A DNA stretch of 64,000 bases from Planktothrix rubescens CCAP 1459/22. Lineage in GTDB: Bacteria > Cyanobacteriota > Cyanobacteriia > Cyanobacteriales > Microcoleaceae. The translations under genes and the position numbers were made by a program. The stretch lies in assembly GCA_904830895.1 (NCBI GenBank), contig LR882960.1, positions 1 to 64,000 of the forward strand, given 5' to 3'. A model generated the notes under the pieces. It made no database searches. It saw nothing but the letters and a program-made list of their open reading frames with translations, and was not told the origin of the DNA. Position 1 is the stretch's first letter, and each line of letters begins with the position of its first letter. Positions 1-64,000 of the stretch are shown here, piece after piece.

Positions 1-655
1 ATGGGAATAATTGCCTTAATCAATCAGAAGGGGGGGGTCGGGGAAATCTACCTCGTCAGTGCATTTAGCCTATTGGCTTCAGTTCAAACAGAACTATCGG
101 GTGTTGCTGGTAGATGCCGATGCTCAACGGTCAAGTTCCCAATGGGTAGCCGGGATGGGGATTGAACTTGCTTGTCAGGTGATTCAATCCCCAGATGACA
201 TCCTAGAAAAGATTCCCGAATTAGTCAAAGATTACGATTACCTAGTTATTGACGGCCCGGCGAGTCTTTCCGAAGAAACCAGAGCTATTTTATTCCGATG
301 TGATTTAGCCGTAATTCCGGTGCAACCGACGGGTGTTGATTTACGGTCTGCCAGCGATGCCATGCGATTACTCAAACAGGCTCAGTCTGTGCGGGGGGGA
401 TTGCCCAAAGGTTTAGTTTTCCTAAGTCGGGCGGTGAAGAATACCAAACTCAAACAGGAGGCGATCGCCCTTTTATCTCAAATCCCCGATGCTAAATTTT
501 TAAAACCCATCATTCACCAAAAACAAGCCATCGCCGATACTTCCGGTCAATCACTAACTGTTTGGGACTTACCAGGACAAGCCGCCAGTGAAGCTGCTAT
601 CGAATATGACCGATTATTTAAAGCCATCCTCAAACAATTACCAGAGGGAGTATGA
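1..655 (+). pseudogene. parA: ParA-family partition ATPase, frameshifted in the Walker A motif
   Basis: This is a ParA/MinD-type ATPase for plasmid segregation. The ATG at 1 reads MGIIALINQKGGVG and then goes out of frame; from position 59 (GTG) the other frame continues with HLAYWLQF and runs to 655. Removing one G from the four-G run at 40-43 joins the two parts and restores the deviant Walker A KGGVGKST. Downstream, the switch region LLVDADAQ (near residue 20 of the 59-start frame) and VIDGPASLS (Walker B-like) are intact. The gene overlaps the next one by four bases (ATGA), the usual parA-parB coupling. If the extra G is real, the product starting at 59 lacks the phosphate-binding loop and should not hydrolyse ATP. 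A sequencing error in a G-run is an equally good explanation. Confidence 0.8.
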
Positions 656-993
656 ACAATAAAAAACAAACCCGTAAACCCTTGAGTGATGCCTTAGCCC
701 AAGAATTTGTCTATGGAGAAAATTCAACACCGGCGGTAACTCCCAAACTAGAAACCATTGAACTAGAAACCATTGAAATTTCCGAACCCAAAACCCAACC
801 AACACCACAACCAGAAACAACATTTATGGACAGATTACAAGTTCAACCCAAAGAAGGGACAAAACGCTTCACCGTCGATTTACCCGAATCCACCCATCGA
901 AAATTATCAATGTTGGCGGCCAGGACAGGACGAACCAAAGCGGAAATCGTCAGACTCCTATTAGATGAAGCATTAGAGAACGTTCAGGATTAA
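652..993 (+). CDS. Ribbon-helix-helix DNA-binding partner of ParA (ParB/ParG-like)
   Basis: A 113-residue protein with a long acidic, proline- and threonine-rich N-terminal tail (about residues 1-65) and a C-terminal ribbon-helix-helix fold. The fold shows a beta strand KRFTVDLPEST, then helices RKLSMLAARTG and TKAEIVRLLLDEAL. Small RHH proteins directly after parA usually bind the plasmid centromere and repress their own promoter. That role is inferred here from position and the ATGA overlap with parA. The N-terminal tail holds a short duplication (LETIELETIE). No other partition component lies beside it. Confidence 0.75.
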   Translation: MNNKKQTRKPLSDALAQEFVYGENSTPAVTPKLETIELETIEISEPKTQPTPQPETTFMDRLQVQPKEGTKRFTVDLPESTHRKLSMLAARTGRTKAEIVRLLLDEALENVQD

Positions 994-1035
994 TTGTCAT
1001 AAAACTTTACAGCGTGTCCTATTTTGGCGTGTATT

Positions 1036-1082
1036 TCGGCTTTACCCCGTTAACCTATAGGCTACTGTTGTCAGATGGCAAA
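1036..1082. repeat. 47-bp direct repeat, copy A: remnant of a recombinase gene 3' end
   Basis: These 47 bases recur exactly at 8027-8073, where they form the last codons of an intact tyrosine recombinase gene. Similarity is weaker but visible over about 100 bp (roughly 1011-1112 against 8003-8100). On the minus strand copy A reads YLHNPPLEPLPSDNSSL and a stop at 1055-1057; the intact gene reads YVHTPTLERLPSDNSSL. The rest of the 994-1168 gap contains no gene that I can see. Copy A is therefore either a leftover recombinase 3' end or the second attachment site of the element lying between the repeats. Confidence 0.8.
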
Positions 1083-1168
1083 GGTTCCAGGGGTGGGTTG
1101 TGAAGATATGAGCGTAATATCGCATAATTTCGCATTTGGGCGGGGTTGCGATCGCTCCCCCAGATAGA

Positions 1169-4100
1169 TTAGATCGCATCAAGCAAGTCGTAAATAGGAG
1201 CTAATTCATAAAAGAACGCATTCATAGCCCTCTCCATTAGGCAATCTGACCCATGCCCAAAATTATCATCAAGCCATTTAGCTTTCTGTGGGCTTGCTTC
1301 TGCTATAGCTGTTTTCATCCATCCCACCACGTCGTTAAGGTTAGGGGGTCGGTAATAGCCCTCTCTAACATCATTTCTTGAGATATAGGCTCGTTTGGCG
1401 GTTATCCAGGTCGTGTAGTTGGATTGCTTGGCTACAATGTCGGGCCGTCCGGTGGCATCCTCTACTAAAATCAAACCTTCCAAATTTTCGATGTCCGGCG
1501 GCGGTGGTACTAATTTTGGGGGGGCTATTTCTGTTTCTGGTAGTACCACCGATTCAACTATATTATTATACGAGTTTGGTGGTACAACCCCCATTCCCTC
1601 GTTAAATTCAGCCGTTTTTTTGTCCCACGCCTCAAATATCGTGTATCTTTTATCACCAACCCCCACGAATTTGTATTCCCGAATTTTCTTACCGTCCCGT
1701 TTAACTTGAGTTGATTGCAGGGTGAAGCCTAGCGTCGCCCGTAGCAAATCCTGAATAATTCTCATGGCACTCAATTTTGGATTGGGCTTGATTCCTAAAT
1801 AGTCAGAAATATCCTTGGCCCTGATAAGGGTATTTGCGATCGCCACAATTTCAGGGGACTCATTTGTAAAAACTTTGTCGGGGTCAAACAAACCCAAAAT
1901 ATTTAATTCCTGCAAAATTTTCACCTTGGCCGTGATAAATTTTAGATCCTGTAATTGCAGTTGCCCATCCCCATTTTTTTCGGCCGACTCTAAATGCTTA
2001 GTATCTCGCTCCTTTGCTAGTTCAGGATGTAGCAGGTAGTAATGAAGTTTTATTTTAGGTAGCCAACCATCAGCATCCTTTATTACCAGTTCGGGAGTAA
2101 CTTCTACCCCGTAATTTTCTTCTAGGAAATATCGACGCTCCTGATATGTCTCGCTGGCAGTTTTAGCCCGTTTTTCTTTAAGTGCCTTATAGCGCGACTC
2201 GGTTATGGGTTCGGATGCTTTTACCTGTTCACCATCAGCTTGTCTATTATTTTGTCTAATTTCTATGGCTTGATTTTCAGCTTTTTTTTCCTGCGGGGTC
2301 GGAGGTTGTTTCAACAATTGAATTTCAGTTTTTACTCGATGCCCCCCCTGTAACAACAAATTACAAATATTGCTCCTATAATTCCATTGACCGGAATTGA
2401 TCCGCGCTCCCATTGTTGCCCACAGTTCGGTGTGGCGCTCATTGACCTTATCCCCTAGCTCGAAACCGTCTCTATCGGATTTTCCAATCAATTCTAAATT
2501 TTTACGGGTAACTCTATTTTTAGAATCAATAAGACCCCCCGCAAAACTGCACCCATTCCCGATTCTGCCAACTCCAATATTATTCGCCCAAATATGCCAT
2601 TCTGCACTCGAATCTCTGTAGCGGTGCATCATTTGGATAGCGTCATGGGTAGTTATAGCGCCGTAAAAAAGCCCGAACACTGCACCAAAATGTCCTTTTA
2701 AATCAATGCTAACCCCCGTCCCGATTGTCGGAGTTGCGATCACAATATCGTAATCTTTAATAATTGAGTTGATATTTTTGGCACAACAAAAAGCGGGGTG
2801 ATCGGGGTCACTAACCGAGTTACTATCTATTCTTAAAATTCGTTTATCTGGGAATAATTCTTTGAGGTGAGATTCATTATTAATGGCACTCCAAAGCCCT
2901 TTGATTTTCTGAGAATCTTCTACAATTAAAACTTTCATCCCCTGTTTTATTTTTTTTCCAATCTCAAGAAATGTTTTTGTAGGCTTGGTGTCATTGTAGA
3001 TTATTACGTCTCTACTATTGCCTAGATATTCATTAACAATAATAAAAGGCTCTAACCCATCAACACCGGATAATCCCAGTAGATAGTCAATGGAAACATC
3101 CGACAAATCAGCATCCTGAGCTATTATTAAACCCTCTCCATAAGCAATCGCATTCTTAACTAAATATTCAAAATTATTGATAATAATAGAGCGATTTTCG
3201 ATGCAAGTGGAACTGTTCATCATGTGCCATAAAATTTGTTCTACTTCATCCAAAATAATGATAGCATCGCCCCAATCGTCGGGGTTAAATCGGGCTTGAC
3301 TTAATGGATGTAAGCTATCAATACAAAGCCCAAAACCAAATAATTTACCATCAATTGACTCCTTGCAATCTTCAATCCAATTAATTCCAATAGCTTCACA
3401 AATAGCCCGACCTAACTCAATCCGGTGAGTAACTACCAACACCGGGCGACCGGATTCTATAGCTTCTCGAATTAACTCAATTAATGATTGAGTTTTCCCT
3501 GTTCCCTGGGGGGATTTAATAAAACACATCCCTCTAGCTGGGTATGGTAGTTTTCCTAGATATTTTCGATTACAATCGCGACCAAAAAATAGGTTTGGTT
3601 TGTAGCTTAGTTTGTGTCCTTTCTTGAACTGCCAAAATCTATAATCCTTAGCATTGGTAAATAGATCGTCAAAAGCTAATACCCCCCGCTCAAAAATGAA
3701 ATCATCAACACCCTTTTCCGGGCCGGGAAGTTCGATCACTTTAGGGATTGCTTTGGATTTTAGAAGTAACTCGGATAATTTGCTAACCTCTCTATTAACG
3801 GCTGCAATAGTTTTGGGTTTTGGATCACGATCAAAACAGATCGTAATTGTCCGATCCTCTGTAGCAAATTTTGCAATCTCAGGGATTAAGAAGGGTTTGC
3901 ATGGGGCTTTATTATAATCTTTAGTCCTAACCCCCCCGTTGATTCCCGGTAGCCCAATAGCTGCATACCCCGCGCTTAACAGGGATGCTGTTTTTTTGGC
4001 TCCTTCAGTAATAATGATCGGGATATTTTCATCTAATACCCACTGCCAGAAACCACAATCCTCAAATCTTAAATTAAATCTTAAATTAGAACCCCCCATC

Positions 4101-4534
4101 CGTTTACGGTAGGACTGTTCGGCAGTCGCTCCGGCTTTTTTTGCAATCTTCAATCCGTCCCGATAGGTTACTCGCAGGGAGAAAGCGCGTGTCGGTGTTC
4201 CCGGTGGGTGTTCATATTTAATTGTTTTGCCTAAATTATACGGATCTAACCTTGGCTTATCGGGCTTAAAACAGCCCCACAGCATAGAGAGCCAATCGTT
4301 TAAAGGATCAAGGGAGTCACACCACCAACCCCCCGCGATTAAATGTTGTTGGTTGTAAATGCGATTCAATTCTCTTTGGTGAACGTGCTTTGTTCTGCAA
4401 TCTATATCGTCAAGTTTCTGATACATAACCGCTTCAACAGCTTCATCCCCTGACATTGATCGGAAATTCAGATCAATGATTGAATCTGCGATCTTACTAT
4501 TGGTTAATTCCTGATAATGTTTGGAGGTAATCAT
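1169..4534 (-). CDS. Plasmid replication protein, CyRepA1-like (TOPRIM-like primase plus helicase)
   Basis: A 1121-residue protein with the layout of cyanobacterial CyRepA1 plasmid initiators. A DUF3854/TOPRIM-like part occupies about residues 120-290, with ITEGAKK at 175-181 and CFDRDPKP at 233-240. A superfamily 2-like helicase part follows, with Walker A SPQGTGKT at 341-348, Walker B IIILDEVEQ at 425-433, and a later IATPTIGTGVSID motif followed by a QMMHRYRD arginine motif. It probably primes and unwinds DNA at the plasmid origin. The start ATG overlaps the stop of the upstream zinc-ribbon gene (ATGA), so the two are translationally coupled. The upstream GGGGGTGCGAG is a strong ribosome site. 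Family assignment is by motif and layout and has not been checked by search. Confidence 0.8.
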   Translation of the reverse strand: MITSKHYQELTNSKIADSIIDLNFRSMSGDEAVEAVMYQKLDDIDCRTKHVHQRELNRIYNQQHLIAGGWWCDSLDPLNDWLSMLWGCFKPDKPRLDPYNLGKTIKYEHPPGTPTRAFSLRVTYRDGLKIAKKAGATAEQSYRKRMGGSNLRFNLRFEDCGFWQWVLDENIPIIITEGAKKTASLLSAGYAAIGLPGINGGVRTKDYNKAPCKPFLIPEIAKFATEDRTITICFDRDPKPKTIAAVNREVSKLSELLLKSKAIPKVIELPGPEKGVDDFIFERGVLAFDDLFTNAKDYRFWQFKKGHKLSYKPNLFFGRDCNRKYLGKLPYPARGMCFIKSPQGTGKTQSLIELIREAIESGRPVLVVTHRIELGRAICEAIGINWIEDCKESIDGKLFGFGLCIDSLHPLSQARFNPDDWGDAIIILDEVEQILWHMMNSSTCIENRSIIINNFEYLVKNAIAYGEGLIIAQDADLSDVSIDYLLGLSGVDGLEPFIIVNEYLGNSRDVIIYNDTKPTKTFLEIGKKIKQGMKVLIVEDSQKIKGLWSAINNESHLKELFPDKRILRIDSNSVSDPDHPAFCCAKNINSIIKDYDIVIATPTIGTGVSIDLKGHFGAVFGLFYGAITTHDAIQMMHRYRDSSAEWHIWANNIGVGRIGNGCSFAGGLIDSKNRVTRKNLELIGKSDRDGFELGDKVNERHTELWATMGARINSGQWNYRSNICNLLLQGGHRVKTEIQLLKQPPTPQEKKAENQAIEIRQNNRQADGEQVKASEPITESRYKALKEKRAKTASETYQERRYFLEENYGVEVTPELVIKDADGWLPKIKLHYYLLHPELAKERDTKHLESAEKNGDGQLQLQDLKFITAKVKILQELNILGLFDPDKVFTNESPEIVAIANTLIRAKDISDYLGIKPNPKLSAMRIIQDLLRATLGFTLQSTQVKRDGKKIREYKFVGVGDKRYTIFEAWDKKTAEFNEGMGVVPPNSYNNIVESVVLPETEIAPPKLVPPPPDIENLEGLILVEDATGRPDIVAKQSNYTTWITAKRAYISRNDVREGYYRPPNLNDVVGWMKTAIAEASPQKAKWLDDNFGHGSDCLMERAMNAFFYELAPIYDLLDAI

Positions 4535-4890
4535 CTCGCACCCCCTTTAATATCTAAGTTTTGGGGATTGACGGTTAATGATTTACCTTCTATTTTTTCA
4601 AGGGTTTCTAATTGTCGGGGGGATAATTTAAAGGTTTTCCCGTCCCGTTCTGCAATCCTTAAATTTTTGATTAAGTCATTAACAAAGATGGATTCCCAAC
4701 CCCCGACTTTTCCTTTCAATGATTCAAGTCGGATTTTTAGATCCCGATGACGTTCTATATTTTTGGGTGAAGGTAGCCATTTAATAAAGCGATCGCAACC
4801 CGAACAGATAAGTTTTTGGGTGTGAGGTGGTGGCGCGTCAACACACTGAAATTTGATAGAGCCACAGCTAGGACATTGTTGATTATTCAT
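4531..4890 (-). CDS. Small zinc-ribbon protein coupled to the replication gene
   Basis: A 119-residue protein beginning MNNQQCPSCGS. CPSC near residue 6 and CSGC about 20 residues further form a four-cysteine zinc ribbon. The rest is basic and helical. I chose the ATG at 4890 because a purine-rich AAGGGGGACGG stretch precedes it; an in-frame ATG at 4938 would add 16 residues without a good ribosome site. The gene ends inside the start of the CyRepA1-like gene (ATGA overlap), so they form one operon transcribed leftward from the dyad-rich region. A role as DNA-binding helper or regulator of replication is an inference from position; I do not recognise the family. Confidence 0.6.
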   Translation of the reverse strand: MNNQQCPSCGSIKFQCVDAPPPHTQKLICSGCDRFIKWLPSPKNIERHRDLKIRLESLKGKVGGWESIFVNDLIKNLRIAERDGKTFKLSPRQLETLEKIEGKSLTVNPQNLDIKGGAR

Positions 4891-4939
4891 GCCGTCCCCC
4901 TTGAGTCGTTGGGGTGAAGGTGGCGATCGCATTCTCAAA

Positions 4940-5145
4940 ATTTAATCTACATATTCCCGGTGTAGATTGTGTAAATTGTGGGAAGTATGCTATAGTTATA
5001 TAGTTAAAACTTATAACTAATTTATTATTGATAGATCGGAAAACCCATCGACATTTAGCCGAAAAACTTGTATGATTCATAATAACTAAGGGTTTTAAGC
5101 CCGCTAATACTTTTTGAACAGCCGCTTTCTCAAGGCGGTTTTTTT
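4940..5145 (+). ncRNA. Possible antisense RNA over the replication-operon leader
   Basis: This noncoding stretch precedes the leftward replication operon. On the plus strand a TATAGT box near 4992-4997 with a weak -35-like TTGTGG about 17 bases upstream could start a short RNA. A rho-independent-type hairpin (stem 5122-5128 with 5132-5138, then a T run) could end it. Such a transcript would be antisense to the leader of the replication operon, the arrangement of plasmid copy-control RNAs. The promoter is weak and nothing proves transcription. Confidence 0.25.
5121..5145 (+). terminator. Rho-independent-type terminator, plus strand
   Basis: A short GC-rich stem (CCGCTTT pairing with AAGGCGG, one G-U pair, three-base loop) is followed directly by seven T residues. 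It faces away from the replication operon and has no recognisable gene upstream on this strand. Confidence 0.55.
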
Positions 5146-5227
5146 GTTGGGATGACTTCCAACAAAATCTATTAATAAGATACCACATTTTTCTTTTTAA
5201 AGATCAATTGATAGCCAAAATGTCAAG

Positions 5228-5255
5228 ACACATAAACGTATATATGTTTATGTGT
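5228..5255. promoter_or_regulatory. 28-bp dyad, candidate operator or origin element
   Basis: Perfect 10-base arms (ACACATAAAC at 5228-5237 and its complement at 5246-5255) surround an eight-base AT-rich centre that is itself nearly symmetric. It lies about 340 bp upstream of the zinc-ribbon/replication operon, in a region with no convincing gene. Binding of an initiator or repressor is an inference. Confidence 0.5.
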
Positions 5256-5292
5256 GCCTAATTTAACCTTGAGTTTGCTTATCCCGTGTAAT

Positions 5293-5400
5293 TTTTTCTT
5301 GTATTGGCAATACAAGAAAAATCGTTATAGCAGTAGATATACTGCTGTTCCAGTAGTTTCTAGTAGTTTTAGATTACTGCTTGACAAATCTAAAACTACT
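5293..5400. promoter_or_regulatory. Cluster of three inverted repeats, candidate plasmid origin/control region
   Basis: Three separate dyads follow one another. 5293-5306 pairs with 5308-5321 (14-base perfect arms around one base). 5329-5335 pairs with 5340-5346 (AGCAGTA arms). 5362-5374 pairs with 5388-5400 (13-base perfect arms around a 13-base loop). With the 5228-5255 dyad they form a 170-bp structured block between the leftward replication operon and a rightward gene at 5562. Such blocks often hold initiator binding sites or single-strand origins; no function is proven. The nominal reading frame across 5254-5472 has no protein-like features. Confidence 0.5.
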
Positions 5401-5561
5401 GATATGAGTCTATTTTCTTATGATGCCCGTACTAGAAAAATTGTAAGGATTACAGTAATTTGCACAGGGTAAAATTACAATTTAAGTGTGCTATTCTTTG
5501 TCCCTGTTTAGAATAAATTAAAGACTGAGGTGATGAATGAGTAGGAAAGGGGGGGAAACGG

Positions 5562-6221
5562 ATGTTAAAGCTGTTGCAATGCCCTAAATGTCAAATAGCC
5601 ATAGGACGTGAAACGGTTCGGTTTTCCTTGCCGTCGCGTTCTATGGCTTTAGAGTTTGTTGGGTCACAGACTGATTCTATTATCCAGTTCCTTAATAGAT
5701 GGGGATTGAGGGAAGCAGTTGTTACCTACTCAAGTGCTAATGGTGAAAAAAATATCCCTATTCCAGCAACCCTACAAAACGAGGAACCCGCCATGATTAG
5801 AGGTTTAGCAGACGTTCAATGGTTAAGAATTGCCGAGGAACTGTTAAACGAAACCCGTCCGACTTTCCTTGTCAGCATGACTAAACACCAAAATGTCCTG
5901 GTCAATCAAGGGGCTTGTGAGTTAATGGGATGCTCGGCAGAAGAACTATTAAGCCGTGACTTAGCTCCCTTATGGGTTCCCCCTGGTGAACTTAAACCCA
6001 TCAGTTATAGTGTCCAACTTCCCCCACACCTTGCAGAATTTCACAAATTGTTAAGCCAACAATCGGAACTAATAAATCATACTTTTAGCAACTGGAAACC
6101 CGCAGGGGATAACACCGATGCCCATTGGGTTATATGGAATGACGATATTAGATTTGTGGAACTGGACGGCAACCCATATCGACTGATGAGGGTTAACGGT
6201 TTTGATGAAGTGAAAGTTTAG
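5562..6221 (+). CDS. Hypothetical protein with a PAS-like C-terminal region
   Basis: A 219-residue protein with a single N-terminal CPKC knuckle at residues 7-10. A region from about residue 95 resembles a PAS sensor fold: a strand PTFLVSMTKHQNVLVNQGACELMGCSAEELL has the usual PAS order of strand, helix and small-residue turn (shown here only in outline). The C terminus is a strand-rich segment with HWVIWNDDIRFV. No kinase, cyclase or DNA-binding output domain is attached. It is transcribed away from the dyad block and is followed by a strong terminator. The PAS call is tentative; its role on the plasmid is unknown. Confidence 0.55.
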   Translation: MLKLLQCPKCQIAIGRETVRFSLPSRSMALEFVGSQTDSIIQFLNRWGLREAVVTYSSANGEKNIPIPATLQNEEPAMIRGLADVQWLRIAEELLNETRPTFLVSMTKHQNVLVNQGACELMGCSAEELLSRDLAPLWVPPGELKPISYSVQLPPHLAEFHKLLSQQSELINHTFSNWKPAGDNTDAHWVIWNDDIRFVELDGNPYRLMRVNGFDEVKV

Positions 6222-6238
6222 CGATCGCCCCCAAAGCA

Positions 6239-6277
6239 AACCCCCTAATGTAAAAACTAGGGGGTTATGATTTTTTG
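6239..6277 (+). terminator. Rho-independent terminator
   Basis: Nine-base perfect arms (AACCCCCTA at 6239-6247 and TAGGGGGTT at 6258-6266) are followed by a T-rich tail. It ends the 5562-6221 gene. A similar hairpin-plus-GAATGTGTAA module appears near 6980-7032, and a related hairpin sits at 12812-12840. Confidence 0.75.
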
Positions 6278-6322
6278 AATGTGTAAGTTGACAATAAATT
6301 CAAAAAATTAAAGCAAACTGAT

Positions 6323-6864
6323 TTGATGAAAGAATTGCAAGAGCTTGCAGAATTTTGGCTAACTGTGAAAGAAGGCGAATCAAAATTTCAGGAGCGAGAA
6401 TTTATTTCTCGCCAGTCGTTTAAATATCTTCATTGCCTTAATCATTACCCGAACGAATACTGGAAATATGTTACAAGTGCATATTTTTTCAAAAATAAAG
6501 ATTCGGATTCGTTTTATACAAGTTTTTCTGAATATCTCGCAACTTTGGTTTCATTTCTGTTTTCCGAGTTTGTTCAGAAGCCAACCGTAAATGCAATAAA
6601 GGACTCATGCTACCAATTTTGCATTGATATTTTTGAAGGAAAGCCGCTTACAATAACTTCTTCAATTTCTTCAGAATTTTCGATGCTGGTAATGGTTATT
6701 TCGGACAAAAGAAAAATAAATATAAGGACTCACCCATTGCTAATGTTAATGATCTTTCAAAATACCCAAGTGATGATTGGGTAAAGACCGACATTGAAGC
6801 AAGAGAAAAATTATTTTTAGAATCAATTGTGGGTTTCTTTCATTCCAATTTGCATAAAAAATAA
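6323..6864 (+). pseudogene. Hypothetical protein gene with a single frameshift
   Basis: The first frame (6323 to 6784) reads sensibly up to about 6675, then turns into unlikely sequence. The adjacent frame continues from there with DAGNGYFGQKKNKYKDSP, then DWVKTDIEAREKLFLES, and stops at 6862-6864. Adding one T to the four-T run near 6680 would join both halves into a protein of about 180 residues. I do not recognise the family. It is rich in aromatic residues and has no signal peptide. The shift sits in a homopolymer, so decay and sequencing error are both possible. Confidence 0.5.
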
Positions 6865-7304
6865 GTTCAAGATGCCGTAAAATGGCGAAGCTGACACGAA
6901 CCGCAAAGTAGCAAGTTAAACTCCTTCTGTGTAAGGATTTCAACCCTTAGTCGGGTTTGTCCTTTTTGAGCGATCGCACCAATAAAACCCCAAAGCCAAA
7001 AGCCTAGTGGGTTTGATTTTGTGAATGTGTAAACGTTATGAGGTAAGGATTTGAGCGTTTAAGTTTACGATAATTCAGCTTATCTTATTTACAAAACTTT
7101 ACAAGGCTGCACCTGGTGACACGAACCTTCTATTTCCGCCTATAAGCAAATGGCATCGACAAAACCTGTGCGATCGCTAAACGCATCTGTGCTTCAGTAG
7201 GAGCAACATCAAAGCGAGGGGATATCGAACGGCTTAAGGTTGTGATCATTATTTTAAACTTCAAACTGAGTCTTTTTAAAGGAGTAAAATTAAAGGAGTA
7301 AAAT

Positions 7305-7640
7305 TTACCAGTCTTCCGGCCCTTGAGCTACAAAACGTTTGGCACGTTCTCGTTTTTCCTCTTCTGTTAAATCGTCGTAGCTTTTCTTGGGGTATTTCTT
7401 AGCCATTCTGTCATCAAAGTCTTTCAGTGACTCCCCTTCCCCCAAAACATCCTCATCTTCAGCCACAACAGCAGGAGGAACGGTTTTTATTTTCTTCTGT
7501 CCTTCTGAAGCTTTTTTAGCCTTCCTTGAAGCACCAGAGGAGGCAGCAGAGCATCCCCCTTGTAGTTCTAGGCGATCTATCTCGTCCATCTCAGCACGAA
7601 TTTCCTCATCAGTTAACTCTTTCTTAGTCATTACATTCAT
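7305..7640 (-). CDS. Small charged hypothetical protein
   Basis: A 111-residue, highly charged protein. An acidic helix (ELTDEEIRAEMDEIDRLE) comes first, then a short small-residue linker with lysine clusters, an acidic middle, and a C-terminal segment KSYDDLTEEEKRERAKRFV. It has no membrane segment, cysteine pair or known motif and is probably largely helical or disordered. The segment on either side is repeat-rich and gene-poor. Function unknown. Confidence 0.5.
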   Translation of the reverse strand: MNVMTKKELTDEEIRAEMDEIDRLELQGGCSAASSGASRKAKKASEGQKKIKTVPPAVVAEDEDVLGEGESLKDFDDRMAKKYPKKSYDDLTEEEKRERAKRFVAQGPEDW

Positions 7641-7664
7641 TATTTGTAATTTACTATGTTTACA

Positions 7665-7832
7665 TCAATATCTTAACATCTTAATTTGACTTCGCTCCTT
7701 CATAATATAAACTGGTCTTTGAATTACCGTTCTTGACATAAAAAAATCCTTGAACATCCCCGTTTGCAACATCACCAGCGTACTTGCCACCACTTCTGAT
7801 TTAGAGGCTCCGGTTTTCTCAATATGTTCAGT
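7665..7832 (-). pseudogene. Remnant of a small ribbon-helix-helix-like gene
   Basis: On the minus strand, just after a stop at 7833-7835, an open frame reads TEHIEKTGASKSEVVASTL and goes on to a stop at 7665-7667. The IEKTGASKSEVVASTL pattern resembles the second helix of ribbon-helix-helix antitoxin or partition proteins. The stretch has no start codon of its own before this helix and no first strand, so I read it as a decayed fragment. Confidence is low because only one helix is diagnostic. Confidence 0.25.
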
Positions 7833-7937
7833 TTAGGGGGATGCCTTACCTTTCTCTACAGTATTTTTACTAAAGTTATTAGTGAGATGGTTTTTAGCTT
7901 GGTACTTTAAGGCGAAATGGCGAAGCTGTTACCAAGT

Positions 7938-7994
7938 GCAAAGTAGCAATTTAAAGCCCCTCTGTGTAAAGGTTACAGCGATTAGTCGTAATAA
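7938..7994. repeat. 57-bp repeat, copy near the recombinase (inverted copy at 31564-31620)
   Basis: This stretch matches the reverse complement of 31564-31620 at 56 of 57 positions by eye. A more diverged direct copy lies around 6899-6945, where GCAAAGTAGCAA and TCTGTGTAAGG are kept. All copies lie between genes. They mark either a small dispersed element or the edges of a rearranged plasmid segment. Confidence 0.7.
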
Positions 7995-8026
7995 GTCGTT
8001 ACATCATGTCCTATTTGGCGCGGATC

Positions 8027-8073
8027 TCGGCTTTACCCCGTTAACCTATAGGCTACTGTTGTCAGATGGCAAA
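8027..8073. repeat. 47-bp direct repeat, copy B: 3' end of the recombinase gene
   Basis: Identical to 1036-1082. It overlaps the last codons and stop of the tyrosine recombinase gene, a place where integrative elements sometimes carry their attachment site. Together the copies bound about 7 kb holding the first replication gene. Confidence 0.75.
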
Positions 8074-8732
8074 CGTTCCAGCGTGGGGGTGTGAACATAT
8101 ACAGGTATATTCACAGGGGTATCGTCAATAGGGGAAAGCATAGAGAGGATACTCACAGCCCCTCTAACCTGTTCGGGTTGAACCTCTAAATATTGCTGTA
8201 GTTGCTCAAGGTTGCGATGCCCTGAGACTTCCTGAATGGTTCGGAGTGGGATACCAGCATTACTCATCAAGGTTAAAGCGGTGCGACGCATTGAATGGGT
8301 ACTAGCCCCATCAATCTCAACCCGGTCAAAAGCTTTTTTAAGAACCCGACTGGCAGAACGAGGGTTCAAATGAGTGGCTGGGTTGTCTCGGAACACACCA
8401 CCGGGAAACAACCATTTTCTACCCGCTTCTGGTCTGTACTTTTCTAAATACCCCCTCAACTCATCAATCACTGGGATGGTTCGGGTCGCTAGTTTTCCCT
8501 TGGTGTTGGACTTCCGAAAGGTTAACTCAACTCTAACGTTGCCTCTCCTGTCGTAAACATCCAAGGTGTGAAGGGTGCAAGCTTCATTAATCCTTGCCGC
8601 CGTAAACAAACAGACAGCAAAAATTACCCGATCTCTGAGGTTGTGCAAACCTTCATTAAATAGGATCTGGATTTCATCATGGCTGAGTATTTTGGCTTTC
8701 CCGTGTCTGTTTACTTTCATATAAGCACCCAT
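8046..8732 (-). CDS. Tyrosine recombinase/integrase, catalytic domain only
   Basis: A 228-residue site-specific recombinase of the XerC/D-phage integrase family. All catalytic residues are visible: Arg47 (TAARINEA), Lys near 78, His146 and Arg149 (HSMRR), His172 (SGHRN) and the nucleophile Tyr181 (QQYLEV). It lacks the usual N-terminal core-binding domain, so it is shorter than typical 300-residue integrases, as are several plasmid resolvases of this class. A second ATG lies four codons in. It probably resolves plasmid multimers or moves the neighbouring segment. The gene is followed 49 bp upstream by the second replication gene on the same strand, and its 3' end is duplicated at 1036-1082. 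Confidence 0.9.
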   Translation of the reverse strand: MGAYMKVNRHGKAKILSHDEIQILFNEGLHNLRDRVIFAVCLFTAARINEACTLHTLDVYDRRGNVRVELTFRKSNTKGKLATRTIPVIDELRGYLEKYRPEAGRKWLFPGGVFRDNPATHLNPRSASRVLKKAFDRVEIDGASTHSMRRTALTLMSNAGIPLRTIQEVSGHRNLEQLQQYLEVQPEQVRGAVSILSMLSPIDDTPVNIPVYVHTPTLERLPSDNSSL

Positions 8733-8781
8733 ACCCGTTAAGAGGATTGTTAGGGCGTGGGTAGTGCCTTTGCAAGTGGGA

Positions 8782-11700
8782 TTAAAAAATCAACTTATCG
8801 GGTAAACCAATCAACTCCTGTCTGATCTTCAATGGTAAGAAAGTTAGAACAGCGCCCCATAACTTACAAAGTATTGGGATAGGCGTTACGGCTAAAATAT
8901 GCCTGAATTGCCGATGTCCGTAGGCTTTAGCGGTATTTACAACCTCAACCACTACATCGGCAGGCGTGATTTGACCATTTTCAAAGTCTCGGACGACATT
9001 AGGTAGGTATTCCAACGCGATGTAGAGCGCATCAGAATCGAGTTCAGAAAGTTTACTTTTGTTATTAATAGCCCTATATAACAAAAGTAAACTTTTTTTT
9101 ACCTCCCTGAAACCTATTCCTAATCGGTCTTTGAGGTTTTTACTTACCCCCCCCTTAGTGATTCCTAATTGTTCAGCGATATCGTCAATGGTTGCGACTA
9201 CACCGGACTTAACCGATGACCATAAAGCCTCAATAATCCCCCGCTCTGTTTGGACACCTTTTGAAGCCGCGCCGGGTGCAATATCGTAAATATCCTCGAT
9301 GATGATGGTGGCAGTAGGGTAGGCGAGTCTAGTGGCGCTTATGGTGTCATCATCCAGATCAGCGACTAAATAGCTGTGCAACTGTTCATCGGGTCGTAGA
9401 TGTGCTCGGAGCCGTCCCACATCTTGAATTAATTCGGCTTTGATTTTCCGATTGACCCATCCCCCGTAACGTCCCGTGCGTTGATCCGGCGTAGGAAAAT
9501 AACCCGTTAAAGTTTGGTATTCGGCGGCGACTTGTCCTAAGTTTGGGCACGGGTGCCCGACACTAACCATGACTTGAGTATTTAGGAATTGATTAGAGCC
9601 GCGAGTGTCCTTATGCCAATAACCCAGTTTGTGTCCCAAATCCTGGTAATTAGCTACCGCGCTCTTATGATCAATCAGTCCGATGTTTTGCCCTTGGTGT
9701 CGTTTGGCGATCGCATTAATAGCAACATTAATCCGTTCCTGCATCGTGTCGCGCCGTTGTTTACCCCCCCGACCCATTCCTTTAATAATGTGAATATGTA
9801 GGTTAGGAGTCGATTGTTTAACCTCTGATACCTCTAGGATTTCATTAAGACTAATCCCTAAAGATAAAGCATAATCTCGTTTATTTTGAGTGGCATCTAA
9901 AGCGATTGAGAGCCCCGCACTTTTGATAATATTCCGGTGACGTTTTGATAATTTAGTGATGATTAATTTACCGTTATCAATTCTTAAATTAATCCGTTTA
10001 TTCCCGATTAAACAATCAATTAAAGCAGGTAGCCAAGGCGGAATTACATTGTCTTTAATTGCTTGCTGTTTTTCTTCAGGGGTCTGCAATCCGTTGATAA
10101 ATTTAGCGTAATTTTCTAAAAGTTTGTAGCACTCATTCCTTAAATCAATTAATGATGGTGCTATAAAATTTTCCCCTATAACCTTGGTGGCTTCTGGGAT
10201 TCCGTTAATCATTTCATAATGATAGATTGGAGTCCCCCAAACATTATCACAAGCTAACCAATCATCAGAATATAAATCAAAAATTAATTGATTTAATTCG
10301 TCAATAGTTGGCATTAATTCCACTACTTCCCGATGGCTGATTCCGTATCTATGTTTTTCTGTTGTCACTGCCAATAATCCTTTGTAAATCTCAACTAGGA
10401 TAGGTCTTAATATCTTGAAAAGACGATGATCAGCCCTTAACTGAAGTTTACCAACCATCATCAAGACATCATTAATCTCAACAGTTATTTGATGAGTGTT
10501 TTCGATAGATAGGTCATCAAGAATTAAAATGTCATCTGAGGATGGGTGTATCGAGTTGATGTCGGCACGAATCAACCTTTCATTCGTCAAGGTGTAGCGT
10601 CTGTTTTCCAAAAATAAACAACCTTGATTAAGTAATGGACACGATTGACAGATAGGAGAATCTTTACCACCAAAAGCAGATAATCCCATTTCTGCAACTG
10701 TTAAGAAGGTTTGGTTCTCAGGACAATTGCTAGGAATATCAGGGGATTGATTATTCTTAACCCTGACAACGTGAGATTTTCCTAAAGCAGTTTTGCGGTC
10801 AGTGTCATAATTTAACCCATTATGTCGGGCTTCTAAATCAACATAATTGGCTTCTACAGTTGCGTTAGTTGGGTTCCGATGATCAGGGGATAGATAGAAT
10901 ATTCTGGCTTTATTCTCCTTATCATCGGGGTCAATTCCAAAGGTTTGAAGTGTAGCCAAACCAGAATCAAACGATTTTCCGTGACCCGTTGCAGTTGTGT
11001 CTAAAGTAAATTTAAAACCCTTCTCGCACGCTTCACCATAGCAAGCCAACCTTTCCCCATTATTAAAAATGATTTTAGGGCATCCCATCTGTTGCCATTC
11101 GTCAACTGTTGGCAATTGTCCAGGGGTGTAAGGTAGTGAGATTAATTTCTGAGGTTTCCATAGTACAATCGCGCTACATTCTGTTTTTTCTTCTGGGATT
11201 GTAACGGGTTTGGCTTCGGGGTTTTGTTCGGGAGTAACGGGTTTATTTTTCTGGTTTACCCGACTGTAAAAACGTTTAACAATCCGTGCTAAATCGTTTT
11301 GTAATTCAGGTAATTTAAAGCGATTAAACCATTGTTCCTCACTCAATTCTCCCTGATCAATAACCTGATTATCCCATTCTATATAAGAGATAATCCGAGC
11401 ATTATTAAACGTTTCTGTGTCGATTTCGTCAATATCAACTTTATCTGATTTTGGTCTATCACCTTGTCCCCAATCTCTTATATAAAGGGTAACTCCGAGC
11501 TTTTTAAGGAATAGATATAAAGCTCGATATCCCCCCATCACATGATGATTAGCTTTGCATCCAGTGTCAGGGTTTAAGATGTATAAATCAAAGTTTTTGG
11601 AATCAACAATAGCTTTAAATTCCTTCTTAGAGCCATGCCAATTCACACCGCCAGCACCCAACACATTAATATTGTGTAAATGCGCTGCAACGGGCGGTTT

Positions 11701-12405
11701 TAATGTTCCCTCTATAATGTTTAAATCAGGGGAACTATTTAATTTTAAAAACTGTAATGGTAGTTCACCGGACACGCGGCGATCGCTACTTCCCCAAAGC
11801 CATTGATATTTTGGCTCCCGATCATCCCTAGCAAGCTGAAAGCCAATGATTAATCCTTTGATATTCCGAATAGGAATCAGAATTCCTGATCCGCTATTGG
11901 CTAGAGTTCCCTTGTCTCCCATCCCAGGGAAGTTAGGACTAATCGAGATCAGATTAAATTCTTGATAGCGGTCAACCGACTTAAACCCACGCTGATCAAT
12001 TTGTTCATCAGTTAAGCCGCGACCGTGCAACTGTTCCCGATGTTTGGCACTCAATCCCAACTGTTTCAGGATTTTTCTGGCTTCTCTGTCTAATTGCTCA
12101 TCTGTCAACGGGGTAATGTTTGAAGGTTTGGCGGCTTTGGGTTGCTGTTCCGGTCTGTATTCTTGACGCTCCCCCGAATAATCCCCGAATAATCCCCCCA
12201 TACCTCCCCTGAGAGGTTTGAGATATTTCCATCCGGGTATGCTCCAATTGCTATCACCCCGTAGGCACATTATTAAATTATCTGAAATCTTGCAACCGTG
12301 CGTTTTTTCACAGATTGGGCATGGGTTACGCTTGCTTGAGGCGATGGCGTAGCCGCCGCCTTGCGGCATCGCCTTTCCTTTTAATGTGGTGTCGGTGGTA
12401 ATCAT
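8782..12405 (-). CDS. Second plasmid replication protein (primase/helicase)
   Basis: A 1207-residue protein with an N-terminal primase-type zinc finger (Cys29, Cys32, Cys38, Cys47). A TOPRIM-like region follows, with LNIIEGTLKP and FDLYILNPD. A P-loop TATGHGKS lies near residues 470-478 and an ILILDDLS acidic motif near 625. A helix-turn-helix-like segment (IDDIAEQLGITKGGVSK) lies near the C terminus. This resembles cyanobacterial plasmid initiators in layout but is clearly distinct from the 1169-4534 protein. The start region (AAGGGGGTGCG, ATGATTACC) is nearly identical to that of the other replication gene, suggesting shared ancestry of the translation start. It likely drives replication from the repeat-bearing region above 12406. 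Confidence 0.75.
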   Translation of the reverse strand: MITTDTTLKGKAMPQGGGYAIASSKRNPCPICEKTHGCKISDNLIMCLRGDSNWSIPGWKYLKPLRGGMGGLFGDYSGERQEYRPEQQPKAAKPSNITPLTDEQLDREARKILKQLGLSAKHREQLHGRGLTDEQIDQRGFKSVDRYQEFNLISISPNFPGMGDKGTLANSGSGILIPIRNIKGLIIGFQLARDDREPKYQWLWGSSDRRVSGELPLQFLKLNSSPDLNIIEGTLKPPVAAHLHNINVLGAGGVNWHGSKKEFKAIVDSKNFDLYILNPDTGCKANHHVMGGYRALYLFLKKLGVTLYIRDWGQGDRPKSDKVDIDEIDTETFNNARIISYIEWDNQVIDQGELSEEQWFNRFKLPELQNDLARIVKRFYSRVNQKNKPVTPEQNPEAKPVTIPEEKTECSAIVLWKPQKLISLPYTPGQLPTVDEWQQMGCPKIIFNNGERLACYGEACEKGFKFTLDTTATGHGKSFDSGLATLQTFGIDPDDKENKARIFYLSPDHRNPTNATVEANYVDLEARHNGLNYDTDRKTALGKSHVVRVKNNQSPDIPSNCPENQTFLTVAEMGLSAFGGKDSPICQSCPLLNQGCLFLENRRYTLTNERLIRADINSIHPSSDDILILDDLSIENTHQITVEINDVLMMVGKLQLRADHRLFKILRPILVEIYKGLLAVTTEKHRYGISHREVVELMPTIDELNQLIFDLYSDDWLACDNVWGTPIYHYEMINGIPEATKVIGENFIAPSLIDLRNECYKLLENYAKFINGLQTPEEKQQAIKDNVIPPWLPALIDCLIGNKRINLRIDNGKLIITKLSKRHRNIIKSAGLSIALDATQNKRDYALSLGISLNEILEVSEVKQSTPNLHIHIIKGMGRGGKQRRDTMQERINVAINAIAKRHQGQNIGLIDHKSAVANYQDLGHKLGYWHKDTRGSNQFLNTQVMVSVGHPCPNLGQVAAEYQTLTGYFPTPDQRTGRYGGWVNRKIKAELIQDVGRLRAHLRPDEQLHSYLVADLDDDTISATRLAYPTATIIIEDIYDIAPGAASKGVQTERGIIEALWSSVKSGVVATIDDIAEQLGITKGGVSKNLKDRLGIGFREVKKSLLLLYRAINNKSKLSELDSDALYIALEYLPNVVRDFENGQITPADVVVEVVNTAKAYGHRQFRHILAVTPIPILCKLWGAVLTFLPLKIRQELIGLPDKLIF

Positions 12406-12811
12406 GCCGCACCCCCTTGAATCGTTGAGAGGTGCTGATTATTGCAATCTATATAAATCCGTGTAACAGTTCTGATGAATATGTGACAGTTCTTAGGATT
12501 CCCCCCATTAACAGCCTCAATCATGTATTTAGTCCTCCGATGCCGACCTAACCCATTTCAAATCAGATTCCAGTACCCGTGATTCAGGGTATGGCTATCT
12601 ATCAGTACCTCAACAATTTGGACGGCCGTTGAGATAGCCCAATTCCCTAATTCCATATTGAAGTGAATAATCTGGATAGTTTTTTTCAGGAATTTCTTGA
12701 GGTGTTTCTTGAGGTTTCGGTGTGCAATTCAGATAATTAGCTAAGAATCCTCAGTAATGGGATTGCAAATTGAAGCAACAAACAAAACTGATTTAGCGAT
12801 CCGCCAGAAAT

Positions 12812-12840
12812 CCCCTAGCCCAAAAGTTAGGGGGTTTTTA
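12812..12840 (+). terminator. Hairpin with T run
   Basis: CCCCTA pairs with TAGGGG across a ten-base loop, followed by a five-T run. No gene is visible just upstream on the plus strand. The sequence resembles the terminator at 6239-6277. Confidence 0.5.
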
Positions 12841-12893
12841 TGAATGTTTCCCTTTAACAATTAGTCCAGATATATTGATTCATTTGCTATTCC

Positions 12894-12980
12894 TGTTATC
12901 CGTTATGTTATCTGTTATGTTATCCGTTATTTGTTATGTTATTTGTTATGTTATCCGTTATGTTATCCGTTATGTTATTC
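12894..12980. repeat. Iteron-like tandem 12-mers
   Basis: Six full copies of a 12-mer of form TGTTATNNGTTA are packed head to tail: 12894-12905, 12906-12917, 12918-12929, 12937-12948, 12949-12960 and 12961-12972. A 7-base partial unit lies between copies 3 and 4, and a truncated copy follows. They lie about 490 bp upstream of the second replication gene in a 780-bp gene-free region (12406-13191), which is where initiator-binding iterons would be expected. Slippage-derived low-complexity sequence is the alternative. Confidence 0.55.
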
Positions 12981-13191
12981 ATTACCTCAACGGGTCAATA
13001 AAAAACTAGACTGTAAGAAGTGCTTGAGGGGGAACATCAATAAATATCAAAGCCTTAATAAAAATTAATAAATCTGTCCATGAGTTTAAATCGTTATTAT
13101 CAGTTTATCCAGATTAATTTTTAAAAGTTACCTATTTTTATACTATGATTTAGCAACGCTAGATTATCTAACGTTGCTGATTTAGCTGAAT

Positions 13192-13434
13192 TTATTCTTC
13201 GCAATTAGTAAATCTTAGAGTATCCCCCCAATTACCTATCTCCCAAGTGCCATTATAACCCTCTTCACCATAACCCTTAAAGCCTTTATCTGTCTTGGAA
13301 GCCATGCCAGAAGTTTGATTGGGGTCATCGGCTGTACCGCTAATCTCTATTACACGAATATCAAACTGAGTAATCGAACCATATTGGTTTATTTGGTCTT
13401 GCATCTGATTTATGTCATTTTCAGCACTGTCCAT
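13192..13434 (-). CDS. Small hypothetical protein
   Basis: An 80-residue acidic protein with a C-terminal half rich in Gly, Trp and Asp (FKGYGEEGYNGTWEIGNWGD). It has one cysteine near the end and no signal peptide. It could be a small secreted-toxin or peptide-like product, but I do not recognise it. It overlaps by 25 bases the following open frame on the same strand, which is less convincing. Confidence 0.4.
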   Translation of the reverse strand: MDSAENDINQMQDQINQYGSITQFDIRVIEISGTADDPNQTSGMASKTDKGFKGYGEEGYNGTWEIGNWGDTLRFTNCEE

Positions 13435-13652
13435 AATAAATTATTCCTAATCTGGGTGAACCATATATAGCATATCAGAAAATTTAGTGGCTTTGTGTAG
13501 TAGTTGCCACCTGGCTTACCATCGTAGAAGTCGTGGAAATATCTCACCTGGGCAGTTATTCCTTGATTTAAAACTACCCTAGAATACGGAAAAACCACCC
13601 CTGATGAGGCAGTTCCAAGAATAAGGATTGTAACAGTGACTGAACTCAACAA
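13410..13652 (-). CDS. Possible small exported protein
   Basis: An 80-residue open frame starting MLSSVTVTILILGTASSGVV, which looks like an export signal or membrane segment. It is followed by a tyrosine-rich stretch (RYFHDFYDGKPGGNYYTK) and a second hydrophobic stretch. The C-terminal 25 bases overlap the next gene. There is no clear ribosome site. It may be a real small membrane protein, or its 3' part may be chance. Confidence 0.25.
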   Translation of the reverse strand: MLSSVTVTILILGTASSGVVFPYSRVVLNQGITAQVRYFHDFYDGKPGGNYYTKPLNFLICYIWFTQIRNNLLWTVLKMT

Positions 13653-13931
13653 CGGAGGTGATGTTAGTCACAGGGAATTTTTGAATGATCTATTGGTAAA
13701 GGGGAGTTGACTGCAAAAATTAAGGCAGTTTTTAATTAAAACCTAGCTGTAATTACCAGAACAAGAGAAACCTCAACTATATTTCCGGCTCCGAGTCAAA
13801 GAGATCGGGTTGCCGATTCTGTTGTTCCAGATCGCAAATGGATTAATTAATCTACTCCTTAACGTAATAACTCCAAAGGATCTATAGTAGATTTAAGGGC
13901 TTTCTTTTCGCTCCTAATTTTCCTACCGTTT
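13653..13931. other. Gene-free stretch before the DISARM island
   Basis: About 280 bases without a convincing gene. It should hold the promoter of the DISARM operon, but I see no close match to a consensus promoter. A weak TATAGT box lies near 13884. Confidence 0.3.
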
Positions 13932-16900
13932 ATGGCAACCCCAACCCCGATTCCAGACCCAGGGCAACTTGTAGAGGTGCGAGGAAGACGATTTTCAGTT
14001 ATTGATGTCGGCTCTTCTTCCCTCCCTCAAAACCCCTTAACCCAAAGTTTTACCTCCTCTAAACACCATTTAGTTACCCTCACTTCAGTCGAAGATGATG
14101 GTTTAGGAGAGGAATTGCAAGTCATTTGGGAACTCGAACCTGGGGCTTGTATTTATGAATCTCAAGAACTGCCCTATCCCGATGGGTTTGATGCGCCAGA
14201 ACGATTAGATGCCTTTCTCGATGCTGTGCGTTGGGGAGCTTCCTCTAGTGCTGATGTCCGTTCTGTACAATCTCCCTTTCGTAGTGGCGTCGATATTGAA
14301 GATTACCAACTTGACCCCGTTGTGAGAGCGATTCAAATGCCCAGGGTCAATCTTTTAGTCGCCGATGATGTGGGGTTAGGAAAAACCATAGAAGCGGGAT
14401 TAGTCGCCCAAGAATTAATTTTACGCCAACGAGTCCAACGCATTTTAATCATTTGCCCATCTTCTCTGCAAATCCAATGGCAAGAACAAATGCGGGATAA
14501 ATTCGGTTTAGAGTTTCGGATTGTCAATCGAGACTTAATGCGAGACTTAAGAAGAAATCGGGGACTGCACGTTAATCCTTGGACACATTTTCCTCGGTTA
14601 ATTTCATCAATTGATTTTCTCAAACGAGATCGACCCTTACGCTTATTTCGAGAAGCTCTACCCAGTGAAGGGGAATCAATTTATCCCCGTCGTTTTGATT
14701 TATTAATTGTCGATGAAGCTCATAATATTGCACCATCAGGCGGGGGAAATTATGCCATTGATTCTCAACGCACCGCAGCAATTCGTTTAATTGAACCCCA
14801 TTTTGAACATAAACTTTTTCTAACCGCCACGCCCCATAACGGTTATCCTGAAAGTTTTACCGCTTTATTAGAATTATTAGATTCTCAACGATTTGCCAGG
14901 GGTGTTGCACCAGACCAGAATCAATTACAAGTCGTTATGGTGCGACGGTTAAAATCAGAAATTACCGATTGGGATGGCACACCCCGCTTCCCGGAACGAC
15001 AATTAGAAGCCATTTCCGTTAACTATAGCGACGCTGAACGCGAAGCGAATCGCTTGTTAACTCAATATACTCAATTACGACGAAAAAATCCCCAGAATCA
15101 AGTCGAATTAACAGCTACAGAATTTGTTTTAAAACTATTGAAAAAACGCCTATTTTCTTCGCCAATGGCATTTTTAACAACGTTAGAAAAACATGATCAA
15201 ACTCTACAAAAAGCTAAACCTCGCACCTCTCGTACTGTCTCCAAACCGACACCTGGAATTTTACGCCGTCAGTTAGATCTGATTGATGAAGAATTTGGGG
15301 ATGATGATTTGTATGAAACCACAACAGAGGATGCGATCGCTACTTCTTCTTCCTTATTTCGAGAACTAACCTCTGAAGAAAGAACAATCCTCAATCGCTT
15401 AAAACAATGGGCAGAAGCCGCTTCTCCGGTTCCTGATTCTAAAGCCAAAGAACTCCTGAATTGGATTCAAACCTATATTAAACCCAATAATCAATGGTCT
15501 ACGGAACGGGTAATTATTTTCACCGAATATCGCACCACCCAAAAATGGTTATATGAACTTTTAGCCACCCAAGGACTCGCGGAAAATGACCGTTTAATGA
15601 CCCTCTATGGAGGAATGAAAGCGGAAGACCGAGAACGAATTAAAGCCGCCTTCCAAGCCAGTCCAGAACTGTCTAATGTCCGCATTCTCCTGGCTACCGA
15701 TGCCGCTTCCGAAGGCTTAGATTTACAAAATCATTGTTCTCGTTTAATTCATTATGAAATTCCTTGGAACCCGAACCGCATGGAACAACGAAACGGCCGT
15801 ATTGACCGTCATGGACAAAAAGCCCAACAAGTGATTATTTATCATTTTGTCGGCAAAAGTTATTCTCAACAATCAACTGTTGGGTTATCCCCTGGAGAAT
15901 TAGAAGGGGATTTAGAATTTTTAATGCGGGCGGCTTTAAAAGTAAATAACATCCGTGAAGATTTAGGAAAAGTGGGGCTAGTAATTGCTATCCAAGTCGA
16001 AGAAGCGATGTTAGGAAAACGCCAAACCCTGGACACCACGAAAGCCGAAAAAGAAAGTGAACCTGTGCGACGGTTATTGAAATTTGAACGGAAAATCCGC
16101 GAACAAATTCAGAAATTAAAAGAACAATTAGATGAAACCCGCACTAGCTTAAGATTAGACCCCACTAATATTGAATCTGTGGTTAAAGTTGGTTTAGAAT
16201 TAGCCGGACAGCCCCCGTTAATCCCTTATAAAGACTATCCTTCAGCTTTTATTCTTCCCCCCTTAAAAGGCAGTTGGGCAGGGTGCAGTCAGGGGTTAGC
16301 CCATCCCCACACCGGAGAAATTCGCCCCATTGTTTTTGACCCTGATTTAACGAGAGGACGGGACGATTTGGTTTTAATTCATTTGAACCATCGCTTAGTT
16401 CAGATGTGTTTACGCTTACTTCGAGCGGAGGTTTGGTCACGGGAAGGAAATAAAAATTTACATCGGGTGACGATTAAAGTTGTTCCAAATTCAATCTTAG
16501 AATATCCGGCTGTTGTAGCTTACGGGCGATTAGTCATTTTAGGGAGTGACCAACATCGGTTACATGAAGAATTAATCACCGCCGGGGGAACCTTAGAACA
16601 AGGAAAATTTAACCCTTTAAAGGTGATGAAATTGGAAAACGTGATTCAATCTGCAATTCCTAATTTGGTTTCGGACGAAATGAAAGAACGGTTGGTTAAG
16701 GCGTGGAATCAATATACTCATCCCTTAATGAAACAATTAGAAAAACGAATGGGCGACCGCAGAACTTCCTTAGAAAAAAGCTTGCAAGACCGATGTGACA
16801 AAGAAGTAGGGGATATCAAGGCAATTTTAACTGAATTGCAACGGAGTATTGAACAAGAATTAAATGAACCGGATTTTGTTCAGTTAGAGTTATTTACTTC

Positions 16901-17072
16901 AATAGAAAAGGATCAGTTGGAACGCAATCGCAATAGTTTAAAATTAAGATTAGAACAAATTCCCAAAGAAATTGAACGAGAAACCACAGCGATTTATTCT
17001 CGATTTTCTAATCCAAAGGCTCGATTATTCCCCATTGCGATTACTTATTTTATTCCCCAAAAACTCAGTTAA
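13932..17072 (+). CDS. drmD: DISARM SNF2-family helicase DrmD
   Basis: A 1046-residue SNF2-type ATPase, the first gene of class 1 DISARM, an anti-phage system combining restriction-like methylation and helicase functions. Visible motifs are Walker A DDVGLGKT (145-152), DEAH at 261-264, motif III LTATPHNG, and in the second lobe ATDAASEGLDLQ and RNGRIDRHGQK. A charged coiled-coil-like region (about residues 690-750 and 950-1020) follows. The next gene starts 35 bp downstream, and five more genes follow on the same strand. Identification rests on the helicase type plus the full ordered neighbourhood. It appears intact. Confidence 0.9.
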   Translation: MATPTPIPDPGQLVEVRGRRFSVIDVGSSSLPQNPLTQSFTSSKHHLVTLTSVEDDGLGEELQVIWELEPGACIYESQELPYPDGFDAPERLDAFLDAVRWGASSSADVRSVQSPFRSGVDIEDYQLDPVVRAIQMPRVNLLVADDVGLGKTIEAGLVAQELILRQRVQRILIICPSSLQIQWQEQMRDKFGLEFRIVNRDLMRDLRRNRGLHVNPWTHFPRLISSIDFLKRDRPLRLFREALPSEGESIYPRRFDLLIVDEAHNIAPSGGGNYAIDSQRTAAIRLIEPHFEHKLFLTATPHNGYPESFTALLELLDSQRFARGVAPDQNQLQVVMVRRLKSEITDWDGTPRFPERQLEAISVNYSDAEREANRLLTQYTQLRRKNPQNQVELTATEFVLKLLKKRLFSSPMAFLTTLEKHDQTLQKAKPRTSRTVSKPTPGILRRQLDLIDEEFGDDDLYETTTEDAIATSSSLFRELTSEERTILNRLKQWAEAASPVPDSKAKELLNWIQTYIKPNNQWSTERVIIFTEYRTTQKWLYELLATQGLAENDRLMTLYGGMKAEDRERIKAAFQASPELSNVRILLATDAASEGLDLQNHCSRLIHYEIPWNPNRMEQRNGRIDRHGQKAQQVIIYHFVGKSYSQQSTVGLSPGELEGDLEFLMRAALKVNNIREDLGKVGLVIAIQVEEAMLGKRQTLDTTKAEKESEPVRRLLKFERKIREQIQKLKEQLDETRTSLRLDPTNIESVVKVGLELAGQPPLIPYKDYPSAFILPPLKGSWAGCSQGLAHPHTGEIRPIVFDPDLTRGRDDLVLIHLNHRLVQMCLRLLRAEVWSREGNKNLHRVTIKVVPNSILEYPAVVAYGRLVILGSDQHRLHEELITAGGTLEQGKFNPLKVMKLENVIQSAIPNLVSDEMKERLVKAWNQYTHPLMKQLEKRMGDRRTSLEKSLQDRCDKEVGDIKAILTELQRSIEQELNEPDFVQLELFTSIEKDQLERNRNSLKLRLEQIPKEIERETTAIYSRFSNPKARLFPIAITYFIPQKLS

Positions 17073-17107
17073 AAGTCTAAATTGTCAATCCTCAAATTTT
17101 AATTTAT

Positions 17108-20100
17108 ATGTCTATTGCTCGTCATCATGCTGAATGGTTATCCTTAATTGAAGCTTCTGGCCCCTTCTTAAGCTTGCAAACCTTATTAGAGGTTTTTCCT
17201 CAAGGGTTAGATGCCCATGACCCTGAGCGATTTCGGGTTTTACGTCAAGCGTATGAAGAATGGCTAGAAAATCATTCTGATGTGGGAATTCATCGAACTT
17301 GGGGAGAATGGGTTTTAAAAGAAATCCTCGAATTTCCCGATGAAGTTTTAAAAACAGGGCAAAACATTCCCCAAGGGTTAAAAGTCTTTATTCCTGAACA
17401 TCAAGAAACCCTGCGCCCGGATTATATTGTTAATTCAATAGATGATTCAGCCGATTCAAACCGCCCTAAAATTCGTTTATTGGTGCAAATTTATCCTCCC
17501 GAACAAGCATTAGAAAAAACCCTAAAAAATTCTCGCTGGTCAGCGTCTCCCGCAACTCGGATGATGGAATTACTTCGGGGAACAGGAGTCTGGTTAGGAT
17601 TAATAACCAATGGGGGAAATTGGATGTTAATTAATGCCCCGACGGGAACCAATGAAATCGCCCCAGGGATTAAATATAATACCCCTTCCCCAACCGTTAG
17701 TTATATTTCTTGGTATGCAAATTTATGGTTAGAAGAAAAAATTACCCTCCAAGCGTTTAGAAGTTTATTAGGGGTGCAACGCTTTTTTGGAGTTCCAGAT
17801 GACCAAACCTTAGAAGCTTTATTTGTTAAAAGTGCCGATAGTCAACAGGAAGTTACTGACCAATTAGGGTATCAAGTTAGAAAAGCCGTTGAAGTTTTAA
17901 TTCAAAAAATTGATAAAATTGATCAAGACCGTAACCGTAGCTTATTAAAAAATATTTCACAAACTCAACTTTATGAAGCCGCTTTATTTATGATGATGCG
18001 GTTAGTGTTTCTCTTTTCAGCCGAAGAAAAAGGTTTATTACGGTTAGGCGAGTCCCTTTATGATCAATCTTACTCCGTCTCAACCTTACGGTCACAACTG
18101 CGAGAAATTGCCGACCATTATGGGGAAGAAATCTTAGAACGTCGCCATGATGCTTGGTGTCGTTTATTAGCTACCTTTCGGGCGGTTTATGGGGGCATAG
18201 ACCATGATTTATTGCGTTTACCCGCATTAGGTGGCGATTTGTTTAACCCCGATAAATTCCCCTTTTTAGAAGGACGAACCGAGGGAAATTGGCAACAAGT
18301 TTCCGCCCAACCCATTCCTATTGATAATAGAACTGTTTTACATTTATTAGAAGCATTACAAATTTTACAAATCAAAGTTCCCGGCGGTGGAACAGAACCA
18401 AGACGGTTATCGTTTCGGGCGTTAGATGTGGAACAAATTGGTCATGTGTATGAAGGGTTATTAGACCATACCGCAATTCGCGCAACTTCTCCGGTTTTAG
18501 GATTATTGGGGACAAAAGACAAAGAACCCGAAATTACTTTAGATGAATTAGAAATTGCTTTTGCTAAAGGGGAAAATGAGTTCATTAAAATTCTCAAAAC
18601 TTTAACCGGACGGTCTGAAACGACGTTAAAAAAAGCCGTTGATAGTGCAAACTTTAACAAAACTGTCATCCTGAGTGAAAGGAAGGATTTCGGTGGGGTC
18701 GTGAAGGATAGTAGAGATTCTTCGCCATCCGTTCGACAAGCTCAGGACAAGGCTCAGAATGACAATAATGATGTCATCCTGAGTGAAACGAAGGATCTCG
18801 GTGGTGTCGTCAAGGATAATAGAGATTCTTCGCAAGCTCAGAATGACAATAATAATGCTCAGAATGACAGGAGAGGTTATGCTCAGAATGACAAGAATAA
18901 TCTTCAGAATGACAGGAGAGGTTATGCTCAGAATGATAACCTTTTAATTGCTTGTAATAATAATTCTGAATTATTGGAACGGGTGAAACCCTTTATTAAT
19001 TTAATTCGCTCTGATACCTTCGGTTATCCTGTCATTATTCCCACCGGAAGCGTTTATGTCGCTCAAGGAAATAACCGCCGAGAAACGGGAACCCATTACA
19101 CTCCTAAAAGTTTAACTGAGGAAATTGTTCGTTATACTTTAGAACCTTTAGTATATCAAGGCGTGGCGGAAGGAAAACCGAAAACCGAGTGGAAGTTAAT
19201 TCCCGCGCCGGAACTTTTAAACCTCAAAATCTGTGATATGGCGATGGGTTCAGGGGCGTTTTTAGTTCAGGTTTGTCGATATTTAGGAGAACGATTAATA
19301 GAAGCCTGGAAAGAAGCAGAAACGGCAAATCCAGGTAAGATTGTGATTGCACCGGATGGTCAATTATCTAAGTCTCGTCCCCAAGAATCGATTATCCCTA
19401 TTGACGCGACAGAACGGTTAATGGTGGCAAAACGCATTATCGCCGAACGTTGTATTTATGGAGTGGATAAAAACCCCTTAGCGGTGGAAATGGCAAAGTT
19501 ATCTTTATGGTTAGAAACCTTACAAAAAGATAAACCCTTTACTTTTTTAGACCATGCTTTGAAAGCTGGAGATTCATTAGTCGGAGTGAATTTAGAACAG
19601 TTAAAACGGTGGAATTTACAAACTGAGGGGGAATCTTATCAATTAGGAATTGGCGGAGATGATTTACAACAATTATTAGATGAAGTCATTAATTTTCGGT
19701 TACAAATTGAATCGAAACCCGTCAACAGTCCCCAAGACCAAAAGGAAAAAGAATATTTACTCCTTCAAGCCAATGCCAGAATTAAGGATTTAAAAGATCG
19801 GGCAGATTTATTAATTTCTAGTTATCTCACGAATGTTAAAAAACAGGAACAACAAGACCTACGATTAACTTTATTAATGGTTGCTCAAGGGAAAGCGAGT
19901 ATTACCGACTATCAACGGGAAATTTTACCTGATTTAAACAGTTTAACTCCTTTCCATTGGGAATTAGAATTTCCCGAAGTCTTCCTAACTGCCAGAAATG
20001 AACCCGAATCTAACCTGAATCGTAAATCCAAAATCGTAACTCGTCAATCAACAATTGGTTTTAATGCCCTTGTAGGAAATCCGCCATTTATGGGAGGTCA

Positions 20101-21763
20101 AAAAATTACAGGGCCGTTGGGAACTCCCTATCGAGATTATTTAGTTCAATATTTAGCTAATAATGTCAGAGGAAGTGCCGATTTATGTGCTTACTTCTTT
20201 TTAAGAGGGCAACAGTTAATAAGTGAAAAAGGAGGATTTGGGTTAGTTGCAACTAATACTATTGCCCAAGGAGATACGCGAGAAGTCGGGTTAGACCAAA
20301 TGGTTCAGAATTTACAAACCTCGGCTGTCATCCCACAGACCCCGACCGTCATCCCCCACGCCCCGACTGTCATCCTGAGTGAAACGAAGGATCTCCGTGA
20401 GGTCGTCAAAAATAGTAGAGATTCTTCGCAATCCGTTCGACAAGCTCAGGACAAGGCTCAGAATGACAAGAATAATGCTCAGAATGACAACAATAATGCT
20501 CAGAATGACAGAAAAGGCGTTATTTATCGGGCGGTTAATAGCCGAAAATGGGAAGGAACTGCAAGTTTAGAAGTCGCTTTTGTTTGGATGCGTCAAGGAG
20601 AATGGCAAGGAGACTTTATTTTAGATGAAAAACCTGTTAATGGAATTACACCCTTTTTAACAGTACCAGGGAAATTAGCAGGTAATCCTTATCGGTTAAT
20701 TGCTAATCAAAATAAATCGTTTCAAGGTTCAGTTGTTTTAGGAATGGGGTTTGTATTGGAACCGGAAGAAGCTCAAAAATTAATTGAAAAGAGTCCTAAA
20801 AATAAGGATGTTTTATTTCCCTATTTGAATGGGGAAGATTTAAACTCTAATCCAGATCAATCTCCGAGTCGTTGGGTGATTAATTTCAAAGATTGGCCAT
20901 TAGATGCTGACCAGGATGATCCCAAAAAACCTAAAGGCAGACCCTATGCTGTTGATTATCCAGATTGTTTAAAAATAGTTGAGGAAAAAGTTAAACCAGA
21001 AAGAGATAAAAATAATCGTAAAGAACGCCGTGAAAAATGGTGGCAATATGCGGAGAAGTGTCCAGCACTTTATGAAGCGATCGCAGGTATGAATAGAGTT
21101 TTAAGTATATGCACTCAAGCAACTAAGTTTATATGTCCTGAATTTGTATCAACAAATATAGTGTATTCTAACGCTGTTTCAATTTTAACTTTTGATAGTT
21201 ATTTTGATTTTGCGCTTCTCAACAGTAGTTTTAATGATATTTGGGCAAGAAAATATGCTAGTTCATTAGAAACTCGTTTAAGGTATACACCCACAGACTG
21301 TTTTGAAACTTTTCCCTTTCCTCTTCTAAACAATCAACCCAGAATCGTAAATTTAGAAAAAATTGGTGAAAATTATTATAATTATCGTCAACAAATTATG
21401 TTAACTCGTCAGGAAGGATTAACGAAAACCTATAATCGGTTTCATAACCCCGATGAACAATCCCCAGATATTATAAAATTGCGAGAACTGCACGTTGAAA
21501 TGGATCAAGCCGTTGCTGTAGCTTACGGTTGGGATGACCTCGCCTTAGATCACAATTTCCACGAAACAAAACAAGGAATTCGGTATACAATTAGTGAAGC
21601 AGCTAGACGGGAAATATTAGACCGACTGTTGCAACTAAATCATCAACGTTACGCGGAAGAAGTTGAAGCCGGACTTCATGATAAAGGCAAGAAGAAAGCG
21701 ACAAAAAAAAAGCCTAATGAATCTTCATCTCCCCCTGAAGCTGGACAATTGACTTTATTTTAA
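17108..21763 (+). CDS. drmMI: DISARM adenine-specific DNA methyltransferase DrmMI, with repeat-derived insertions
   Basis: A 1551-residue N6-adenine methyltransferase, the modification subunit of class 1 DISARM. The AdoMet-binding motif DMAMGSGAF lies near residue 710 and the catalytic NPPF near residue 990. The N-terminal 500 residues and the C-terminal target-recognition part look normal. Two low-complexity stretches interrupt it: residues about 519-615 (18661-18951) and about 1073-1137 (20325-20518). Both are built of VILSETKDL, VVKDSRDSS and AQNDNN units encoded by a dispersed repeat. Both keep the frame, and neither contains a stop. They fall outside the catalytic motifs, so the enzyme may still fold. 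The C terminus ends AGQLTLF. Confidence 0.9.
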   Translation: MSIARHHAEWLSLIEASGPFLSLQTLLEVFPQGLDAHDPERFRVLRQAYEEWLENHSDVGIHRTWGEWVLKEILEFPDEVLKTGQNIPQGLKVFIPEHQETLRPDYIVNSIDDSADSNRPKIRLLVQIYPPEQALEKTLKNSRWSASPATRMMELLRGTGVWLGLITNGGNWMLINAPTGTNEIAPGIKYNTPSPTVSYISWYANLWLEEKITLQAFRSLLGVQRFFGVPDDQTLEALFVKSADSQQEVTDQLGYQVRKAVEVLIQKIDKIDQDRNRSLLKNISQTQLYEAALFMMMRLVFLFSAEEKGLLRLGESLYDQSYSVSTLRSQLREIADHYGEEILERRHDAWCRLLATFRAVYGGIDHDLLRLPALGGDLFNPDKFPFLEGRTEGNWQQVSAQPIPIDNRTVLHLLEALQILQIKVPGGGTEPRRLSFRALDVEQIGHVYEGLLDHTAIRATSPVLGLLGTKDKEPEITLDELEIAFAKGENEFIKILKTLTGRSETTLKKAVDSANFNKTVILSERKDFGGVVKDSRDSSPSVRQAQDKAQNDNNDVILSETKDLGGVVKDNRDSSQAQNDNNNAQNDRRGYAQNDKNNLQNDRRGYAQNDNLLIACNNNSELLERVKPFINLIRSDTFGYPVIIPTGSVYVAQGNNRRETGTHYTPKSLTEEIVRYTLEPLVYQGVAEGKPKTEWKLIPAPELLNLKICDMAMGSGAFLVQVCRYLGERLIEAWKEAETANPGKIVIAPDGQLSKSRPQESIIPIDATERLMVAKRIIAERCIYGVDKNPLAVEMAKLSLWLETLQKDKPFTFLDHALKAGDSLVGVNLEQLKRWNLQTEGESYQLGIGGDDLQQLLDEVINFRLQIESKPVNSPQDQKEKEYLLLQANARIKDLKDRADLLISSYLTNVKKQEQQDLRLTLLMVAQGKASITDYQREILPDLNSLTPFHWELEFPEVFLTARNEPESNLNRKSKIVTRQSTIGFNALVGNPPFMGGQKITGPLGTPYRDYLVQYLANNVRGSADLCAYFFLRGQQLISEKGGFGLVATNTIAQGDTREVGLDQMVQNLQTSAVIPQTPTVIPHAPTVILSETKDLREVVKNSRDSSQSVRQAQDKAQNDKNNAQNDNNNAQNDRKGVIYRAVNSRKWEGTASLEVAFVWMRQGEWQGDFILDEKPVNGITPFLTVPGKLAGNPYRLIANQNKSFQGSVVLGMGFVLEPEEAQKLIEKSPKNKDVLFPYLNGEDLNSNPDQSPSRWVINFKDWPLDADQDDPKKPKGRPYAVDYPDCLKIVEEKVKPERDKNNRKERREKWWQYAEKCPALYEAIAGMNRVLSICTQATKFICPEFVSTNIVYSNAVSILTFDSYFDFALLNSSFNDIWARKYASSLETRLRYTPTDCFETFPFPLLNNQPRIVNLEKIGENYYNYRQQIMLTRQEGLTKTYNRFHNPDEQSPDIIKLRELHVEMDQAVAVAYGWDDLALDHNFHETKQGIRYTISEAARREILDRLLQLNHQRYAEEVEAGLHDKGKKKATKKKPNESSSPPEAGQLTLF
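18661..18951. repeat. Dispersed repeat inserted in frame in drmMI, first site
   Basis: Contains two copies of a CATCCTGAGTGAA(A/G) CGAAGGAT-type unit, each followed by a TAGAGATTCTTCG unit, and then many GCTCAGAATGACAAT-type tandem units. Related sequence appears at 20366-20518 and at 63830-63900. Such palindromic repeats are common between genes; here they are translated. Confidence 0.8.
20325..20518. repeat. Dispersed repeat inserted in frame in drmMI, second site
   Basis: The same family as 18661-18951: a short CCCGACCGTCATCCC-type duplication, one TCATCCTGAGTGAAACGAAG unit, a TAGAGATTCTTCG unit and three GCTCAGAATGACAA units. It is in frame within drmMI, about 80 residues after the catalytic NPPF. 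Confidence 0.8.
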
Positions 21764-21823
21764 TCCAGATTTTTATTGTTCATTTTACTTGATAAAATTT
21801 TAGTATAGGAGTTAATTAGCATC

Positions 21824-23227
21824 ATGAATAATACAGAATATCAAGGCTTTTGGTGGTTGCCATCTAATCCAAACGAATCAGTAGCAGGAGTATTAACCTT
21901 TAAACCTTCAGAAATAATTGAACTCAAACTCATCGGAGCCTTAGTAGGAAACTCAGGTGGGAATCAAGATCATGTTAATCTACCAATTATATTAGGAGTA
22001 GTTGAAAGGAAGATTATTACTCTTTCAGACTGTATTCGCACAAAATTTAACTCAAGTAGACCAGGATATGATAGCGAAACCTATAGAGTAAAATTTGTTT
22101 TTATTGGTGAACACTTTCAAGATCCTCAAGAAATACGGTTTAACGAAGTTTCAATTCAGTCTACTTACTTATCAGACTGGGTTAATTTTTCTCCTATTCA
22201 AGAATTACCAACTATAGATGATACAAATAATCTTCAACAATTCACTTTTATCTATAATAAACCGGAAAGCATAAAAGCCAATATCATAGAAGGAGAAATT
22301 TCAGTATTTTATGGGTGTCAAAATTCAGGTAAACTTTATGATATTGATTTTAAGCAATTGTCTTCTATTAGTATTAAAGTTAATCAATTTATTTCTTTTG
22401 AAGATTTATACTCTCAATATATTTGTCCTATCTTAGACTTTTTAACATTGGCTACAGGACAACCTAATTCTGTAGAAAAAATTTATTTTCCTGATATAAA
22501 TAATGAATTGAAATCAGTAGAAATGCTTTTTTTCAGCAATTCTATAGAGTCTAAAAAAATACTTTCAACTGATGATTTACTATTTAGCTTGGCTGACATC
22601 GAATCCGATTTTAGCTTAATGTTACAACTATGGTTTAATTCTTATAAGGAGTTAGAGAGTATATTTAACCTCATTTTTAGCACTGAGTATAAACCTGATA
22701 TGTACTTAGAAAGTAAGTTTCTTAATATTGCACAAGCTGCTGAGTCTTATCATCGCCGAAGATGTAAAAATCAAGTTTTGACTCAGCCAGAACATGACGC
22801 TAGAATTGAATCTATATTAAATAATACTCCAGAAGAATATAAAAAATGGTTGAATGCGAAACTTCATTTTAGTAATGAACCCCCCTTACTGGAGAGGTTA
22901 ATGGATTTATTAGACAAAACAAAAAAAGTAATGAATCCTTTAGTAAAAGATCATGCAAAGTTTGCTAAAAAAGTTAGAGATACTCGAAACTATTTTACTC
23001 ATTGGAATACTGATCTTCAAGATAAAGCCGCTCAAGGTGAAGAATTGTTTAGAATAACACAAACACTTTTATTTATGCTTCAATCTTGTTTACTGATGGA
23101 ACTGGGTTGTACTCCAGAACGGTGCGCTGAATTAATTAGCAAAAATAAAAAATATCAGTATGCTGTTCGGAACATATCAAAAACTGAAAAAAGCCAAGCG
23201 ACGAGGAGAGTTCAGGAAGCTGAATGA
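21824..23227 (+). CDS. ApeA-like HEPN ribonuclease embedded in the DISARM operon
   Basis: A 467-residue protein. The N terminus (YQGFWWLPSNPNESVAGVL) resembles the N-terminal domain of the anti-phage abortive-infection protein ApeA, whose members start with a G-x-WWLP-type strand and a G-x-L strand. The C-terminal third is helical with a HEPN RNase motif: Arg388-NYFT-His393. HEPN proteins cut RNA to shut down infected cells. It sits 60 bp after drmMI and 46 bp before drmA, on the same strand, so it is probably co-transcribed. It is not one of the standard DISARM components. It appears intact although drmA is broken. The family call is from pattern recognition only. Confidence 0.7.
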   Translation: MNNTEYQGFWWLPSNPNESVAGVLTFKPSEIIELKLIGALVGNSGGNQDHVNLPIILGVVERKIITLSDCIRTKFNSSRPGYDSETYRVKFVFIGEHFQDPQEIRFNEVSIQSTYLSDWVNFSPIQELPTIDDTNNLQQFTFIYNKPESIKANIIEGEISVFYGCQNSGKLYDIDFKQLSSISIKVNQFISFEDLYSQYICPILDFLTLATGQPNSVEKIYFPDINNELKSVEMLFFSNSIESKKILSTDDLLFSLADIESDFSLMLQLWFNSYKELESIFNLIFSTEYKPDMYLESKFLNIAQAAESYHRRRCKNQVLTQPEHDARIESILNNTPEEYKKWLNAKLHFSNEPPLLERLMDLLDKTKKVMNPLVKDHAKFAKKVRDTRNYFTHWNTDLQDKAAQGEELFRITQTLLFMLQSCLLMELGCTPERCAELISKNKKYQYAVRNISKTEKSQATRRVQEAE

Positions 23228-23273
23228 TACTCAAAAATTACCAATTGTAAATTTAAAATTGTAAATCTTAATT

Positions 23274-26200
23274 ATGGAAATCCTTAAACTCCCTGCTGTT
23301 CTCCCTGGTACTTTAGACTTAGTTGAAATCAATCTAAAACTCAAAAAAGGTGAGATTCAACTTGATTGGAATGCAGTGATTTCCGCCCCTGAATCGGCTT
23401 TAAAAATTCTATTAGACGGGATAGAATTAAAGGATGAGAACTTAATCCCTGATGATAGCGGAGTTGCAGATCAAGTTATTCGTCAAATTACAACTTATTT
23501 TGACAATTGCCATAAAAAACAAACTAAAAAAATTGTCAGAAATCCTGAACAATCTTCTTTATTTAATGTTGAATATATCGCTGCTAATCAACCGGAAAAA
23601 CAAGGCAGTTTAATCGAACAACAATTTATTATTAATCCCAACCTCACCGAACTTAATCCCCCTGAATCGCCAATGGTAAATCCCCAATCGTCAATCATAA
23701 ATCCCAAATCCCCCTATGAACTTCGCCAAGAATTAGAAGAAATGATTTTCAACGATTTACTCGGCCCGGCGGAGGGAGAAGACGAAGAAGTGGATGAAAG
23801 TAGTGTAACAGATCGCTATTTAGTCGGACTATTATCCCCCTTAATTCGCAATAAAACCCCAGAAGAACAACCCGAACAACAAGACGAATTCGTCCCCGCC
23901 GAAAAAGGTAACTCAGAAGAAGGAACCACAGAGGGAACCATACCCCCACCTAATACCATGTTCCCCTCATCAATGGGTTTAACCTTCTGCGTTGATAGTG
24001 ATGTAAAAGCCATAAAAATTACCGCCAAATGGGGACATTATCAACGAGAAAAGAAACAAAATTTAACTGAAAAAGAAACATCAGAACCCAAACGAATTTG
24101 GAAACGCTATCCCATTCAAGGAACCAAAATTCAACCCTTAAAATCCGGTGAAATCCCTGAATGGACTGTTGACCCCGAATATCCAGGGGTAATCGTTAAA
24201 GGACGGATGCGCCGCCTCGATAATCAAGATTGGATTGTCACCTTATTTTTAGTGAATGGTCAAAAAGAACCCGCTAAACAACGAGATAAAGCTTGGTTAT
24301 TCCAACCGGAATTAATGATTGATTCCCCTGATAAAAATTATTCTAATATTTTCGTTAAAAAACCTGTTTCAATTCAACAAAACTTAGATCCTGTTATTCA
24401 ACTAGAAAATCAACAAATGGCGATGTTATATCGTCATCAAGTGGAATTTGCTGTCGGACATGGGGTGGGGGTTCATGCCGAAATTGTCCCCGACAATCCC
24501 ACCCAAGCCTCCGGTCTAAAAACCTGCATGATTCCCCGCTATGAAGTACCACAAACCACACCCCCCAGCGTTGAAGAAATTCCTCAGTTAAACGGGTTAA
24601 TTTTAGACATGAAAACCCTAGCGGAAGCCCAACCCACCGACGTTCCCCAACTCTTAACCCCCCTGATTACCGCTTATCAAAACTGGATTCAAGAACAACA
24701 ACAATCACTACAAGATTTACTCCTCAACCCCGACTTTTTACCTTCTCAAAATGCAGCCCAAACCACCCTCAATCATTGCCAAACTACCTTAGACCGTATC
24801 CAAGAAGGGATTCAACTTTTAACCCAAAATCCCCAAGCCGTAGAAGCCTTTCAATTTATGAATGAAGCCATGTGGCGACAGCGTGTACACGGGATTTATG
24901 CTGAACTTAAACGTCAAGGAAAAGATCCGAATTTAGATGAAATTGATACCCCGAACAATCATAGCTGGCGAACTTTTCAACTTGCTTTTATTCTCCTGAA
25001 TTTACCCCCTCTCACTGATTTACACCACCCCGGCCGTTCTCACCCTCTGGATGCGGTCTGTGATTTACTGTGGTTTCCCACCGGAGGCGGTAAAACCGAA
25101 GCTTATTTAGGACTCACAGCCTATACCATCGGACTGCGGCGGTTACAGGGTTCTATTGGGGGACGAGATGGAGAACATGGAGTAGCCGTTTTAATGCGCT
25201 ATACCCTGCGTTTATTGACCTTGCAACAGTTCCAACGGGCAACCACCTTAATTTGTGCCTGTGAAGTCATCCGCCGCCAAAACCCGCAAAAATGGGGGTC
25301 AGAACCGTTTCGGATTGGTTTATGGGTCGGAAACAATAGCACCCCCAACTACACCAGCCAAAGCGAAGAATTTGTCAAACAAAGCAAAGGACAAGGGCGA
25401 CCCTCCGGTATGGGTTCCCCCCACCAACTCACGAACTGTCCTTGGTGTGGCACAAAAATCGACCCAGGTAGACACATTGTTGTCCACCCCGTTGATAAAG
25501 AACAAGGACGCACCCTCGTCTACTGTGGAGATAGTTTAGGACGATGTTGCTTTACCCTCAAACAGTCTCCCCAGGAAGGGTTGCCCATTATAGTTGTTGA
25601 TGAAGAAATTTATCGGCGTTTACCAACTCTGTTAATTGCCACCGTTGATAAATTTGCCCAAATGCCGTGGAAAGGGGAAACCCAAATGTTATTCGGACAG
25701 GTGAGTGGTTACTGTGACCGTCATGGGTTCCGCTCTCCCGACTTAGACGATAAAGACAGCCACCGCGCCACCAATAAACTTCCCGCCGCCAAAACCCGAC
25801 CTCATGCTCTCCTGCGTCCCCCCGACTTAATTATCCAGGATGAATTGCATTTAATTAGTGGCCCCTTGGGGTCAATGGTGGGACTGTATGAAACCGTTGT
25901 GGATCATTTGTGTACTTGGGAAGTTAATGGTCAATCTGTCCGTCCTAAAGTGATTGCTTCAACGGCCACCATCCGCCAAGCGTCCGCCCAAGTTCACCAT
26001 CTATTTTTGCGGAAGCTGCATATTTTCCCGCCACCTGGGTTGGATATTCAAGATAACTTTTTCTCCCGCCGTCGAGAACCGAGTCCTGAGCATCCTGGGC
26101 GACTGTATTTAGGCATTTGCGCCCCCGGTCGGCGGTTAAAAGCGACGATGATTCGGGTGTATTTAGCCACGTTATCGGCAGCGCAGGCATTGTATGAGAA

Positions 26201-26426
26201 ATATGGAAAAGTTGCAGACCCTTGGATGACCTTGGTGGGTTACTTTAACTCCCTACGAGAATTGGGGGGAACACGAAGGTTAGTGGAAGATGATATTCGG
26301 ACTCGTTTAAAGCGGATGAGTGAACGGGGATTGAAAAATCGCCTGTTAAGAAACTTTGATGAATTAACCTCCCGTAAGGATTCTACGGATATTCCCCTGA
26401 TAAGCTGTTATGCATTTAAACTGTGA
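23274..26426 (+). pseudogene. drmA: DISARM helicase DrmA, N-terminal part, cut by an IS630 element
   Basis: First 1043 residues of DrmA, the DISARM helicase core. Visible are Walker A FPTGGGKTEAYLG (near residue 605), a four-cysteine zinc site (CPWCG and later CGDSLGRCC), DELH (near residue 856) and STATIRQ. The native frame ends at 26402; the last residues CYAFKL come from the IS. Removing 26403-27589 and one TA joins ATA to TTAGACCGT and gives one uninterrupted 1307-codon protein. The missing second RecA lobe is in the 27592-28386 fragment. Residues around 125-150 (NPQSSIINPKSPYE) match an intergenic-type repeat also seen between drmA and drmB. The truncated product lacks the motif needed for ATP-driven unwinding. 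Confidence 0.9.
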
Positions 26427-27589
26427 TTATAGCATTACCTTTGTTTTTAAGTTTACGTCCCCATTTAATAGATAACTGTCCCTCATTTAAAAGCTGATGC
26501 AATAAACACTCTAGCTCATCAACTGATTTAAAGAGTCGATTAGCAATATATTCTTTAGCTGAATGCCAGACCAATTCAATTAAATTATAATCTGGACTAT
26601 ATTCTGGAAGAAATTCTAAATAGATATTAGGCATTTCTGCTTTAATTTTTTCTAGGTATTCTTCTTTTTTGTGAAAACTTGCATTATCAAGAATAATGAC
26701 AATCTTTGCTCCTTTTTCTACAAATTCTTCTGCTTGATTTCCCGCTAATACCCACTCATGAATTAGCTCTTGATAAAAACTTTTTAACACTTGATAAAAA
26801 TTATTTGCATTCCCTTTATCCAGAAATTCTACAAATCTTTTTTTGTCCGAGTACCTCAATCCTCCCATAACATTAACTTTTCCTTTCCTTCTGTCTCCTC
26901 TAATCTTTCTTCTCTTTCCTTTTTCACACCAGTTCTTTCTTTTTATTACTCTTAAATTAAATCCACTTTCATCCCAAAACCATACCTGTAATTGTTCTGG
27001 ACTTTCTTTTGTTATTTTTAAATATTCTTCTATTTTATTTTTAAATAATTTCCTTTTTTCTGGATCTCTTTTCTCTTCCAAGCTATACTTTGCCCACAAG
27101 TAAACATACTTTTTTTTCTTTAATATCCTTCTCACTTGTGAACCACTTAATTTTATTTCTGTGATTTGTTCTAAATAAGTTGCCAATCTTTCTCCTGTCC
27201 ATCTCCCAAATTCATATCCTAATTCTTCCGGTTCTTTTTCTACAGTTTCTAATAATATCTCTATATATTTATCTGTGGCTTTTCTATTATTTCCTTTCAT
27301 TCTTTCATCTTTCAGGCTTTCTAACTTGTCCGGATCTCCATGTACACACCAATAACATACTTTATTTATTGAACATCCCAAAAAATTGGCAATTTCACTT
27401 TGTTTTTTACCATCATTTAGCAATAGTAGAATCAAGATTCTTTCTCTGATTTGTCCATTTTCTTCCTCTTTCAATCTTTTCTGTAGTTTCTCTACTTGCT
27501 TTTCATTTAAGTGATTTTTAGCAGGCATCTTTTTATTGATTTTTCTAAACTTAGTTTTTCATTATACCCTATTTAGATGCTGAACAGCT
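26403..27589 (-). mobile_element. IS630-family element, IS630-A copy 1, inserted in drmA
   Basis: A 1187-bp element with imperfect terminal inverted repeats (AGCTGTTATGCATTTAAA at one end, AGCTGTTCAGCATCTAAA at the other). It is flanked by a TA target duplication at 26401-26402 and 27590-27591, as is typical for IS630/Tc1-mariner elements. It carries one transposase gene. Three more copies with the same length and the same encoded protein lie at 37304, 43588 and 47188, so spread was recent. Confidence 0.95.
26416..27528 (-). CDS. IS630-family transposase (copy 1)
   Basis: A 370-residue DDE transposase. An N-terminal helix-turn-helix (KQSEIANFLGCSINKVCYW) binds the ends. The catalytic triad is visible as FWDESGF, IILDNASFHK and the final Glu in NLIELVWHSAKE. 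Start ATG at 27528 with RBS-like AAAAAGATG context. The length is normal for the family. The protein is the same in all four copies of this window. Confidence 0.95.
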   Translation of the reverse strand: MPAKNHLNEKQVEKLQKRLKEEENGQIRERILILLLLNDGKKQSEIANFLGCSINKVCYWCVHGDPDKLESLKDERMKGNNRKATDKYIEILLETVEKEPEELGYEFGRWTGERLATYLEQITEIKLSGSQVRRILKKKKYVYLWAKYSLEEKRDPEKRKLFKNKIEEYLKITKESPEQLQVWFWDESGFNLRVIKRKNWCEKGKRRKIRGDRRKGKVNVMGGLRYSDKKRFVEFLDKGNANNFYQVLKSFYQELIHEWVLAGNQAEEFVEKGAKIVIILDNASFHKKEEYLEKIKAEMPNIYLEFLPEYSPDYNLIELVWHSAKEYIANRLFKSVDELECLLHQLLNEGQLSIKWGRKLKNKGNAIITV

Positions 27590-28386
27590 TATTAGACCGT
27601 TTAGAAACTCCCTTTGACCCCCTATTGGAAGCGGAGAACCAAGCCAAACGCAAAGCAGGTCAGAAAGTTGAAAGACCTGACCCCCTGGATGTGATTCTCG
27701 CCACCAATATGATTTCCGTTGGGGTTGATGTTAAACGTCTGGGGTTAATGGTCGCCTGTGGTCAACCGAAAAATACCGCCGAATATATTCAAGCCACTTC
27801 ACGGGTGGGACGAAGTTACCCTGGTTTGGTGATCACTGTTTATAACTGGGCTAGACCCAGGGATTTATCCCACTATGAACGGTTTGAACACTACCATGCC
27901 ACTTTTTATCAGCACGTTGAGGCGTTATCGGTGACTCCCTTTGCATCTGGAGCTTTGTATCGAGGTTTAAGTGCGTTATTCGTGTCTTTAGTTCGTCTCT
28001 GTGGCGATGAATTTAATCAAAATAATTCCCCTGGTTTAATTCAACGCAACCATCCGTTTATACAAGAGGCAATTAATGTTATTGTTCGACGGGCTGAACT
28101 CATTGAAGGGGTTGAAAAAGGTCAACAAGTGCGTCGAGAATTAGAAGCCAAATTAGATACTTGGTTAAATAAAGCTCAAACTCTAGCTGGGGGAGCGACT
28201 TTAAAATATAAAGTAACTTCACGGGATGGAACGGCTATTAATTTATTAGAAAATGCCGGACAAGGACAATGGCAAGATTTCACCTGTTTAGCGTCATTAA
28301 GAAATGTTGAACCGACCATCGGATTAATTTTAACAGATCAACCCCTCGATGAGGAGCGAGATAGAAAACCTCAACCGTTTGAGTAA
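27577..28386 (+). pseudogene. drmA: DISARM helicase DrmA, C-terminal part after the IS
   Basis: The second RecA-like lobe of DrmA. Helicase motifs ATNMISVGVDVKRLG and QATSRVGRSYPG are present, followed by NWARPRDLSHYERFEHYH and a C-terminal helical part. The native sequence begins at 27592; codons from the ATG at 27577 (MLNSL) lie in the IS end and run straight into drmA. A separate C-terminal polypeptide could therefore be made, but there is no clear ribosome site. Whether two-piece DrmA can work is unknown; loss of function is the simplest reading. Confidence 0.85.
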
Positions 28387-28424
28387 ATCGTAAATCATAA
28401 ATCATAAATCATAAATCGTAAATC
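28383..28424. repeat. Short tandem repeat (9-mers TAAATCATA/TAAATCGTA)
   Basis: Five head-to-tail 9-mers fill the 40-bp gap between drmA and drmB. Similar AATCRTAAATCC units occur inside the drmA coding region (about 23680-23712) and in drmMI (about 20030). Confidence 0.6.
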
Positions 28425-28426
28425 CC

Positions 28427-30295
28427 ATGACTCAATCTCCACCCAAAAAAACCAAAGTCGGTGAACTGCGTCCAAGCCAAATTTTATTCACCTATGGAAT
28501 TGGAGCGGTTGCCGATTTACCGAATCTTTCTGCAATGGTTATGGGACTAGAAGACTGGAGTAGAAACCATACCATTGAACTCTCAGAAAATCGTCTCTTA
28601 GCCGCCGTTCGTAAAGAACTCGGACATCAAGTTAAACAACTGCTTTCACCTCCTATGCCTCCTGAAAGCTCTGACCCGTCTAACCCCTTTGATGAAGGCT
28701 CTAAAATCGGGATTCCTGTAGCTCCGTTTCCTACTTGGATGGTTTGTCCTCGCTGTCGATTATTAGCTCCTTTAGCCTCCCAATTATTTGAACTCAAAAT
28801 TAATCCTTATCGCCCTAATGAAACCCGTTATGTTCATAAGAATTGCTCCAAAAGTATTAAACCCCCTGGCGTTATTCCTGCCCGTTTTTTAGTTGCTTGT
28901 GAACGAGGACATTTAGATGATTTTCCCTGGTCTTATTTTGTTCATCACGGTCAAGCAGCCTGTCCAGGGCCTTTATATTTAGAAGAAAGAGGCGTTTCAG
29001 GGAACGTTACGGATATTTTTGTTCGGTGTAAAGGGTGTGACATTCCGCCCCGAAGTCTGTCCGATGCCTTTGGAGATTCGGGTAAAAAAAATATGCCCCG
29101 TTGTCGCGCTCATCACCCCCATCTTCGTAGCTTTGATGAAGATTGTAAAGAACAAATGAAAAGTATTTTATTAGGGGCTTCTAATAGTTGGTTTTCTATT
29201 ACCTTATCCGCTCTTTCCATTCCCGTTGATTCTAATGTATTAGGGCAGTTAGTGGAACGCAATTTTAATGTTCTCAGTAAAGCAAATAGTCGAGAAATTC
29301 TACAAGGTATTTTAGCAGCAATGCAAGCAATGGGACAACTACAAGAATTTGCCGATTATTCCTTAGAAGAGATTTGGAATACATTACAGCAACAACAACA
29401 AGGTTTAGAAACCAACGACAATGCACAGGATTTAAAAACTCCTGAATGGGAAGTTTTTTCAACCGCTAACCCCAGTAAAAATAATTCAGAATTTCAGTTA
29501 AGAACTGTCGCACCTCCCGTTGGATTTGAAGCGTATTTTGAACCCACCGTGTTAGTAGAACGACTAAGGGAAGTTCGGGCTTTAATTGGTTTTACCCGCA
29601 TTCAATCTCCTGGGGATTTTGCGGATACGGGAGAAATTCCCCGTGAATATCGAGTTTCTATTAGTCGTAATCCTCCCACCTGGGTTCCCACGACAGAAGT
29701 TAAAGGGGAGGGAATTTTTTTGCGTTTTCAAGAATCTTTTTTACAAGAATGGGAACAACGTCCGGGTATCCGCAAACATGAAATTTTAACCCGTGAAGCC
29801 CATAAAAATTGGCTTAATAGTCGAAATTTAGATCCTGATAAAATTCATTCTCCCTCCATTCGTTATTTATTAATTCATTCCTTCTCTCACACCTTAATGC
29901 GTCAATTGTCAATTGAATGTGGTTATAATGCAGCCAGTCTCAGAGAACGGATCTACTCCAAACCCCCAGAAGATGAGAATGGCCCCCAAGCCGGATTATT
30001 AATTTATACAGCAACTCCCGATAGTGAAGGCACATTAGGGGGATTAGTCCATTTAGGTGAACCGAAAACCCTGGGACACCACATCAGTCAAGCCTTAGAG
30101 CAAATGCGTTTATGTGCTTCAGATCCCCTCTGTGCTGAACATAAGCCAATGGAGGGAACTCCAACCTTACATTGGGCTGCCTGCCATGCCTGTTTATTTG
30201 CCCCCGAAACTTCTTGTGAACGGGGAAATCAATTTTTAGATCGGACGGTATTAGTTCCGACGCTTGAACGGGATGATTTAGCTTTTTTTGAGTAA
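28427..30295 (+). CDS. drmB: DISARM DUF1998 zinc-binding protein DrmB
   Basis: A 622-residue protein with the DrmB/DUF1998 signature. It has CPRCR in the first third, then CERGHLDDFPW, CKGCD, and a C-terminal cluster CHACLFAPETSCERGNQ typical of the DUF1998 metal site. DrmB works with the DrmA helicase and is thought to help block or sense incoming DNA. It starts 40 bp after the DrmA stop and ends 8 bp before drmC, so they are one operon. The gene is intact. SIRYLLIHSFSHTLMRQLS is another conserved patch. Confidence 0.9.
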   Translation: MTQSPPKKTKVGELRPSQILFTYGIGAVADLPNLSAMVMGLEDWSRNHTIELSENRLLAAVRKELGHQVKQLLSPPMPPESSDPSNPFDEGSKIGIPVAPFPTWMVCPRCRLLAPLASQLFELKINPYRPNETRYVHKNCSKSIKPPGVIPARFLVACERGHLDDFPWSYFVHHGQAACPGPLYLEERGVSGNVTDIFVRCKGCDIPPRSLSDAFGDSGKKNMPRCRAHHPHLRSFDEDCKEQMKSILLGASNSWFSITLSALSIPVDSNVLGQLVERNFNVLSKANSREILQGILAAMQAMGQLQEFADYSLEEIWNTLQQQQQGLETNDNAQDLKTPEWEVFSTANPSKNNSEFQLRTVAPPVGFEAYFEPTVLVERLREVRALIGFTRIQSPGDFADTGEIPREYRVSISRNPPTWVPTTEVKGEGIFLRFQESFLQEWEQRPGIRKHEILTREAHKNWLNSRNLDPDKIHSPSIRYLLIHSFSHTLMRQLSIECGYNAASLRERIYSKPPEDENGPQAGLLIYTATPDSEGTLGGLVHLGEPKTLGHHISQALEQMRLCASDPLCAEHKPMEGTPTLHWAACHACLFAPETSCERGNQFLDRTVLVPTLERDDLAFFE

Positions 30296-30303
30296 AAAAA
30301 CTT

Positions 30304-31098
30304 GTGAATCGTCAACTTTTAGAAAAAATTTATCAGGTGGCTCAAGAATTACCGCCTCTGGTGTTAAACTCCGTCATTCATTCTTTGGGGGAGCAAGTTT
30401 TTGATTCCCATTATCCGTTCATTGATCAAATTTTAAATCAACTTTCTAATCCAATGTTTCGCCGTTTAGTGGGTGAATTGTTTACCCTTTGGCAACAAGA
30501 TCAATCGGATTGGGATAGTCGGGCGATCGCTTCTGCGTTAATGGCTTCAGCTTATTCGATTCAATCCACTCAACAATCCTTAGCAGCCGAATTAGTTTGG
30601 ACAGGCCCACCCACTTTAGGGATTCCAGTTCGACGGACTGATCAAGTCTTATTACAATTGATTCGAGACACCCAACAACAATTAATTATTATTAGTTTTG
30701 CGGTTTACAAAATCCCAGAAATTGCCGAAGCTTTATTAGAAGCCTTAGAGCGAGGAATTCAATTAAAAATTATTTTAGAAACTACTCAAGCAGAAGGGGG
30801 TAAGATGTCTTTTAAAGGAACAACCGCATTGGGGCAGAAAATCCTTAGAGACGCGCAAGTTTTTCTTTGGCCTGTAGAAAAGCGGCTTCATGATCCGCAG
30901 GGACGTTATGGTTCTTTACATATTAAAAGTGTGATTTCAGATCAGAAATATTTATTTATTACCAGTGCCAATCTCACCGAATATGCTTTGACCTTGAATA
31001 TGGAAATGGGAGTATTACTCAAAAGTCCAGCCTTAGCCTCTCAAGTCACTGATCTAATTTATCACCTAATTCATCAAGAAGTTTTAGTAAAATTATAG
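30304..31098 (+). CDS. drmC: DISARM phospholipase-D-family protein DrmC
   Basis: A 264-residue PLD-superfamily protein, the last DISARM gene. The N-terminal half is helical. The catalytic HKD-type motif is visible as LHIKSVISD, followed by ITSANLTEYAL with the Glu/Asn expected for this family. It has one HKD, so it likely dimerises. The start is a GTG placed eight bases after the drmB stop. In published DISARM studies drmC was dispensable. The gene is intact. Confidence 0.88.
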   Translation: MNRQLLEKIYQVAQELPPLVLNSVIHSLGEQVFDSHYPFIDQILNQLSNPMFRRLVGELFTLWQQDQSDWDSRAIASALMASAYSIQSTQQSLAAELVWTGPPTLGIPVRRTDQVLLQLIRDTQQQLIIISFAVYKIPEIAEALLEALERGIQLKIILETTQAEGGKMSFKGTTALGQKILRDAQVFLWPVEKRLHDPQGRYGSLHIKSVISDQKYLFITSANLTEYALTLNMEMGVLLKSPALASQVTDLIYHLIHQEVLVKL

Positions 31099-31315
31099 TT
31101 TATATTAAAAAATAAGGATTCTAAGACCCGGGGTTTGAGTAGCAACTGTGCAGAAAGTGCCGTTAAGGATTTAGCTTTCGTGCGATTCGTTAAACCTTAA
31201 TTGAATTGGTACAAAACGGATTGAGATTTGTTAAGAAAAGTCAACTTCTAAAACCTATGCTGTAATTGATTTTAGCCTTACCGTAAGTTTCTGTACGATT
31301 GCTATTCAAACCTTT
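31099..31315. other. Gene-free stretch after DISARM
   Basis: About 217 bases with no clear gene. I find no strong terminator after drmC. Confidence 0.3.
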
Positions 31316-31528
31316 CTACTCAGGTGCAGTTTCCTGGGGGTCTTTCGCTTTTTTCTCAAATACTTGAATTGCGGGGTCAGCCAAGACAAAGCCATCGGGA
31401 GTAGCTTCTCCCAGCTTCCCAGCAATCGCCGCCACCCACATCGGATAATTCGCTTGCGCTTCCTCTAGTTTTTTGAACATTTTCGGCTTCACTGTTATTG
31501 TGAAGATTCTGCCATCACGGGTAGCCAC
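31316..31528 (-). CDS. Small hypothetical protein
   Basis: A 70-residue protein with an N-terminal strand-like segment (GRIFTITVKPKMFKKLEEA) and a lysine/glutamate-rich tail. The context suggests a small plasmid accessory protein next to partition genes. It has no cysteines, signal peptide or known motif. Its start ATG is followed by an ordinary coding pattern, and it lies on the strand opposite to its neighbours. Confidence 0.45.
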   Translation of the reverse strand: MATRDGRIFTITVKPKMFKKLEEAQANYPMWVAAIAGKLGEATPDGFVLADPAIQVFEKKAKDPQETAPE

Positions 31529-31563
31529 CGAGATACGCGCGAAATGGGACAGGTTGTAACAAA

Positions 31564-31620
31564 TTATTACGACTACTCGCTGTAACCTTTACACAGAGGG
31601 GCTTTAAATTGCTACTTTGC
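31564..31620. repeat. 57-bp repeat, inverted copy of 7938-7994
   Basis: Reverse complement of 7938-7994 with one visible mismatch. It lies just upstream of the second parA cassette. With the 8-kb copy it brackets the second replication gene and the DISARM island. Confidence 0.7.
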
Positions 31621-31678
31621 GGTTCATGACAGGTTCGCTATTTTTACGCCTATCATCCTGGCTTTTAACAGCTTTTAG

Positions 31679-31745
31679 TAAAAAGCTAAATTTAGCTTTT
31701 TAGACTTTTATCTTTTTAGCTATTGATTATTTTATTTTTTTAGCT
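31679..31745. promoter_or_regulatory. AT-rich palindrome and TTTTTAGCTA repeats, candidate parA operator or centromere
   Basis: A perfect 24-bp palindrome (12-base arms, 31679-31702) is followed by further TTTTTAGCT units near 31713 and 31736. They sit directly upstream of the parA start. Repeats in this position often bind the ParB-type partner for segregation and autorepression; that role is inferred. Confidence 0.5.
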
Positions 31746-31775
31746 AATAATGTGAGTCAGTCCATTCTGGTCGCT

Positions 31776-32561
31776 ATGCTTACAGTTGCAATTATTTCTC
31801 TGTCTGGGGGACAGGGAAAAACAACCGCGGCTCTATTCCTGAGTCGTCTGTTAGCTGAACGGGAATATCCCACTTTGGTTGTTGATGCCGACCCCCAGCA
31901 CAACCTGACAACTTATCTTGGGCTTGAACTCAAGCCCAACCAGCCCACCTTGCTGGAAGTCCTCAAAAAATATGTACCTGCCGAAGATGGCATTTATCCC
32001 ATTTCCGACAGCAAACACCTCTTCCTCCTTCCTGCTGATGATGGGTTAGATGCTGTCTCTGACTATCTTTCTAGTAGCGGGGTTGGGGCAACTTTGTTAC
32101 TCCGTCGTCTTGAACCTCTGGCTGAAGTTTTCAAAGTTTGCATTATTGATGCACCACCTCAACGTTCTCAAATTTGTTTAACAGCCATCGGTGCGGCTGA
32201 TGTCTTAATTATTCCCGCCGAAGCTACTGTTAAAGGTTACGGTTCCCTGGCGCGGACATTAGACTTGCTCAACTCCATGAGAGAAGTCAAAGCTACAAAT
32301 GCCGAAGTTTTAGGGATACTTCCCTTTCGTGACCGTTGGATTGGCTTAACTCAAACCGTAGAAAGTCGCATGGCGGTTGAGGGGATGGCGGAAGAAGTTG
32401 GTAAAGTCTTAATCCTCCCGTCTATCAAAGAATCTGAGCAGTACAAGAAAGCGATTAATCAAGGTAAAACTTTAAGCCAACTCGGACATCCTGATTTGGA
32501 ATATCCGTTTGAAGCACTGCTGACTTTAATCAAACAACGTTTAGGGGAAGTTATATCATGA
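31776..32561 (+). CDS. parA: ParA-family partition ATPase
   Basis: A ParA ATPase of 261 residues from the ATG at 31776 (269 from a GTG at 31752). The deviant Walker A SLSGGQGKTT is near the N terminus, then VVDADPQHNLT (switch/Walker A') and VCIIDAPPQRS (Walker B). I prefer the ATG because the protein then begins directly with the first strand, as in relatives. The stop overlaps the next gene start (ATGA). Unlike the ParA at the window start it has an intact P-loop, so it is the likely working partition ATPase. Confidence 0.88.
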   Translation: MLTVAIISLSGGQGKTTAALFLSRLLAEREYPTLVVDADPQHNLTTYLGLELKPNQPTLLEVLKKYVPAEDGIYPISDSKHLFLLPADDGLDAVSDYLSSSGVGATLLLRRLEPLAEVFKVCIIDAPPQRSQICLTAIGAADVLIIPAEATVKGYGSLARTLDLLNSMREVKATNAEVLGILPFRDRWIGLTQTVESRMAVEGMAEEVGKVLILPSIKESEQYKKAINQGKTLSQLGHPDLEYPFEALLTLIKQRLGEVIS

Positions 32562-33019
32562 GTGACAGCATTTTAGACCGGATTCGCTCTAACCGTAAGC
32601 GAACTATTGTTCCGACTCGTCAAGATCCTTTAATGCCTAGCACGGCAGAGGATCAACTTATTCCTGAAGATGACTCCTTAACAACAGTCGCTGATTCAAA
32701 GCCTGATTCCTCTAAAAGCACCAACCAAAACGAAGCCACCCTAGAGCAATTAAAAGCCGAGTTAGCAAAATATCCAGCTACTCGCCGTCATTCAGCAATT
32801 GTTTTAGATACAGAAATCGACTCAAAGCTAACGCAGTTTTGTAAGGAAAAAGGTATTACTGTCGAGGTGTTTTTAGAAGCCGTGTGGCTAACAGCAATGG
32901 CAGAAGAAACATTAATGGAAAAAATTCTTGTAGAAGCCAAGCATCGTTATAATTCTCGGAAGCAGGCTGGAAAATTACGACGGCTTATTACTATGCTTTC
33001 TCAACGTAACGGAGAATAA
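32558..33019 (+). CDS. ParB-like partition partner protein
   Basis: A 153-residue protein coupled to parA by an ATGA overlap. The N-terminal half is polar and probably disordered. The C-terminal half holds strand RHSAIVLDTEIDSKL and helices CKEKGITVEVFLEAVW, a ribbon-helix-helix-like pattern, then a basic tail. By position it should bind the centromere repeats upstream of parA. It has no similarity I can see to the partner at 652-993. Confidence 0.65.
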   Translation: MSDSILDRIRSNRKRTIVPTRQDPLMPSTAEDQLIPEDDSLTTVADSKPDSSKSTNQNEATLEQLKAELAKYPATRRHSAIVLDTEIDSKLTQFCKEKGITVEVFLEAVWLTAMAEETLMEKILVEAKHRYNSRKQAGKLRRLITMLSQRNGE

Positions 33020-33059
33020 TATAAGGAACTGGAGAAAGCGACTAAACAAGACTGAACTT

Positions 33060-33181
33060 TGTCTAAGTAGGTGGTCAAAACTAAAGTAAAAACGCTGGTT
33101 ACTGGAAGTCTTTTGGAGTAAGGATTTTAGCCTTCGGGGTTTTGACTTTATTTATGCCCGCCTACTTTTAGTACGCTATAT
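33060..33181. repeat. Structured intergenic repeat with AAGTAGGTGG ends
   Basis: AAGTAGGTGGTCAAAAC near the left edge faces GTTTTGA and CCGCCTACTT on the right, an imperfect inverted repeat about 110 bp across. A similar arrangement lies at 46203-46306. It looks like a small mobile or RNA-like element of unknown kind. Confidence 0.4.
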
Positions 33182-33224
33182 ATAGTGTGCCTGCGTAAGT
33201 CCTGATAAACTGTCAACGCGGATG

Positions 33225-33671
33225 TCAAAGACGAGTTAAGACAGGTTGGTTAGGATTAACTAAGTCTAATCTATAGTTAGTTAACGGGGCATTTCTGCCA
33301 TTGCCTTCTCGTACTGTAATTAAGAAAGTAGAATTATTGTTGGAATCTTGGCTAATATTCTCAATGAATTGAAATTGTAAGGGTTCTGCATTTAATTCTC
33401 TAGCTTGGTTAAAATTGGGTTCAGAAACACAGAAAATTACGCCCCCATCTTGATATCGACCTGCATAAAGCCAATAAGTTTTATTTTGGCTACTAAATTC
33501 TTGTTGATAAAATACTGTAAATCGTTCAATTTGAGGCAGATCTTGTTGTCTCTGACACATCTTATTGATATACGCTGGGTTAGTAATTAAATCCGAATAA
33601 GCTGGTAAAAAGCAACTCTCCAAAGCTGCTAATATTATTTGGAAACTCAAAATCTTCCAACGTTTCATCAT
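33225..33671 (-). CDS. Hypothetical exported protein
   Basis: A protein of about 148 residues starting MMKRWKILSFQIILAALESC, a signal-peptide-like hydrophobic stretch ending near PAYSD. I chose the ATG at 33671 because an AGGGGA ribosome site precedes it; an in-frame GTG at 33692 would add seven residues. The mature part has two cysteines and a YQDGGVIFCVSEPNF patch with many Asn and Gln. The family resembles small periplasmic cyanobacterial proteins but I cannot name it. It lies convergently just after the glycosyltransferase. Confidence 0.6.
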   Translation of the reverse strand: MMKRWKILSFQIILAALESCFLPAYSDLITNPAYINKMCQRQQDLPQIERFTVFYQQEFSSQNKTYWLYAGRYQDGGVIFCVSEPNFNQARELNAEPLQFQFIENISQDSNNNSTFLITVREGNGRNAPLTNYRLDLVNPNQPVLTRL

Positions 33672-33712
33672 CAAGTCCCCTAGTTTCTTCACAGCTACGA
33701 ACCAAAAAGCAA

Positions 33713-34984
33713 TTATCTCAAAACAGGTTGACCTGTAGAGACAGCTTGTTCAATGATATTGGCGGCTCGTTGAACTCCACCAGAACGAATCATAGCAGCT
33801 TGTAATCTCAGCGCATTTTGTTTATAAGAGTCCTGTTCTAAAACTGTTTTTACAGCAGAACGCAGCTTCATAGCACTTAATTGATTCAATGGAATAAATT
33901 TACCTGCTCCTGTCCAAGCGATTCTTGCTGCGACTCCGGGCTGATCATTGGTGATGGGAATTGCTACCATTGGAACCCCATTTCTTAAACATTCCATTGT
34001 TGTATTCATACCTGCATGAGTAATCATTAGGGTAGCTTTTTGCAGGATTTCTAACTGAGGTGCATATTTAACAATCAGAGGATTACCAGCTAAGGAAGGT
34101 AAAGATTCAGGGTCTAAAGCACCACCCAAAGAAATTACTAACTGAGCCTCCAATCCTTCACAAGCTAAAGCAATTTCTTGAAAGGTTTTAATTAACCGAT
34201 TTTGGAGTGTTCCCATTGAAGCATAAATTAAGGGTTTTTCTGTTAATTTTTCCCAAGGAAAAAACACAGATTCACGACTAGCTGAAGAATGATAAGGGCC
34301 TGTAAAATGAAACCAGGGGGGTAAATTTTTTCTAGGATATTCAAATTCGGCAGGGGCTTGACTAATTTGAGCCAGTTTAGAATAGGCATCATTAGGATGT
34401 AGATACAGAGGTAAATTCCACTGCTTACGAGATTCACCAATAACATCTCGAATTGGTTGAGCAACACGGTTTAATAAGGCATAACCCATTCTATTTCTTA
34501 ACTGGGCTAAGACCGATGGGCTGTAATTCCAACAGGTATTAAAGGGAGGTACGCTCGGATCTCGATTGAGAACAACTGCACTACACACCGTTAGGAAAGG
34601 AACATCAAGAATATCTGCAACAGTTCCTCCTTCAACAGCCCCTTGGTTGACTAATACTGCTTCTACCCCGGCTGTCTTCATCACTGAAGGGGCATCTCGT
34701 AGCGAAACTGCGGCTCCTTGCTTCAATAAATCAATCGTATATCGTAATGCCGCTAATCCTTTTAACTTTCCTAACTGTATAAATGACTGCTCTGCCCATC
34801 CCACCGGAAACTCTTCAAAGCCAATTCCCTGAAATTCAACTCCGGCTGTTAATGCTTTCTTTTGAGCATCAGGTAGTGCAAATAAAGTAACACGATGACC
34901 CCGACGTTGAAGTTCTTGTCCCAAGGGAAGCATTGTATTTAAAGGGCCTGTTGAACCCGGACAAATAATTCCAAAATGAGTCAT
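33713..34984 (-). CDS. CrtX-like UDP-glycosyltransferase (GT1/MGT family)
   Basis: A 423-residue GT-B glycosyltransferase. The acceptor-binding N-terminal domain begins GIICPGSTGPLNTMLPLG. The C-terminal nucleotide-sugar domain has ASMGTLQNR, YAPQLEILQKATLMITHAGM (20 residues, the PSPG-like block) and PITNDQPGVAARIAW. This pattern matches zeaxanthin glucosyltransferase (CrtX)-type and macrolide glycosyltransferase-type enzymes, which transfer sugars to small lipophilic acceptors. The true acceptor cannot be told from sequence. No carotenoid genes are nearby. Complete in length. Confidence 0.8.
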   Translation of the reverse strand: MTHFGIICPGSTGPLNTMLPLGQELQRRGHRVTLFALPDAQKKALTAGVEFQGIGFEEFPVGWAEQSFIQLGKLKGLAALRYTIDLLKQGAAVSLRDAPSVMKTAGVEAVLVNQGAVEGGTVADILDVPFLTVCSAVVLNRDPSVPPFNTCWNYSPSVLAQLRNRMGYALLNRVAQPIRDVIGESRKQWNLPLYLHPNDAYSKLAQISQAPAEFEYPRKNLPPWFHFTGPYHSSASRESVFFPWEKLTEKPLIYASMGTLQNRLIKTFQEIALACEGLEAQLVISLGGALDPESLPSLAGNPLIVKYAPQLEILQKATLMITHAGMNTTMECLRNGVPMVAIPITNDQPGVAARIAWTGAGKFIPLNQLSAMKLRSAVKTVLEQDSYKQNALRLQAAMIRSGGVQRAANIIEQAVSTGQPVLR

Positions 34985-35098
34985 AGTTTCAGGTTTTTAT
35001 ATGAAGTATGCTTTTATAGGATTGAGGCTATAAAAAGTTTGAATAGGAATTTAATTTTATAATACGTTGGATAATTCATACAATATCTTCTAAAACAA

Positions 35099-36205
35099 GT
35101 GAAACAACTCAGTCTATTTGATGAACCCAAGTTTTCTCTAAACCAGCGACCCAAGCTCAAGATGACGGTTGAACAATTAACAGACTGGAAAACTCAAATC
35201 TTTAATCATCAACAGCTTATCCTAACCCAACAGCCGCCGCAACAAACCACATTGTTTGACCTCGCTCCGGTGCATTGTGACCCAGACTTAATCAACCCCT
35301 TTAGTCTTCAAGTCCACAACTCCCAGTTTTATAGAGGAAAGGAAACGGGCGATCGCATCTTGACTGCACTAGAGGAACTGCCCCTAGACCAGCGATGGGA
35401 TGCGGTATTTGTTGATGAAGCCCATACCTTCGCCCCCAGTTGGTTTCGCTGTTGTGTTGCCGCACTCAAAAGTCCTGAAGATGGAGATTTGATGATTGTT
35501 TCCGATGGTTCCCAAAGCCTGTATGAACGGCAGAAATTCAGTTGGAAATCCGTTGGTATTAAAGCTCAGGGACGCACCCGCAAACTCAATCAAAATTACC
35601 GTAACACTCAGGAAATCCTCTCCGCCGCTTGGAACGTCGTTCAATCACTTTCGGCTCAAGATGAGGATATTGATGAGGATGATGTGGCTTTCCCCATTGT
35701 TGAACCCCGTGCTGCTTTGCGAACAGGTCAACGGCCGTTACTCCATCTAGCCGCCAATCGACAAGCGGAAGTCGAAAGTGCGATCGCTCAAATTCAGCAG
35801 TTGCTTACCAAAGGCTATGAATCCAAGGATATCGCTATCATTTACCGCTACAAAGCTCGATATGAACAAGAACCCTTTGATTTCCTGACTGAACAATTAG
35901 AACAGTTGGGGATGGGGTATTATTGGGTAAACCAGGATAAACGAGAGTATAGCAATCGTCGTCCTGGGGTGCGAATCATTACGGCTAAATCTTCATTGGG
36001 TTTAGAGTTCAAAGCGGTGTTGATTCTGTGGGTACAACAGTTTGGTGTCGGCAATGAAGCAGAAGGGCGGCGGGAACTGTATGTGTCCATGACGAGGGCG
36101 AAGGAAGAATTACATTTGTTTGGTTCAGGTAACTTCCAAGTTCTTCAGAATTTAAAAAGCCTTGAAGGTTTAGACTCTACAGAATTATGTTCCGCTATTG
36201 CATAA
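35099..36205 (+). CDS. UvrD/Rep-like helicase fragment with an unrelated N terminus (possible chimera)
   Basis: A 368-residue protein from a GTG start. The helicase part has motif II VFVDEAHTF, motif III SDGSQSLYE, KLNQNYRNT, TAKSSLGLEFKAV (motif V) and YVSMTRAKEEL (motif VI). It lacks motif I, the ATP-binding P-loop, which should lie upstream. Instead the first 80 residues (MKQLSLFDEPKF, then TLFDLAPVHCDPDLINPF) recall the N terminus of a cyanobacterial GIY-YIG-type nuclease family that I remember only loosely. I read it as a fusion made by deletion, probably not an active helicase. It ends about 200 bp before CRISPR array 1. Confidence 0.6.
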   Translation: MKQLSLFDEPKFSLNQRPKLKMTVEQLTDWKTQIFNHQQLILTQQPPQQTTLFDLAPVHCDPDLINPFSLQVHNSQFYRGKETGDRILTALEELPLDQRWDAVFVDEAHTFAPSWFRCCVAALKSPEDGDLMIVSDGSQSLYERQKFSWKSVGIKAQGRTRKLNQNYRNTQEILSAAWNVVQSLSAQDEDIDEDDVAFPIVEPRAALRTGQRPLLHLAANRQAEVESAIAQIQQLLTKGYESKDIAIIYRYKARYEQEPFDFLTEQLEQLGMGYYWVNQDKREYSNRRPGVRIITAKSSLGLEFKAVLILWVQQFGVGNEAEGRRELYVSMTRAKEELHLFGSGNFQVLQNLKSLEGLDSTELCSAIA

Positions 36206-36261
36206 GTTAATTAATCAGTTGAATCAATCAATTAAAACCAGACTTACAAGGCTTTTCTTAG

Positions 36262-36293
36262 AACAATATTAAGTTTACCTACTTAATATTGTT
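36262..36293. terminator. Hairpin after the helicase-like ORF
   Basis: Twelve-base perfect arms (AACAATATTAAG at 36262-36273 and its complement at 36282-36293). AT-rich, without a clear T run, so termination is uncertain. Confidence 0.4.
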
Positions 36294-36346
36294 AATAAAA
36301 TATAACTCAATTTATTGTCAAGTTTTACAACTTAATCAAGCAATCA

Positions 36347-36392
36347 ATGAATTCAACAGGATTAGCAACTCTCCTAATCCTGTTGAATTCAT
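36347..36392. repeat. Perfect 19-bp inverted repeat beside CRISPR array 1
   Basis: Arms at 36347-36365 and 36374-36392 match perfectly around the loop CAACTCTC. It ends ten bases from the degenerate terminal repeat of the array. With the array read leftward it lies just after the last repeat and could fold at the 3' end of the precursor RNA. There is no T run on the minus strand. Confidence 0.7.
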
Positions 36393-36401
36393 GTTGAACA
36401 A

Positions 36402-36837
36402 ATACCCAATCAATTAATTTCCCTAGCGAGTAGGGAGCGCTACAAAAAGCGAGTATTCAAAGCAATTTAACTTAGAGTATGTTTCCAATCAATTAATTTC
36501 CCTAGCGAGTAGGGAGAAGATACAACATCCCAATTAGTAACTCGCTGGAAAGATCTCTGGATTAGTTTCCAATCAATTAATTTCCCTAGCGAGTAGGGAG
36601 TAATGGGTACACTAAAAAGTAATAAACATGAAGTATTCACAACTGGTTTCCAATCAATTAATTTCCCTAGCGAGTAGGGAGAAGGTCAATTGGAGAAATA
36701 CAAACCGCCGTCTATTTCGTAGTTTCCAATCAATTAATTTCCCTAGCGAGTAGGGAGTGGAAACTGCCTTATTCAATTACTGAAGCTAAAAGAATTGTCA
36801 TGTTTCCAATCAATTAATTTCCCTAGCGAGTAGGGAG
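36402..36837 (-). CRISPR. CRISPR array 1, 6 repeats and 5 spacers
   Basis: The 36-base repeat begins GTTTCCAATCAATTAATTT on the plus strand and ends AGCGAGTAGGGAG. Repeats start at 36402 (degenerate), 36481, 36565, 36646, 36722 and 36802. Spacers are 43, 48, 45, 40 and 44 bases. On the minus strand the repeat ends in TGGAAAC, the usual 3' end of cyanobacterial repeats, and the degenerate repeat then falls at the far end. This orientation puts the leader at 36838 onward. The repeat contains a short stem (CTCCCTA/TAGGGA). No cas gene lies beside it. Confidence 0.95.
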
Positions 36838-36900
36838 TCCTCCCATTTTAAACCCAGACGCCATCGGTTGTCCAGATAAGGTTTGCGAGACTGATAAAAA
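36838..36900 (-). promoter_or_regulatory. Leader-side sequence of CRISPR array 1
   Basis: Shares with the right flank of array 2 the blocks ATTTTAAACCC, TGTCCAGA and GTTTGCGAG in the same order, although the repeats differ. Conservation next to both arrays marks it as leader. Confidence 0.6.
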
Positions 36901-37301
36901 CAGTTGGCTGAAACAACATTTTACTCCTGAATCAAAATCTCAGAACCCTTACAGGAAGGGTAGGCGAGGCTATAAACAGCAGAATCGATATCATAGGCAT
37001 TCAAGCTTCAGCTTCGCAAAAAACATCAAATAATTATTGAACTCGGATACTCAGTAATCTTTGGCCCCTGACCCCAAGTTTCCACACTTCCCCAGGTATG
37101 GCGGGAAAGGGGATAAAACCGCAGGTTATGGGGTAAAGACAAGATACGCGCAAAATTTAGCACGATGTAAAGTTGGGTAAGAAGGCAAAAATGGTTTCTC
37201 ACCCTCCTCCCCCTGTCAAAGTAGCGTCTAAGCGAGAGCGGGAATATTTGCGTAATTCGTGGGAGATACAGCAATAACTGAATAAATATTTTTGAATCCA
37301 T
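36901..37301. other. Gene-free stretch between array 1 and IS630-A copy 2
   Basis: About 400 bases without a convincing gene. A 28-codon plus-strand frame near 37191 (MVSHPPPPVKVASKRERE start) has a plausible start but no context support. Confidence 0.3.
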
Positions 37302-37303
37302 TA

Positions 37304-38490
37304 AGCTGTTCAGCATCTAAATAGGGTATAATGAAAAACTAAGTTTAGAAAAATCAATAAAAAGATGCCTGCTAAAAATCACTTAAATGAAAAGCAAGTA
37401 GAGAAACTACAGAAAAGATTGAAAGAGGAAGAAAATGGACAAATCAGAGAAAGAATCTTGATTCTACTATTGCTAAATGATGGTAAAAAACAAAGTGAAA
37501 TTGCCAATTTTTTGGGATGTTCAATAAATAAAGTATGTTATTGGTGTGTACATGGAGATCCGGACAAGTTAGAAAGCCTGAAAGATGAAAGAATGAAAGG
37601 AAATAATAGAAAAGCCACAGATAAATATATAGAGATATTATTAGAAACTGTAGAAAAAGAACCGGAAGAATTAGGATATGAATTTGGGAGATGGACAGGA
37701 GAAAGATTGGCAACTTATTTAGAACAAATCACAGAAATAAAATTAAGTGGTTCACAAGTGAGAAGGATATTAAAGAAAAAAAAGTATGTTTACTTGTGGG
37801 CAAAGTATAGCTTGGAAGAGAAAAGAGATCCAGAAAAAAGGAAATTATTTAAAAATAAAATAGAAGAATATTTAAAAATAACAAAAGAAAGTCCAGAACA
37901 ATTACAGGTATGGTTTTGGGATGAAAGTGGATTTAATTTAAGAGTAATAAAAAGAAAGAACTGGTGTGAAAAAGGAAAGAGAAGAAAGATTAGAGGAGAC
38001 AGAAGGAAAGGAAAAGTTAATGTTATGGGAGGATTGAGGTACTCGGACAAAAAAAGATTTGTAGAATTTCTGGATAAAGGGAATGCAAATAATTTTTATC
38101 AAGTGTTAAAAAGTTTTTATCAAGAGCTAATTCATGAGTGGGTATTAGCGGGAAATCAAGCAGAAGAATTTGTAGAAAAAGGAGCAAAGATTGTCATTAT
38201 TCTTGATAATGCAAGTTTTCACAAAAAAGAAGAATACCTAGAAAAAATTAAAGCAGAAATGCCTAATATCTATTTAGAATTTCTTCCAGAATATAGTCCA
38301 GATTATAATTTAATTGAATTGGTCTGGCATTCAGCTAAAGAATATATTGCTAATCGACTCTTTAAATCAGTTGATGAGCTAGAGTGTTTATTGCATCAGC
38401 TTTTAAATGAGGGACAGTTATCTATTAAATGGGGACGTAAACTTAAAAACAAAGGTAATGCTATAATCACAGTTTAAATGCATAACAGCT
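37304..38490 (+). mobile_element. IS630-A copy 2, between genes
   Basis: The same 1187-bp element in the opposite orientation. TA duplications lie at 37302-37303 and 38491-38492. Joining the flanks does not rebuild a recognisable gene, so the insertion is intergenic. Confidence 0.93.
37365..38477 (+). CDS. IS630-family transposase (copy 2)
   Basis: 370 residues, the same protein as copy 1, full length with intact DDE residues. Confidence 0.95.
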   Translation: MPAKNHLNEKQVEKLQKRLKEEENGQIRERILILLLLNDGKKQSEIANFLGCSINKVCYWCVHGDPDKLESLKDERMKGNNRKATDKYIEILLETVEKEPEELGYEFGRWTGERLATYLEQITEIKLSGSQVRRILKKKKYVYLWAKYSLEEKRDPEKRKLFKNKIEEYLKITKESPEQLQVWFWDESGFNLRVIKRKNWCEKGKRRKIRGDRRKGKVNVMGGLRYSDKKRFVEFLDKGNANNFYQVLKSFYQELIHEWVLAGNQAEEFVEKGAKIVIILDNASFHKKEEYLEKIKAEMPNIYLEFLPEYSPDYNLIELVWHSAKEYIANRLFKSVDELECLLHQLLNEGQLSIKWGRKLKNKGNAIITV

Positions 38491-38535
38491 TAGCTTATTT
38501 ATGCTGAAGGTTTGGGTTTTATGAATACTTGAATA

Positions 38536-39135
38536 CTATTTGAAAGAACCATAAAAAGAGTAGGATGATTGAGGCCCTGAAATTTGCAAAATCCAATGTT
38601 TAAAATTGTGAGAATCTAAGCAATAACCTCCCCGTCCTTGTAAAATCAGTTTGTAGCGACTATCGTTATTAATGCCTGATTCAAAAATACCATTACCAGC
38701 CAATTTGCCAGTTAGTCGTACTTCTTTATAAAATCTTTCATCAGCCACAGGTTTATCATAAAAATCAGTACCAAATTCAGTCTTTTGTGGGGGAAGGCTA
38801 AAGGAAAGATTGCCAGCTTTTCCTTTGGTATCAGTGAAATGAAAGTTCCAAGATCGGTTATTACTAGAATGTGATAGGGTATAGGTTTCAGAGGGATCAG
38901 CAATACCTTTATTCTCCTCCAAACCCGCTGCACCTACAACTAATTTAGCGGCAGGGGAAAATTTTAGTTCATTGAGTTGTGCTACATCATAATTCTCTAG
39001 TGAGTTTGTATATTCTAACCATTCTCCTCCAATACCACAGCAGGCACAAGCATGGGCATTAGCTGGATTGATCAGAAAAAGGGCTATCGCACTGATGAAA
39101 CTTATGGTGTAGAGTATTATGCGGTTTTTGGTCAT
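38536..39135 (-). CDS. Hypothetical exported cysteine-containing protein
   Basis: A 199-residue protein with a clear signal peptide (IILYTISFISAIALFLI, cleavage likely after ANA). It is followed by a HACACCG cysteine cluster at the start of the mature protein, which could bind metal or haem. The rest is strand-rich with few charges and ends in aromatic residues (QSSYSFYGSFK). A periplasmic or outer-membrane location is likely. I do not know the family. Its neighbours are the CHAT protein (same strand) and an IS copy downstream. Confidence 0.65.
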   Translation of the reverse strand: MTKNRIILYTISFISAIALFLINPANAHACACCGIGGEWLEYTNSLENYDVAQLNELKFSPAAKLVVGAAGLEENKGIADPSETYTLSHSSNNRSWNFHFTDTKGKAGNLSFSLPPQKTEFGTDFYDKPVADERFYKEVRLTGKLAGNGIFESGINNDSRYKLILQGRGGYCLDSHNFKHWILQISGPQSSYSFYGSFK

Positions 39136-39182
39136 AAGTTTTTGCCTTGCTAATTGTTCTTTTTGTAGTTTATTTTAAATTT

Positions 39183-39289
39183 GTAATACCATTTCCGAAA
39201 ACTTATGCTACAATGGCTCAATTGAGATCAATATAAAATAAATTAGAAGCCCTATCTACTGTTGCATCACTTTTTAGAAATGGTATTAC
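39183..39289. repeat. Possible MITE remnant with 13-bp inverted ends
   Basis: GTAATACCATTTC at 39183-39195 and its exact complement at 39277-39289 enclose about 80 AT-rich, noncoding bases. The size and ends fit a miniature transposable element. Chance cannot be excluded from a single copy. Confidence 0.45.
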
Positions 39290-39389
39290 TATCAAAACAT
39301 CAAAAAATAGAGCCATTCTCAACGGTTCAAGTTCTGTGATTATACTGTAGGCTAAAATAGTTATTTCTAAACTCCGAACTCCCCTTCCC

Positions 39390-42300
39390 TCATTGTCCAT
39401 TACCAATCAGGATAAAGGCAGACCAAAAATAAGGGTGATTCAGAGATTGATTTTTAATTAAACTGATTTGCGCTTGCTGTAACGCTTCAGATTTCGTAAA
39501 TTTACCTGATTTTATGTTATTATAAAAGTCAGCCATTAAAATTTGTGTTCCTTGATCATCTACTGTCCACAGAGATGCCATAGTCGTTGCGGCGCCCGCA
39601 AGCTGCATTTGATAGCCTAAGCCTAAGATTTCTTCACCATTACCGAGATTACCACCGACTCCGGTTTGACACGCGCTTAAAACGACTAAATCAACGGCTG
39701 TGAGGTTGAGGGTTTCGATATCTTTGAGGGTTAAGCGATCGCCATTTCCGAATAAAATAAAGGAATCATCGGGATTACCAGGCATAAAGGAGGCATGGGT
39801 GGCAAAATGAATGATATTATGATCATTTAATTGTGGTAGCGTTGTTTGTGGGTTAAAATTTTTGTCTAGCAAGGTCATCGTATCGGGAATCGTTGCGGCA
39901 ATTGTTGTTACTTCCTGACCTGCGTAGGGAAGCCCGTTAAAGGATAATTGTCTTTGTCCGACTTGGACGTTATATTGCCCCTGGGTAAAAGCACCTGCTA
40001 AAATATGGGGTTTTTCAGGATTTTTGGCGGTAAAATCGCTTAAAGATGCCGAGGTAACGTTATTAATTGTATAATTTTCAATTAGCCACTGTTTACCGTC
40101 ATAGAGTGCAGCTAGAGGAATATAACGCAGTTGACCATCGGGGGCGTAAATAATATGTTGTACTTTGGCTATTTGTAGGTCTTGGGCAATGGGTTGAATT
40201 AGTAATTGATAGAGATTATAAGCAGAAGGCTGGATTTGAGAATTGGGAAGGAAACGATCCGTGATTTTAGTTCTAAAGTCGAGAATAGCACGATTGAGGT
40301 TAGTTTTGTCAATAGCAACGGTGCGATGAATTGGTGGAGAGTAGGGGGTGACTAAAACTAATTCTAAGCGATCTTCAAGGATTAAGGGATATAAAATAAC
40401 TGTAGATTGTGGTAATTGTCCTAATTGTCGTTGTAAGCGGTTCAGATTGGGTAAATCTAGGTTTTGACCGCCAGTAGTTTGTGAGAGTTGTTGGGTAAGT
40501 TGGATGACTTCAGGACTATTAATAAAATCATTAAAATCTTGTCTAATTTGTTGCTGTTGCTGTTCTAGTTGAGCAATGCGCTCATTTTGAGATGATTTTC
40601 TGGCTTCTGGTTTGATTTGACGTAAAGCCACTAATTCTTGTCCTAATGCGATCGCGTTTTGTTCAATTTTACCATAATTATCTAACAATTTTTGTTCTTG
40701 GGGTAATAATTCGACACCCTGGACTGTTTCCTGATTTCCCCTAACATTATGTAAATAATCGTCTAATTCTTGAATTTTGAGTAAATCTAGGACTTGTTGT
40801 GCTTCTAAAACCCGATCTTCTTGTAATAATAAGTCAGCGAGATGACGATAGGTGTCAGCAACGGTAGCGGTATAGGATTGCTTTTGTGAGAAAGGTAATC
40901 CAGCCAAGTCTTGACGAATGGCTTCGGTGACATTAACTGCTTGTTTATAGAAGGTAATAGCCAGAGGTATTTGCTTTTTTTGTTGAAAAATTTCACCAAT
41001 ATTAGCTAAAACACTGCTTTCTCCAGGACGATTGCCATTTTCTCGAAAGATAGCTAAAGCTTGTTGATAACTATTTAATGCTTGGTCTTGTTGCCCTAAA
41101 TTCTGGTAAACTTTGCCTAAATTATTCAGTGTCACCCCCTCTCCCGTAATATCTCCTATTTGCTCTCGAATGCTTAATGCTTGCTTATAATAATCTAATG
41201 CTTGGTTATAGTCAGATTTTGTTTGATAAATTGAACCGATATCGTTTAAAGTATGTGCTTCTCCAGCTTGATCTCCTATTTGTTGACGAATTGCTAAGGA
41301 TTGCTGATATACTGTTAATGCTGCTTCCGATTTCTTGAGTAAATTATAAACTAAACCGATATTATTTAAGGTTTGTCCTTCCCCAGCTTGATCTCCTATT
41401 TGCCTTCTGATAGTTAACGCTTGCTGAAAATAGGTTAATGCTTGCTCATATTCACCTAAAATATGATAAACTCCGCCAATACTGTTCAAAGAATAACCTT
41501 GACCTGCGATTTCACCAATTTCTTTTCTAACAGCTAAGGCTTGCTGAAAATAATCTAAAGCTTGTCCATATTTACCTTGAGTGTAATAAACACTAGCGAT
41601 ACTACTGAGGATGTACGCTTCCCCTGGATAATCCCCTATATCCTTGCTTAAAGTTAAAGATTGCTGAAAATAATCTAAAGCAGTTTGATATTGTCCTAAA
41701 TTACGATAAACTGCGCCCATATTACCTAGTGTAATTCCTTCACCAATGCGATCGCCAATTTCCCTAGTAATGGCTAAGGCTTGCTGATAATATTGTAATG
41801 CTTTGGGATAATCGCCCTTACTATCATAAACACTAGCAATATTATTAATCGTCCTGCCTTCTTCGCTCTTATTGCTAATCTGACGCTCAATGACTAAAGC
41901 TTGCTTATAGTAATCTAAAGCCTGGGGATATAACCCCTGATTGGCATAAACTACACCCATACTATTAAGGATACGCGATTCAACGTAGCGATCGCCCATT
42001 CTACGACTAATGGTTAAACCTTGATTATCATAAGCCAAAGATTTATCATATTCACCTAAAAGATCATAAACAATACCAATATTATTGAAAATTCTCGCTT
42101 GTACTGAAATATCATTAATTTCTTGACTAATATCCAACGCTTGTTCATGGAAACTCAAGGCTTCTTGATAATTACCTTGTCTGCGTTTAACAACACCGAT
42201 ATGATCAAGAGTCAAGGATTCTAACTGGCGATCTCTTACTTCTCTACTAATAGTTAAACCCTGTTGATACCATTTTAACGCTTCAGGGTATTGACTTAAA

Positions 42301-42731
42301 TTATAATAATTTACGCCAATTTCGCTGGAAATTCTCCCTAGTAAGGAAGTTTTCTTATTCCCAGAGATAGATTTAACGATATCTAAAGCTTGGTTTAGCA
42401 ACTTCACAGCTTGATGATATTCACTTACAAAACGATGAACAGTGCCAAGATTATACAAAATCTCAGCTTGTTTAAGTTGATTATTTAACTTTTGACTTAA
42501 AACAAGTGCTTGTTGATAGGTTACTAAAGCTTCCTGATATTGACTTTGTTGAAATTGCCGTTGTCCTTGTTGTAACAGTTGCTCTAAGTGATCACTTTCA
42601 TTTTGAGTAATATTAGATTGGGCTAACACTGGCGAATTATTGCTACTGACAATCTGATTTAAGTTAACCCCAATTGTCACAGCCAATAAAAGATAACTTA
42701 TTTTTTTAAAGTAAAATGCTTCTATATTCAT
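39390..42731 (-). CDS. Exported TPR protein with C-terminal CHAT (caspase-like) protease domain
   Basis: A 1113-residue protein with an N-terminal export signal (YLLLAVTIGVNLNQIV, then PVLAQ). About thirteen TPR repeats of form GEGxTLNNIGxVYxxLGxYxxAL follow (residues about 60-600), then a C-terminal CHAT domain. The catalytic His979 (HFATHASF) and Cys1021 (SACQTG) are both present, so a caspase-like protease is possible. The start overlaps the upstream DUF928 stop (ATGA), a common cyanobacterial pair. Partners of such pairs often sit with two-partner secretion genes, not seen here. The gene is intact although its partner is broken and its promoter may now come from an IS. Confidence 0.88.
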   Translation of the reverse strand: MNIEAFYFKKISYLLLAVTIGVNLNQIVSSNNSPVLAQSNITQNESDHLEQLLQQGQRQFQQSQYQEALVTYQQALVLSQKLNNQLKQAEILYNLGTVHRFVSEYHQAVKLLNQALDIVKSISGNKKTSLLGRISSEIGVNYYNLSQYPEALKWYQQGLTISREVRDRQLESLTLDHIGVVKRRQGNYQEALSFHEQALDISQEINDISVQARIFNNIGIVYDLLGEYDKSLAYDNQGLTISRRMGDRYVESRILNSMGVVYANQGLYPQALDYYKQALVIERQISNKSEEGRTINNIASVYDSKGDYPKALQYYQQALAITREIGDRIGEGITLGNMGAVYRNLGQYQTALDYFQQSLTLSKDIGDYPGEAYILSSIASVYYTQGKYGQALDYFQQALAVRKEIGEIAGQGYSLNSIGGVYHILGEYEQALTYFQQALTIRRQIGDQAGEGQTLNNIGLVYNLLKKSEAALTVYQQSLAIRQQIGDQAGEAHTLNDIGSIYQTKSDYNQALDYYKQALSIREQIGDITGEGVTLNNLGKVYQNLGQQDQALNSYQQALAIFRENGNRPGESSVLANIGEIFQQKKQIPLAITFYKQAVNVTEAIRQDLAGLPFSQKQSYTATVADTYRHLADLLLQEDRVLEAQQVLDLLKIQELDDYLHNVRGNQETVQGVELLPQEQKLLDNYGKIEQNAIALGQELVALRQIKPEARKSSQNERIAQLEQQQQQIRQDFNDFINSPEVIQLTQQLSQTTGGQNLDLPNLNRLQRQLGQLPQSTVILYPLILEDRLELVLVTPYSPPIHRTVAIDKTNLNRAILDFRTKITDRFLPNSQIQPSAYNLYQLLIQPIAQDLQIAKVQHIIYAPDGQLRYIPLAALYDGKQWLIENYTINNVTSASLSDFTAKNPEKPHILAGAFTQGQYNVQVGQRQLSFNGLPYAGQEVTTIAATIPDTMTLLDKNFNPQTTLPQLNDHNIIHFATHASFMPGNPDDSFILFGNGDRLTLKDIETLNLTAVDLVVLSACQTGVGGNLGNGEEILGLGYQMQLAGAATTMASLWTVDDQGTQILMADFYNNIKSGKFTKSEALQQAQISLIKNQSLNHPYFWSAFILIGNGQ

Positions 42732-43600
42732 CTTGTTCCTCCTCCTTGTTCTCGTCCAGGCTCAAAAATATCACCAAAAATAGAGTTATTATCATTTTTA
42801 TTTTCTGGATTATTTTCTTGCTGTTCAATAACAGAAATAGTATCTAATATTGGTTTATCAGCAAGTTCGCCTAATCCAACTGATTGCAGAAGTTCACCCC
42901 ATTGTTGCCTATATTTAGGTTCATCAGGATATTTTTGACGTAATTGTGCTAAACTTGATAAAGCATCATACCAAATACCTGCATCTGCATAAATAGTCGG
43001 TATTTTATCTTCCCTAGCAGTTGCCAACTTTTGTCGTAAATCAGGACTAATTTCAACTCTTTGTATCCATCCCCTGATTAACACTTCTTCAGAAGGATCT
43101 ACATCATCAAAAACAATAATTATTTGCCAAGTATAACGCTGATTGATTAATAAAGATTTAGCTTTATTAAAGGTAAAGCCAATAATACCACCTTTAGTTG
43201 GAGTTAATTCAGTTTTTTCAATATAATGATCTTCTGGATCAATTAGTTCTACATCTAATCTCTGTATTGCCCGATTAAATTGAGGTATATAAGCAAAAAT
43301 TGTAGGATGTTCAGCAATTGTGAAACCAACATTATTTTCCGGTACAATCGCAGTAGCAAGAATATTACCAATAGGAATCAGAGAACCGCGAGTCCCTCCA
43401 CCTTGTCGTCTTGGCGGTTCACCAATATCAGGCAAAGAAAACGAATCAGGTTGTTTAAATTCTAGAGGTTGTTTTTGAGATTCACTATCCTGAGCTAGAG
43501 CAGGTAATTGCCAGCAATAATTAAGATTAATCAATATTACCAGATATAGCAGTCCTAAATCATTATCAAGAGCATGATATAATGATAAGCTGTTATGCAT
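42728..43600 (-). pseudogene. DUF928 family exported protein, 5' end displaced by nested ISs
   Basis: A DUF928-type protein found upstream of CHAT/TPR genes. Its body reads DIGEPPRRQGGGTRGS early on, then FIPQFNRAIQRL-like and DAGIWYDALSSLAQLRQ segments. The present frame begins in the IS630-A end (MHNSL) and then reads 13 residues of IS-B end sequence before native codons start at 43546. Joining 43544 to 45887 with one TA rebuilds MNKLIRVTSYLVILINLNYC and then WQLPALAQ, a complete signal peptide starting at the ATG at 45913. The insertion thus removed the start and half the signal peptide. It is coupled to the CHAT gene by ATGA. Confidence 0.85.
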
Positions 43601-44774
43601 TTAAACTGTGATTATAGCATTACCTTTGTTTTTAAGTTTACGTCCCCATTTAATAGATAACTGTCCCTCATTTAAAAGCTGATGCAATAAACACTCTAGC
43701 TCATCAACTGATTTAAAGAGTCGATTAGCAATATATTCTTTAGCTGAATGCCAGACCAATTCAATTAAATTATAATCTGGACTATATTCTGGAAGAAATT
43801 CTAAATAGATATTAGGCATTTCTGCTTTAATTTTTTCTAGGTATTCTTCTTTTTTGTGAAAACTTGCATTATCAAGAATAATGACAATCTTTGCTCCTTT
43901 TTCTACAAATTCTTCTGCTTGATTTCCCGCTAATACCCACTCATGAATTAGCTCTTGATAAAAACTTTTTAACACTTGATAAAAATTATTTGCATTCCCT
44001 TTATCCAGAAATTCTACAAATCTTTTTTTGTCCGAGTACCTCAATCCTCCCATAACATTAACTTTTCCTTTCCTTCTGTCTCCTCTAATCTTTCTTCTCT
44101 TTCCTTTTTCACACCAGTTCTTTCTTTTTATTACTCTTAAATTAAATCCACTTTCATCCCAAAACCATACCTGTAATTGTTCTGGACTTTCTTTTGTTAT
44201 TTTTAAATATTCTTCTATTTTATTTTTAAATAATTTCCTTTTTTCTGGATCTCTTTTCTCTTCCAAGCTATACTTTGCCCACAAGTAAACATACTTTTTT
44301 TTCTTTAATATCCTTCTCACTTGTGAACCACTTAATTTTATTTCTGTGATTTGTTCTAAATAAGTTGCCAATCTTTCTCCTGTCCATCTCCCAAATTCAT
44401 ATCCTAATTCTTCCGGTTCTTTTTCTACAGTTTCTAATAATATCTCTATATATTTATCTGTGGCTTTTCTATTATTTCCTTTCATTCTTTCATCTTTCAG
44501 GCTTTCTAACTTGTCCGGATCTCCATGTACACACCAATAACATACTTTATTTATTGAACATCCCAAAAAATTGGCAATTTCACTTTGTTTTTTACCATCA
44601 TTTAGCAATAGTAGAATCAAGATTCTTTCTCTGATTTGTCCATTTTCTTCCTCTTTCAATCTTTTCTGTAGTTTCTCTACTTGCTTTTCATTTAAGTGAT
44701 TTTTAGCAGGCATCTTTTTATTGATTTTTCTAAACTTAGTTTTTCATTATACCCTATTTAGATGCTGAACAGCT
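43588..44774 (-). mobile_element. IS630-A copy 3, nested in IS-B
   Basis: The same 1187-bp element, with TA duplications at 43586-43587 and 44775-44776. It lies between the left inverted repeat of IS-B and the IS-B transposase start, so it entered after IS-B. Confidence 0.93.
43601..44713 (-). CDS. IS630-family transposase (copy 3)
   Basis: 370 residues, the same protein as the other copies and full length. Confidence 0.95.
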   Translation of the reverse strand: MPAKNHLNEKQVEKLQKRLKEEENGQIRERILILLLLNDGKKQSEIANFLGCSINKVCYWCVHGDPDKLESLKDERMKGNNRKATDKYIEILLETVEKEPEELGYEFGRWTGERLATYLEQITEIKLSGSQVRRILKKKKYVYLWAKYSLEEKRDPEKRKLFKNKIEEYLKITKESPEQLQVWFWDESGFNLRVIKRKNWCEKGKRRKIRGDRRKGKVNVMGGLRYSDKKRFVEFLDKGNANNFYQVLKSFYQELIHEWVLAGNQAEEFVEKGAKIVIILDNASFHKKEEYLEKIKAEMPNIYLEFLPEYSPDYNLIELVWHSAKEYIANRLFKSVDELECLLHQLLNEGQLSIKWGRKLKNKGNAIITV

Positions 44775-44790
44775 TATACACTACTTGATT

Positions 44791-45864
44791 ATGACAATAA
44801 AAATTATGAATGACTTACAACAGGCAGAAAAAGAGCGGAACAAAGAAATAGCTGAATTAGAAATTTTAATTGAGAGTAATCTTTCGGCAAGAGAACTAAA
44901 ACGAGCAATAGCTGTCAGGATGGCACTCACCGGTAAAATTTACCGTGAAATCAGCCAAATTTTAGGTGTAAGCGAATTTTTTGTTGGGCATTGGAAAAAA
45001 GTTTTTAAAGTCAAAGGAATCGCTGGATTAAAACTAGGATATAAAGGCTCAAAAGGGTATTTAAGTATTCAAGAAAAAACAGAAGTAATTGAGTGGTTAA
45101 AGAATAAAAAGTATTGGGATTTAGATGAATTAGTTACTTATGTGGATCAAGAATTTGGGGTAATATATAAATCGAAACAAAGCTACTATAAACTTTTTGA
45201 CCAGGCAAATATTAGTTGGAAGAAGTCTCAAAAGGTGAATCCAAAATTTAACGAAGAGCAAGTAAAAAAAAAGAGAGAAGAAATTAATGAGATGTTATCA
45301 AAACAAAAGGCTGGCATAGAATCGGGGGAAGTAATAGTATTTTTTTTAGATGAATGTCATCTACTTCATGGAGATGTTAATGGCTACGTTTGGGGTCAAT
45401 CAAATCTAAGAATTGAAGTTCCAATTACCAATGAAAAAGAGCGACAAACTTATTTTGGAGCACTGAATTATCAAAGCAAAAGATTCCATGTTAAAAGTTA
45501 CCCATCTGGGGATGGAAAATCAACAATTGAATTTATAAAATACTTACAAAACCAATATAAAAACAAGAGAATTATCTTAATTTGGGATGGAGCGAGCTAT
45601 CATAGATTTGGAGAATTTAGAGAATTTTTATCAGAAATAAATGGTGATAAAGAACCTGATGATTTTTTAATTACTTGTATTTTATTTGCTCCTAATGCTC
45701 CGCAACAAAATCCGGTTGAAGATATTTGGTTACAAGCGAAAAACTTTTTGAGGAAGTATTGGTATTTATGCAGGTCGTTTAAGATTATCAAATTTTTGTT
45801 CGAGTTTTTTACTAAGGAACATAAATTTGATTTTCCCAAAATTCATCAGTATACTTATATATAG
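44791..45864 (+). CDS. IS-B transposase, IS630 superfamily
   Basis: A 357-residue DDE transposase from the ATG at 44791 (a TTG two codons earlier is less likely). It has a helix-turn-helix near residues 50-80 (YREISQILGVSEFFVGHWK). The catalytic triad is LDECHLLHG, IWDGASYHR and NPVEDIWLQAK. It differs clearly from the IS630-A protein (no shared blocks beyond the triad). Full length. IS630-A lies just upstream in the opposite orientation and probably separates it from its own promoter. Confidence 0.9.
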   Translation: MTIKIMNDLQQAEKERNKEIAELEILIESNLSARELKRAIAVRMALTGKIYREISQILGVSEFFVGHWKKVFKVKGIAGLKLGYKGSKGYLSIQEKTEVIEWLKNKKYWDLDELVTYVDQEFGVIYKSKQSYYKLFDQANISWKKSQKVNPKFNEEQVKKKREEINEMLSKQKAGIESGEVIVFFLDECHLLHGDVNGYVWGQSNLRIEVPITNEKERQTYFGALNYQSKRFHVKSYPSGDGKSTIEFIKYLQNQYKNKRIILIWDGASYHRFGEFREFLSEINGDKEPDDFLITCILFAPNAPQQNPVEDIWLQAKNFLRKYWYLCRSFKIIKFLFEFFTKEHKFDFPKIHQYTYI

Positions 45865-45945
45865 AAAATCATTTAGGATTGCTATAGCTAGTTACTCTAA
45901 TTAATTTATTCATAATATCTGGTTTTTTCTTGATTACAATAATAG

Positions 45946-46071
45946 TTAAAAATAGGTTTCTAAAATGTATTTGGTTTCCACTCCATTTTGAATCACAAAA
46001 AAGTATTCTTGATCTCTACTGAAATCAACACTTTCTTCAGGGAATCGAATTTGATAATCTACTTGACTCAT
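45946..46071 (-). CDS. Short hypothetical ORF upstream of the DUF928 gene
   Basis: A 41-residue frame, MSQVDYQIRFPEESVDFSRD at its start, ending soon after NGVETKYILET. Codon use and composition look protein-like. It could be the N terminus of a longer gene, truncated here, or a small protein. Nothing downstream continues it. Confidence 0.35.
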   Translation of the reverse strand: MSQVDYQIRFPEESVDFSRDQEYFFVIQNGVETKYILETYF

Positions 46072-46202
46072 TTTGTACTCCAGATTACGAGGTTAAAATA
46101 CATGGTTGACATTGTAGCAGTTATTCTATGCAACGATTAAAGAATCTGATAGGGCGTGATAGCTTCTCTTAAACCTAAATTCAACCAACTCGAAATCGAA
46201 AC

Positions 46203-46306
46203 CTAAGTAGGTAGGCGTAATTAAACCTAACTATGTAGATAGGGTAAACCCTTGCTGTAAATAGCTTTCAGCCAGACTGGGATGGTGGGATATTCTCGCC
46301 CACCTA
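46203..46306. repeat. Structured intergenic repeat with TAAGTAGGTAGG ends
   Basis: CTAAGTAGGTAGGCG on the left faces GCCCACCTACTTA on the right, as at 33060-33181. The internal sequences are different but of similar size. The rest of 46072-46413 contains no gene. Confidence 0.35.
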
Positions 46307-46375
46307 CTTATTATCAGAACTCCTGTAGTCTGACTAAAATTGTGGATAGGTAAGATAATTGGGGTTATAATATTT

Positions 46376-46396
46376 TTATTCGCAATTCACGAATAA
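46376..46396. promoter_or_regulatory. Dyad upstream of the wHTH/nucleotidyltransferase pair
   Basis: TTATTCG (46376-46382) and CGAATAA (46390-46396) form a dyad directly after a TATAAT box at 46366-46371 and 18 bases before the start codon. The position suits autorepression by the wHTH product. Confidence 0.45.
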
Positions 46397-46413
46397 AGAA
46401 TATAACTGAGTAA

Positions 46414-46944
46414 ATGCTCATGAAATATGCTCAAAAACCTCAAGATATGGTAATTTTGTTAAAGGTTCACTGTTTAGGTTCGGAGTGGACTTATGATGAT
46501 TTGGCAAAAAGTTTGAATGCCAGTTCTTCGGTGGTACATGATGCTTTAAGGCGTTGTCAGCAGTGCCATTTATATAACAGCAAAAAAAGGAAGGTTTTAA
46601 AAGGGGCTGTGGAGGAGTTTTTGATTCATGGTTTAAAATACGTTTTTCCGGCTTATCCTGGGGCGTTGGTGCGGGGTGTACCCACAGCCCATTCTGCTGA
46701 ACCGTTGAAGGGGTTATTAATGATTGATGATCTAAATCCATTAGTATGGCCTTCAGCAACAGGAAAGGTAAAGGGTCAGGAAATTACGCCTTTGTATGGG
46801 TCTGTACCGGAGGTGGTAGGGGCGGATTCTTTATTTTATGAGTTATTGTGTTTGGTGGATAGTTTACGGGTGGGTAAGGTGCGAGAACAGGAATTAGCCG
46901 CAGTAGAGTTAAAAAAGAGGCTGTATGACTCATCCTCAGATTAG
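46414..46944 (+). CDS. Winged-helix protein, antitoxin-like partner of a nucleotidyltransferase
   Basis: A 176-residue protein with an N-terminal winged helix-turn-helix (WTYDDLAKSLNASSSVVHDA at about residues 26-45). A middle segment FPAYPGALVRGVPTAHSAEP and a C-terminal helical region follow. Its reading frame overlaps the start of the nucleotidyltransferase gene by 20 bases, and the pair looks like an AbiE-type or related two-gene toxin-antitoxin unit in which the DNA-binding protein comes first and represses the operon. The DNA-binding call is good; the antitoxin role is inferred from the neighbour. Confidence 0.65.
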   Translation: MLMKYAQKPQDMVILLKVHCLGSEWTYDDLAKSLNASSSVVHDALRRCQQCHLYNSKKRKVLKGAVEEFLIHGLKYVFPAYPGALVRGVPTAHSAEPLKGLLMIDDLNPLVWPSATGKVKGQEITPLYGSVPEVVGADSLFYELLCLVDSLRVGKVREQELAAVELKKRLYDSSSD

Positions 46945-47187
46945 GAATTTGGAAAGGGTGGCGACGGTTTTGGCGGCTGTACCAGAGCGTTTTGTGTTTA
47001 CGGGGGGCGCTACGATTTGTCTTTATGTGGATGAGATTTTACAGGATGAATTGCGTCCTACTTTAGATGTAGATTGTGTGGTAGAAATATTTTCGAGGTC
47101 TGAGTATTATACTTTAATGGAACGCTTGCGAGAAGTTGGTTTAGAGGAATGTACAGAACCAAATGCTCCGTTATGTCGGTGGCAATA

Positions 47188-48374
47188 AGCTGTTATGCAT
47201 TTAAACTGTGATTATAGCATTACCTTTGTTTTTAAGTTTACGTCCCCATTTAATAGATAACTGTCCCTCATTTAAAAGCTGATGCAATAAACACTCTAGC
47301 TCATCAACTGATTTAAAGAGTCGATTAGCAATATATTCTTTAGCTGAATGCCAGACCAATTCAATTAAATTATAATCTGGACTATATTCTGGAAGAAATT
47401 CTAAATAGATATTAGGCATTTCTGCTTTAATTTTTTCTAGGTATTCTTCTTTTTTGTGAAAACTTGCATTATCAAGAATAATGACAATCTTTGCTCCTTT
47501 TTCTACAAATTCTTCTGCTTGATTTCCCGCTAATACCCACTCATGAATTAGCTCTTGATAAAAACTTTTTAACACTTGATAAAAATTATTTGCATTCCCT
47601 TTATCCAGAAATTCTACAAATCTTTTTTTGTCCGAGTACCTCAATCCTCCCATAACATTAACTTTTCCTTTCCTTCTGTCTCCTCTAATCTTTCTTCTCT
47701 TTCCTTTTTCACACCAGTTCTTTCTTTTTATTACTCTTAAATTAAATCCACTTTCATCCCAAAACCATACCTGTAATTGTTCTGGACTTTCTTTTGTTAT
47801 TTTTAAATATTCTTCTATTTTATTTTTAAATAATTTCCTTTTTTCTGGATCTCTTTTCTCTTCCAAGCTATACTTTGCCCACAAGTAAACATACTTTTTT
47901 TTCTTTAATATCCTTCTCACTTGTGAACCACTTAATTTTATTTCTGTGATTTGTTCTAAATAAGTTGCCAATCTTTCTCCTGTCCATCTCCCAAATTCAT
48001 ATCCTAATTCTTCCGGTTCTTTTTCTACAGTTTCTAATAATATCTCTATATATTTATCTGTGGCTTTTCTATTATTTCCTTTCATTCTTTCATCTTTCAG
48101 GCTTTCTAACTTGTCCGGATCTCCATGTACACACCAATAACATACTTTATTTATTGAACATCCCAAAAAATTGGCAATTTCACTTTGTTTTTTACCATCA
48201 TTTAGCAATAGTAGAATCAAGATTCTTTCTCTGATTTGTCCATTTTCTTCCTCTTTCAATCTTTTCTGTAGTTTCTCTACTTGCTTTTCATTTAAGTGAT
48301 TTTTAGCAGGCATCTTTTTATTGATTTTTCTAAACTTAGTTTTTCATTATACCCTATTTAGATGCTGAACAGCT
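47188..48374 (-). mobile_element. IS630-A copy 4, inserted in the nucleotidyltransferase gene
   Basis: The same 1187-bp element, TA duplications at 47186-47187 and 48375-48376. Excision restores the interrupted frame. Confidence 0.95.
47201..48313 (-). CDS. IS630-family transposase (copy 4)
   Basis: 370 residues, the same protein as the other copies and full length. Confidence 0.95.
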   Translation of the reverse strand: MPAKNHLNEKQVEKLQKRLKEEENGQIRERILILLLLNDGKKQSEIANFLGCSINKVCYWCVHGDPDKLESLKDERMKGNNRKATDKYIEILLETVEKEPEELGYEFGRWTGERLATYLEQITEIKLSGSQVRRILKKKKYVYLWAKYSLEEKRDPEKRKLFKNKIEEYLKITKESPEQLQVWFWDESGFNLRVIKRKNWCEKGKRRKIRGDRRKGKVNVMGGLRYSDKKRFVEFLDKGNANNFYQVLKSFYQELIHEWVLAGNQAEEFVEKGAKIVIILDNASFHKKEEYLEKIKAEMPNIYLEFLPEYSPDYNLIELVWHSAKEYIANRLFKSVDELECLLHQLLNEGQLSIKWGRKLKNKGNAIITV

Positions 48375-48794
48375 TATCAGGATTTAATCATAGATATTAT
48401 GCCTTGTGAACCTGGGGTTTTAGGGTTTAGTAATCGTTGGTATGGTGAGGGGATTAAGAATGCGATCGCCTATAATTTACCCAGTGGGCAAGTCATTGAT
48501 ATTTTTTCTCCGGTTTATTTATTGGCCAGTAAAGTCGAGGCTTTTTTAGGGCGGGGTAAGGATTTACGCTTGTCTAAGGATGTGGAAGATATTGTAATTT
48601 TGTTAGATGGTTGTGAGGTTTTGGAGGCGGAGTTTAATCGGACTAGGGGAGAGGTTAAGGATTTTCTAGGGTCTTGGTTTCGGGAAAATAGGGAGAATTT
48701 ACAGGAAGCGGTGTTAAGTTTTTTACCCACTTCTAGTGTAGACCGGGAAGATTTGGTGATTGATTTAATTGAACGTTTTGGTCAGGTTATTTAA

Positions 48795-49181
48795 GGATAC
48801 AATGTCTTTTTTACTACAGGGCGAAAATAGAAGGTTCGTGTCATCAGGTAGTGAATCAACTCATTATGTTCCAACGTTTTGATTAGAACAACTGTTCTGC
48901 ACAGCCACCCCCGGCAAGCATTCTTAGATATTTAGTTTAATTTCTTGGATATATTTGGTTATTTTGTTGACTGACAGAAGAAGAATATCAAGAAAATCTG
49001 AAGAATTACGTCAATCGCACCAAACGGGATTAAAGTCTTCTGTAAGTGTTGTAATTTAAGTATCAGGATAGATTGAAGTTTGGGCTGATGAGAATTAGGG
49101 GAGAACTTAGGTTTGCCCAATGTCCTCAGAAACCCTAATCCGACTAAAAGTTCAACAATTCTGGAGCCAGAACCGGGAGTT
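48795..49181. other. Gene-free stretch before the cmr operon
   Basis: About 390 bases without a convincing gene. A short GAAGGTTCGTGTCATCAGGT block near 48829-48848 matches the reverse complement of an intergenic block near 7110-7130. The cmr promoter should be here, but I see no strong consensus. Confidence 0.4.
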
Positions 49182-50783
49182 ATGGATTGTTACATTGCTG
49201 TTACATTTGCCCCAGTTCAGGGATTTATCGAAAAATCTCGAAAACTGCGAGACCTTTATGGTGCATCATTAATCCTTTCCTATCTAACTTATAGATTAGT
49301 GAAAGAAGCTGAAAAAAGCTGTCAAGTTTTGTCGCCCGGTTTGATTAATATTCCAAAAGGAATGCCTAATCGAATCTTGTTAAGAGGAGAGTTTAGTGAA
49401 CAACAAGCTAGGGATGCACTACTAACAGCATGGAAACAGATTTTGAAACAATGCCGAAGTTGGGTTGAAAATCACTTACCTCAATATACTTATGATTGGG
49501 AAGAACAATGGCAACATTGGGGAAATTATAGCTGGGAAATTTTTCGAGGTGAAGGTAAAAGACCAAAAACTGCGATGGAAGATTTGGAGGAACAAAAACT
49601 GTCTCGGAACTGGATTGCTTTAAACTGGGTTGGTGAAAGCTCTAGTTTAACAGGAACCGATGCGATCGCTCACCCTGGATTAGGTTGTAAAATCCTAGAC
49701 CCTAGAAAAGCATTATCTGCTCCTGAACGCCAAGCTATAAAACAATTCTATACAGATTTATCCTTAGCTTTGGAAACTCATCCAGAAACCCAAGAAGAAG
49801 AAGATTTAGAAGAAGAAATCTCGCTGACTGCTGAAGTTTCAGACCCAGAAGTACAACCCGAAGGCAAATTTCTGTCTGATTCAGAGCGCCTAAGTATTCC
49901 TGAATTAGTAAAGCGATTAGTCACTCGCAGTGATATTAGCCAATCGTTAGAAATGCCATTTTTAGGAAGAAGTTTTAAGGATATTGTTCGCCGTCCTGAA
50001 GATAGCAACCCAAATTCAGATGGACAGTGGACAGGTTGGTTTATGGGAGATGGGGATAAGGTTGGAGATAGACTTAAAGAAATTGCTGAGGAAGAAGGTG
50101 ATCAAGGACTTCAAGAATTTAGTAAAGCAATGCGGAAATGGGGAAAAAACTTTACAAGAGAGTTTGCTAAAAAGAAATTGGGGCGAATTGTTTATGCAGG
50201 AGGAGATGATTTTTTAGGTGTTATTTATAGCCGTAACCCAAAACAACCAATTCCTCGTCAAACTGTTCTTGATTGGTTAATGGAACTTCCTCAAGAATGG
50301 GCTAAACATGAACAAGCAATTACGCTTAGTTTAGGGTTTGTTTGGGCGGCTTCTGGTGTTCCCCAACGGGATATTTTACAACATTGTCGCGAAGCTCAAG
50401 AACGCTCTAAAAATTTAGGACGCGATCGCGTTACTATCCGAATCGTTTTTAATAGTGGCCAATATGTGCAATGGACTTGTCCTTGGCACTATTTAAGAAT
50501 TTTACAACAATATCAAGATCGAGAAAAAGGGCAAAATTGGAGCCATGTTTATCAGGATTTCGCTTATCTCCGATCTCGCCATGTTATTGATTTAAGTTTA
50601 ACTGAAGAGCAAGAAGATTTAATTGATGAAAGAATTGCCCTGGCTTTAGTTAAAATCTATTTTCAGAGCGAAGATGAATATTTATCTTTGGAACGAGAGA
50701 AAATAGTTGGTAAAGATTCATCCTTAGAACTGATCTTCTGGATTAATAACTTAATTGAGGTGGGATGGCAACTGTGTTCCTAA
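49182..50783 (+). CDS. cmr2: Type III-B CRISPR Cas10/Cmr2
   Basis: A protein of 533 residues from the ATG at 49182 (a TTG at 49113 would add 23). It begins with the typical Cmr2 strand CYIAVTFAPVQGFIEKSRKL. The Palm polymerase motif YAGGDDF (GGDD at about 340-343) is intact, so cyclic oligoadenylate synthesis is likely. An upstream MGDGDKVGDRL motif is present. I see no N-terminal HD nuclease domain, so DNA cutting by this subunit is not expected. It is the first gene of a six-gene rightward operon, followed 57 bp later by cmr3. Shorter than full-length Cas10 proteins, as in III-B variants of cyanobacteria. Confidence 0.9.
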   Translation: MDCYIAVTFAPVQGFIEKSRKLRDLYGASLILSYLTYRLVKEAEKSCQVLSPGLINIPKGMPNRILLRGEFSEQQARDALLTAWKQILKQCRSWVENHLPQYTYDWEEQWQHWGNYSWEIFRGEGKRPKTAMEDLEEQKLSRNWIALNWVGESSSLTGTDAIAHPGLGCKILDPRKALSAPERQAIKQFYTDLSLALETHPETQEEEDLEEEISLTAEVSDPEVQPEGKFLSDSERLSIPELVKRLVTRSDISQSLEMPFLGRSFKDIVRRPEDSNPNSDGQWTGWFMGDGDKVGDRLKEIAEEEGDQGLQEFSKAMRKWGKNFTREFAKKKLGRIVYAGGDDFLGVIYSRNPKQPIPRQTVLDWLMELPQEWAKHEQAITLSLGFVWAASGVPQRDILQHCREAQERSKNLGRDRVTIRIVFNSGQYVQWTCPWHYLRILQQYQDREKGQNWSHVYQDFAYLRSRHVIDLSLTEEQEDLIDERIALALVKIYFQSEDEYLSLEREKIVGKDSSLELIFWINNLIEVGWQLCS

Positions 50784-50839
50784 ATCAAATAGTTTTATAG
50801 ATAGATAATTAATTAAACTTTTGCGTTCAGGTACTTAGG

Positions 50840-51892
50840 ATGACTCAAGAAAAAAAATGCCCTCGATTTCAATATCTGATTACAGTTACGCCTTTAGGAT
50901 TAATGTATGGAAGCGCAGGCGGTTTTCTTTCTCCTGAAAATTTAGTGGGACTTTCTCGTTCTAAATTTCCTCCCGAAGCTGCTACTTTATCAGGGCTTAT
51001 CTTTAGTTCTAGCCGAGAAAAAAATCAAACCAAAAGTGCATTAAAAAAAACAGAGATTCAAAAACAACTTCGGGATAATTTGTATGTAGCTGGGCCGTTT
51101 TGGGCGAAAATAGATGCTCCTGAATTTTTTTATGTCCCGATTCCTTGGACAAAAATTATTTCTGATGACGGTTGTGATGAATGGTTTATTAAAGACCAGA
51201 AATGGCATCGACAAAACCCTGATCTTGAACCCGAATATCAATGGCAAACAATTAATAGTTGGAATCATCCCCCTGATCTGATTTTAGAAAATGAAAATGC
51301 AGCTAAACCGCCTTGGAAATTTATTCCCATGCTGCACCCAGATTTAGAAACAAATCAACGTCACGTTAAAGATGAAGATGGTTTGTTTCTCGAATATGCC
51401 GTTCAAATGCCAGATGACACTTGCATTGTTTATCTATCCACTGAATTTTTAGAATCAGGATGGTATCGTTTTGGAGGAGAAAACCATGTTGTAGAAATTA
51501 ACTCTATTGAAATACCAGAAAATGATGAATTTTTTCAGCCTTTTCGAGATTCAATTCAAAAAGCATTTGCTTTAATCACTCCGGCGGTTTGGGGATCTAC
51601 TCGTTTTTCCTACCGTTATCCGCAATCAAATTTTCCAATTTCTAAAATGCTTACCGATAAACCTATTCCCTATCGTTATCGAACTGGAGATGGAAAAGGA
51701 ACAGGTCAGGGACGGTTAGGGAGAGGACGCTATGCTGTGCCTCCAGGGAGTGTTTATGTCTTAGATAAACCTCTCAATCAAACTTGGCGGGACTGGGACG
51801 AAAGTTGGTTTCCCCAAGAAGGTTATAGTCTTCGCCGTGTTGGGTGCGGTTTAAGTTTACCATTAAAAATTCAAGGAGTAACGGATGTATAA
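50840..51892 (+). CDS. cmr3: Type III-B CRISPR protein Cmr3
   Basis: A 350-residue RAMP protein. Near the N terminus it has the Cmr3 signature PLGLMYGSAGGFLSPENLVG and then PPEAATLSG. The C terminus has the glycine-rich loop GKGTGQGRLGRGRYAVPPGS. Cmr3 binds the 5' tag end of the crRNA next to Cmr2 in the effector complex. It overlaps cmr4 by eight bases, so translation is coupled. Confidence 0.88.
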   Translation: MTQEKKCPRFQYLITVTPLGLMYGSAGGFLSPENLVGLSRSKFPPEAATLSGLIFSSSREKNQTKSALKKTEIQKQLRDNLYVAGPFWAKIDAPEFFYVPIPWTKIISDDGCDEWFIKDQKWHRQNPDLEPEYQWQTINSWNHPPDLILENENAAKPPWKFIPMLHPDLETNQRHVKDEDGLFLEYAVQMPDDTCIVYLSTEFLESGWYRFGGENHVVEINSIEIPENDEFFQPFRDSIQKAFALITPAVWGSTRFSYRYPQSNFPISKMLTDKPIPYRYRTGDGKGTGQGRLGRGRYAVPPGSVYVLDKPLNQTWRDWDESWFPQEGYSLRRVGCGLSLPLKIQGVTDV

Positions 51893-52760
51893 CAAAGCTC
51901 TTGGCATTATTAAAACTTTAGCTCCTCTCCATGTGGGTGCAACCGCAGGGGAAGAAAGCGGAAATCTGAATCTAATTTTTCGAGATCAATTTACGCAAAC
52001 GGGGATTATTCCAGGGAGTTCAATTCGGGGTCGCTTACGCAGTGAAATGAGAGCTAATTCTAACGTTAACGAAAATTACTGGTATGGCAATAAAGCAGAT
52101 TCTGAACTATCAGATAAAACCAGTGAATCTTTTGTTAAAATAGAATATGCTTCGATTGTCTGGCTTCCGGTATTTTGCCCAGGACAACCGATGGTTTGGG
52201 TTAGTAGTCCTCGTCTGTTAAAACGCTATCAACGGATAGCAGGTGAGTTCATTAAAACTGAAGATGGAACGCTGCTAAAAGATTTGGATATTCCCCAGGA
52301 ATATACGCGATCGCAAACCTTAAAACCGCTATCTATTAATCAGGAAGAAAAATTATTTTTTAACTTTGGTTTTTTAACCATTAAAGACTCAAAAGATTTA
52401 TCACCTTGGTTTCCCTTTGGAGACGAATTACCCGCCGTTGTTGTCTCCGATAACGAAATTGGGATGATTCATGATATGGCTCTGTATCGCCAAACTCGCG
52501 TATCCTTAGAAGAACAAGAAAAGCGGGCTAAAAAAGGTCAATTTTTTAATACTGAAGCTTTGCCAGAAGATACAGTTTTAGCCTTTCCCATTGCTTTAAG
52601 AAATGATCCAAACGGAGGAAAATGGCAACCTTTTAATGGAGAAAATAGTGCGGAAATTTATCTCGGAGGTTTAGAATCTATTGGTTTTGGTCATTGTTTA
52701 GTTAATATTCACGGATTAGATTATCCAACTGATAATCAAACCAATGACGTTAATCAATAG
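51885..52760 (+). CDS. cmr4: Type III-B CRISPR backbone protein Cmr4
   Basis: A 291-residue RAMP protein with THE Cmr4 layout: APLHVGA, then TGIIPGSSIRGRLRSEM, and a C-terminal glycine-rich YLGGLESIGFGHC. Cmr4 forms the repeated backbone and normally cuts target RNA with an Asp in the loop before the PGSS motif. Here that loop reads GNLNLIFRDQF. By hand alignment the position of the catalytic Asp is Leu28, flanked by Asn27 and Asn29, so RNA cutting may be lost. Asp34 is nearby but out of register. Confidence 0.85.
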   Translation: MYNKALGIIKTLAPLHVGATAGEESGNLNLIFRDQFTQTGIIPGSSIRGRLRSEMRANSNVNENYWYGNKADSELSDKTSESFVKIEYASIVWLPVFCPGQPMVWVSSPRLLKRYQRIAGEFIKTEDGTLLKDLDIPQEYTRSQTLKPLSINQEEKLFFNFGFLTIKDSKDLSPWFPFGDELPAVVVSDNEIGMIHDMALYRQTRVSLEEQEKRAKKGQFFNTEALPEDTVLAFPIALRNDPNGGKWQPFNGENSAEIYLGGLESIGFGHCLVNIHGLDYPTDNQTNDVNQ

Positions 52761-52803
52761 AGATGAAAATTTTTTTGTTTACCTGAATTTAGGAGCATAG
52801 ACG

Positions 52804-53223
52804 ATGGCATTTACCTCTTTAAAAGTTGACCAAGTAGCCCATGATTTAGTTCTCAAATGTTGTCACGAATATCCTAAAGGGATTAAAGAATCTTATAAGA
52901 TGCGAATGACAGTTGCTTATGGCTTAGAACGATTTTGGGGAGAACAATTTCGTTTGAAAGGAGATAAAGCTCGATACTGGCTAGAAACTTGGACAAAGTT
53001 AGTTGAAATTATGGGTGATGCTGGAATTGAAATTCCTAATGATGATGTGAGTAGTGGCGAACCAGCCGCTATTCGAGATCTGGCGCAACGACTTTGGACA
53101 TTTCCCCAGGAACAACGCAAAGTTGCATTAGCTATATTAATCCAACTTTGTGACAGTTTGGTGTGGTGGACACAACGTTATAAAAACTTAATTCCAGAGG
53201 AGCAAAACGATGATGATAACTAG
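52804..53223 (+). CDS. cmr5: Type III-B CRISPR small subunit Cmr5
   Basis: A 139-residue, all-helical protein in the Cmr5 position. It has a basic/aromatic pattern (MRMTVAYGLERFWGEQFR) and a C-terminal helix with VWWTQRY. The small subunit lines the crRNA-target duplex. It starts 43 bp after cmr4, and its last 14 bases overlap the next gene. Confidence 0.75.
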   Translation: MAFTSLKVDQVAHDLVLKCCHEYPKGIKESYKMRMTVAYGLERFWGEQFRLKGDKARYWLETWTKLVEIMGDAGIEIPNDDVSSGEPAAIRDLAQRLWTFPQEQRKVALAILIQLCDSLVWWTQRYKNLIPEEQNDDDN

Positions 53224-54940
53224 AGAATGCGATTACGTTCCTTTAATGTTTCAAGCTCAGATTGAGGGACGATGCCAAATTCAGTTTATTAAAGATGAAC
53301 CTCGCCAACAAGCAGAAGACTGGGTGGATGAATGGTTAAAAGGAACCGTCAAAAAAACTCCTCAGTTTGGTGCTGATGTCGAAACAAAACCCTATAAAAT
53401 TCCTTGGCGTTGGGTGTCTAATAGTGGACAGGATGAAGACATTATTCGACCTGTGATTGCCGCTAAAGGTTATCCCTATTATCCTGGTTCTAGTATGAAA
53501 GGAACCTTCCGACGAGCTTGTACCCCTGAAGAAGCACAACATTATTGTGGGGGAAAAGAAGGGAAAAAAACTCGTCCAGGGATTCTTCGGTTTCATGGGG
53601 GATATCCTAAGAATGAAACTTGGAAAAAAACACCCCTGGTTGATTTAATCCATCCTCAAGAAGATTGGCAAATCAAAAATTCTAATTCCCATCGTGCATT
53701 AATTCAGATTTCGATGCTAGGAACTACATTAGTCTTTGGGATTTCTAGTTCTAAAAAACTCTCTGATGAGGAATGGGAAAAAATTTGGCTAATTTGGCAT
53801 CGTGCTATAGAAAAAGGCATTGGTTTACGAACCAGTGCAGGTTATGGACAACCTCAACATCATGGTAAATCTCCGCTATTAAGAGTTAAACTGAAGGGTC
53901 AAGGTTTAGCATCTCGTTTAATTTATAAATCTGGTGATTTTGCTGACCAAGGAGAATTTAGACCCAATCTATTCAAAGCGGCTTTACGAGGTCATACTCA
54001 GCGTTTGTTTGCAGGCGTTACGGACGAGGCAACCACGCAAGCTTTAACTCAAGAATTGTGGGGAGGAATTGCAGATCAGAAGAAATCCATTGGATCAGAT
54101 CAGAAAAAATCCATTGTGGGTTTACTTGGAACTGCTTTTTCTTATCAATTTGATAAGCTAATTTTAGATCAATATCCTTACAAGGATTCAAAGTTACCAC
54201 TTTTTGAACTAACAGCAGGAAACCTTGATTTATTAGGGATGCGTTCTTTACCTGATGAAGAAACTACTCGGGAGTTAAAAAAATTAATCACTCAATTGAT
54301 TAAGTTTTCTATGCTTTTAGGCGGGTTTGGTAAATCTTGGCGACGAGTTGATCATCGGTTAGTATTCCCTAAATATGTTAACAATTGTGCTAATAATATT
54401 CATGTTAATCCTATGATTGGATGCCATTGGGAATTTTCGGAAGGTTCAGAAAAATATTATGTTTCCGTGGGTGAACTGACAGATATTACAATATTTTTAG
54501 AGAAACTCAGAACTAACCTGCAAACATGGGTACGCTCTAAGAAAAAGCAAGTGAGTAATCCTAATACCTTTGTTTCTTGGCGAGAAACATGGCATCCTGA
54601 TAATGTACAGGTTTGGGGACGAATCGCTAATAATAAGTTTGATAGTAAAGCGGTAGGGTGGTTTCATAGCAATTATTCAGGAGTTCAAAGGATTAAAAAG
54701 ACTTTGCTAACGGGACAGTTAAATCAAATTGGGAGAATCTGGCATCGAATGTATCCTCGCTATATTAAAGTTAGTGAGAACACCTTGCAGCCAACAAGAG
54801 AATATATTGAACTATTAACGATTTTCCCCAATATTCCTGATGAGGATGAACGTCAAAAAGAGGGTGAACGTCAAAAAGCAAAAGATTTTCTAACGTTCCT
54901 AGACACAAAAACTTCCTTTAGTTTACTTTATCCAGGGTAA
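53210..54940 (+). CDS. Fused RAMP protein Cmr6-Cmr1
   Basis: A 576-residue fusion of two RAMP domains. The first (about residues 1-225) has YPYYPGSSMKGTFRR and GIGLRTSAGYGQPQ, as in Cmr6. The second (from about 235) has FRPNLFKAALRGHTQRLF and later LLGGFGKSWRRVDHR, as in Cmr1. Fusing the end-cap subunits Cmr6 and Cmr1 is seen in cyanobacterial III-B variants; the assignment of halves is by motif only. Residues around 300-315 hold a duplicated KKSIGSDQKKSI. The first codon may be 53210 or 53213 (two ATGs in a row). Confidence 0.8.
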   Translation: MMITRECDYVPLMFQAQIEGRCQIQFIKDEPRQQAEDWVDEWLKGTVKKTPQFGADVETKPYKIPWRWVSNSGQDEDIIRPVIAAKGYPYYPGSSMKGTFRRACTPEEAQHYCGGKEGKKTRPGILRFHGGYPKNETWKKTPLVDLIHPQEDWQIKNSNSHRALIQISMLGTTLVFGISSSKKLSDEEWEKIWLIWHRAIEKGIGLRTSAGYGQPQHHGKSPLLRVKLKGQGLASRLIYKSGDFADQGEFRPNLFKAALRGHTQRLFAGVTDEATTQALTQELWGGIADQKKSIGSDQKKSIVGLLGTAFSYQFDKLILDQYPYKDSKLPLFELTAGNLDLLGMRSLPDEETTRELKKLITQLIKFSMLLGGFGKSWRRVDHRLVFPKYVNNCANNIHVNPMIGCHWEFSEGSEKYYVSVGELTDITIFLEKLRTNLQTWVRSKKKQVSNPNTFVSWRETWHPDNVQVWGRIANNKFDSKAVGWFHSNYSGVQRIKKTLLTGQLNQIGRIWHRMYPRYIKVSENTLQPTREYIELLTIFPNIPDEDERQKEGERQKAKDFLTFLDTKTSFSLLYPG

Positions 54941-55133
54941 CTGGGTAGAATGGGATAGAAGCTTTACTGTCAATCGCACGAAATACATTAATGCTTCTAT
55001 CCCTAATTGTTAAAATAAAGTCAGAAACCGAGTTTCTAGCAATAGTCTTTCGATTGAAACTCAAACTTTTGTCTAAAAACCGGATTTCTGGGGTGTAATT
55101 TGTGTTAAAAAGTTTTAATAATGGGAGATTTAT

Positions 55134-56879
55134 ATGAAAAATACTTGGATTCTGACAACTGGTAGCAGCGATATTCAATTGAATACTGAGAAGCGATGGG
55201 ATCACTTTTATACAAATGCTAAAAGTGAACTCAGTAATTTTCAAGTAAAACCTCAAGAAGTAGATAAGCCTTCTACTGTTGAAAATAAAAGCCAAAAACA
55301 ATATGCTGTTCCTTCTAGGGTTTTAGCTAAAGTATATGGTAAAGATTTAAAACAGCATTATGATAAATTAATTTTTCCTTTATTAGATGGCTTTACTAAA
55401 AAATTACAAGATGATGAGATTAAAATTAATCGGGTGATTATAATTTTAACAGATCAAGATAAAATTTTTCCACCCAACAGTCAGAAGCGAAGTAAGAGAT
55501 CCCCTTATTGGCAAGATACTTGTGAAAATCAAAGCTTTTATGAGGAGTATTTTAAACGTAATGATTGGTTTCAAGATACGGAATTAAGTTTTCTGACCCT
55601 TAAACCTGAACTTAAACCTGAACAACACCAAAAAGGATCAGATGACGAGGAAGGATTAGATAACTGGAATAGTGTACTTGGTTTAGTTGAAACTCTAATT
55701 CAAACAAATATTAGTGTAGAATCCGATGAAATAATTTATTTAAGTCACCAAGCGGGAACTCCTGCTATTTCTTCAGCCTTACAATTTATAAGTTTGAGCA
55801 AATTTAATCAGCAAGTTAAGTTTTTAGTTAGCAATGAATATAAACCTAATGCGGTGGATATTATTGATAGCTCTAACTATTTACGAAAACTGCAAATTGA
55901 AAAAGCTAAAAAGTTAATTCACGATGGTTTACCAGGTACGGCGTTAGTTTTATTAGAAGGGTTAATTCCTAATGAGTCCGATTCTATTAAGAAATTAAAA
56001 GAATTTGTGGACATTTTTAATATTAAAGCAACGGTTGGTAATAAAGAAGATGAATTTAAACCTAAAAACGCAATTGAACGAGTGCGCCGTGCTTTAGATT
56101 TAATTGACATATTCTTTAAGCAAGAAAACTATTTACAGGGGATTACTTTATTAATGGCAGCACAAGAAACATTTTTAAAGGCTGCTATTATTCACTTAGT
56201 TAGTCAAATACCTGACAAAACAGGTAATATTAGTTTTGTTGAGCTATTGACTTGGGATGAGACAGGCTTATATTTTAAATCTAAGACAAGTTTGCTAAAT
56301 TTGCCTGGTTTTAACTTAAATCAAAATGCAAATTTAGATTTAGCATTACATCTTTCTTTCCCTAAACCTATAAGAGACAGAGACATTGATACTAATGATA
56401 AAGATTTCACTAATTTTTTTGGAAGCTATTTATATCAGTCTGATAGAAACTGGCATAATGATTTTACTTTAAATTATATTTGCCATCAGCAAAAACGCAA
56501 GAACGACTTTCAGTATAACTTAATGAATTTTCGATTATTTCTGTGGCTGCAACGTTTGGCTAAAGAAACACTAAATCTTGAAAATTGGGAGTGGAAGTTA
56601 TTAGAATGGTCTTGTGAATATAGCAGAACCCATGATTTAGATTTAAGAAACCAATATGTTCATAATTTGAGAGGTGGAGAAAAAAAAGATATTCTTCGTT
56701 ATCTTATTGATCCAAACAACCAAACTAATATTGACGAAAACCAAAATGTTCAAAAGGTTTATAATCTGAATGTTAAAAAACCATTTATTAAAGCTTTGCA
56801 TTCTCTGGGATTATTAAATGATAACTCTGATGTTAATTTAATTGAACAAAATCTTCAAGACTTAGCTGATCGCTTATAA
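55134..56879 (+). CDS. CARF-HEPN ribonuclease (Csm6/Csx1-like), CRISPR ancillary
   Basis: A 581-residue protein. The N-terminal CARF-like part starts WILTTGSSDIQL and has YLSHQAGTPAISSALQFISL (20 residues), the loop that normally senses cyclic oligoadenylates. The C-terminal helical part has a HEPN catalytic motif Arg505-NQYV-His510. It should be activated by messengers made by Cmr2 and cut RNA nonspecifically. It starts 193 bp after the fused RAMP gene with a GGGAG ribosome site. It is the last gene before a terminator and array 2. Family naming between Csm6 and Csx1 is not decidable by eye. Confidence 0.82.
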   Translation: MKNTWILTTGSSDIQLNTEKRWDHFYTNAKSELSNFQVKPQEVDKPSTVENKSQKQYAVPSRVLAKVYGKDLKQHYDKLIFPLLDGFTKKLQDDEIKINRVIIILTDQDKIFPPNSQKRSKRSPYWQDTCENQSFYEEYFKRNDWFQDTELSFLTLKPELKPEQHQKGSDDEEGLDNWNSVLGLVETLIQTNISVESDEIIYLSHQAGTPAISSALQFISLSKFNQQVKFLVSNEYKPNAVDIIDSSNYLRKLQIEKAKKLIHDGLPGTALVLLEGLIPNESDSIKKLKEFVDIFNIKATVGNKEDEFKPKNAIERVRRALDLIDIFFKQENYLQGITLLMAAQETFLKAAIIHLVSQIPDKTGNISFVELLTWDETGLYFKSKTSLLNLPGFNLNQNANLDLALHLSFPKPIRDRDIDTNDKDFTNFFGSYLYQSDRNWHNDFTLNYICHQQKRKNDFQYNLMNFRLFLWLQRLAKETLNLENWEWKLLEWSCEYSRTHDLDLRNQYVHNLRGGEKKDILRYLIDPNNQTNIDENQNVQKVYNLNVKKPFIKALHSLGLLNDNSDVNLIEQNLQDLADRL

Positions 56880-56901
56880 AACGCCAAACTTAAAATTTAT
56901 C

Positions 56902-56945
56902 AATAAAAAATCCCTGAACTCAAGCTAAGTCAGGGATTTTTTATT
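56902..56945. terminator. Bidirectional terminator after the cmr operon
   Basis: Perfect 16-base arms (AATAAAAAATCCCTGA at 56902-56917, its complement at 56930-56945) with A and T runs on the outsides. It can end the operon from the left and the leftward CRISPR transcript from the right. Confidence 0.9.
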
Positions 56946-56947
56946 AG

Positions 56948-57448
56948 GTTTTTATTGATTTGCCACCCCAATAAAAGGGCAACGATTTTCCTAATCTGGT
57001 TTGTGCTGTCATTACCTGGTTTCCATTAATTCGTCATCCCAATCAAGGGGCGACTACTGATGAACAAAACCAGTACAATATCCAAAATGTTCGTATGTTT
57101 CCATTAATTCGTCACCCCAATAAAAGGGCGACACCCAAGCAAACCGAAAGTGGTTTATCGAGGAATTTGGCAACTGCCTATACCTGTTTCCATTAATTCG
57201 TCACCCCAATAAAAGGGCGACTTGAGGCTTTTGTCCCTATTTTTATTGATGCCTTTGAGTTTCCATTAATTCGCCACCCCAATAAAAGGGCGACTAAAGA
57301 GGTGTCCCTAATGATAAATACGAAGAATCTTAGTTTCCATTAATTCGCCACCCCAATAAAAGGGCGACAAAATTTTACTGACCCCATTATCAATCCTCCA
57401 AAACCTGAGCCAGTTTCCATTAATTCGCCACCCCAATAAAAGGGCGAC
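56948..57448 (-). CRISPR. CRISPR array 2, 7 repeats and 6 spacers
   Basis: The 36-base repeat starts GTTTCCATTAATTCG on the plus strand and ends AATAAAAGGGCGAC. Repeats start at 56948 (degenerate), 57019 (several changes), 57097, 57186, 57259, 57333 and 57413. Spacers are 35, 42, 53, 37, 38 and 44 bases. On the minus strand the repeat begins GTCGCCC and ends TGGAAAC. Degeneration on the left and a conserved flank on the right show the leader is on the right. A G-to-A-type change in the middle (TCGTC versus TCGCC) divides older from younger repeats. It adjoins the cmr operon. Confidence 0.95.
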
Positions 57449-57520
57449 CCCTCCATTTTAAACCCTATATGTCACCGAATGTCCAGACCCAGTTTGCGAG
57501 GCTCAGGAAATCTGACCACT
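57449..57520 (-). promoter_or_regulatory. Leader-side sequence of CRISPR array 2
   Basis: Shares ATTTTAAACCC, TGTCCAGA and GTTTGCGAG with the right flank of array 1 in the same order and spacing. The remaining 120 bases to 57639 are noncoding. Confidence 0.6.
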
Positions 57521-57639
57521 CCAACCCCATGATCACACCCTTTAAAAACCCGTCAAACCCTTTCCCCATCGACTATCGAGCCTCCTAACGATACCATCAA
57601 CATTGTAGCCATTTTACCGCAGCCTCGCAAACCTATCCA

Positions 57640-57831
57640 TCAACGCCTAAAAAATACAATTGCAATTAATATCCCCACTAAAAAAAGGATGATAAAATCC
57701 AACACTTCTGACTTTTCTTTCTTTTCTAAATCCCGTTTAATTCCACACTTGAGACAAACATATTGATCCAATTGATGAGGATTTTGAACAAAAGGACAAT
57801 AGTAACCATTTTTCACACATTCTTCCGACAT
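57640..57831 (-). CDS. Small zinc-ribbon membrane protein
   Basis: A 63-residue protein. Cysteines at about residues 5, 12, 26 and 29 (CLKCG) could bind one metal ion. The C-terminal third is a single membrane helix, FIILFLVGILIAIVFF. It lies upstream of the array leader on the leftward strand. Small membrane proteins of this type are sometimes carried by type III loci, but there is no direct evidence of a link. Confidence 0.5.
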   Translation of the reverse strand: MSEECVKNGYYCPFVQNPHQLDQYVCLKCGIKRDLEKKEKSEVLDFIILFLVGILIAIVFFRR

Positions 57832-58159
57832 TCAAACTTCCTCCCACAATCAAATTCAGGTGATTAATAAGGTTCGTGAATTTAACCCTTTCCTCTCCCG
57901 TCACCAAAGGTTTTAGATATTCCATAATTGGTACAGCCATGTTTGCATTCGGGGAAGTCCTCCAACGTTAAGGTAAAGTCGCGTATAATTCTATTGTTAT
58001 TATGTCTGAGGGTGAGAAAACAGCAAGGGGGTTTTCATACTATTAACGTTTTGAGACGGGAAAATTTACAAGAAAAAAGGTAAAAATGATAAAACAGGTA
58101 ATGGAAAACAGGATTTACAGAATTTATAGGATAGACTCTTAAACTTATGTTTTTTAAAC
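57832..58159. other. Gene-free stretch before the kinase/WYL pseudogene
   Basis: About 330 noncoding bases. A TATAAT box lies at 57984-57989, but I see no good -35. Confidence 0.3.
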
Positions 58160-60266
58160 GATGTTAACCACATTCTGATCGGGGGTTCCCAGTAGCGGTA
58201 AATCAACCTTTGCTCAACATTTAGCCCAGTTAGATCAACGCTATTGTATCGTTTCTACCGATGATGTTCGTCGAGATTTGTTTGGAGATGAAAGTATCCA
58301 GGGAGACTGGAAGCAGATTGAAAATTGAAGTGCTAAACCAGATTAAAAATGCGATCGCTTCAGGAAAACTAATTATATATGACGCTACCAATGTTAAACG
58401 AGCTTGGCGACTGAATTTTTTACAGAAAATAGCCATTACTTTAGAAAAAACATTCAACTTGGATGGGTTGGCATTTAACAACTCCCATAGAAACCTGCAA
58501 ACAGTGGAACCAAAAACCGTCCCCGTCAAGTTCCTAATGCTATCATTGATCAATTTACTCAATTTCTGACTATTTTTCCGGCCCGATATTACAGAAGGAT
58601 TTATTGGTATTCAACAAATTAATATTGCCGAATTATCCTTAACCTTATCCGAAATTCAGGAGATTTTAACAGGGTTCTCTCGTTCTTATCAAACTCGCCA
58701 AAGTCGAACCGCTAACTATACCCTCCATCCCTATTCTCGATTAGTAGATTTTGAACGATTAATTTTTTTAATTTCCCTAATTATCCAATATCCAGGGTTG
58801 GGTGAACTGCACGAAACCGCACCCCATAAACTACAAGAAATTTTTTGATAGAGTTCCTCCCTTTAATACAGAAATCGAAGAAATTTGTGGGGTGATAGCT
58901 TATCTCAATGGAGAAGTGTATAGCCACCCAGACGCAATTCAGAAAGATTTATTATTCCTAGAACAGAATGGGATTTTTTGGGAATCTCAGACTCAAAAGC
59001 TAACTTACAATTAGAATTATTATCAGAAGGAGAAGTTGCTCAATTGAAAACTCAAAACACAGCTTGGCATCGCTATTCTGATTTAGAACCATTTGAACGG
59101 TTAATGAAAGTAATTCGCTATATTGCTCATCATCCTTTTCAAACCCATACAAAACTTGAAACAGATTCAAACTCAAAACGAAAAACTCAAAAAGATTTAA
59201 TCGAAAACCTGCAAACTGAAGCAAATCTGATCGGTCATTCCTTAGATAGTTTACAGCGAGATATAGAAAAAGTTTTAAAACCCTATGGAATTTTACCCCA
59301 GTTTAGTTTAAAACGGGGTATTTATGGGAAACAGGTATTTTTTCTGAGCTTGAATTAAAAAAACTCTATGGATTATTACAGTCTCAAAAGTTCCATTTCG
59401 ATGATCCGGTTGCAGTGGAAATGATACAATTGTTTCAAAACCGAATTGAGTCCAGTCGTTTACTGGAGTTAGAAACCGTTTATCCTACTAGAGTTATTGG
59501 AAATCGAGGAATAGTTAACCCCAATACTTTACCCCCATCCGCCTTATTAAGAAACTTAGAACAGCTAGAAACAGCAATTGTAGAGGGGCAGTTATTAGAA
59601 TTTCAATTTTTTAGAGATAGTGGACGGTTTCCAGGTCAAAACCTAGAAGGTTTTACCGCTTACCCGTTGCAAGTTGTGTTTCATAATATTGCTTGGTATT
59701 TAGGTTATGAAATCCAAGATAAACATCGTCAAGGACTTATCAGCTTTGAACGTTTAGATCGTTTATCCCTCGCTAAAATTAAAGATAAATCTCGTTCTTT
59801 TGAAGAACAGCAAGCCGCTTTAGAAAAACTAACAGATCTTTATAAAGCTAGTGTGGGAATTTACTTAGGAAAAAGTGTAGAAGAACAGCAGAATTTTTTG
59901 AGTGCAGATTTAAAGGAACGGAAATCAATCGAAATTCAAGTAGAACTGTGGATGACGGATCAAATCTTTAAGTTTATTAGTGAAGGAAATCAACGCTTTC
60001 ACCGCAGTCAAATGAAAATGTCTCGTCGTCCTTATAAAATAGCAACAGAAACAGATAAAACTCTATTTTCTCTAAAACCCAGTTCCGACCCAAAATTTCC
60101 TAATCGGTTTCGGGTGACTTTACCCTGTTGGTCATTGGATGATATTGATTTAAAACGTTGGATTTTAGGATTTGGTAGACAGGTGAAAGTTGTTAACCCT
60201 GAGAAATTAATTATATTAATTCAAGAAGAAGCAACAGCGATCGCAGAAAATTACGAAAATCATTAA
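58160..60266 (+). pseudogene. P-loop kinase plus WYL-domain protein, many frameshifts
   Basis: Pieces in different frames line up as one decayed gene. A kinase P-loop VPSSGKSTFAQHL (after removing one G at 58180-58184) is followed by STDDVRRDLFG and IYDATNVKRAW, as in polynucleotide-kinase or zeta-toxin-like enzymes. Next come YQTRQSRTANYTLHPYSRLV, then EICGVIAYLNGEVYSHPDAI, then SLDSLQRDIEKVLKPYGI (a helix-turn-helix-like segment), and finally an intact last part (59415-60266) with the WYL-type LEFQFFRDSG and HNIAWYLGYE. At least six frame changes are needed. The last 283 residues could still be translated as a WYL protein. Confidence 0.7.
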
Positions 60267-60295
60267 AAATCAAAAATGTTTATTTTCCCCTCCCC

Positions 60296-60324
60296 TTGAC
60301 AAATTGGAAACCGCCTCTTATATT
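60296..60324 (+). promoter_or_regulatory. Near-consensus sigma-70 promoter
   Basis: TTGACA at 60296-60301, a 17-base spacer, and TATATT at 60319-60324. The expected start of transcription is about 100 bases before the 60444 gene. A TTTCGGC/GCCGAAA hairpin (60379-60385 and 60394-60400) lies in the leader. Confidence 0.75.
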
Positions 60325-60443
60325 ACAGAGGTAGGTATCAAGCCTAACCGCACAACCCAAATCCCAAACGCCACTTTTTTTCGGCAGGGATAAGCCGAAA
60401 CCCTTCTAAAAAAGGGGACACACTACAAAAGGGGTTGCGGAAG

Positions 60444-60896
60444 ATGAAATATCAACATAGTGATGCTGTTGCGATTGCTCAAGTTCAAAACAGCCTGTTC
60501 GCTCAATATCCAGAACTGCAACAACTGCTCAATACTGGAACTGGTTTCGACTGTCAGATTCAAGTTCTGAATCGTTCTGTGTCCGTGATTGTCCCAACCA
60601 CCGTTGATGCTAACGTCCCGGCGGATACTTCCTTCCATGTTGAACAAACAAAACAGTTCATGGCGGAATTGTTCGGGGGGACAAGTGTGTCTGAACAAGA
60701 AGGATTTTACAAGAGTTCCCAGTGGGGAATGATTCGAGAAAAAAGTGTGGTTGTGCGTTCCTACACCACCACAGCAACGTTAGAGCAACATTTCCCCTTG
60801 TTGCTTTGCTTCGTGCGTTACCTGCAAATTCAATTGCGACAAGAAACCATGGGAGTTGAAATGGATGACAAATTCCTAATGATTCAGTTTACTTAA
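60444..60896 (+). CDS. Conserved-looking hypothetical protein
   Basis: A 150-residue protein from the ATG at 60444, with GCGGAAG as ribosome site; a TTG at 60435 is the alternative start. Strand-helix patterns QIQVLNRSVSVIVPTTVDA and TKQFMAELFGGTSVSEQEGF suggest a compact alpha/beta fold with a FGG turn. It has no signal or membrane segment. It is the first gene behind the strong promoter at 60296 and probably forms an operon with the next two genes. Function unknown. Confidence 0.65.
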   Translation: MKYQHSDAVAIAQVQNSLFAQYPELQQLLNTGTGFDCQIQVLNRSVSVIVPTTVDANVPADTSFHVEQTKQFMAELFGGTSVSEQEGFYKSSQWGMIREKSVVVRSYTTTATLEQHFPLLLCFVRYLQIQLRQETMGVEMDDKFLMIQFT

Positions 60897-60976
60897 ACTG
60901 AATTAAAGGATAGGTTAGTTGAGATCTAGGTTGCAGAATCAGATTTCAATTAACCTAATTTCGATAAAATTAAGGG

Positions 60977-61005
60977 TTGACAAATGCTCTAAATCTGCTA
61001 AGATA
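60977..61005 (+). promoter_or_regulatory. Possible internal promoter
   Basis: TTGACA at 60977-60982 with a TAAGAT box 16 bases further (60999-61004). The 61128 gene starts about 120 bases on. Confidence 0.4.
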
Positions 61006-61127
61006 ATCTCAGTTCAATCAAAACTAAATATCTGGTCATACCTCAAGGTTTTAGGCAATTTTTTTTCCTGAATCGAAGTTCAACTTAGAACTCGGTTTGG
61101 GGCTTAAAAAACTAAAGGGTAGCCAGT

Positions 61128-62354
61128 ATGAACTTCCAAAAACCTGCTTCTCAATCGGTTAACAATTCAGTAAACACCTCTAAAAAGGTTCAAGATTTAC
61201 TCCTTTACATTGAGCAAAGCCCTGAATGTGCTCAATTAGTTGAAGAAGCGAAAAAACCTGCTAAAAACACCCAAAATCAACAACAAAAACAAGGGCTGAT
61301 CGAGAAGTTGTTGGGATTAGTAATTGCTAATTCTCAAGACTTTCATGGTCGTGCCATCGTCTCAGAAAATTTAGCAAAAGATAGCCAATATACAGCCGCT
61401 TTAGTGTCCATCAGCAGCTTGCTCAATGCGACTAGCAACTTTCCCCTGCTCTACTTTGCCTTTAAAGATTTGGGAATCCTTGCAGTTCCGATGACGGCAC
61501 TGGCTAATGCTCTGATTCTCAAATATACCAACGATTCAGCCGTGGCGACATCTGCCCGTAAACCTCACGGCCGCTCTTGGTCAAATTGGGCGATCGCAGC
61601 CATGCTCAGTCTCAACGCCCTCCAATCTATCGTGGCTGGAGTCGGAACAGAATTGCTACTCAATTCATCCGGTTTAAGCCAACTTAAAGCCCAGGAATTA
61701 ATCAAAGAACAAATTAACCGTGTAGAAACCCTCAAACAAATTGATAGCCCTCAATATAAAGATGCTTTAGCACGATGCGAAAGTGGAGAAAAAGAGTTAA
61801 GTCAACTGGATAAAAGTCACCCCCGATGGCAGTCGCTTTTCGTGCAATTGTATGGCACATGGGAACAGCGCGATCGCAACTGGGAAAACGTCCCCTTGGA
61901 ACAATTGCCCTTGTGCCCTCAAGTCGAACGGTTACGCGAAGACGCTTACCAAGCTTATGAAACCGCTAAAGAACAACTGCAACAGTCTCTAGGAGTCCGT
62001 GCCACGATGGGTAATGACTTAGCCTTTCTGCAACAAAAAATGCCTCTGGTTTATACCCAAAACTTCATCCCATCCGGTGAACTGTCCTCTGGACTCGAAG
62101 CATCTCGGTTAGCAATTCTCAGTTTCATCGCTAAATTGACCCAGGGAGACTGGTCAGGATTAGGATTTCCTCTGTTCTTCCTGCTGCTATCGCTGATCAC
62201 CAGTGGTTTCGCCTGTGTGATGACCATTGCCCTAAGCTATCGCCCAGATACCCAAAAATCCTTCAGTGAAGCCGTTCAACTCGAGCGAGATATCTGGTTA
62301 GAAACCCAGCGTCGAGAACTGATGGCTCAACAATACAACGATCTGAATGATTGA
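61128..62354 (+). CDS. Hypothetical membrane protein
   Basis: A 408-residue protein. The N-terminal 85 residues are polar. Hydrophobic segments follow near 100-130 (LYFAFKDLGILAVPMTALAN), 155-175 (WAIAAMLSLNALQSIVAGVG) and 350-370 (FPLFFLLLSLITSGFACVM). Between them is a long charged helical region (about 185-310), likely coiled coil. The layout suggests a membrane-anchored structural or secretion-type protein. It overlaps an in-frame TTG of the next gene by four bases. I do not recognise the family. Confidence 0.6.
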   Translation: MNFQKPASQSVNNSVNTSKKVQDLLLYIEQSPECAQLVEEAKKPAKNTQNQQQKQGLIEKLLGLVIANSQDFHGRAIVSENLAKDSQYTAALVSISSLLNATSNFPLLYFAFKDLGILAVPMTALANALILKYTNDSAVATSARKPHGRSWSNWAIAAMLSLNALQSIVAGVGTELLLNSSGLSQLKAQELIKEQINRVETLKQIDSPQYKDALARCESGEKELSQLDKSHPRWQSLFVQLYGTWEQRDRNWENVPLEQLPLCPQVERLREDAYQAYETAKEQLQQSLGVRATMGNDLAFLQQKMPLVYTQNFIPSGELSSGLEASRLAILSFIAKLTQGDWSGLGFPLFFLLLSLITSGFACVMTIALSYRPDTQKSFSEAVQLERDIWLETQRRELMAQQYNDLND

Positions 62355-62413
62355 TTAAATCTCTCCCCGACGTCAATTCCCTCACCCACTCAGCAACCCT
62401 TGGAGATTCAACC

Positions 62414-63181
62414 ATGAACGGACTACACTCAACTTCCCTCAATGGTATCGCTCACATTCCTAACTCCACACCATCCTCACTCATTCCTCTACCAACAAAT
62501 CAAGGGGAGGAAAAGTTAGCTTACCAGATGCGGTTATTAAGTCTATGGATCAGTAAAGTGAAGCAGACCGGACGAATTGACTACCCTGAGTTAGTTCAAC
62601 ACCTTGATCAAGTCCATGAAGTAGAAAATGCACCGGATGGGGCGGTGTTGATGCCGCAGCAGTGCGATGGTCTGGTGCAAAACCTGAAACGGGCACAAAG
62701 CGATATTCGGGAAGCTGCTGAAGCGATTCAGTTTCACCTTAATGAATTGGCAGGTGCTTTAAAAAATGGTACTTTAAGCAATACACAAGAACAAGAGTTG
62801 CGATCGCTGATTCGAGAAAAAACCCAACAGTTTCTACAAGGCGTGGAATACCTGCTCGATGTTACTCAACATCATGTCTATCAACCTTCCCAACCCTGGA
62901 AAAAGTGGATGCGCCGCACAGAAGACACTGAAGCCGAAACAGTCCGTAAATGGATGAATGACCTCAACTACATTCGTCAGTACATCGCACAGCAGGCTCA
63001 AGTTGGGGTTTTAGCTGGAAACTGTCAAGCGGGGAATTCCAAAACTCCTGACTTCCGGCGACTCCACAAATACTTGGAAACTGCACCCGGTTTAGGAGAT
63101 TTGTTGGGTAACTTTGTACAACGGGAGTTAAACCATAAAGTTGCGGGGGGTGGTAAGTTTGCAATTCCTAAAGGGTACTAA
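62414..63181 (+). CDS. Hypothetical helical protein
   Basis: A 255-residue protein from the ATG at 62414, preceded by TTGGAGATTCAACC with a good GGAG. A TTG at 62351 would add 21 residues and overlap the previous gene. It is helix-rich with a charged middle (LRSLIREKTQQFLQGVEYLL) and a glycine-rich end (KVAGGGKFAIPKG). No membrane segment. It is probably the third gene of the 60444-63181 operon. Confidence 0.6.
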   Translation: MNGLHSTSLNGIAHIPNSTPSSLIPLPTNQGEEKLAYQMRLLSLWISKVKQTGRIDYPELVQHLDQVHEVENAPDGAVLMPQQCDGLVQNLKRAQSDIREAAEAIQFHLNELAGALKNGTLSNTQEQELRSLIREKTQQFLQGVEYLLDVTQHHVYQPSQPWKKWMRRTEDTEAETVRKWMNDLNYIRQYIAQQAQVGVLAGNCQAGNSKTPDFRRLHKYLETAPGLGDLLGNFVQRELNHKVAGGGKFAIPKGY

Positions 63182-63216
63182 GTAGCTGATTAAAAGTTAA
63201 GTTAACTGTGGAGATT

Positions 63217-63256
63217 AGGCAATGGGCAATAGGCAATAGGCAATAGGCAATAGGCA
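63217..63256. repeat. Heptamer tandem repeat (AGGCAAT)
   Basis: Five to six AGGCAAT units in a row, one with a GGGCAAT variant. This type of short tandem heptamer is common between genes in filamentous cyanobacteria. Confidence 0.75.
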
Positions 63257-63283
63257 GACGTAAAGATTAAATAGGAGAAAATT

Positions 63284-63733
63284 ATGACTCAATCTATGGA
63301 TAATCTAAAAAATGGTGAACGGCTTTCTACAGAAAAGTTTAAAGCTGAATATGCCGAAGGACGGCGAGATTTTAGCTATACAAATTTGACTGGAATTAAT
63401 TTGCAGGGGATGAATTTATGCGAGATTGACTTACGCTATGCAGTTCTATACAAAGCTAATTTGCAAGGTGCAAATTTAAGCCAAGCCGACTTGGAACGCG
63501 CGAATCTCAGCTATGCTAACCTCAGTGATGCTAATCTGAGTTGGGCAAATTTGAGTGGCACAAATCTGGCCCATACAAAGTTATGGCATACTAACCTCAG
63601 TTGGGCTGATTTGGATGCAGCTAATCCTGAACACGCTCAATTAAAGTTAACAACAATTACAGCAGTACGTCTTCCTTGGGGTGTCTACATTATCAGTCAT
63701 AAAAAAGCGAAAAAGGAATTTAACGAGAATTAA
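63284..63733 (+). CDS. Pentapeptide-repeat protein
   Basis: A 149-residue protein with about fourteen A(D/N)LXX-type pentapeptides from residue 30 (for example ANLQGANLSQADLERANLSY, 20 residues). These fold into a square right-handed beta-helix. The N terminus is polar and the last 30 residues are a basic tail (HKKAKKEF). No signal peptide. Family roles range from gyrase protection to structural; nothing here tells which. Confidence 0.85.
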   Translation: MTQSMDNLKNGERLSTEKFKAEYAEGRRDFSYTNLTGINLQGMNLCEIDLRYAVLYKANLQGANLSQADLERANLSYANLSDANLSWANLSGTNLAHTKLWHTNLSWADLDAANPEHAQLKLTTITAVRLPWGVYIISHKKAKKEFNEN

Positions 63734-63741
63734 AACATAAA

Positions 63742-63766
63742 AACTCTCCCCATTTTGGGGAGGGTT
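63742..63766. terminator. Hairpin after the pentapeptide gene
   Basis: CTCCCC (63746-63751) pairs with GGGGAG (63757-63762), extended outward by a wobble and three more pairs (AAC/GTT). No T run follows, so it is a weaker terminator candidate. Confidence 0.5.
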
Positions 63767-63819
63767 AAGCTATTACCCATTTACACTAAACTTGATAACT
63801 TAATAACAGCTTAACAGTC

Positions 63820-63955
63820 ATTAACTGTCATCCTGAACGCTGAACAGTTTAACTATTATTAACAGTCATTAACTGTCATCCTGAACGAAGTGAAGGATCT
63901 CTATGGGGTCTGGAGGAATAGTCCCCTGTAGAGACGTGCCATGGCGCGTCTCTAC
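63820..63955. repeat. Field of dispersed repeats at the window end
   Basis: Two AACTGTCATCCTGAACG units (around 63825 and 63869), the second continuing into the GAAGTGAAGGATCTC form that also occurs inside drmMI. A near-palindrome follows at 63928-63955 (GTAGAGACGTGCC facing GGCGCGTCTCTAC). The rest of 63734-64000 has no gene. Confidence 0.75.
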
Positions 63956-64000
63956 ACGATACGAATGCGTAGGAAACATTGAAGGATGGAATATTAGACA

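Follow-up and report, generated by a model that had tools for sequence, protein, structure and literature searches.

Within a class-1 DISARM operon of Planktothrix rubescens lies a gene for a predicted HEPN RNase of the ApeA family, and its location raises the question of whether the gene is a part of DISARM or independent cargo. We examined the gene, its surroundings and its relatives in a stretch of 64,000 nucleotides (the window) and in DISARM and ApeA loci from other genomes and plasmids. The original prediction for this locus had proposed a DISARM variant with an abortive-infection arm, and possibly an undescribed system.

The HEPN gene and its host operon

The contig carrying the window is 93,983 bases long. 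The nearest DNA relatives of the window are three Planktothrix agardhii plasmids, from which we infer that the contig is itself a plasmid. By PADLOC models the operon is class-1 DISARM, with drmD, drmMI, drmA, drmB and drmC all present and co-directional (Table 1). The DrmA helicase is interrupted by an IS630-family element that separates its DEAD-like part from its Helicase_C part, a feature absent from the original prediction; the N-terminal part reaches approximately residue 1043 of the 1335-aa sister DrmA. Besides the copy in drmA, the element is found at 37303-38490, 43588-44775 and 47188-48375. As all four copies are 1188 bp long and 100% identical, the insertion into drmA is probably recent.

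Table 1. Coordinates of the HEPN gene, its flanking DISARM genes and related features in the window
Feature	Position	Strand	Evidence
drmD, SNF2-like helicase of class-1 DISARM	13932..17072	+	PADLOC DrmD 1451 bits
drmMI, MmeI/Eco57I-like adenine methyltransferase	17108..21763	+	PADLOC DrmMI 1771 bits; Pfam Eco57I, MmeI_TRD
Replaced segment	21722..23256	+	blastn vs L021, L022, L023
ApeA-family HEPN RNase (predicted) gene	21824..23227	+	Pfam, PADLOC, alignments, predicted model
Putative decayed remnant of VapB/DUF2281-type antitoxin gene end (HEPN gene end and stop)	23182..23228	+	DNA alignment
drmA, N-terminal part, cut by IS	23274..26426	+	PADLOC DrmA 884 bits
IS630-family element inside drmA	26403..27590	-	Pfam; 4 identical copies in window
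drmA, C-terminal Helicase_C part	27577..28386	+	PADLOC DrmA 639 bits
drmB (DUF1998/MZB)	28427..30295	+	Pfam, PADLOC; NCBIfam DrmB_fam 721.6 bits
drmC, PLD-like	30304..31098	+	Pfam, PADLOC

Several other features of the window were recorded. Upstream of drmD, only pieces of the region 13001-13576 match an HNH gene that the sister plasmids carry complete in the same place, and the gene looks broken in the window. Repeated DNA within drmMI (18655-18936 and 20368-20513) differs between Planktothrix strains. A Cas10/Cmr2-like protein at 49113-50783, scoring below the NCBIfam cut-off, suggests that the contig also carries a type III CRISPR region, and a large TPR-CHAT protein (39390-42731) adjoins one of the IS630 copies.

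The HEPN gene has a full-length reading frame of 467 aa from ATG to stop. As originally described, it lies inside the DISARM operon on the same strand as its neighbors, separated from drmMI by 60 bp and from drmA, downstream, by 46 bp. Comparison with the Pfam models placed ApeA_NTD1 (PF18862) at residues 5-268 (3.9e-49, 168 bits vs a cut-off of 25.5) and HEPN_Apea (PF18739) at residues 300-431 (1.1e-34, 120.2 bits vs a cut-off of 24.4), both far above the curated cut-offs. The predicted active site reads R388-N-Y-F-T-H393 (R-x4-H), and R388, N389 and H393 were invariant in 8 homologues from genomes or plasmids and in 12 from viral contigs, two alignments that are not fully independent; the homologues found were only 20-45% identical to the window protein. 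The proposal of an ApeA-type N terminus joined to an R-4-H motif at Arg388/His393 was thus borne out, and its sequence places the protein in the ApeA family.

E. coli ApeA is a tested system. The protein also matched PDC-S58 (600 bits), which PADLOC lists as a candidate single-gene defense family, and a 2013 survey of HEPN proteins, in its available part, already describes ApeA embedded in R-M operons in epsilonproteobacteria (PMC3710099). The idea of an undescribed system was therefore not upheld.

An AlphaFold2 model of the protein (mean pLDDT 83.9, pTM 0.78) has a beta-rich N-terminal half and an all-helical C-terminal half, as would be expected for the ApeA architecture. Foldseek searches with the model gave no significant match, and a sequence search against solved structures gave none. 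Residues 7-240 (21824-22560), in the ApeA N-terminal domain, weakly resembled Hcp and phage tail proteins in fold, at a level inside the background of the tool.

No drm gene is as AT-rich as the HEPN gene (GC 31.1% and GC3 21.2%, vs 38.5-44.5% and 28.7-38.8% for the drm genes), and the lowest GC3 among 500 drm chunks was 25.9%. By this composition the gene looks foreign. Its codon-usage distance of 1.14 was inside the range of the drm chunks (mean 0.89, 95th percentile 1.52), so that base composition alone marks the gene as foreign. A promoter scan for the gene yielded 12 sigma-70-like sites, compared to 9.2 expected in shuffles, and so gave no signal. No terminator-like sites were found from 21500 to 23600, and no RNA element reached the Rfam gathering score within 13000-32000.

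Content of the drmMI-drmA junction

The DISARM genes of three P. agardhii plasmid loci matched the window with 93.6-96.3% mean identity over the matched pieces, in blocks of 85 to 98.6%. By blastn, this similarity breaks off within the final codons of drmMI (21721-21723) and restarts at 23248-23257, just before drmA; both junctions were clean in alignments with relatives. Strains PCC 7805 and NIES-204 (L021 and L023) carry a gene for a 96-aa antitoxin-like protein and a PIN gene in this slot, and strain No.66 (L022) carries a GIY-YIG gene. A fourth locus (L250), split over two contigs of one genome, has a GIY-YIG gene in the slot as well (99.1% over 431 bp). The content of the slot therefore differs even among Planktothrix strains with closely similar DISARM DNA, and these sister loci amount to natural swap experiments. 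The breaks in similarity at the slot edges, the different contents of the sister slots and the AT-rich HEPN gene are all consistent with arrival of the gene by a cassette swap.

Two further differences between the loci were observed. Repeat arrays of the TGTCATTCTGAGTG type stand beside the accessory genes in sister slots (L021:13770-14140, L022:13350-13600) and were not seen in the slot of the window. A gene for a 23S-rRNA-IVP four-helix protein, located between drmD and drmMI in the sister plasmids, is absent from the window.

To place the slot in a wider setting, we collected DISARM stretches from plasmids, cyanobacterial genomes and genome contigs of many phyla, 115 including the window. 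In 77 of these, drmMI and drmA lie in the same direction within the stretch; in the other 38 they do not. The loci are not independent, as some are close relatives, and the DrmMI relatives come from one alignment, among the matches listed. For the loci among the matches listed, 58 of 77 had a drmMI-drmA junction of 400 bp or longer (median 1702 bp); this tally leaves out L174, a duplicate of L079, and becomes 57 of 77 under another setting of the gene ends. Among the same matches, junctions of at least 400 bp were counted for drmA-drmB in 3 of 71 loci, for drmB-drmC in 2 of 48 and for drmD-drmMI in 37 of 96, the last resembling a second, less used slot. The contrast between drmMI-drmA and drmA-drmB is large (Fisher p = 2e-20), the p-value being only a guide since the loci are not independent.

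Slot reading frames of at least 120 aa run mostly in the direction of DISARM (93 the same, 31 opposite). Pfam families were tallied for 120 such proteins, taken from loci other than L021-L023, L078 and the window, in three lists, two of which hold the best 25 of 37 and the best 25 of 46 families. Among the matches listed were PIN (4+2), GmrSD_N (3+1), Fic (1+2), XisH (3) and DUF4435 (1+1), along with OLD-like AAA, HepT-like, PemK, TumE, HipA-like and Uma2 families, OLD TOPRIM and a Pycsar TM effector. Other HEPN types thus do turn up in the slot: one HepT-like protein was among the matches listed for these 120 proteins, and Synechocystis B12 has an annotated nucleotidyltransferase and DUF86 pair there. 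Twenty slot proteins scanned singly comprised 3 GmrSD proteins, 4 OLD-like ATPases, 3 UvrD-like helicases, 5 with other domains and 5 without a family. Slots outside Planktothrix thus contain GmrSD, OLD/PARIS-like, Fic or PIN genes, where we take PARIS to be the combination of AAA_15 and DUF4435. The UvrD-like helicases recur in slots L132, L133 and L182, from two cyanobacteria and one member of the Ktedonobacteria, and one of them has a weak ParE-like N terminus.

From these sequences, the drmMI-drmA junction appears to be a slot whose cargo is accessory toxins and nucleases; the position recurs and ApeA, in the stretches searched, does not. This suggests that a DISARM operon can carry exchangeable add-on weapons, and an occupied junction so rich in nucleases and toxins supplies a list of candidate DISARM effectors. 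A literature search, mostly outside subscription papers, found nothing on ApeA within DISARM or on a drmMI-drmA cargo slot.

If the HEPN gene were a regular component of DISARM, it should recur in this position. An ApeA profile had no match at E<1 in the 8218 ORFs of the 114 other DISARM stretches, which are a sample, and further DISARM stretches that were examined held none besides the window's own copy; unrelated hosts with ApeA between drmMI and drmA were thus not found in the sampled stretches. Conversely, no Drm match was present beside the ApeA gene in any of 47 other ApeA stretches, a few of which cover the same gene and 15 of which have flanks of only 1.5 kb. Of the 65 plasmid records in which ApeA matched, four were inspected, and these had no DISARM. 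Counting the window's own gene both times, ApeA occurred in 10 of 61 genomes of the family and in 13 of 386 of the phylum (cyanobacteria). Among the sampled stretches, then, ApeA within DISARM was seen only here. As ApeA elsewhere lacks Drm neighbors, the HEPN gene is, judging by this distribution, slot cargo and not a fixed DISARM component, and the ApeA family does not need DISARM. The original proposal is accordingly supported as to the protein family, its intact R-x4-H site and its place inside a DISARM operon, and not supported as to a recurring combination of ApeA with DISARM; what recurs is the slot. The suggested trigger, a failure of DISARM, may apply.

A separate observation concerns the protein encoded ahead of the slot. 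In the DrmMI proteins of 107 stretches, including that of the window, the C terminus is often a basic linker followed by a QLxLF-like pentapeptide, which we take to resemble a sliding-clamp-binding motif. The strict pattern was present within the last 15 aa of 13 of 107 DrmMI proteins, compared to 0.08 expected from its internal frequency, some of these ORFs being truncated or related copies. It was not found in the last 15 aa of DrmA (0/72), DrmB (0/64) or DrmD (0/100). On the Oscillatoria DISARM plasmid pOSC7112.01 (L068:18103 onward), a gene annotated dnaN (sliding clamp) directly follows drmB.

Apparent relation of the HEPN gene to an antitoxin-PIN module

In four loci of related genomes (L024, L025, L032 and L033), a PIN gene comes immediately after an ApeA gene, and its product shares approximately 50% identity with the PIN encoded in the sister DISARM slots. 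The HEPN and PIN genes overlap by 4 nt in L024, L025 and L032, and the HEPN proteins of these three loci bear a C-terminal tail like a PIN antitoxin. In L024 and L025, which were compared, the tail shares 45-46% identity, over 39-40 aa, with the end of the antitoxin that accompanies the sister-slot PIN. A profile of the three tails was searched against 22,253 ORFs; below E 0.01 it retrieved only copies of that antitoxin (E 3.9e-4; six entries, two strains), and the next match, an antitoxin-like gene preceding the toxin of another DISARM slot, had E 0.17. In L033 the tail is matched in part only and reading frames look interrupted, as does the PIN gene of L032, and L024 has a second tail match on a separate short gene region further on. 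The loci with HEPN tail and overlapping PIN at L024:8828-10758 and L025:8731-10679 lie away from DISARM.

In the window, the tail is absent as protein and is recognizable only as a putative remnant at the DNA level. The last 47 bases of the HEPN gene align with the end of the antitoxin gene in 37 of 48 identical columns, with one 1-nt gap. Six of 10000 random segments of the window reached this score, and about 7 were estimated to cover the site itself; none of 60152 segments from other loci, drawn from part of the loci with the window excluded, reached a comparable score (36). A search of the window for PIN at E 1e-3 gave no match. A 13-nt match to the PIN gene end between the HEPN stop and drmA was considered as a PIN scar and rejected as not significant, as 135 of 10000 window segments reach it. 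Because its end aligns with that of the antitoxin gene, the HEPN gene of the window was apparently at one time linked to an antitoxin-PIN module or brought into one by recombination. If confirmed, the arrangement in the relatives, where a HEPN protein ends like an antitoxin and its gene overlaps that of PIN, would be a new way to couple two RNases. The slot together with this apparent HEPN-antitoxin/PIN ancestry is the stronger result, rather than the single HEPN gene.

Proposed role and comparison with known systems

The reading that we favor, and consider probable, is that the gene encodes a stand-alone abortive-infection RNase of the ApeA family (PDC-S58), an autonomous and exchangeable cargo in the drmMI-drmA slot of class-1 DISARM. 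A PDC-S58 gene, descended from or recombined with a HEPN-antitoxin/PIN module, would have moved into the junction; its tail would since have decayed and the PIN been lost. The beta-rich ApeA_NTD1 domain would sense a phage signal and otherwise keep the C-terminal HEPN domain inactive. After sensing, a HEPN dimer would cut RNA through R388 and H393, growth would stop and the phage could not multiply. The gene would ride on DISARM transcription and act independently, with DISARM as its neighbor and not its switch, giving the cell a layered defense in which DISARM acts on DNA and the HEPN protein, as a last resort, on RNA. Sensing by the N-terminal domain followed by release of HEPN to halt the cell is the most likely course, given the homologues without DISARM and what the available parts of two papers say of HEPN biology (PMC3710099, PMC11087260). 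Autonomy would be carried over to the window protein from homologues of low identity (20-45%), and the patchiness of the ApeA family, at 13 of 386 cyanobacterial genomes, speaks against the cargo reading.

A bolder and rather unlikely alternative is that class-1 DISARM is a modular platform. DrmD and DrmMI with the tightly overlapped drmA-drmB-drmC would form a sensor and restriction chassis, and the drmMI-drmA junction would be reserved for effector modules that can replace one another (HEPN, PIN, GIY-YIG, GmrSD, OLD/PARIS-like, Fic and others) released by DISARM activity or failure. The ApeA protein would be one such effector, from a lineage in which some proteins would be at once an RNase and the antitoxin to another RNase (PIN), a two-stage suicide device.

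It is unlikely, in our estimate, that the gene is what is left of a HEPN-antitoxin/PIN addiction module in decay, a passenger on the DISARM plasmid with no present role in defense. The antitoxin-derived tail with its 1-nt gap, the lack of a remaining PIN match in the window, the drmA gene broken by an IS and the frequency of toxin-antitoxin-like modules in slots would all suit such a passenger, and the decayed tail may mean that the gene is on its way out. Against this, the HEPN reading frame is full length, its catalytic residues, invariant in homologues, are intact, and many tail-less homologues are full length, so that the tail is not needed for the frame to be kept.

Quite unlikely, we believe, is an integrated DISARM effector. 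In this reading the HEPN protein would be switched on by the DISARM complex, or by a block or overload of DISARM, in the way that PrrC is by its R-M partner, and the slot would supply a DrmAB sensor with exchangeable effectors. The slot lies immediately ahead of drmA, its genes are mostly co-directional, and nucleases or toxins are frequent among them. The available part of the DISARM structure paper leaves open which nuclease destroys the target of class-1 DISARM, with DrmC dispensable and DrmAB proposed to recruit another nuclease (PMC9142583). Comparable auxiliary or backup nucleases in BREX loci (PMC12839542, in part) and PrrC with its R-M system (PMC3710099, in part) offer precedents. However, among the searched stretches an ApeA-type HEPN gene was in DISARM only in the window, the content of the slot varies against a nearly constant DISARM background, which gives no sign of co-adaptation, and 19 of 77 slots, for the loci among the matches listed, are shorter than 400 bp. 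A chance reading frame was rejected on the domain scores and the invariant active site.

We compared the locus with known systems. One is the VapBC-type antitoxin-PIN pair: in sister slots an antitoxin gene precedes PIN, and the tails of related HEPN proteins resemble this antitoxin, whereas the window has no PIN match and its tail is decayed. In gene set and order (drmD-drmMI-drmA-drmB-drmC) the operon is like other class-1 DISARM, and the sister Planktothrix loci share most of its DNA; it differs in the HEPN gene in the drmMI-drmA junction and in a drmA gene interrupted by an IS630 element.

A 2026 survey described backup nucleases inside BREX loci; in its available part, HEPN, PIN, GmrSD and OLD-TOPRIM/PARIS-type genes lie inside a core defense operon, much as in the DISARM slots (PMC12839542). 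The host system here is instead DISARM, a term that does not occur in the main text of that survey. Second-line HEPN nucleases of the PrrC type likewise place a HEPN RNase within a modification-based DNA defense operon (PMC3710099, in part); unlike PrrC, the window protein has no ABC-ATPase domain, and the link to DISARM seen here is one of position. Tha, as portrayed in the available part of its description, shares the R-x4-H HEPN RNase and the abortive-infection outcome proposed here, with phage tail proteins as its trigger, but it is a 301-aa protein encoded by S. aureus prophages and has no recognized N-terminal domain (PMC11087260). The closest likeness is to the ApeA family itself (PDC-S58), with ApeA_NTD1 and HEPN_Apea end to end, the R-x4-H motif and a single-gene layout; the gene of the window differs in its place within a DISARM operon, in a 3' end that appears to be derived from an antitoxin gene and in the low identity (20-45%) of its product to the homologues found.
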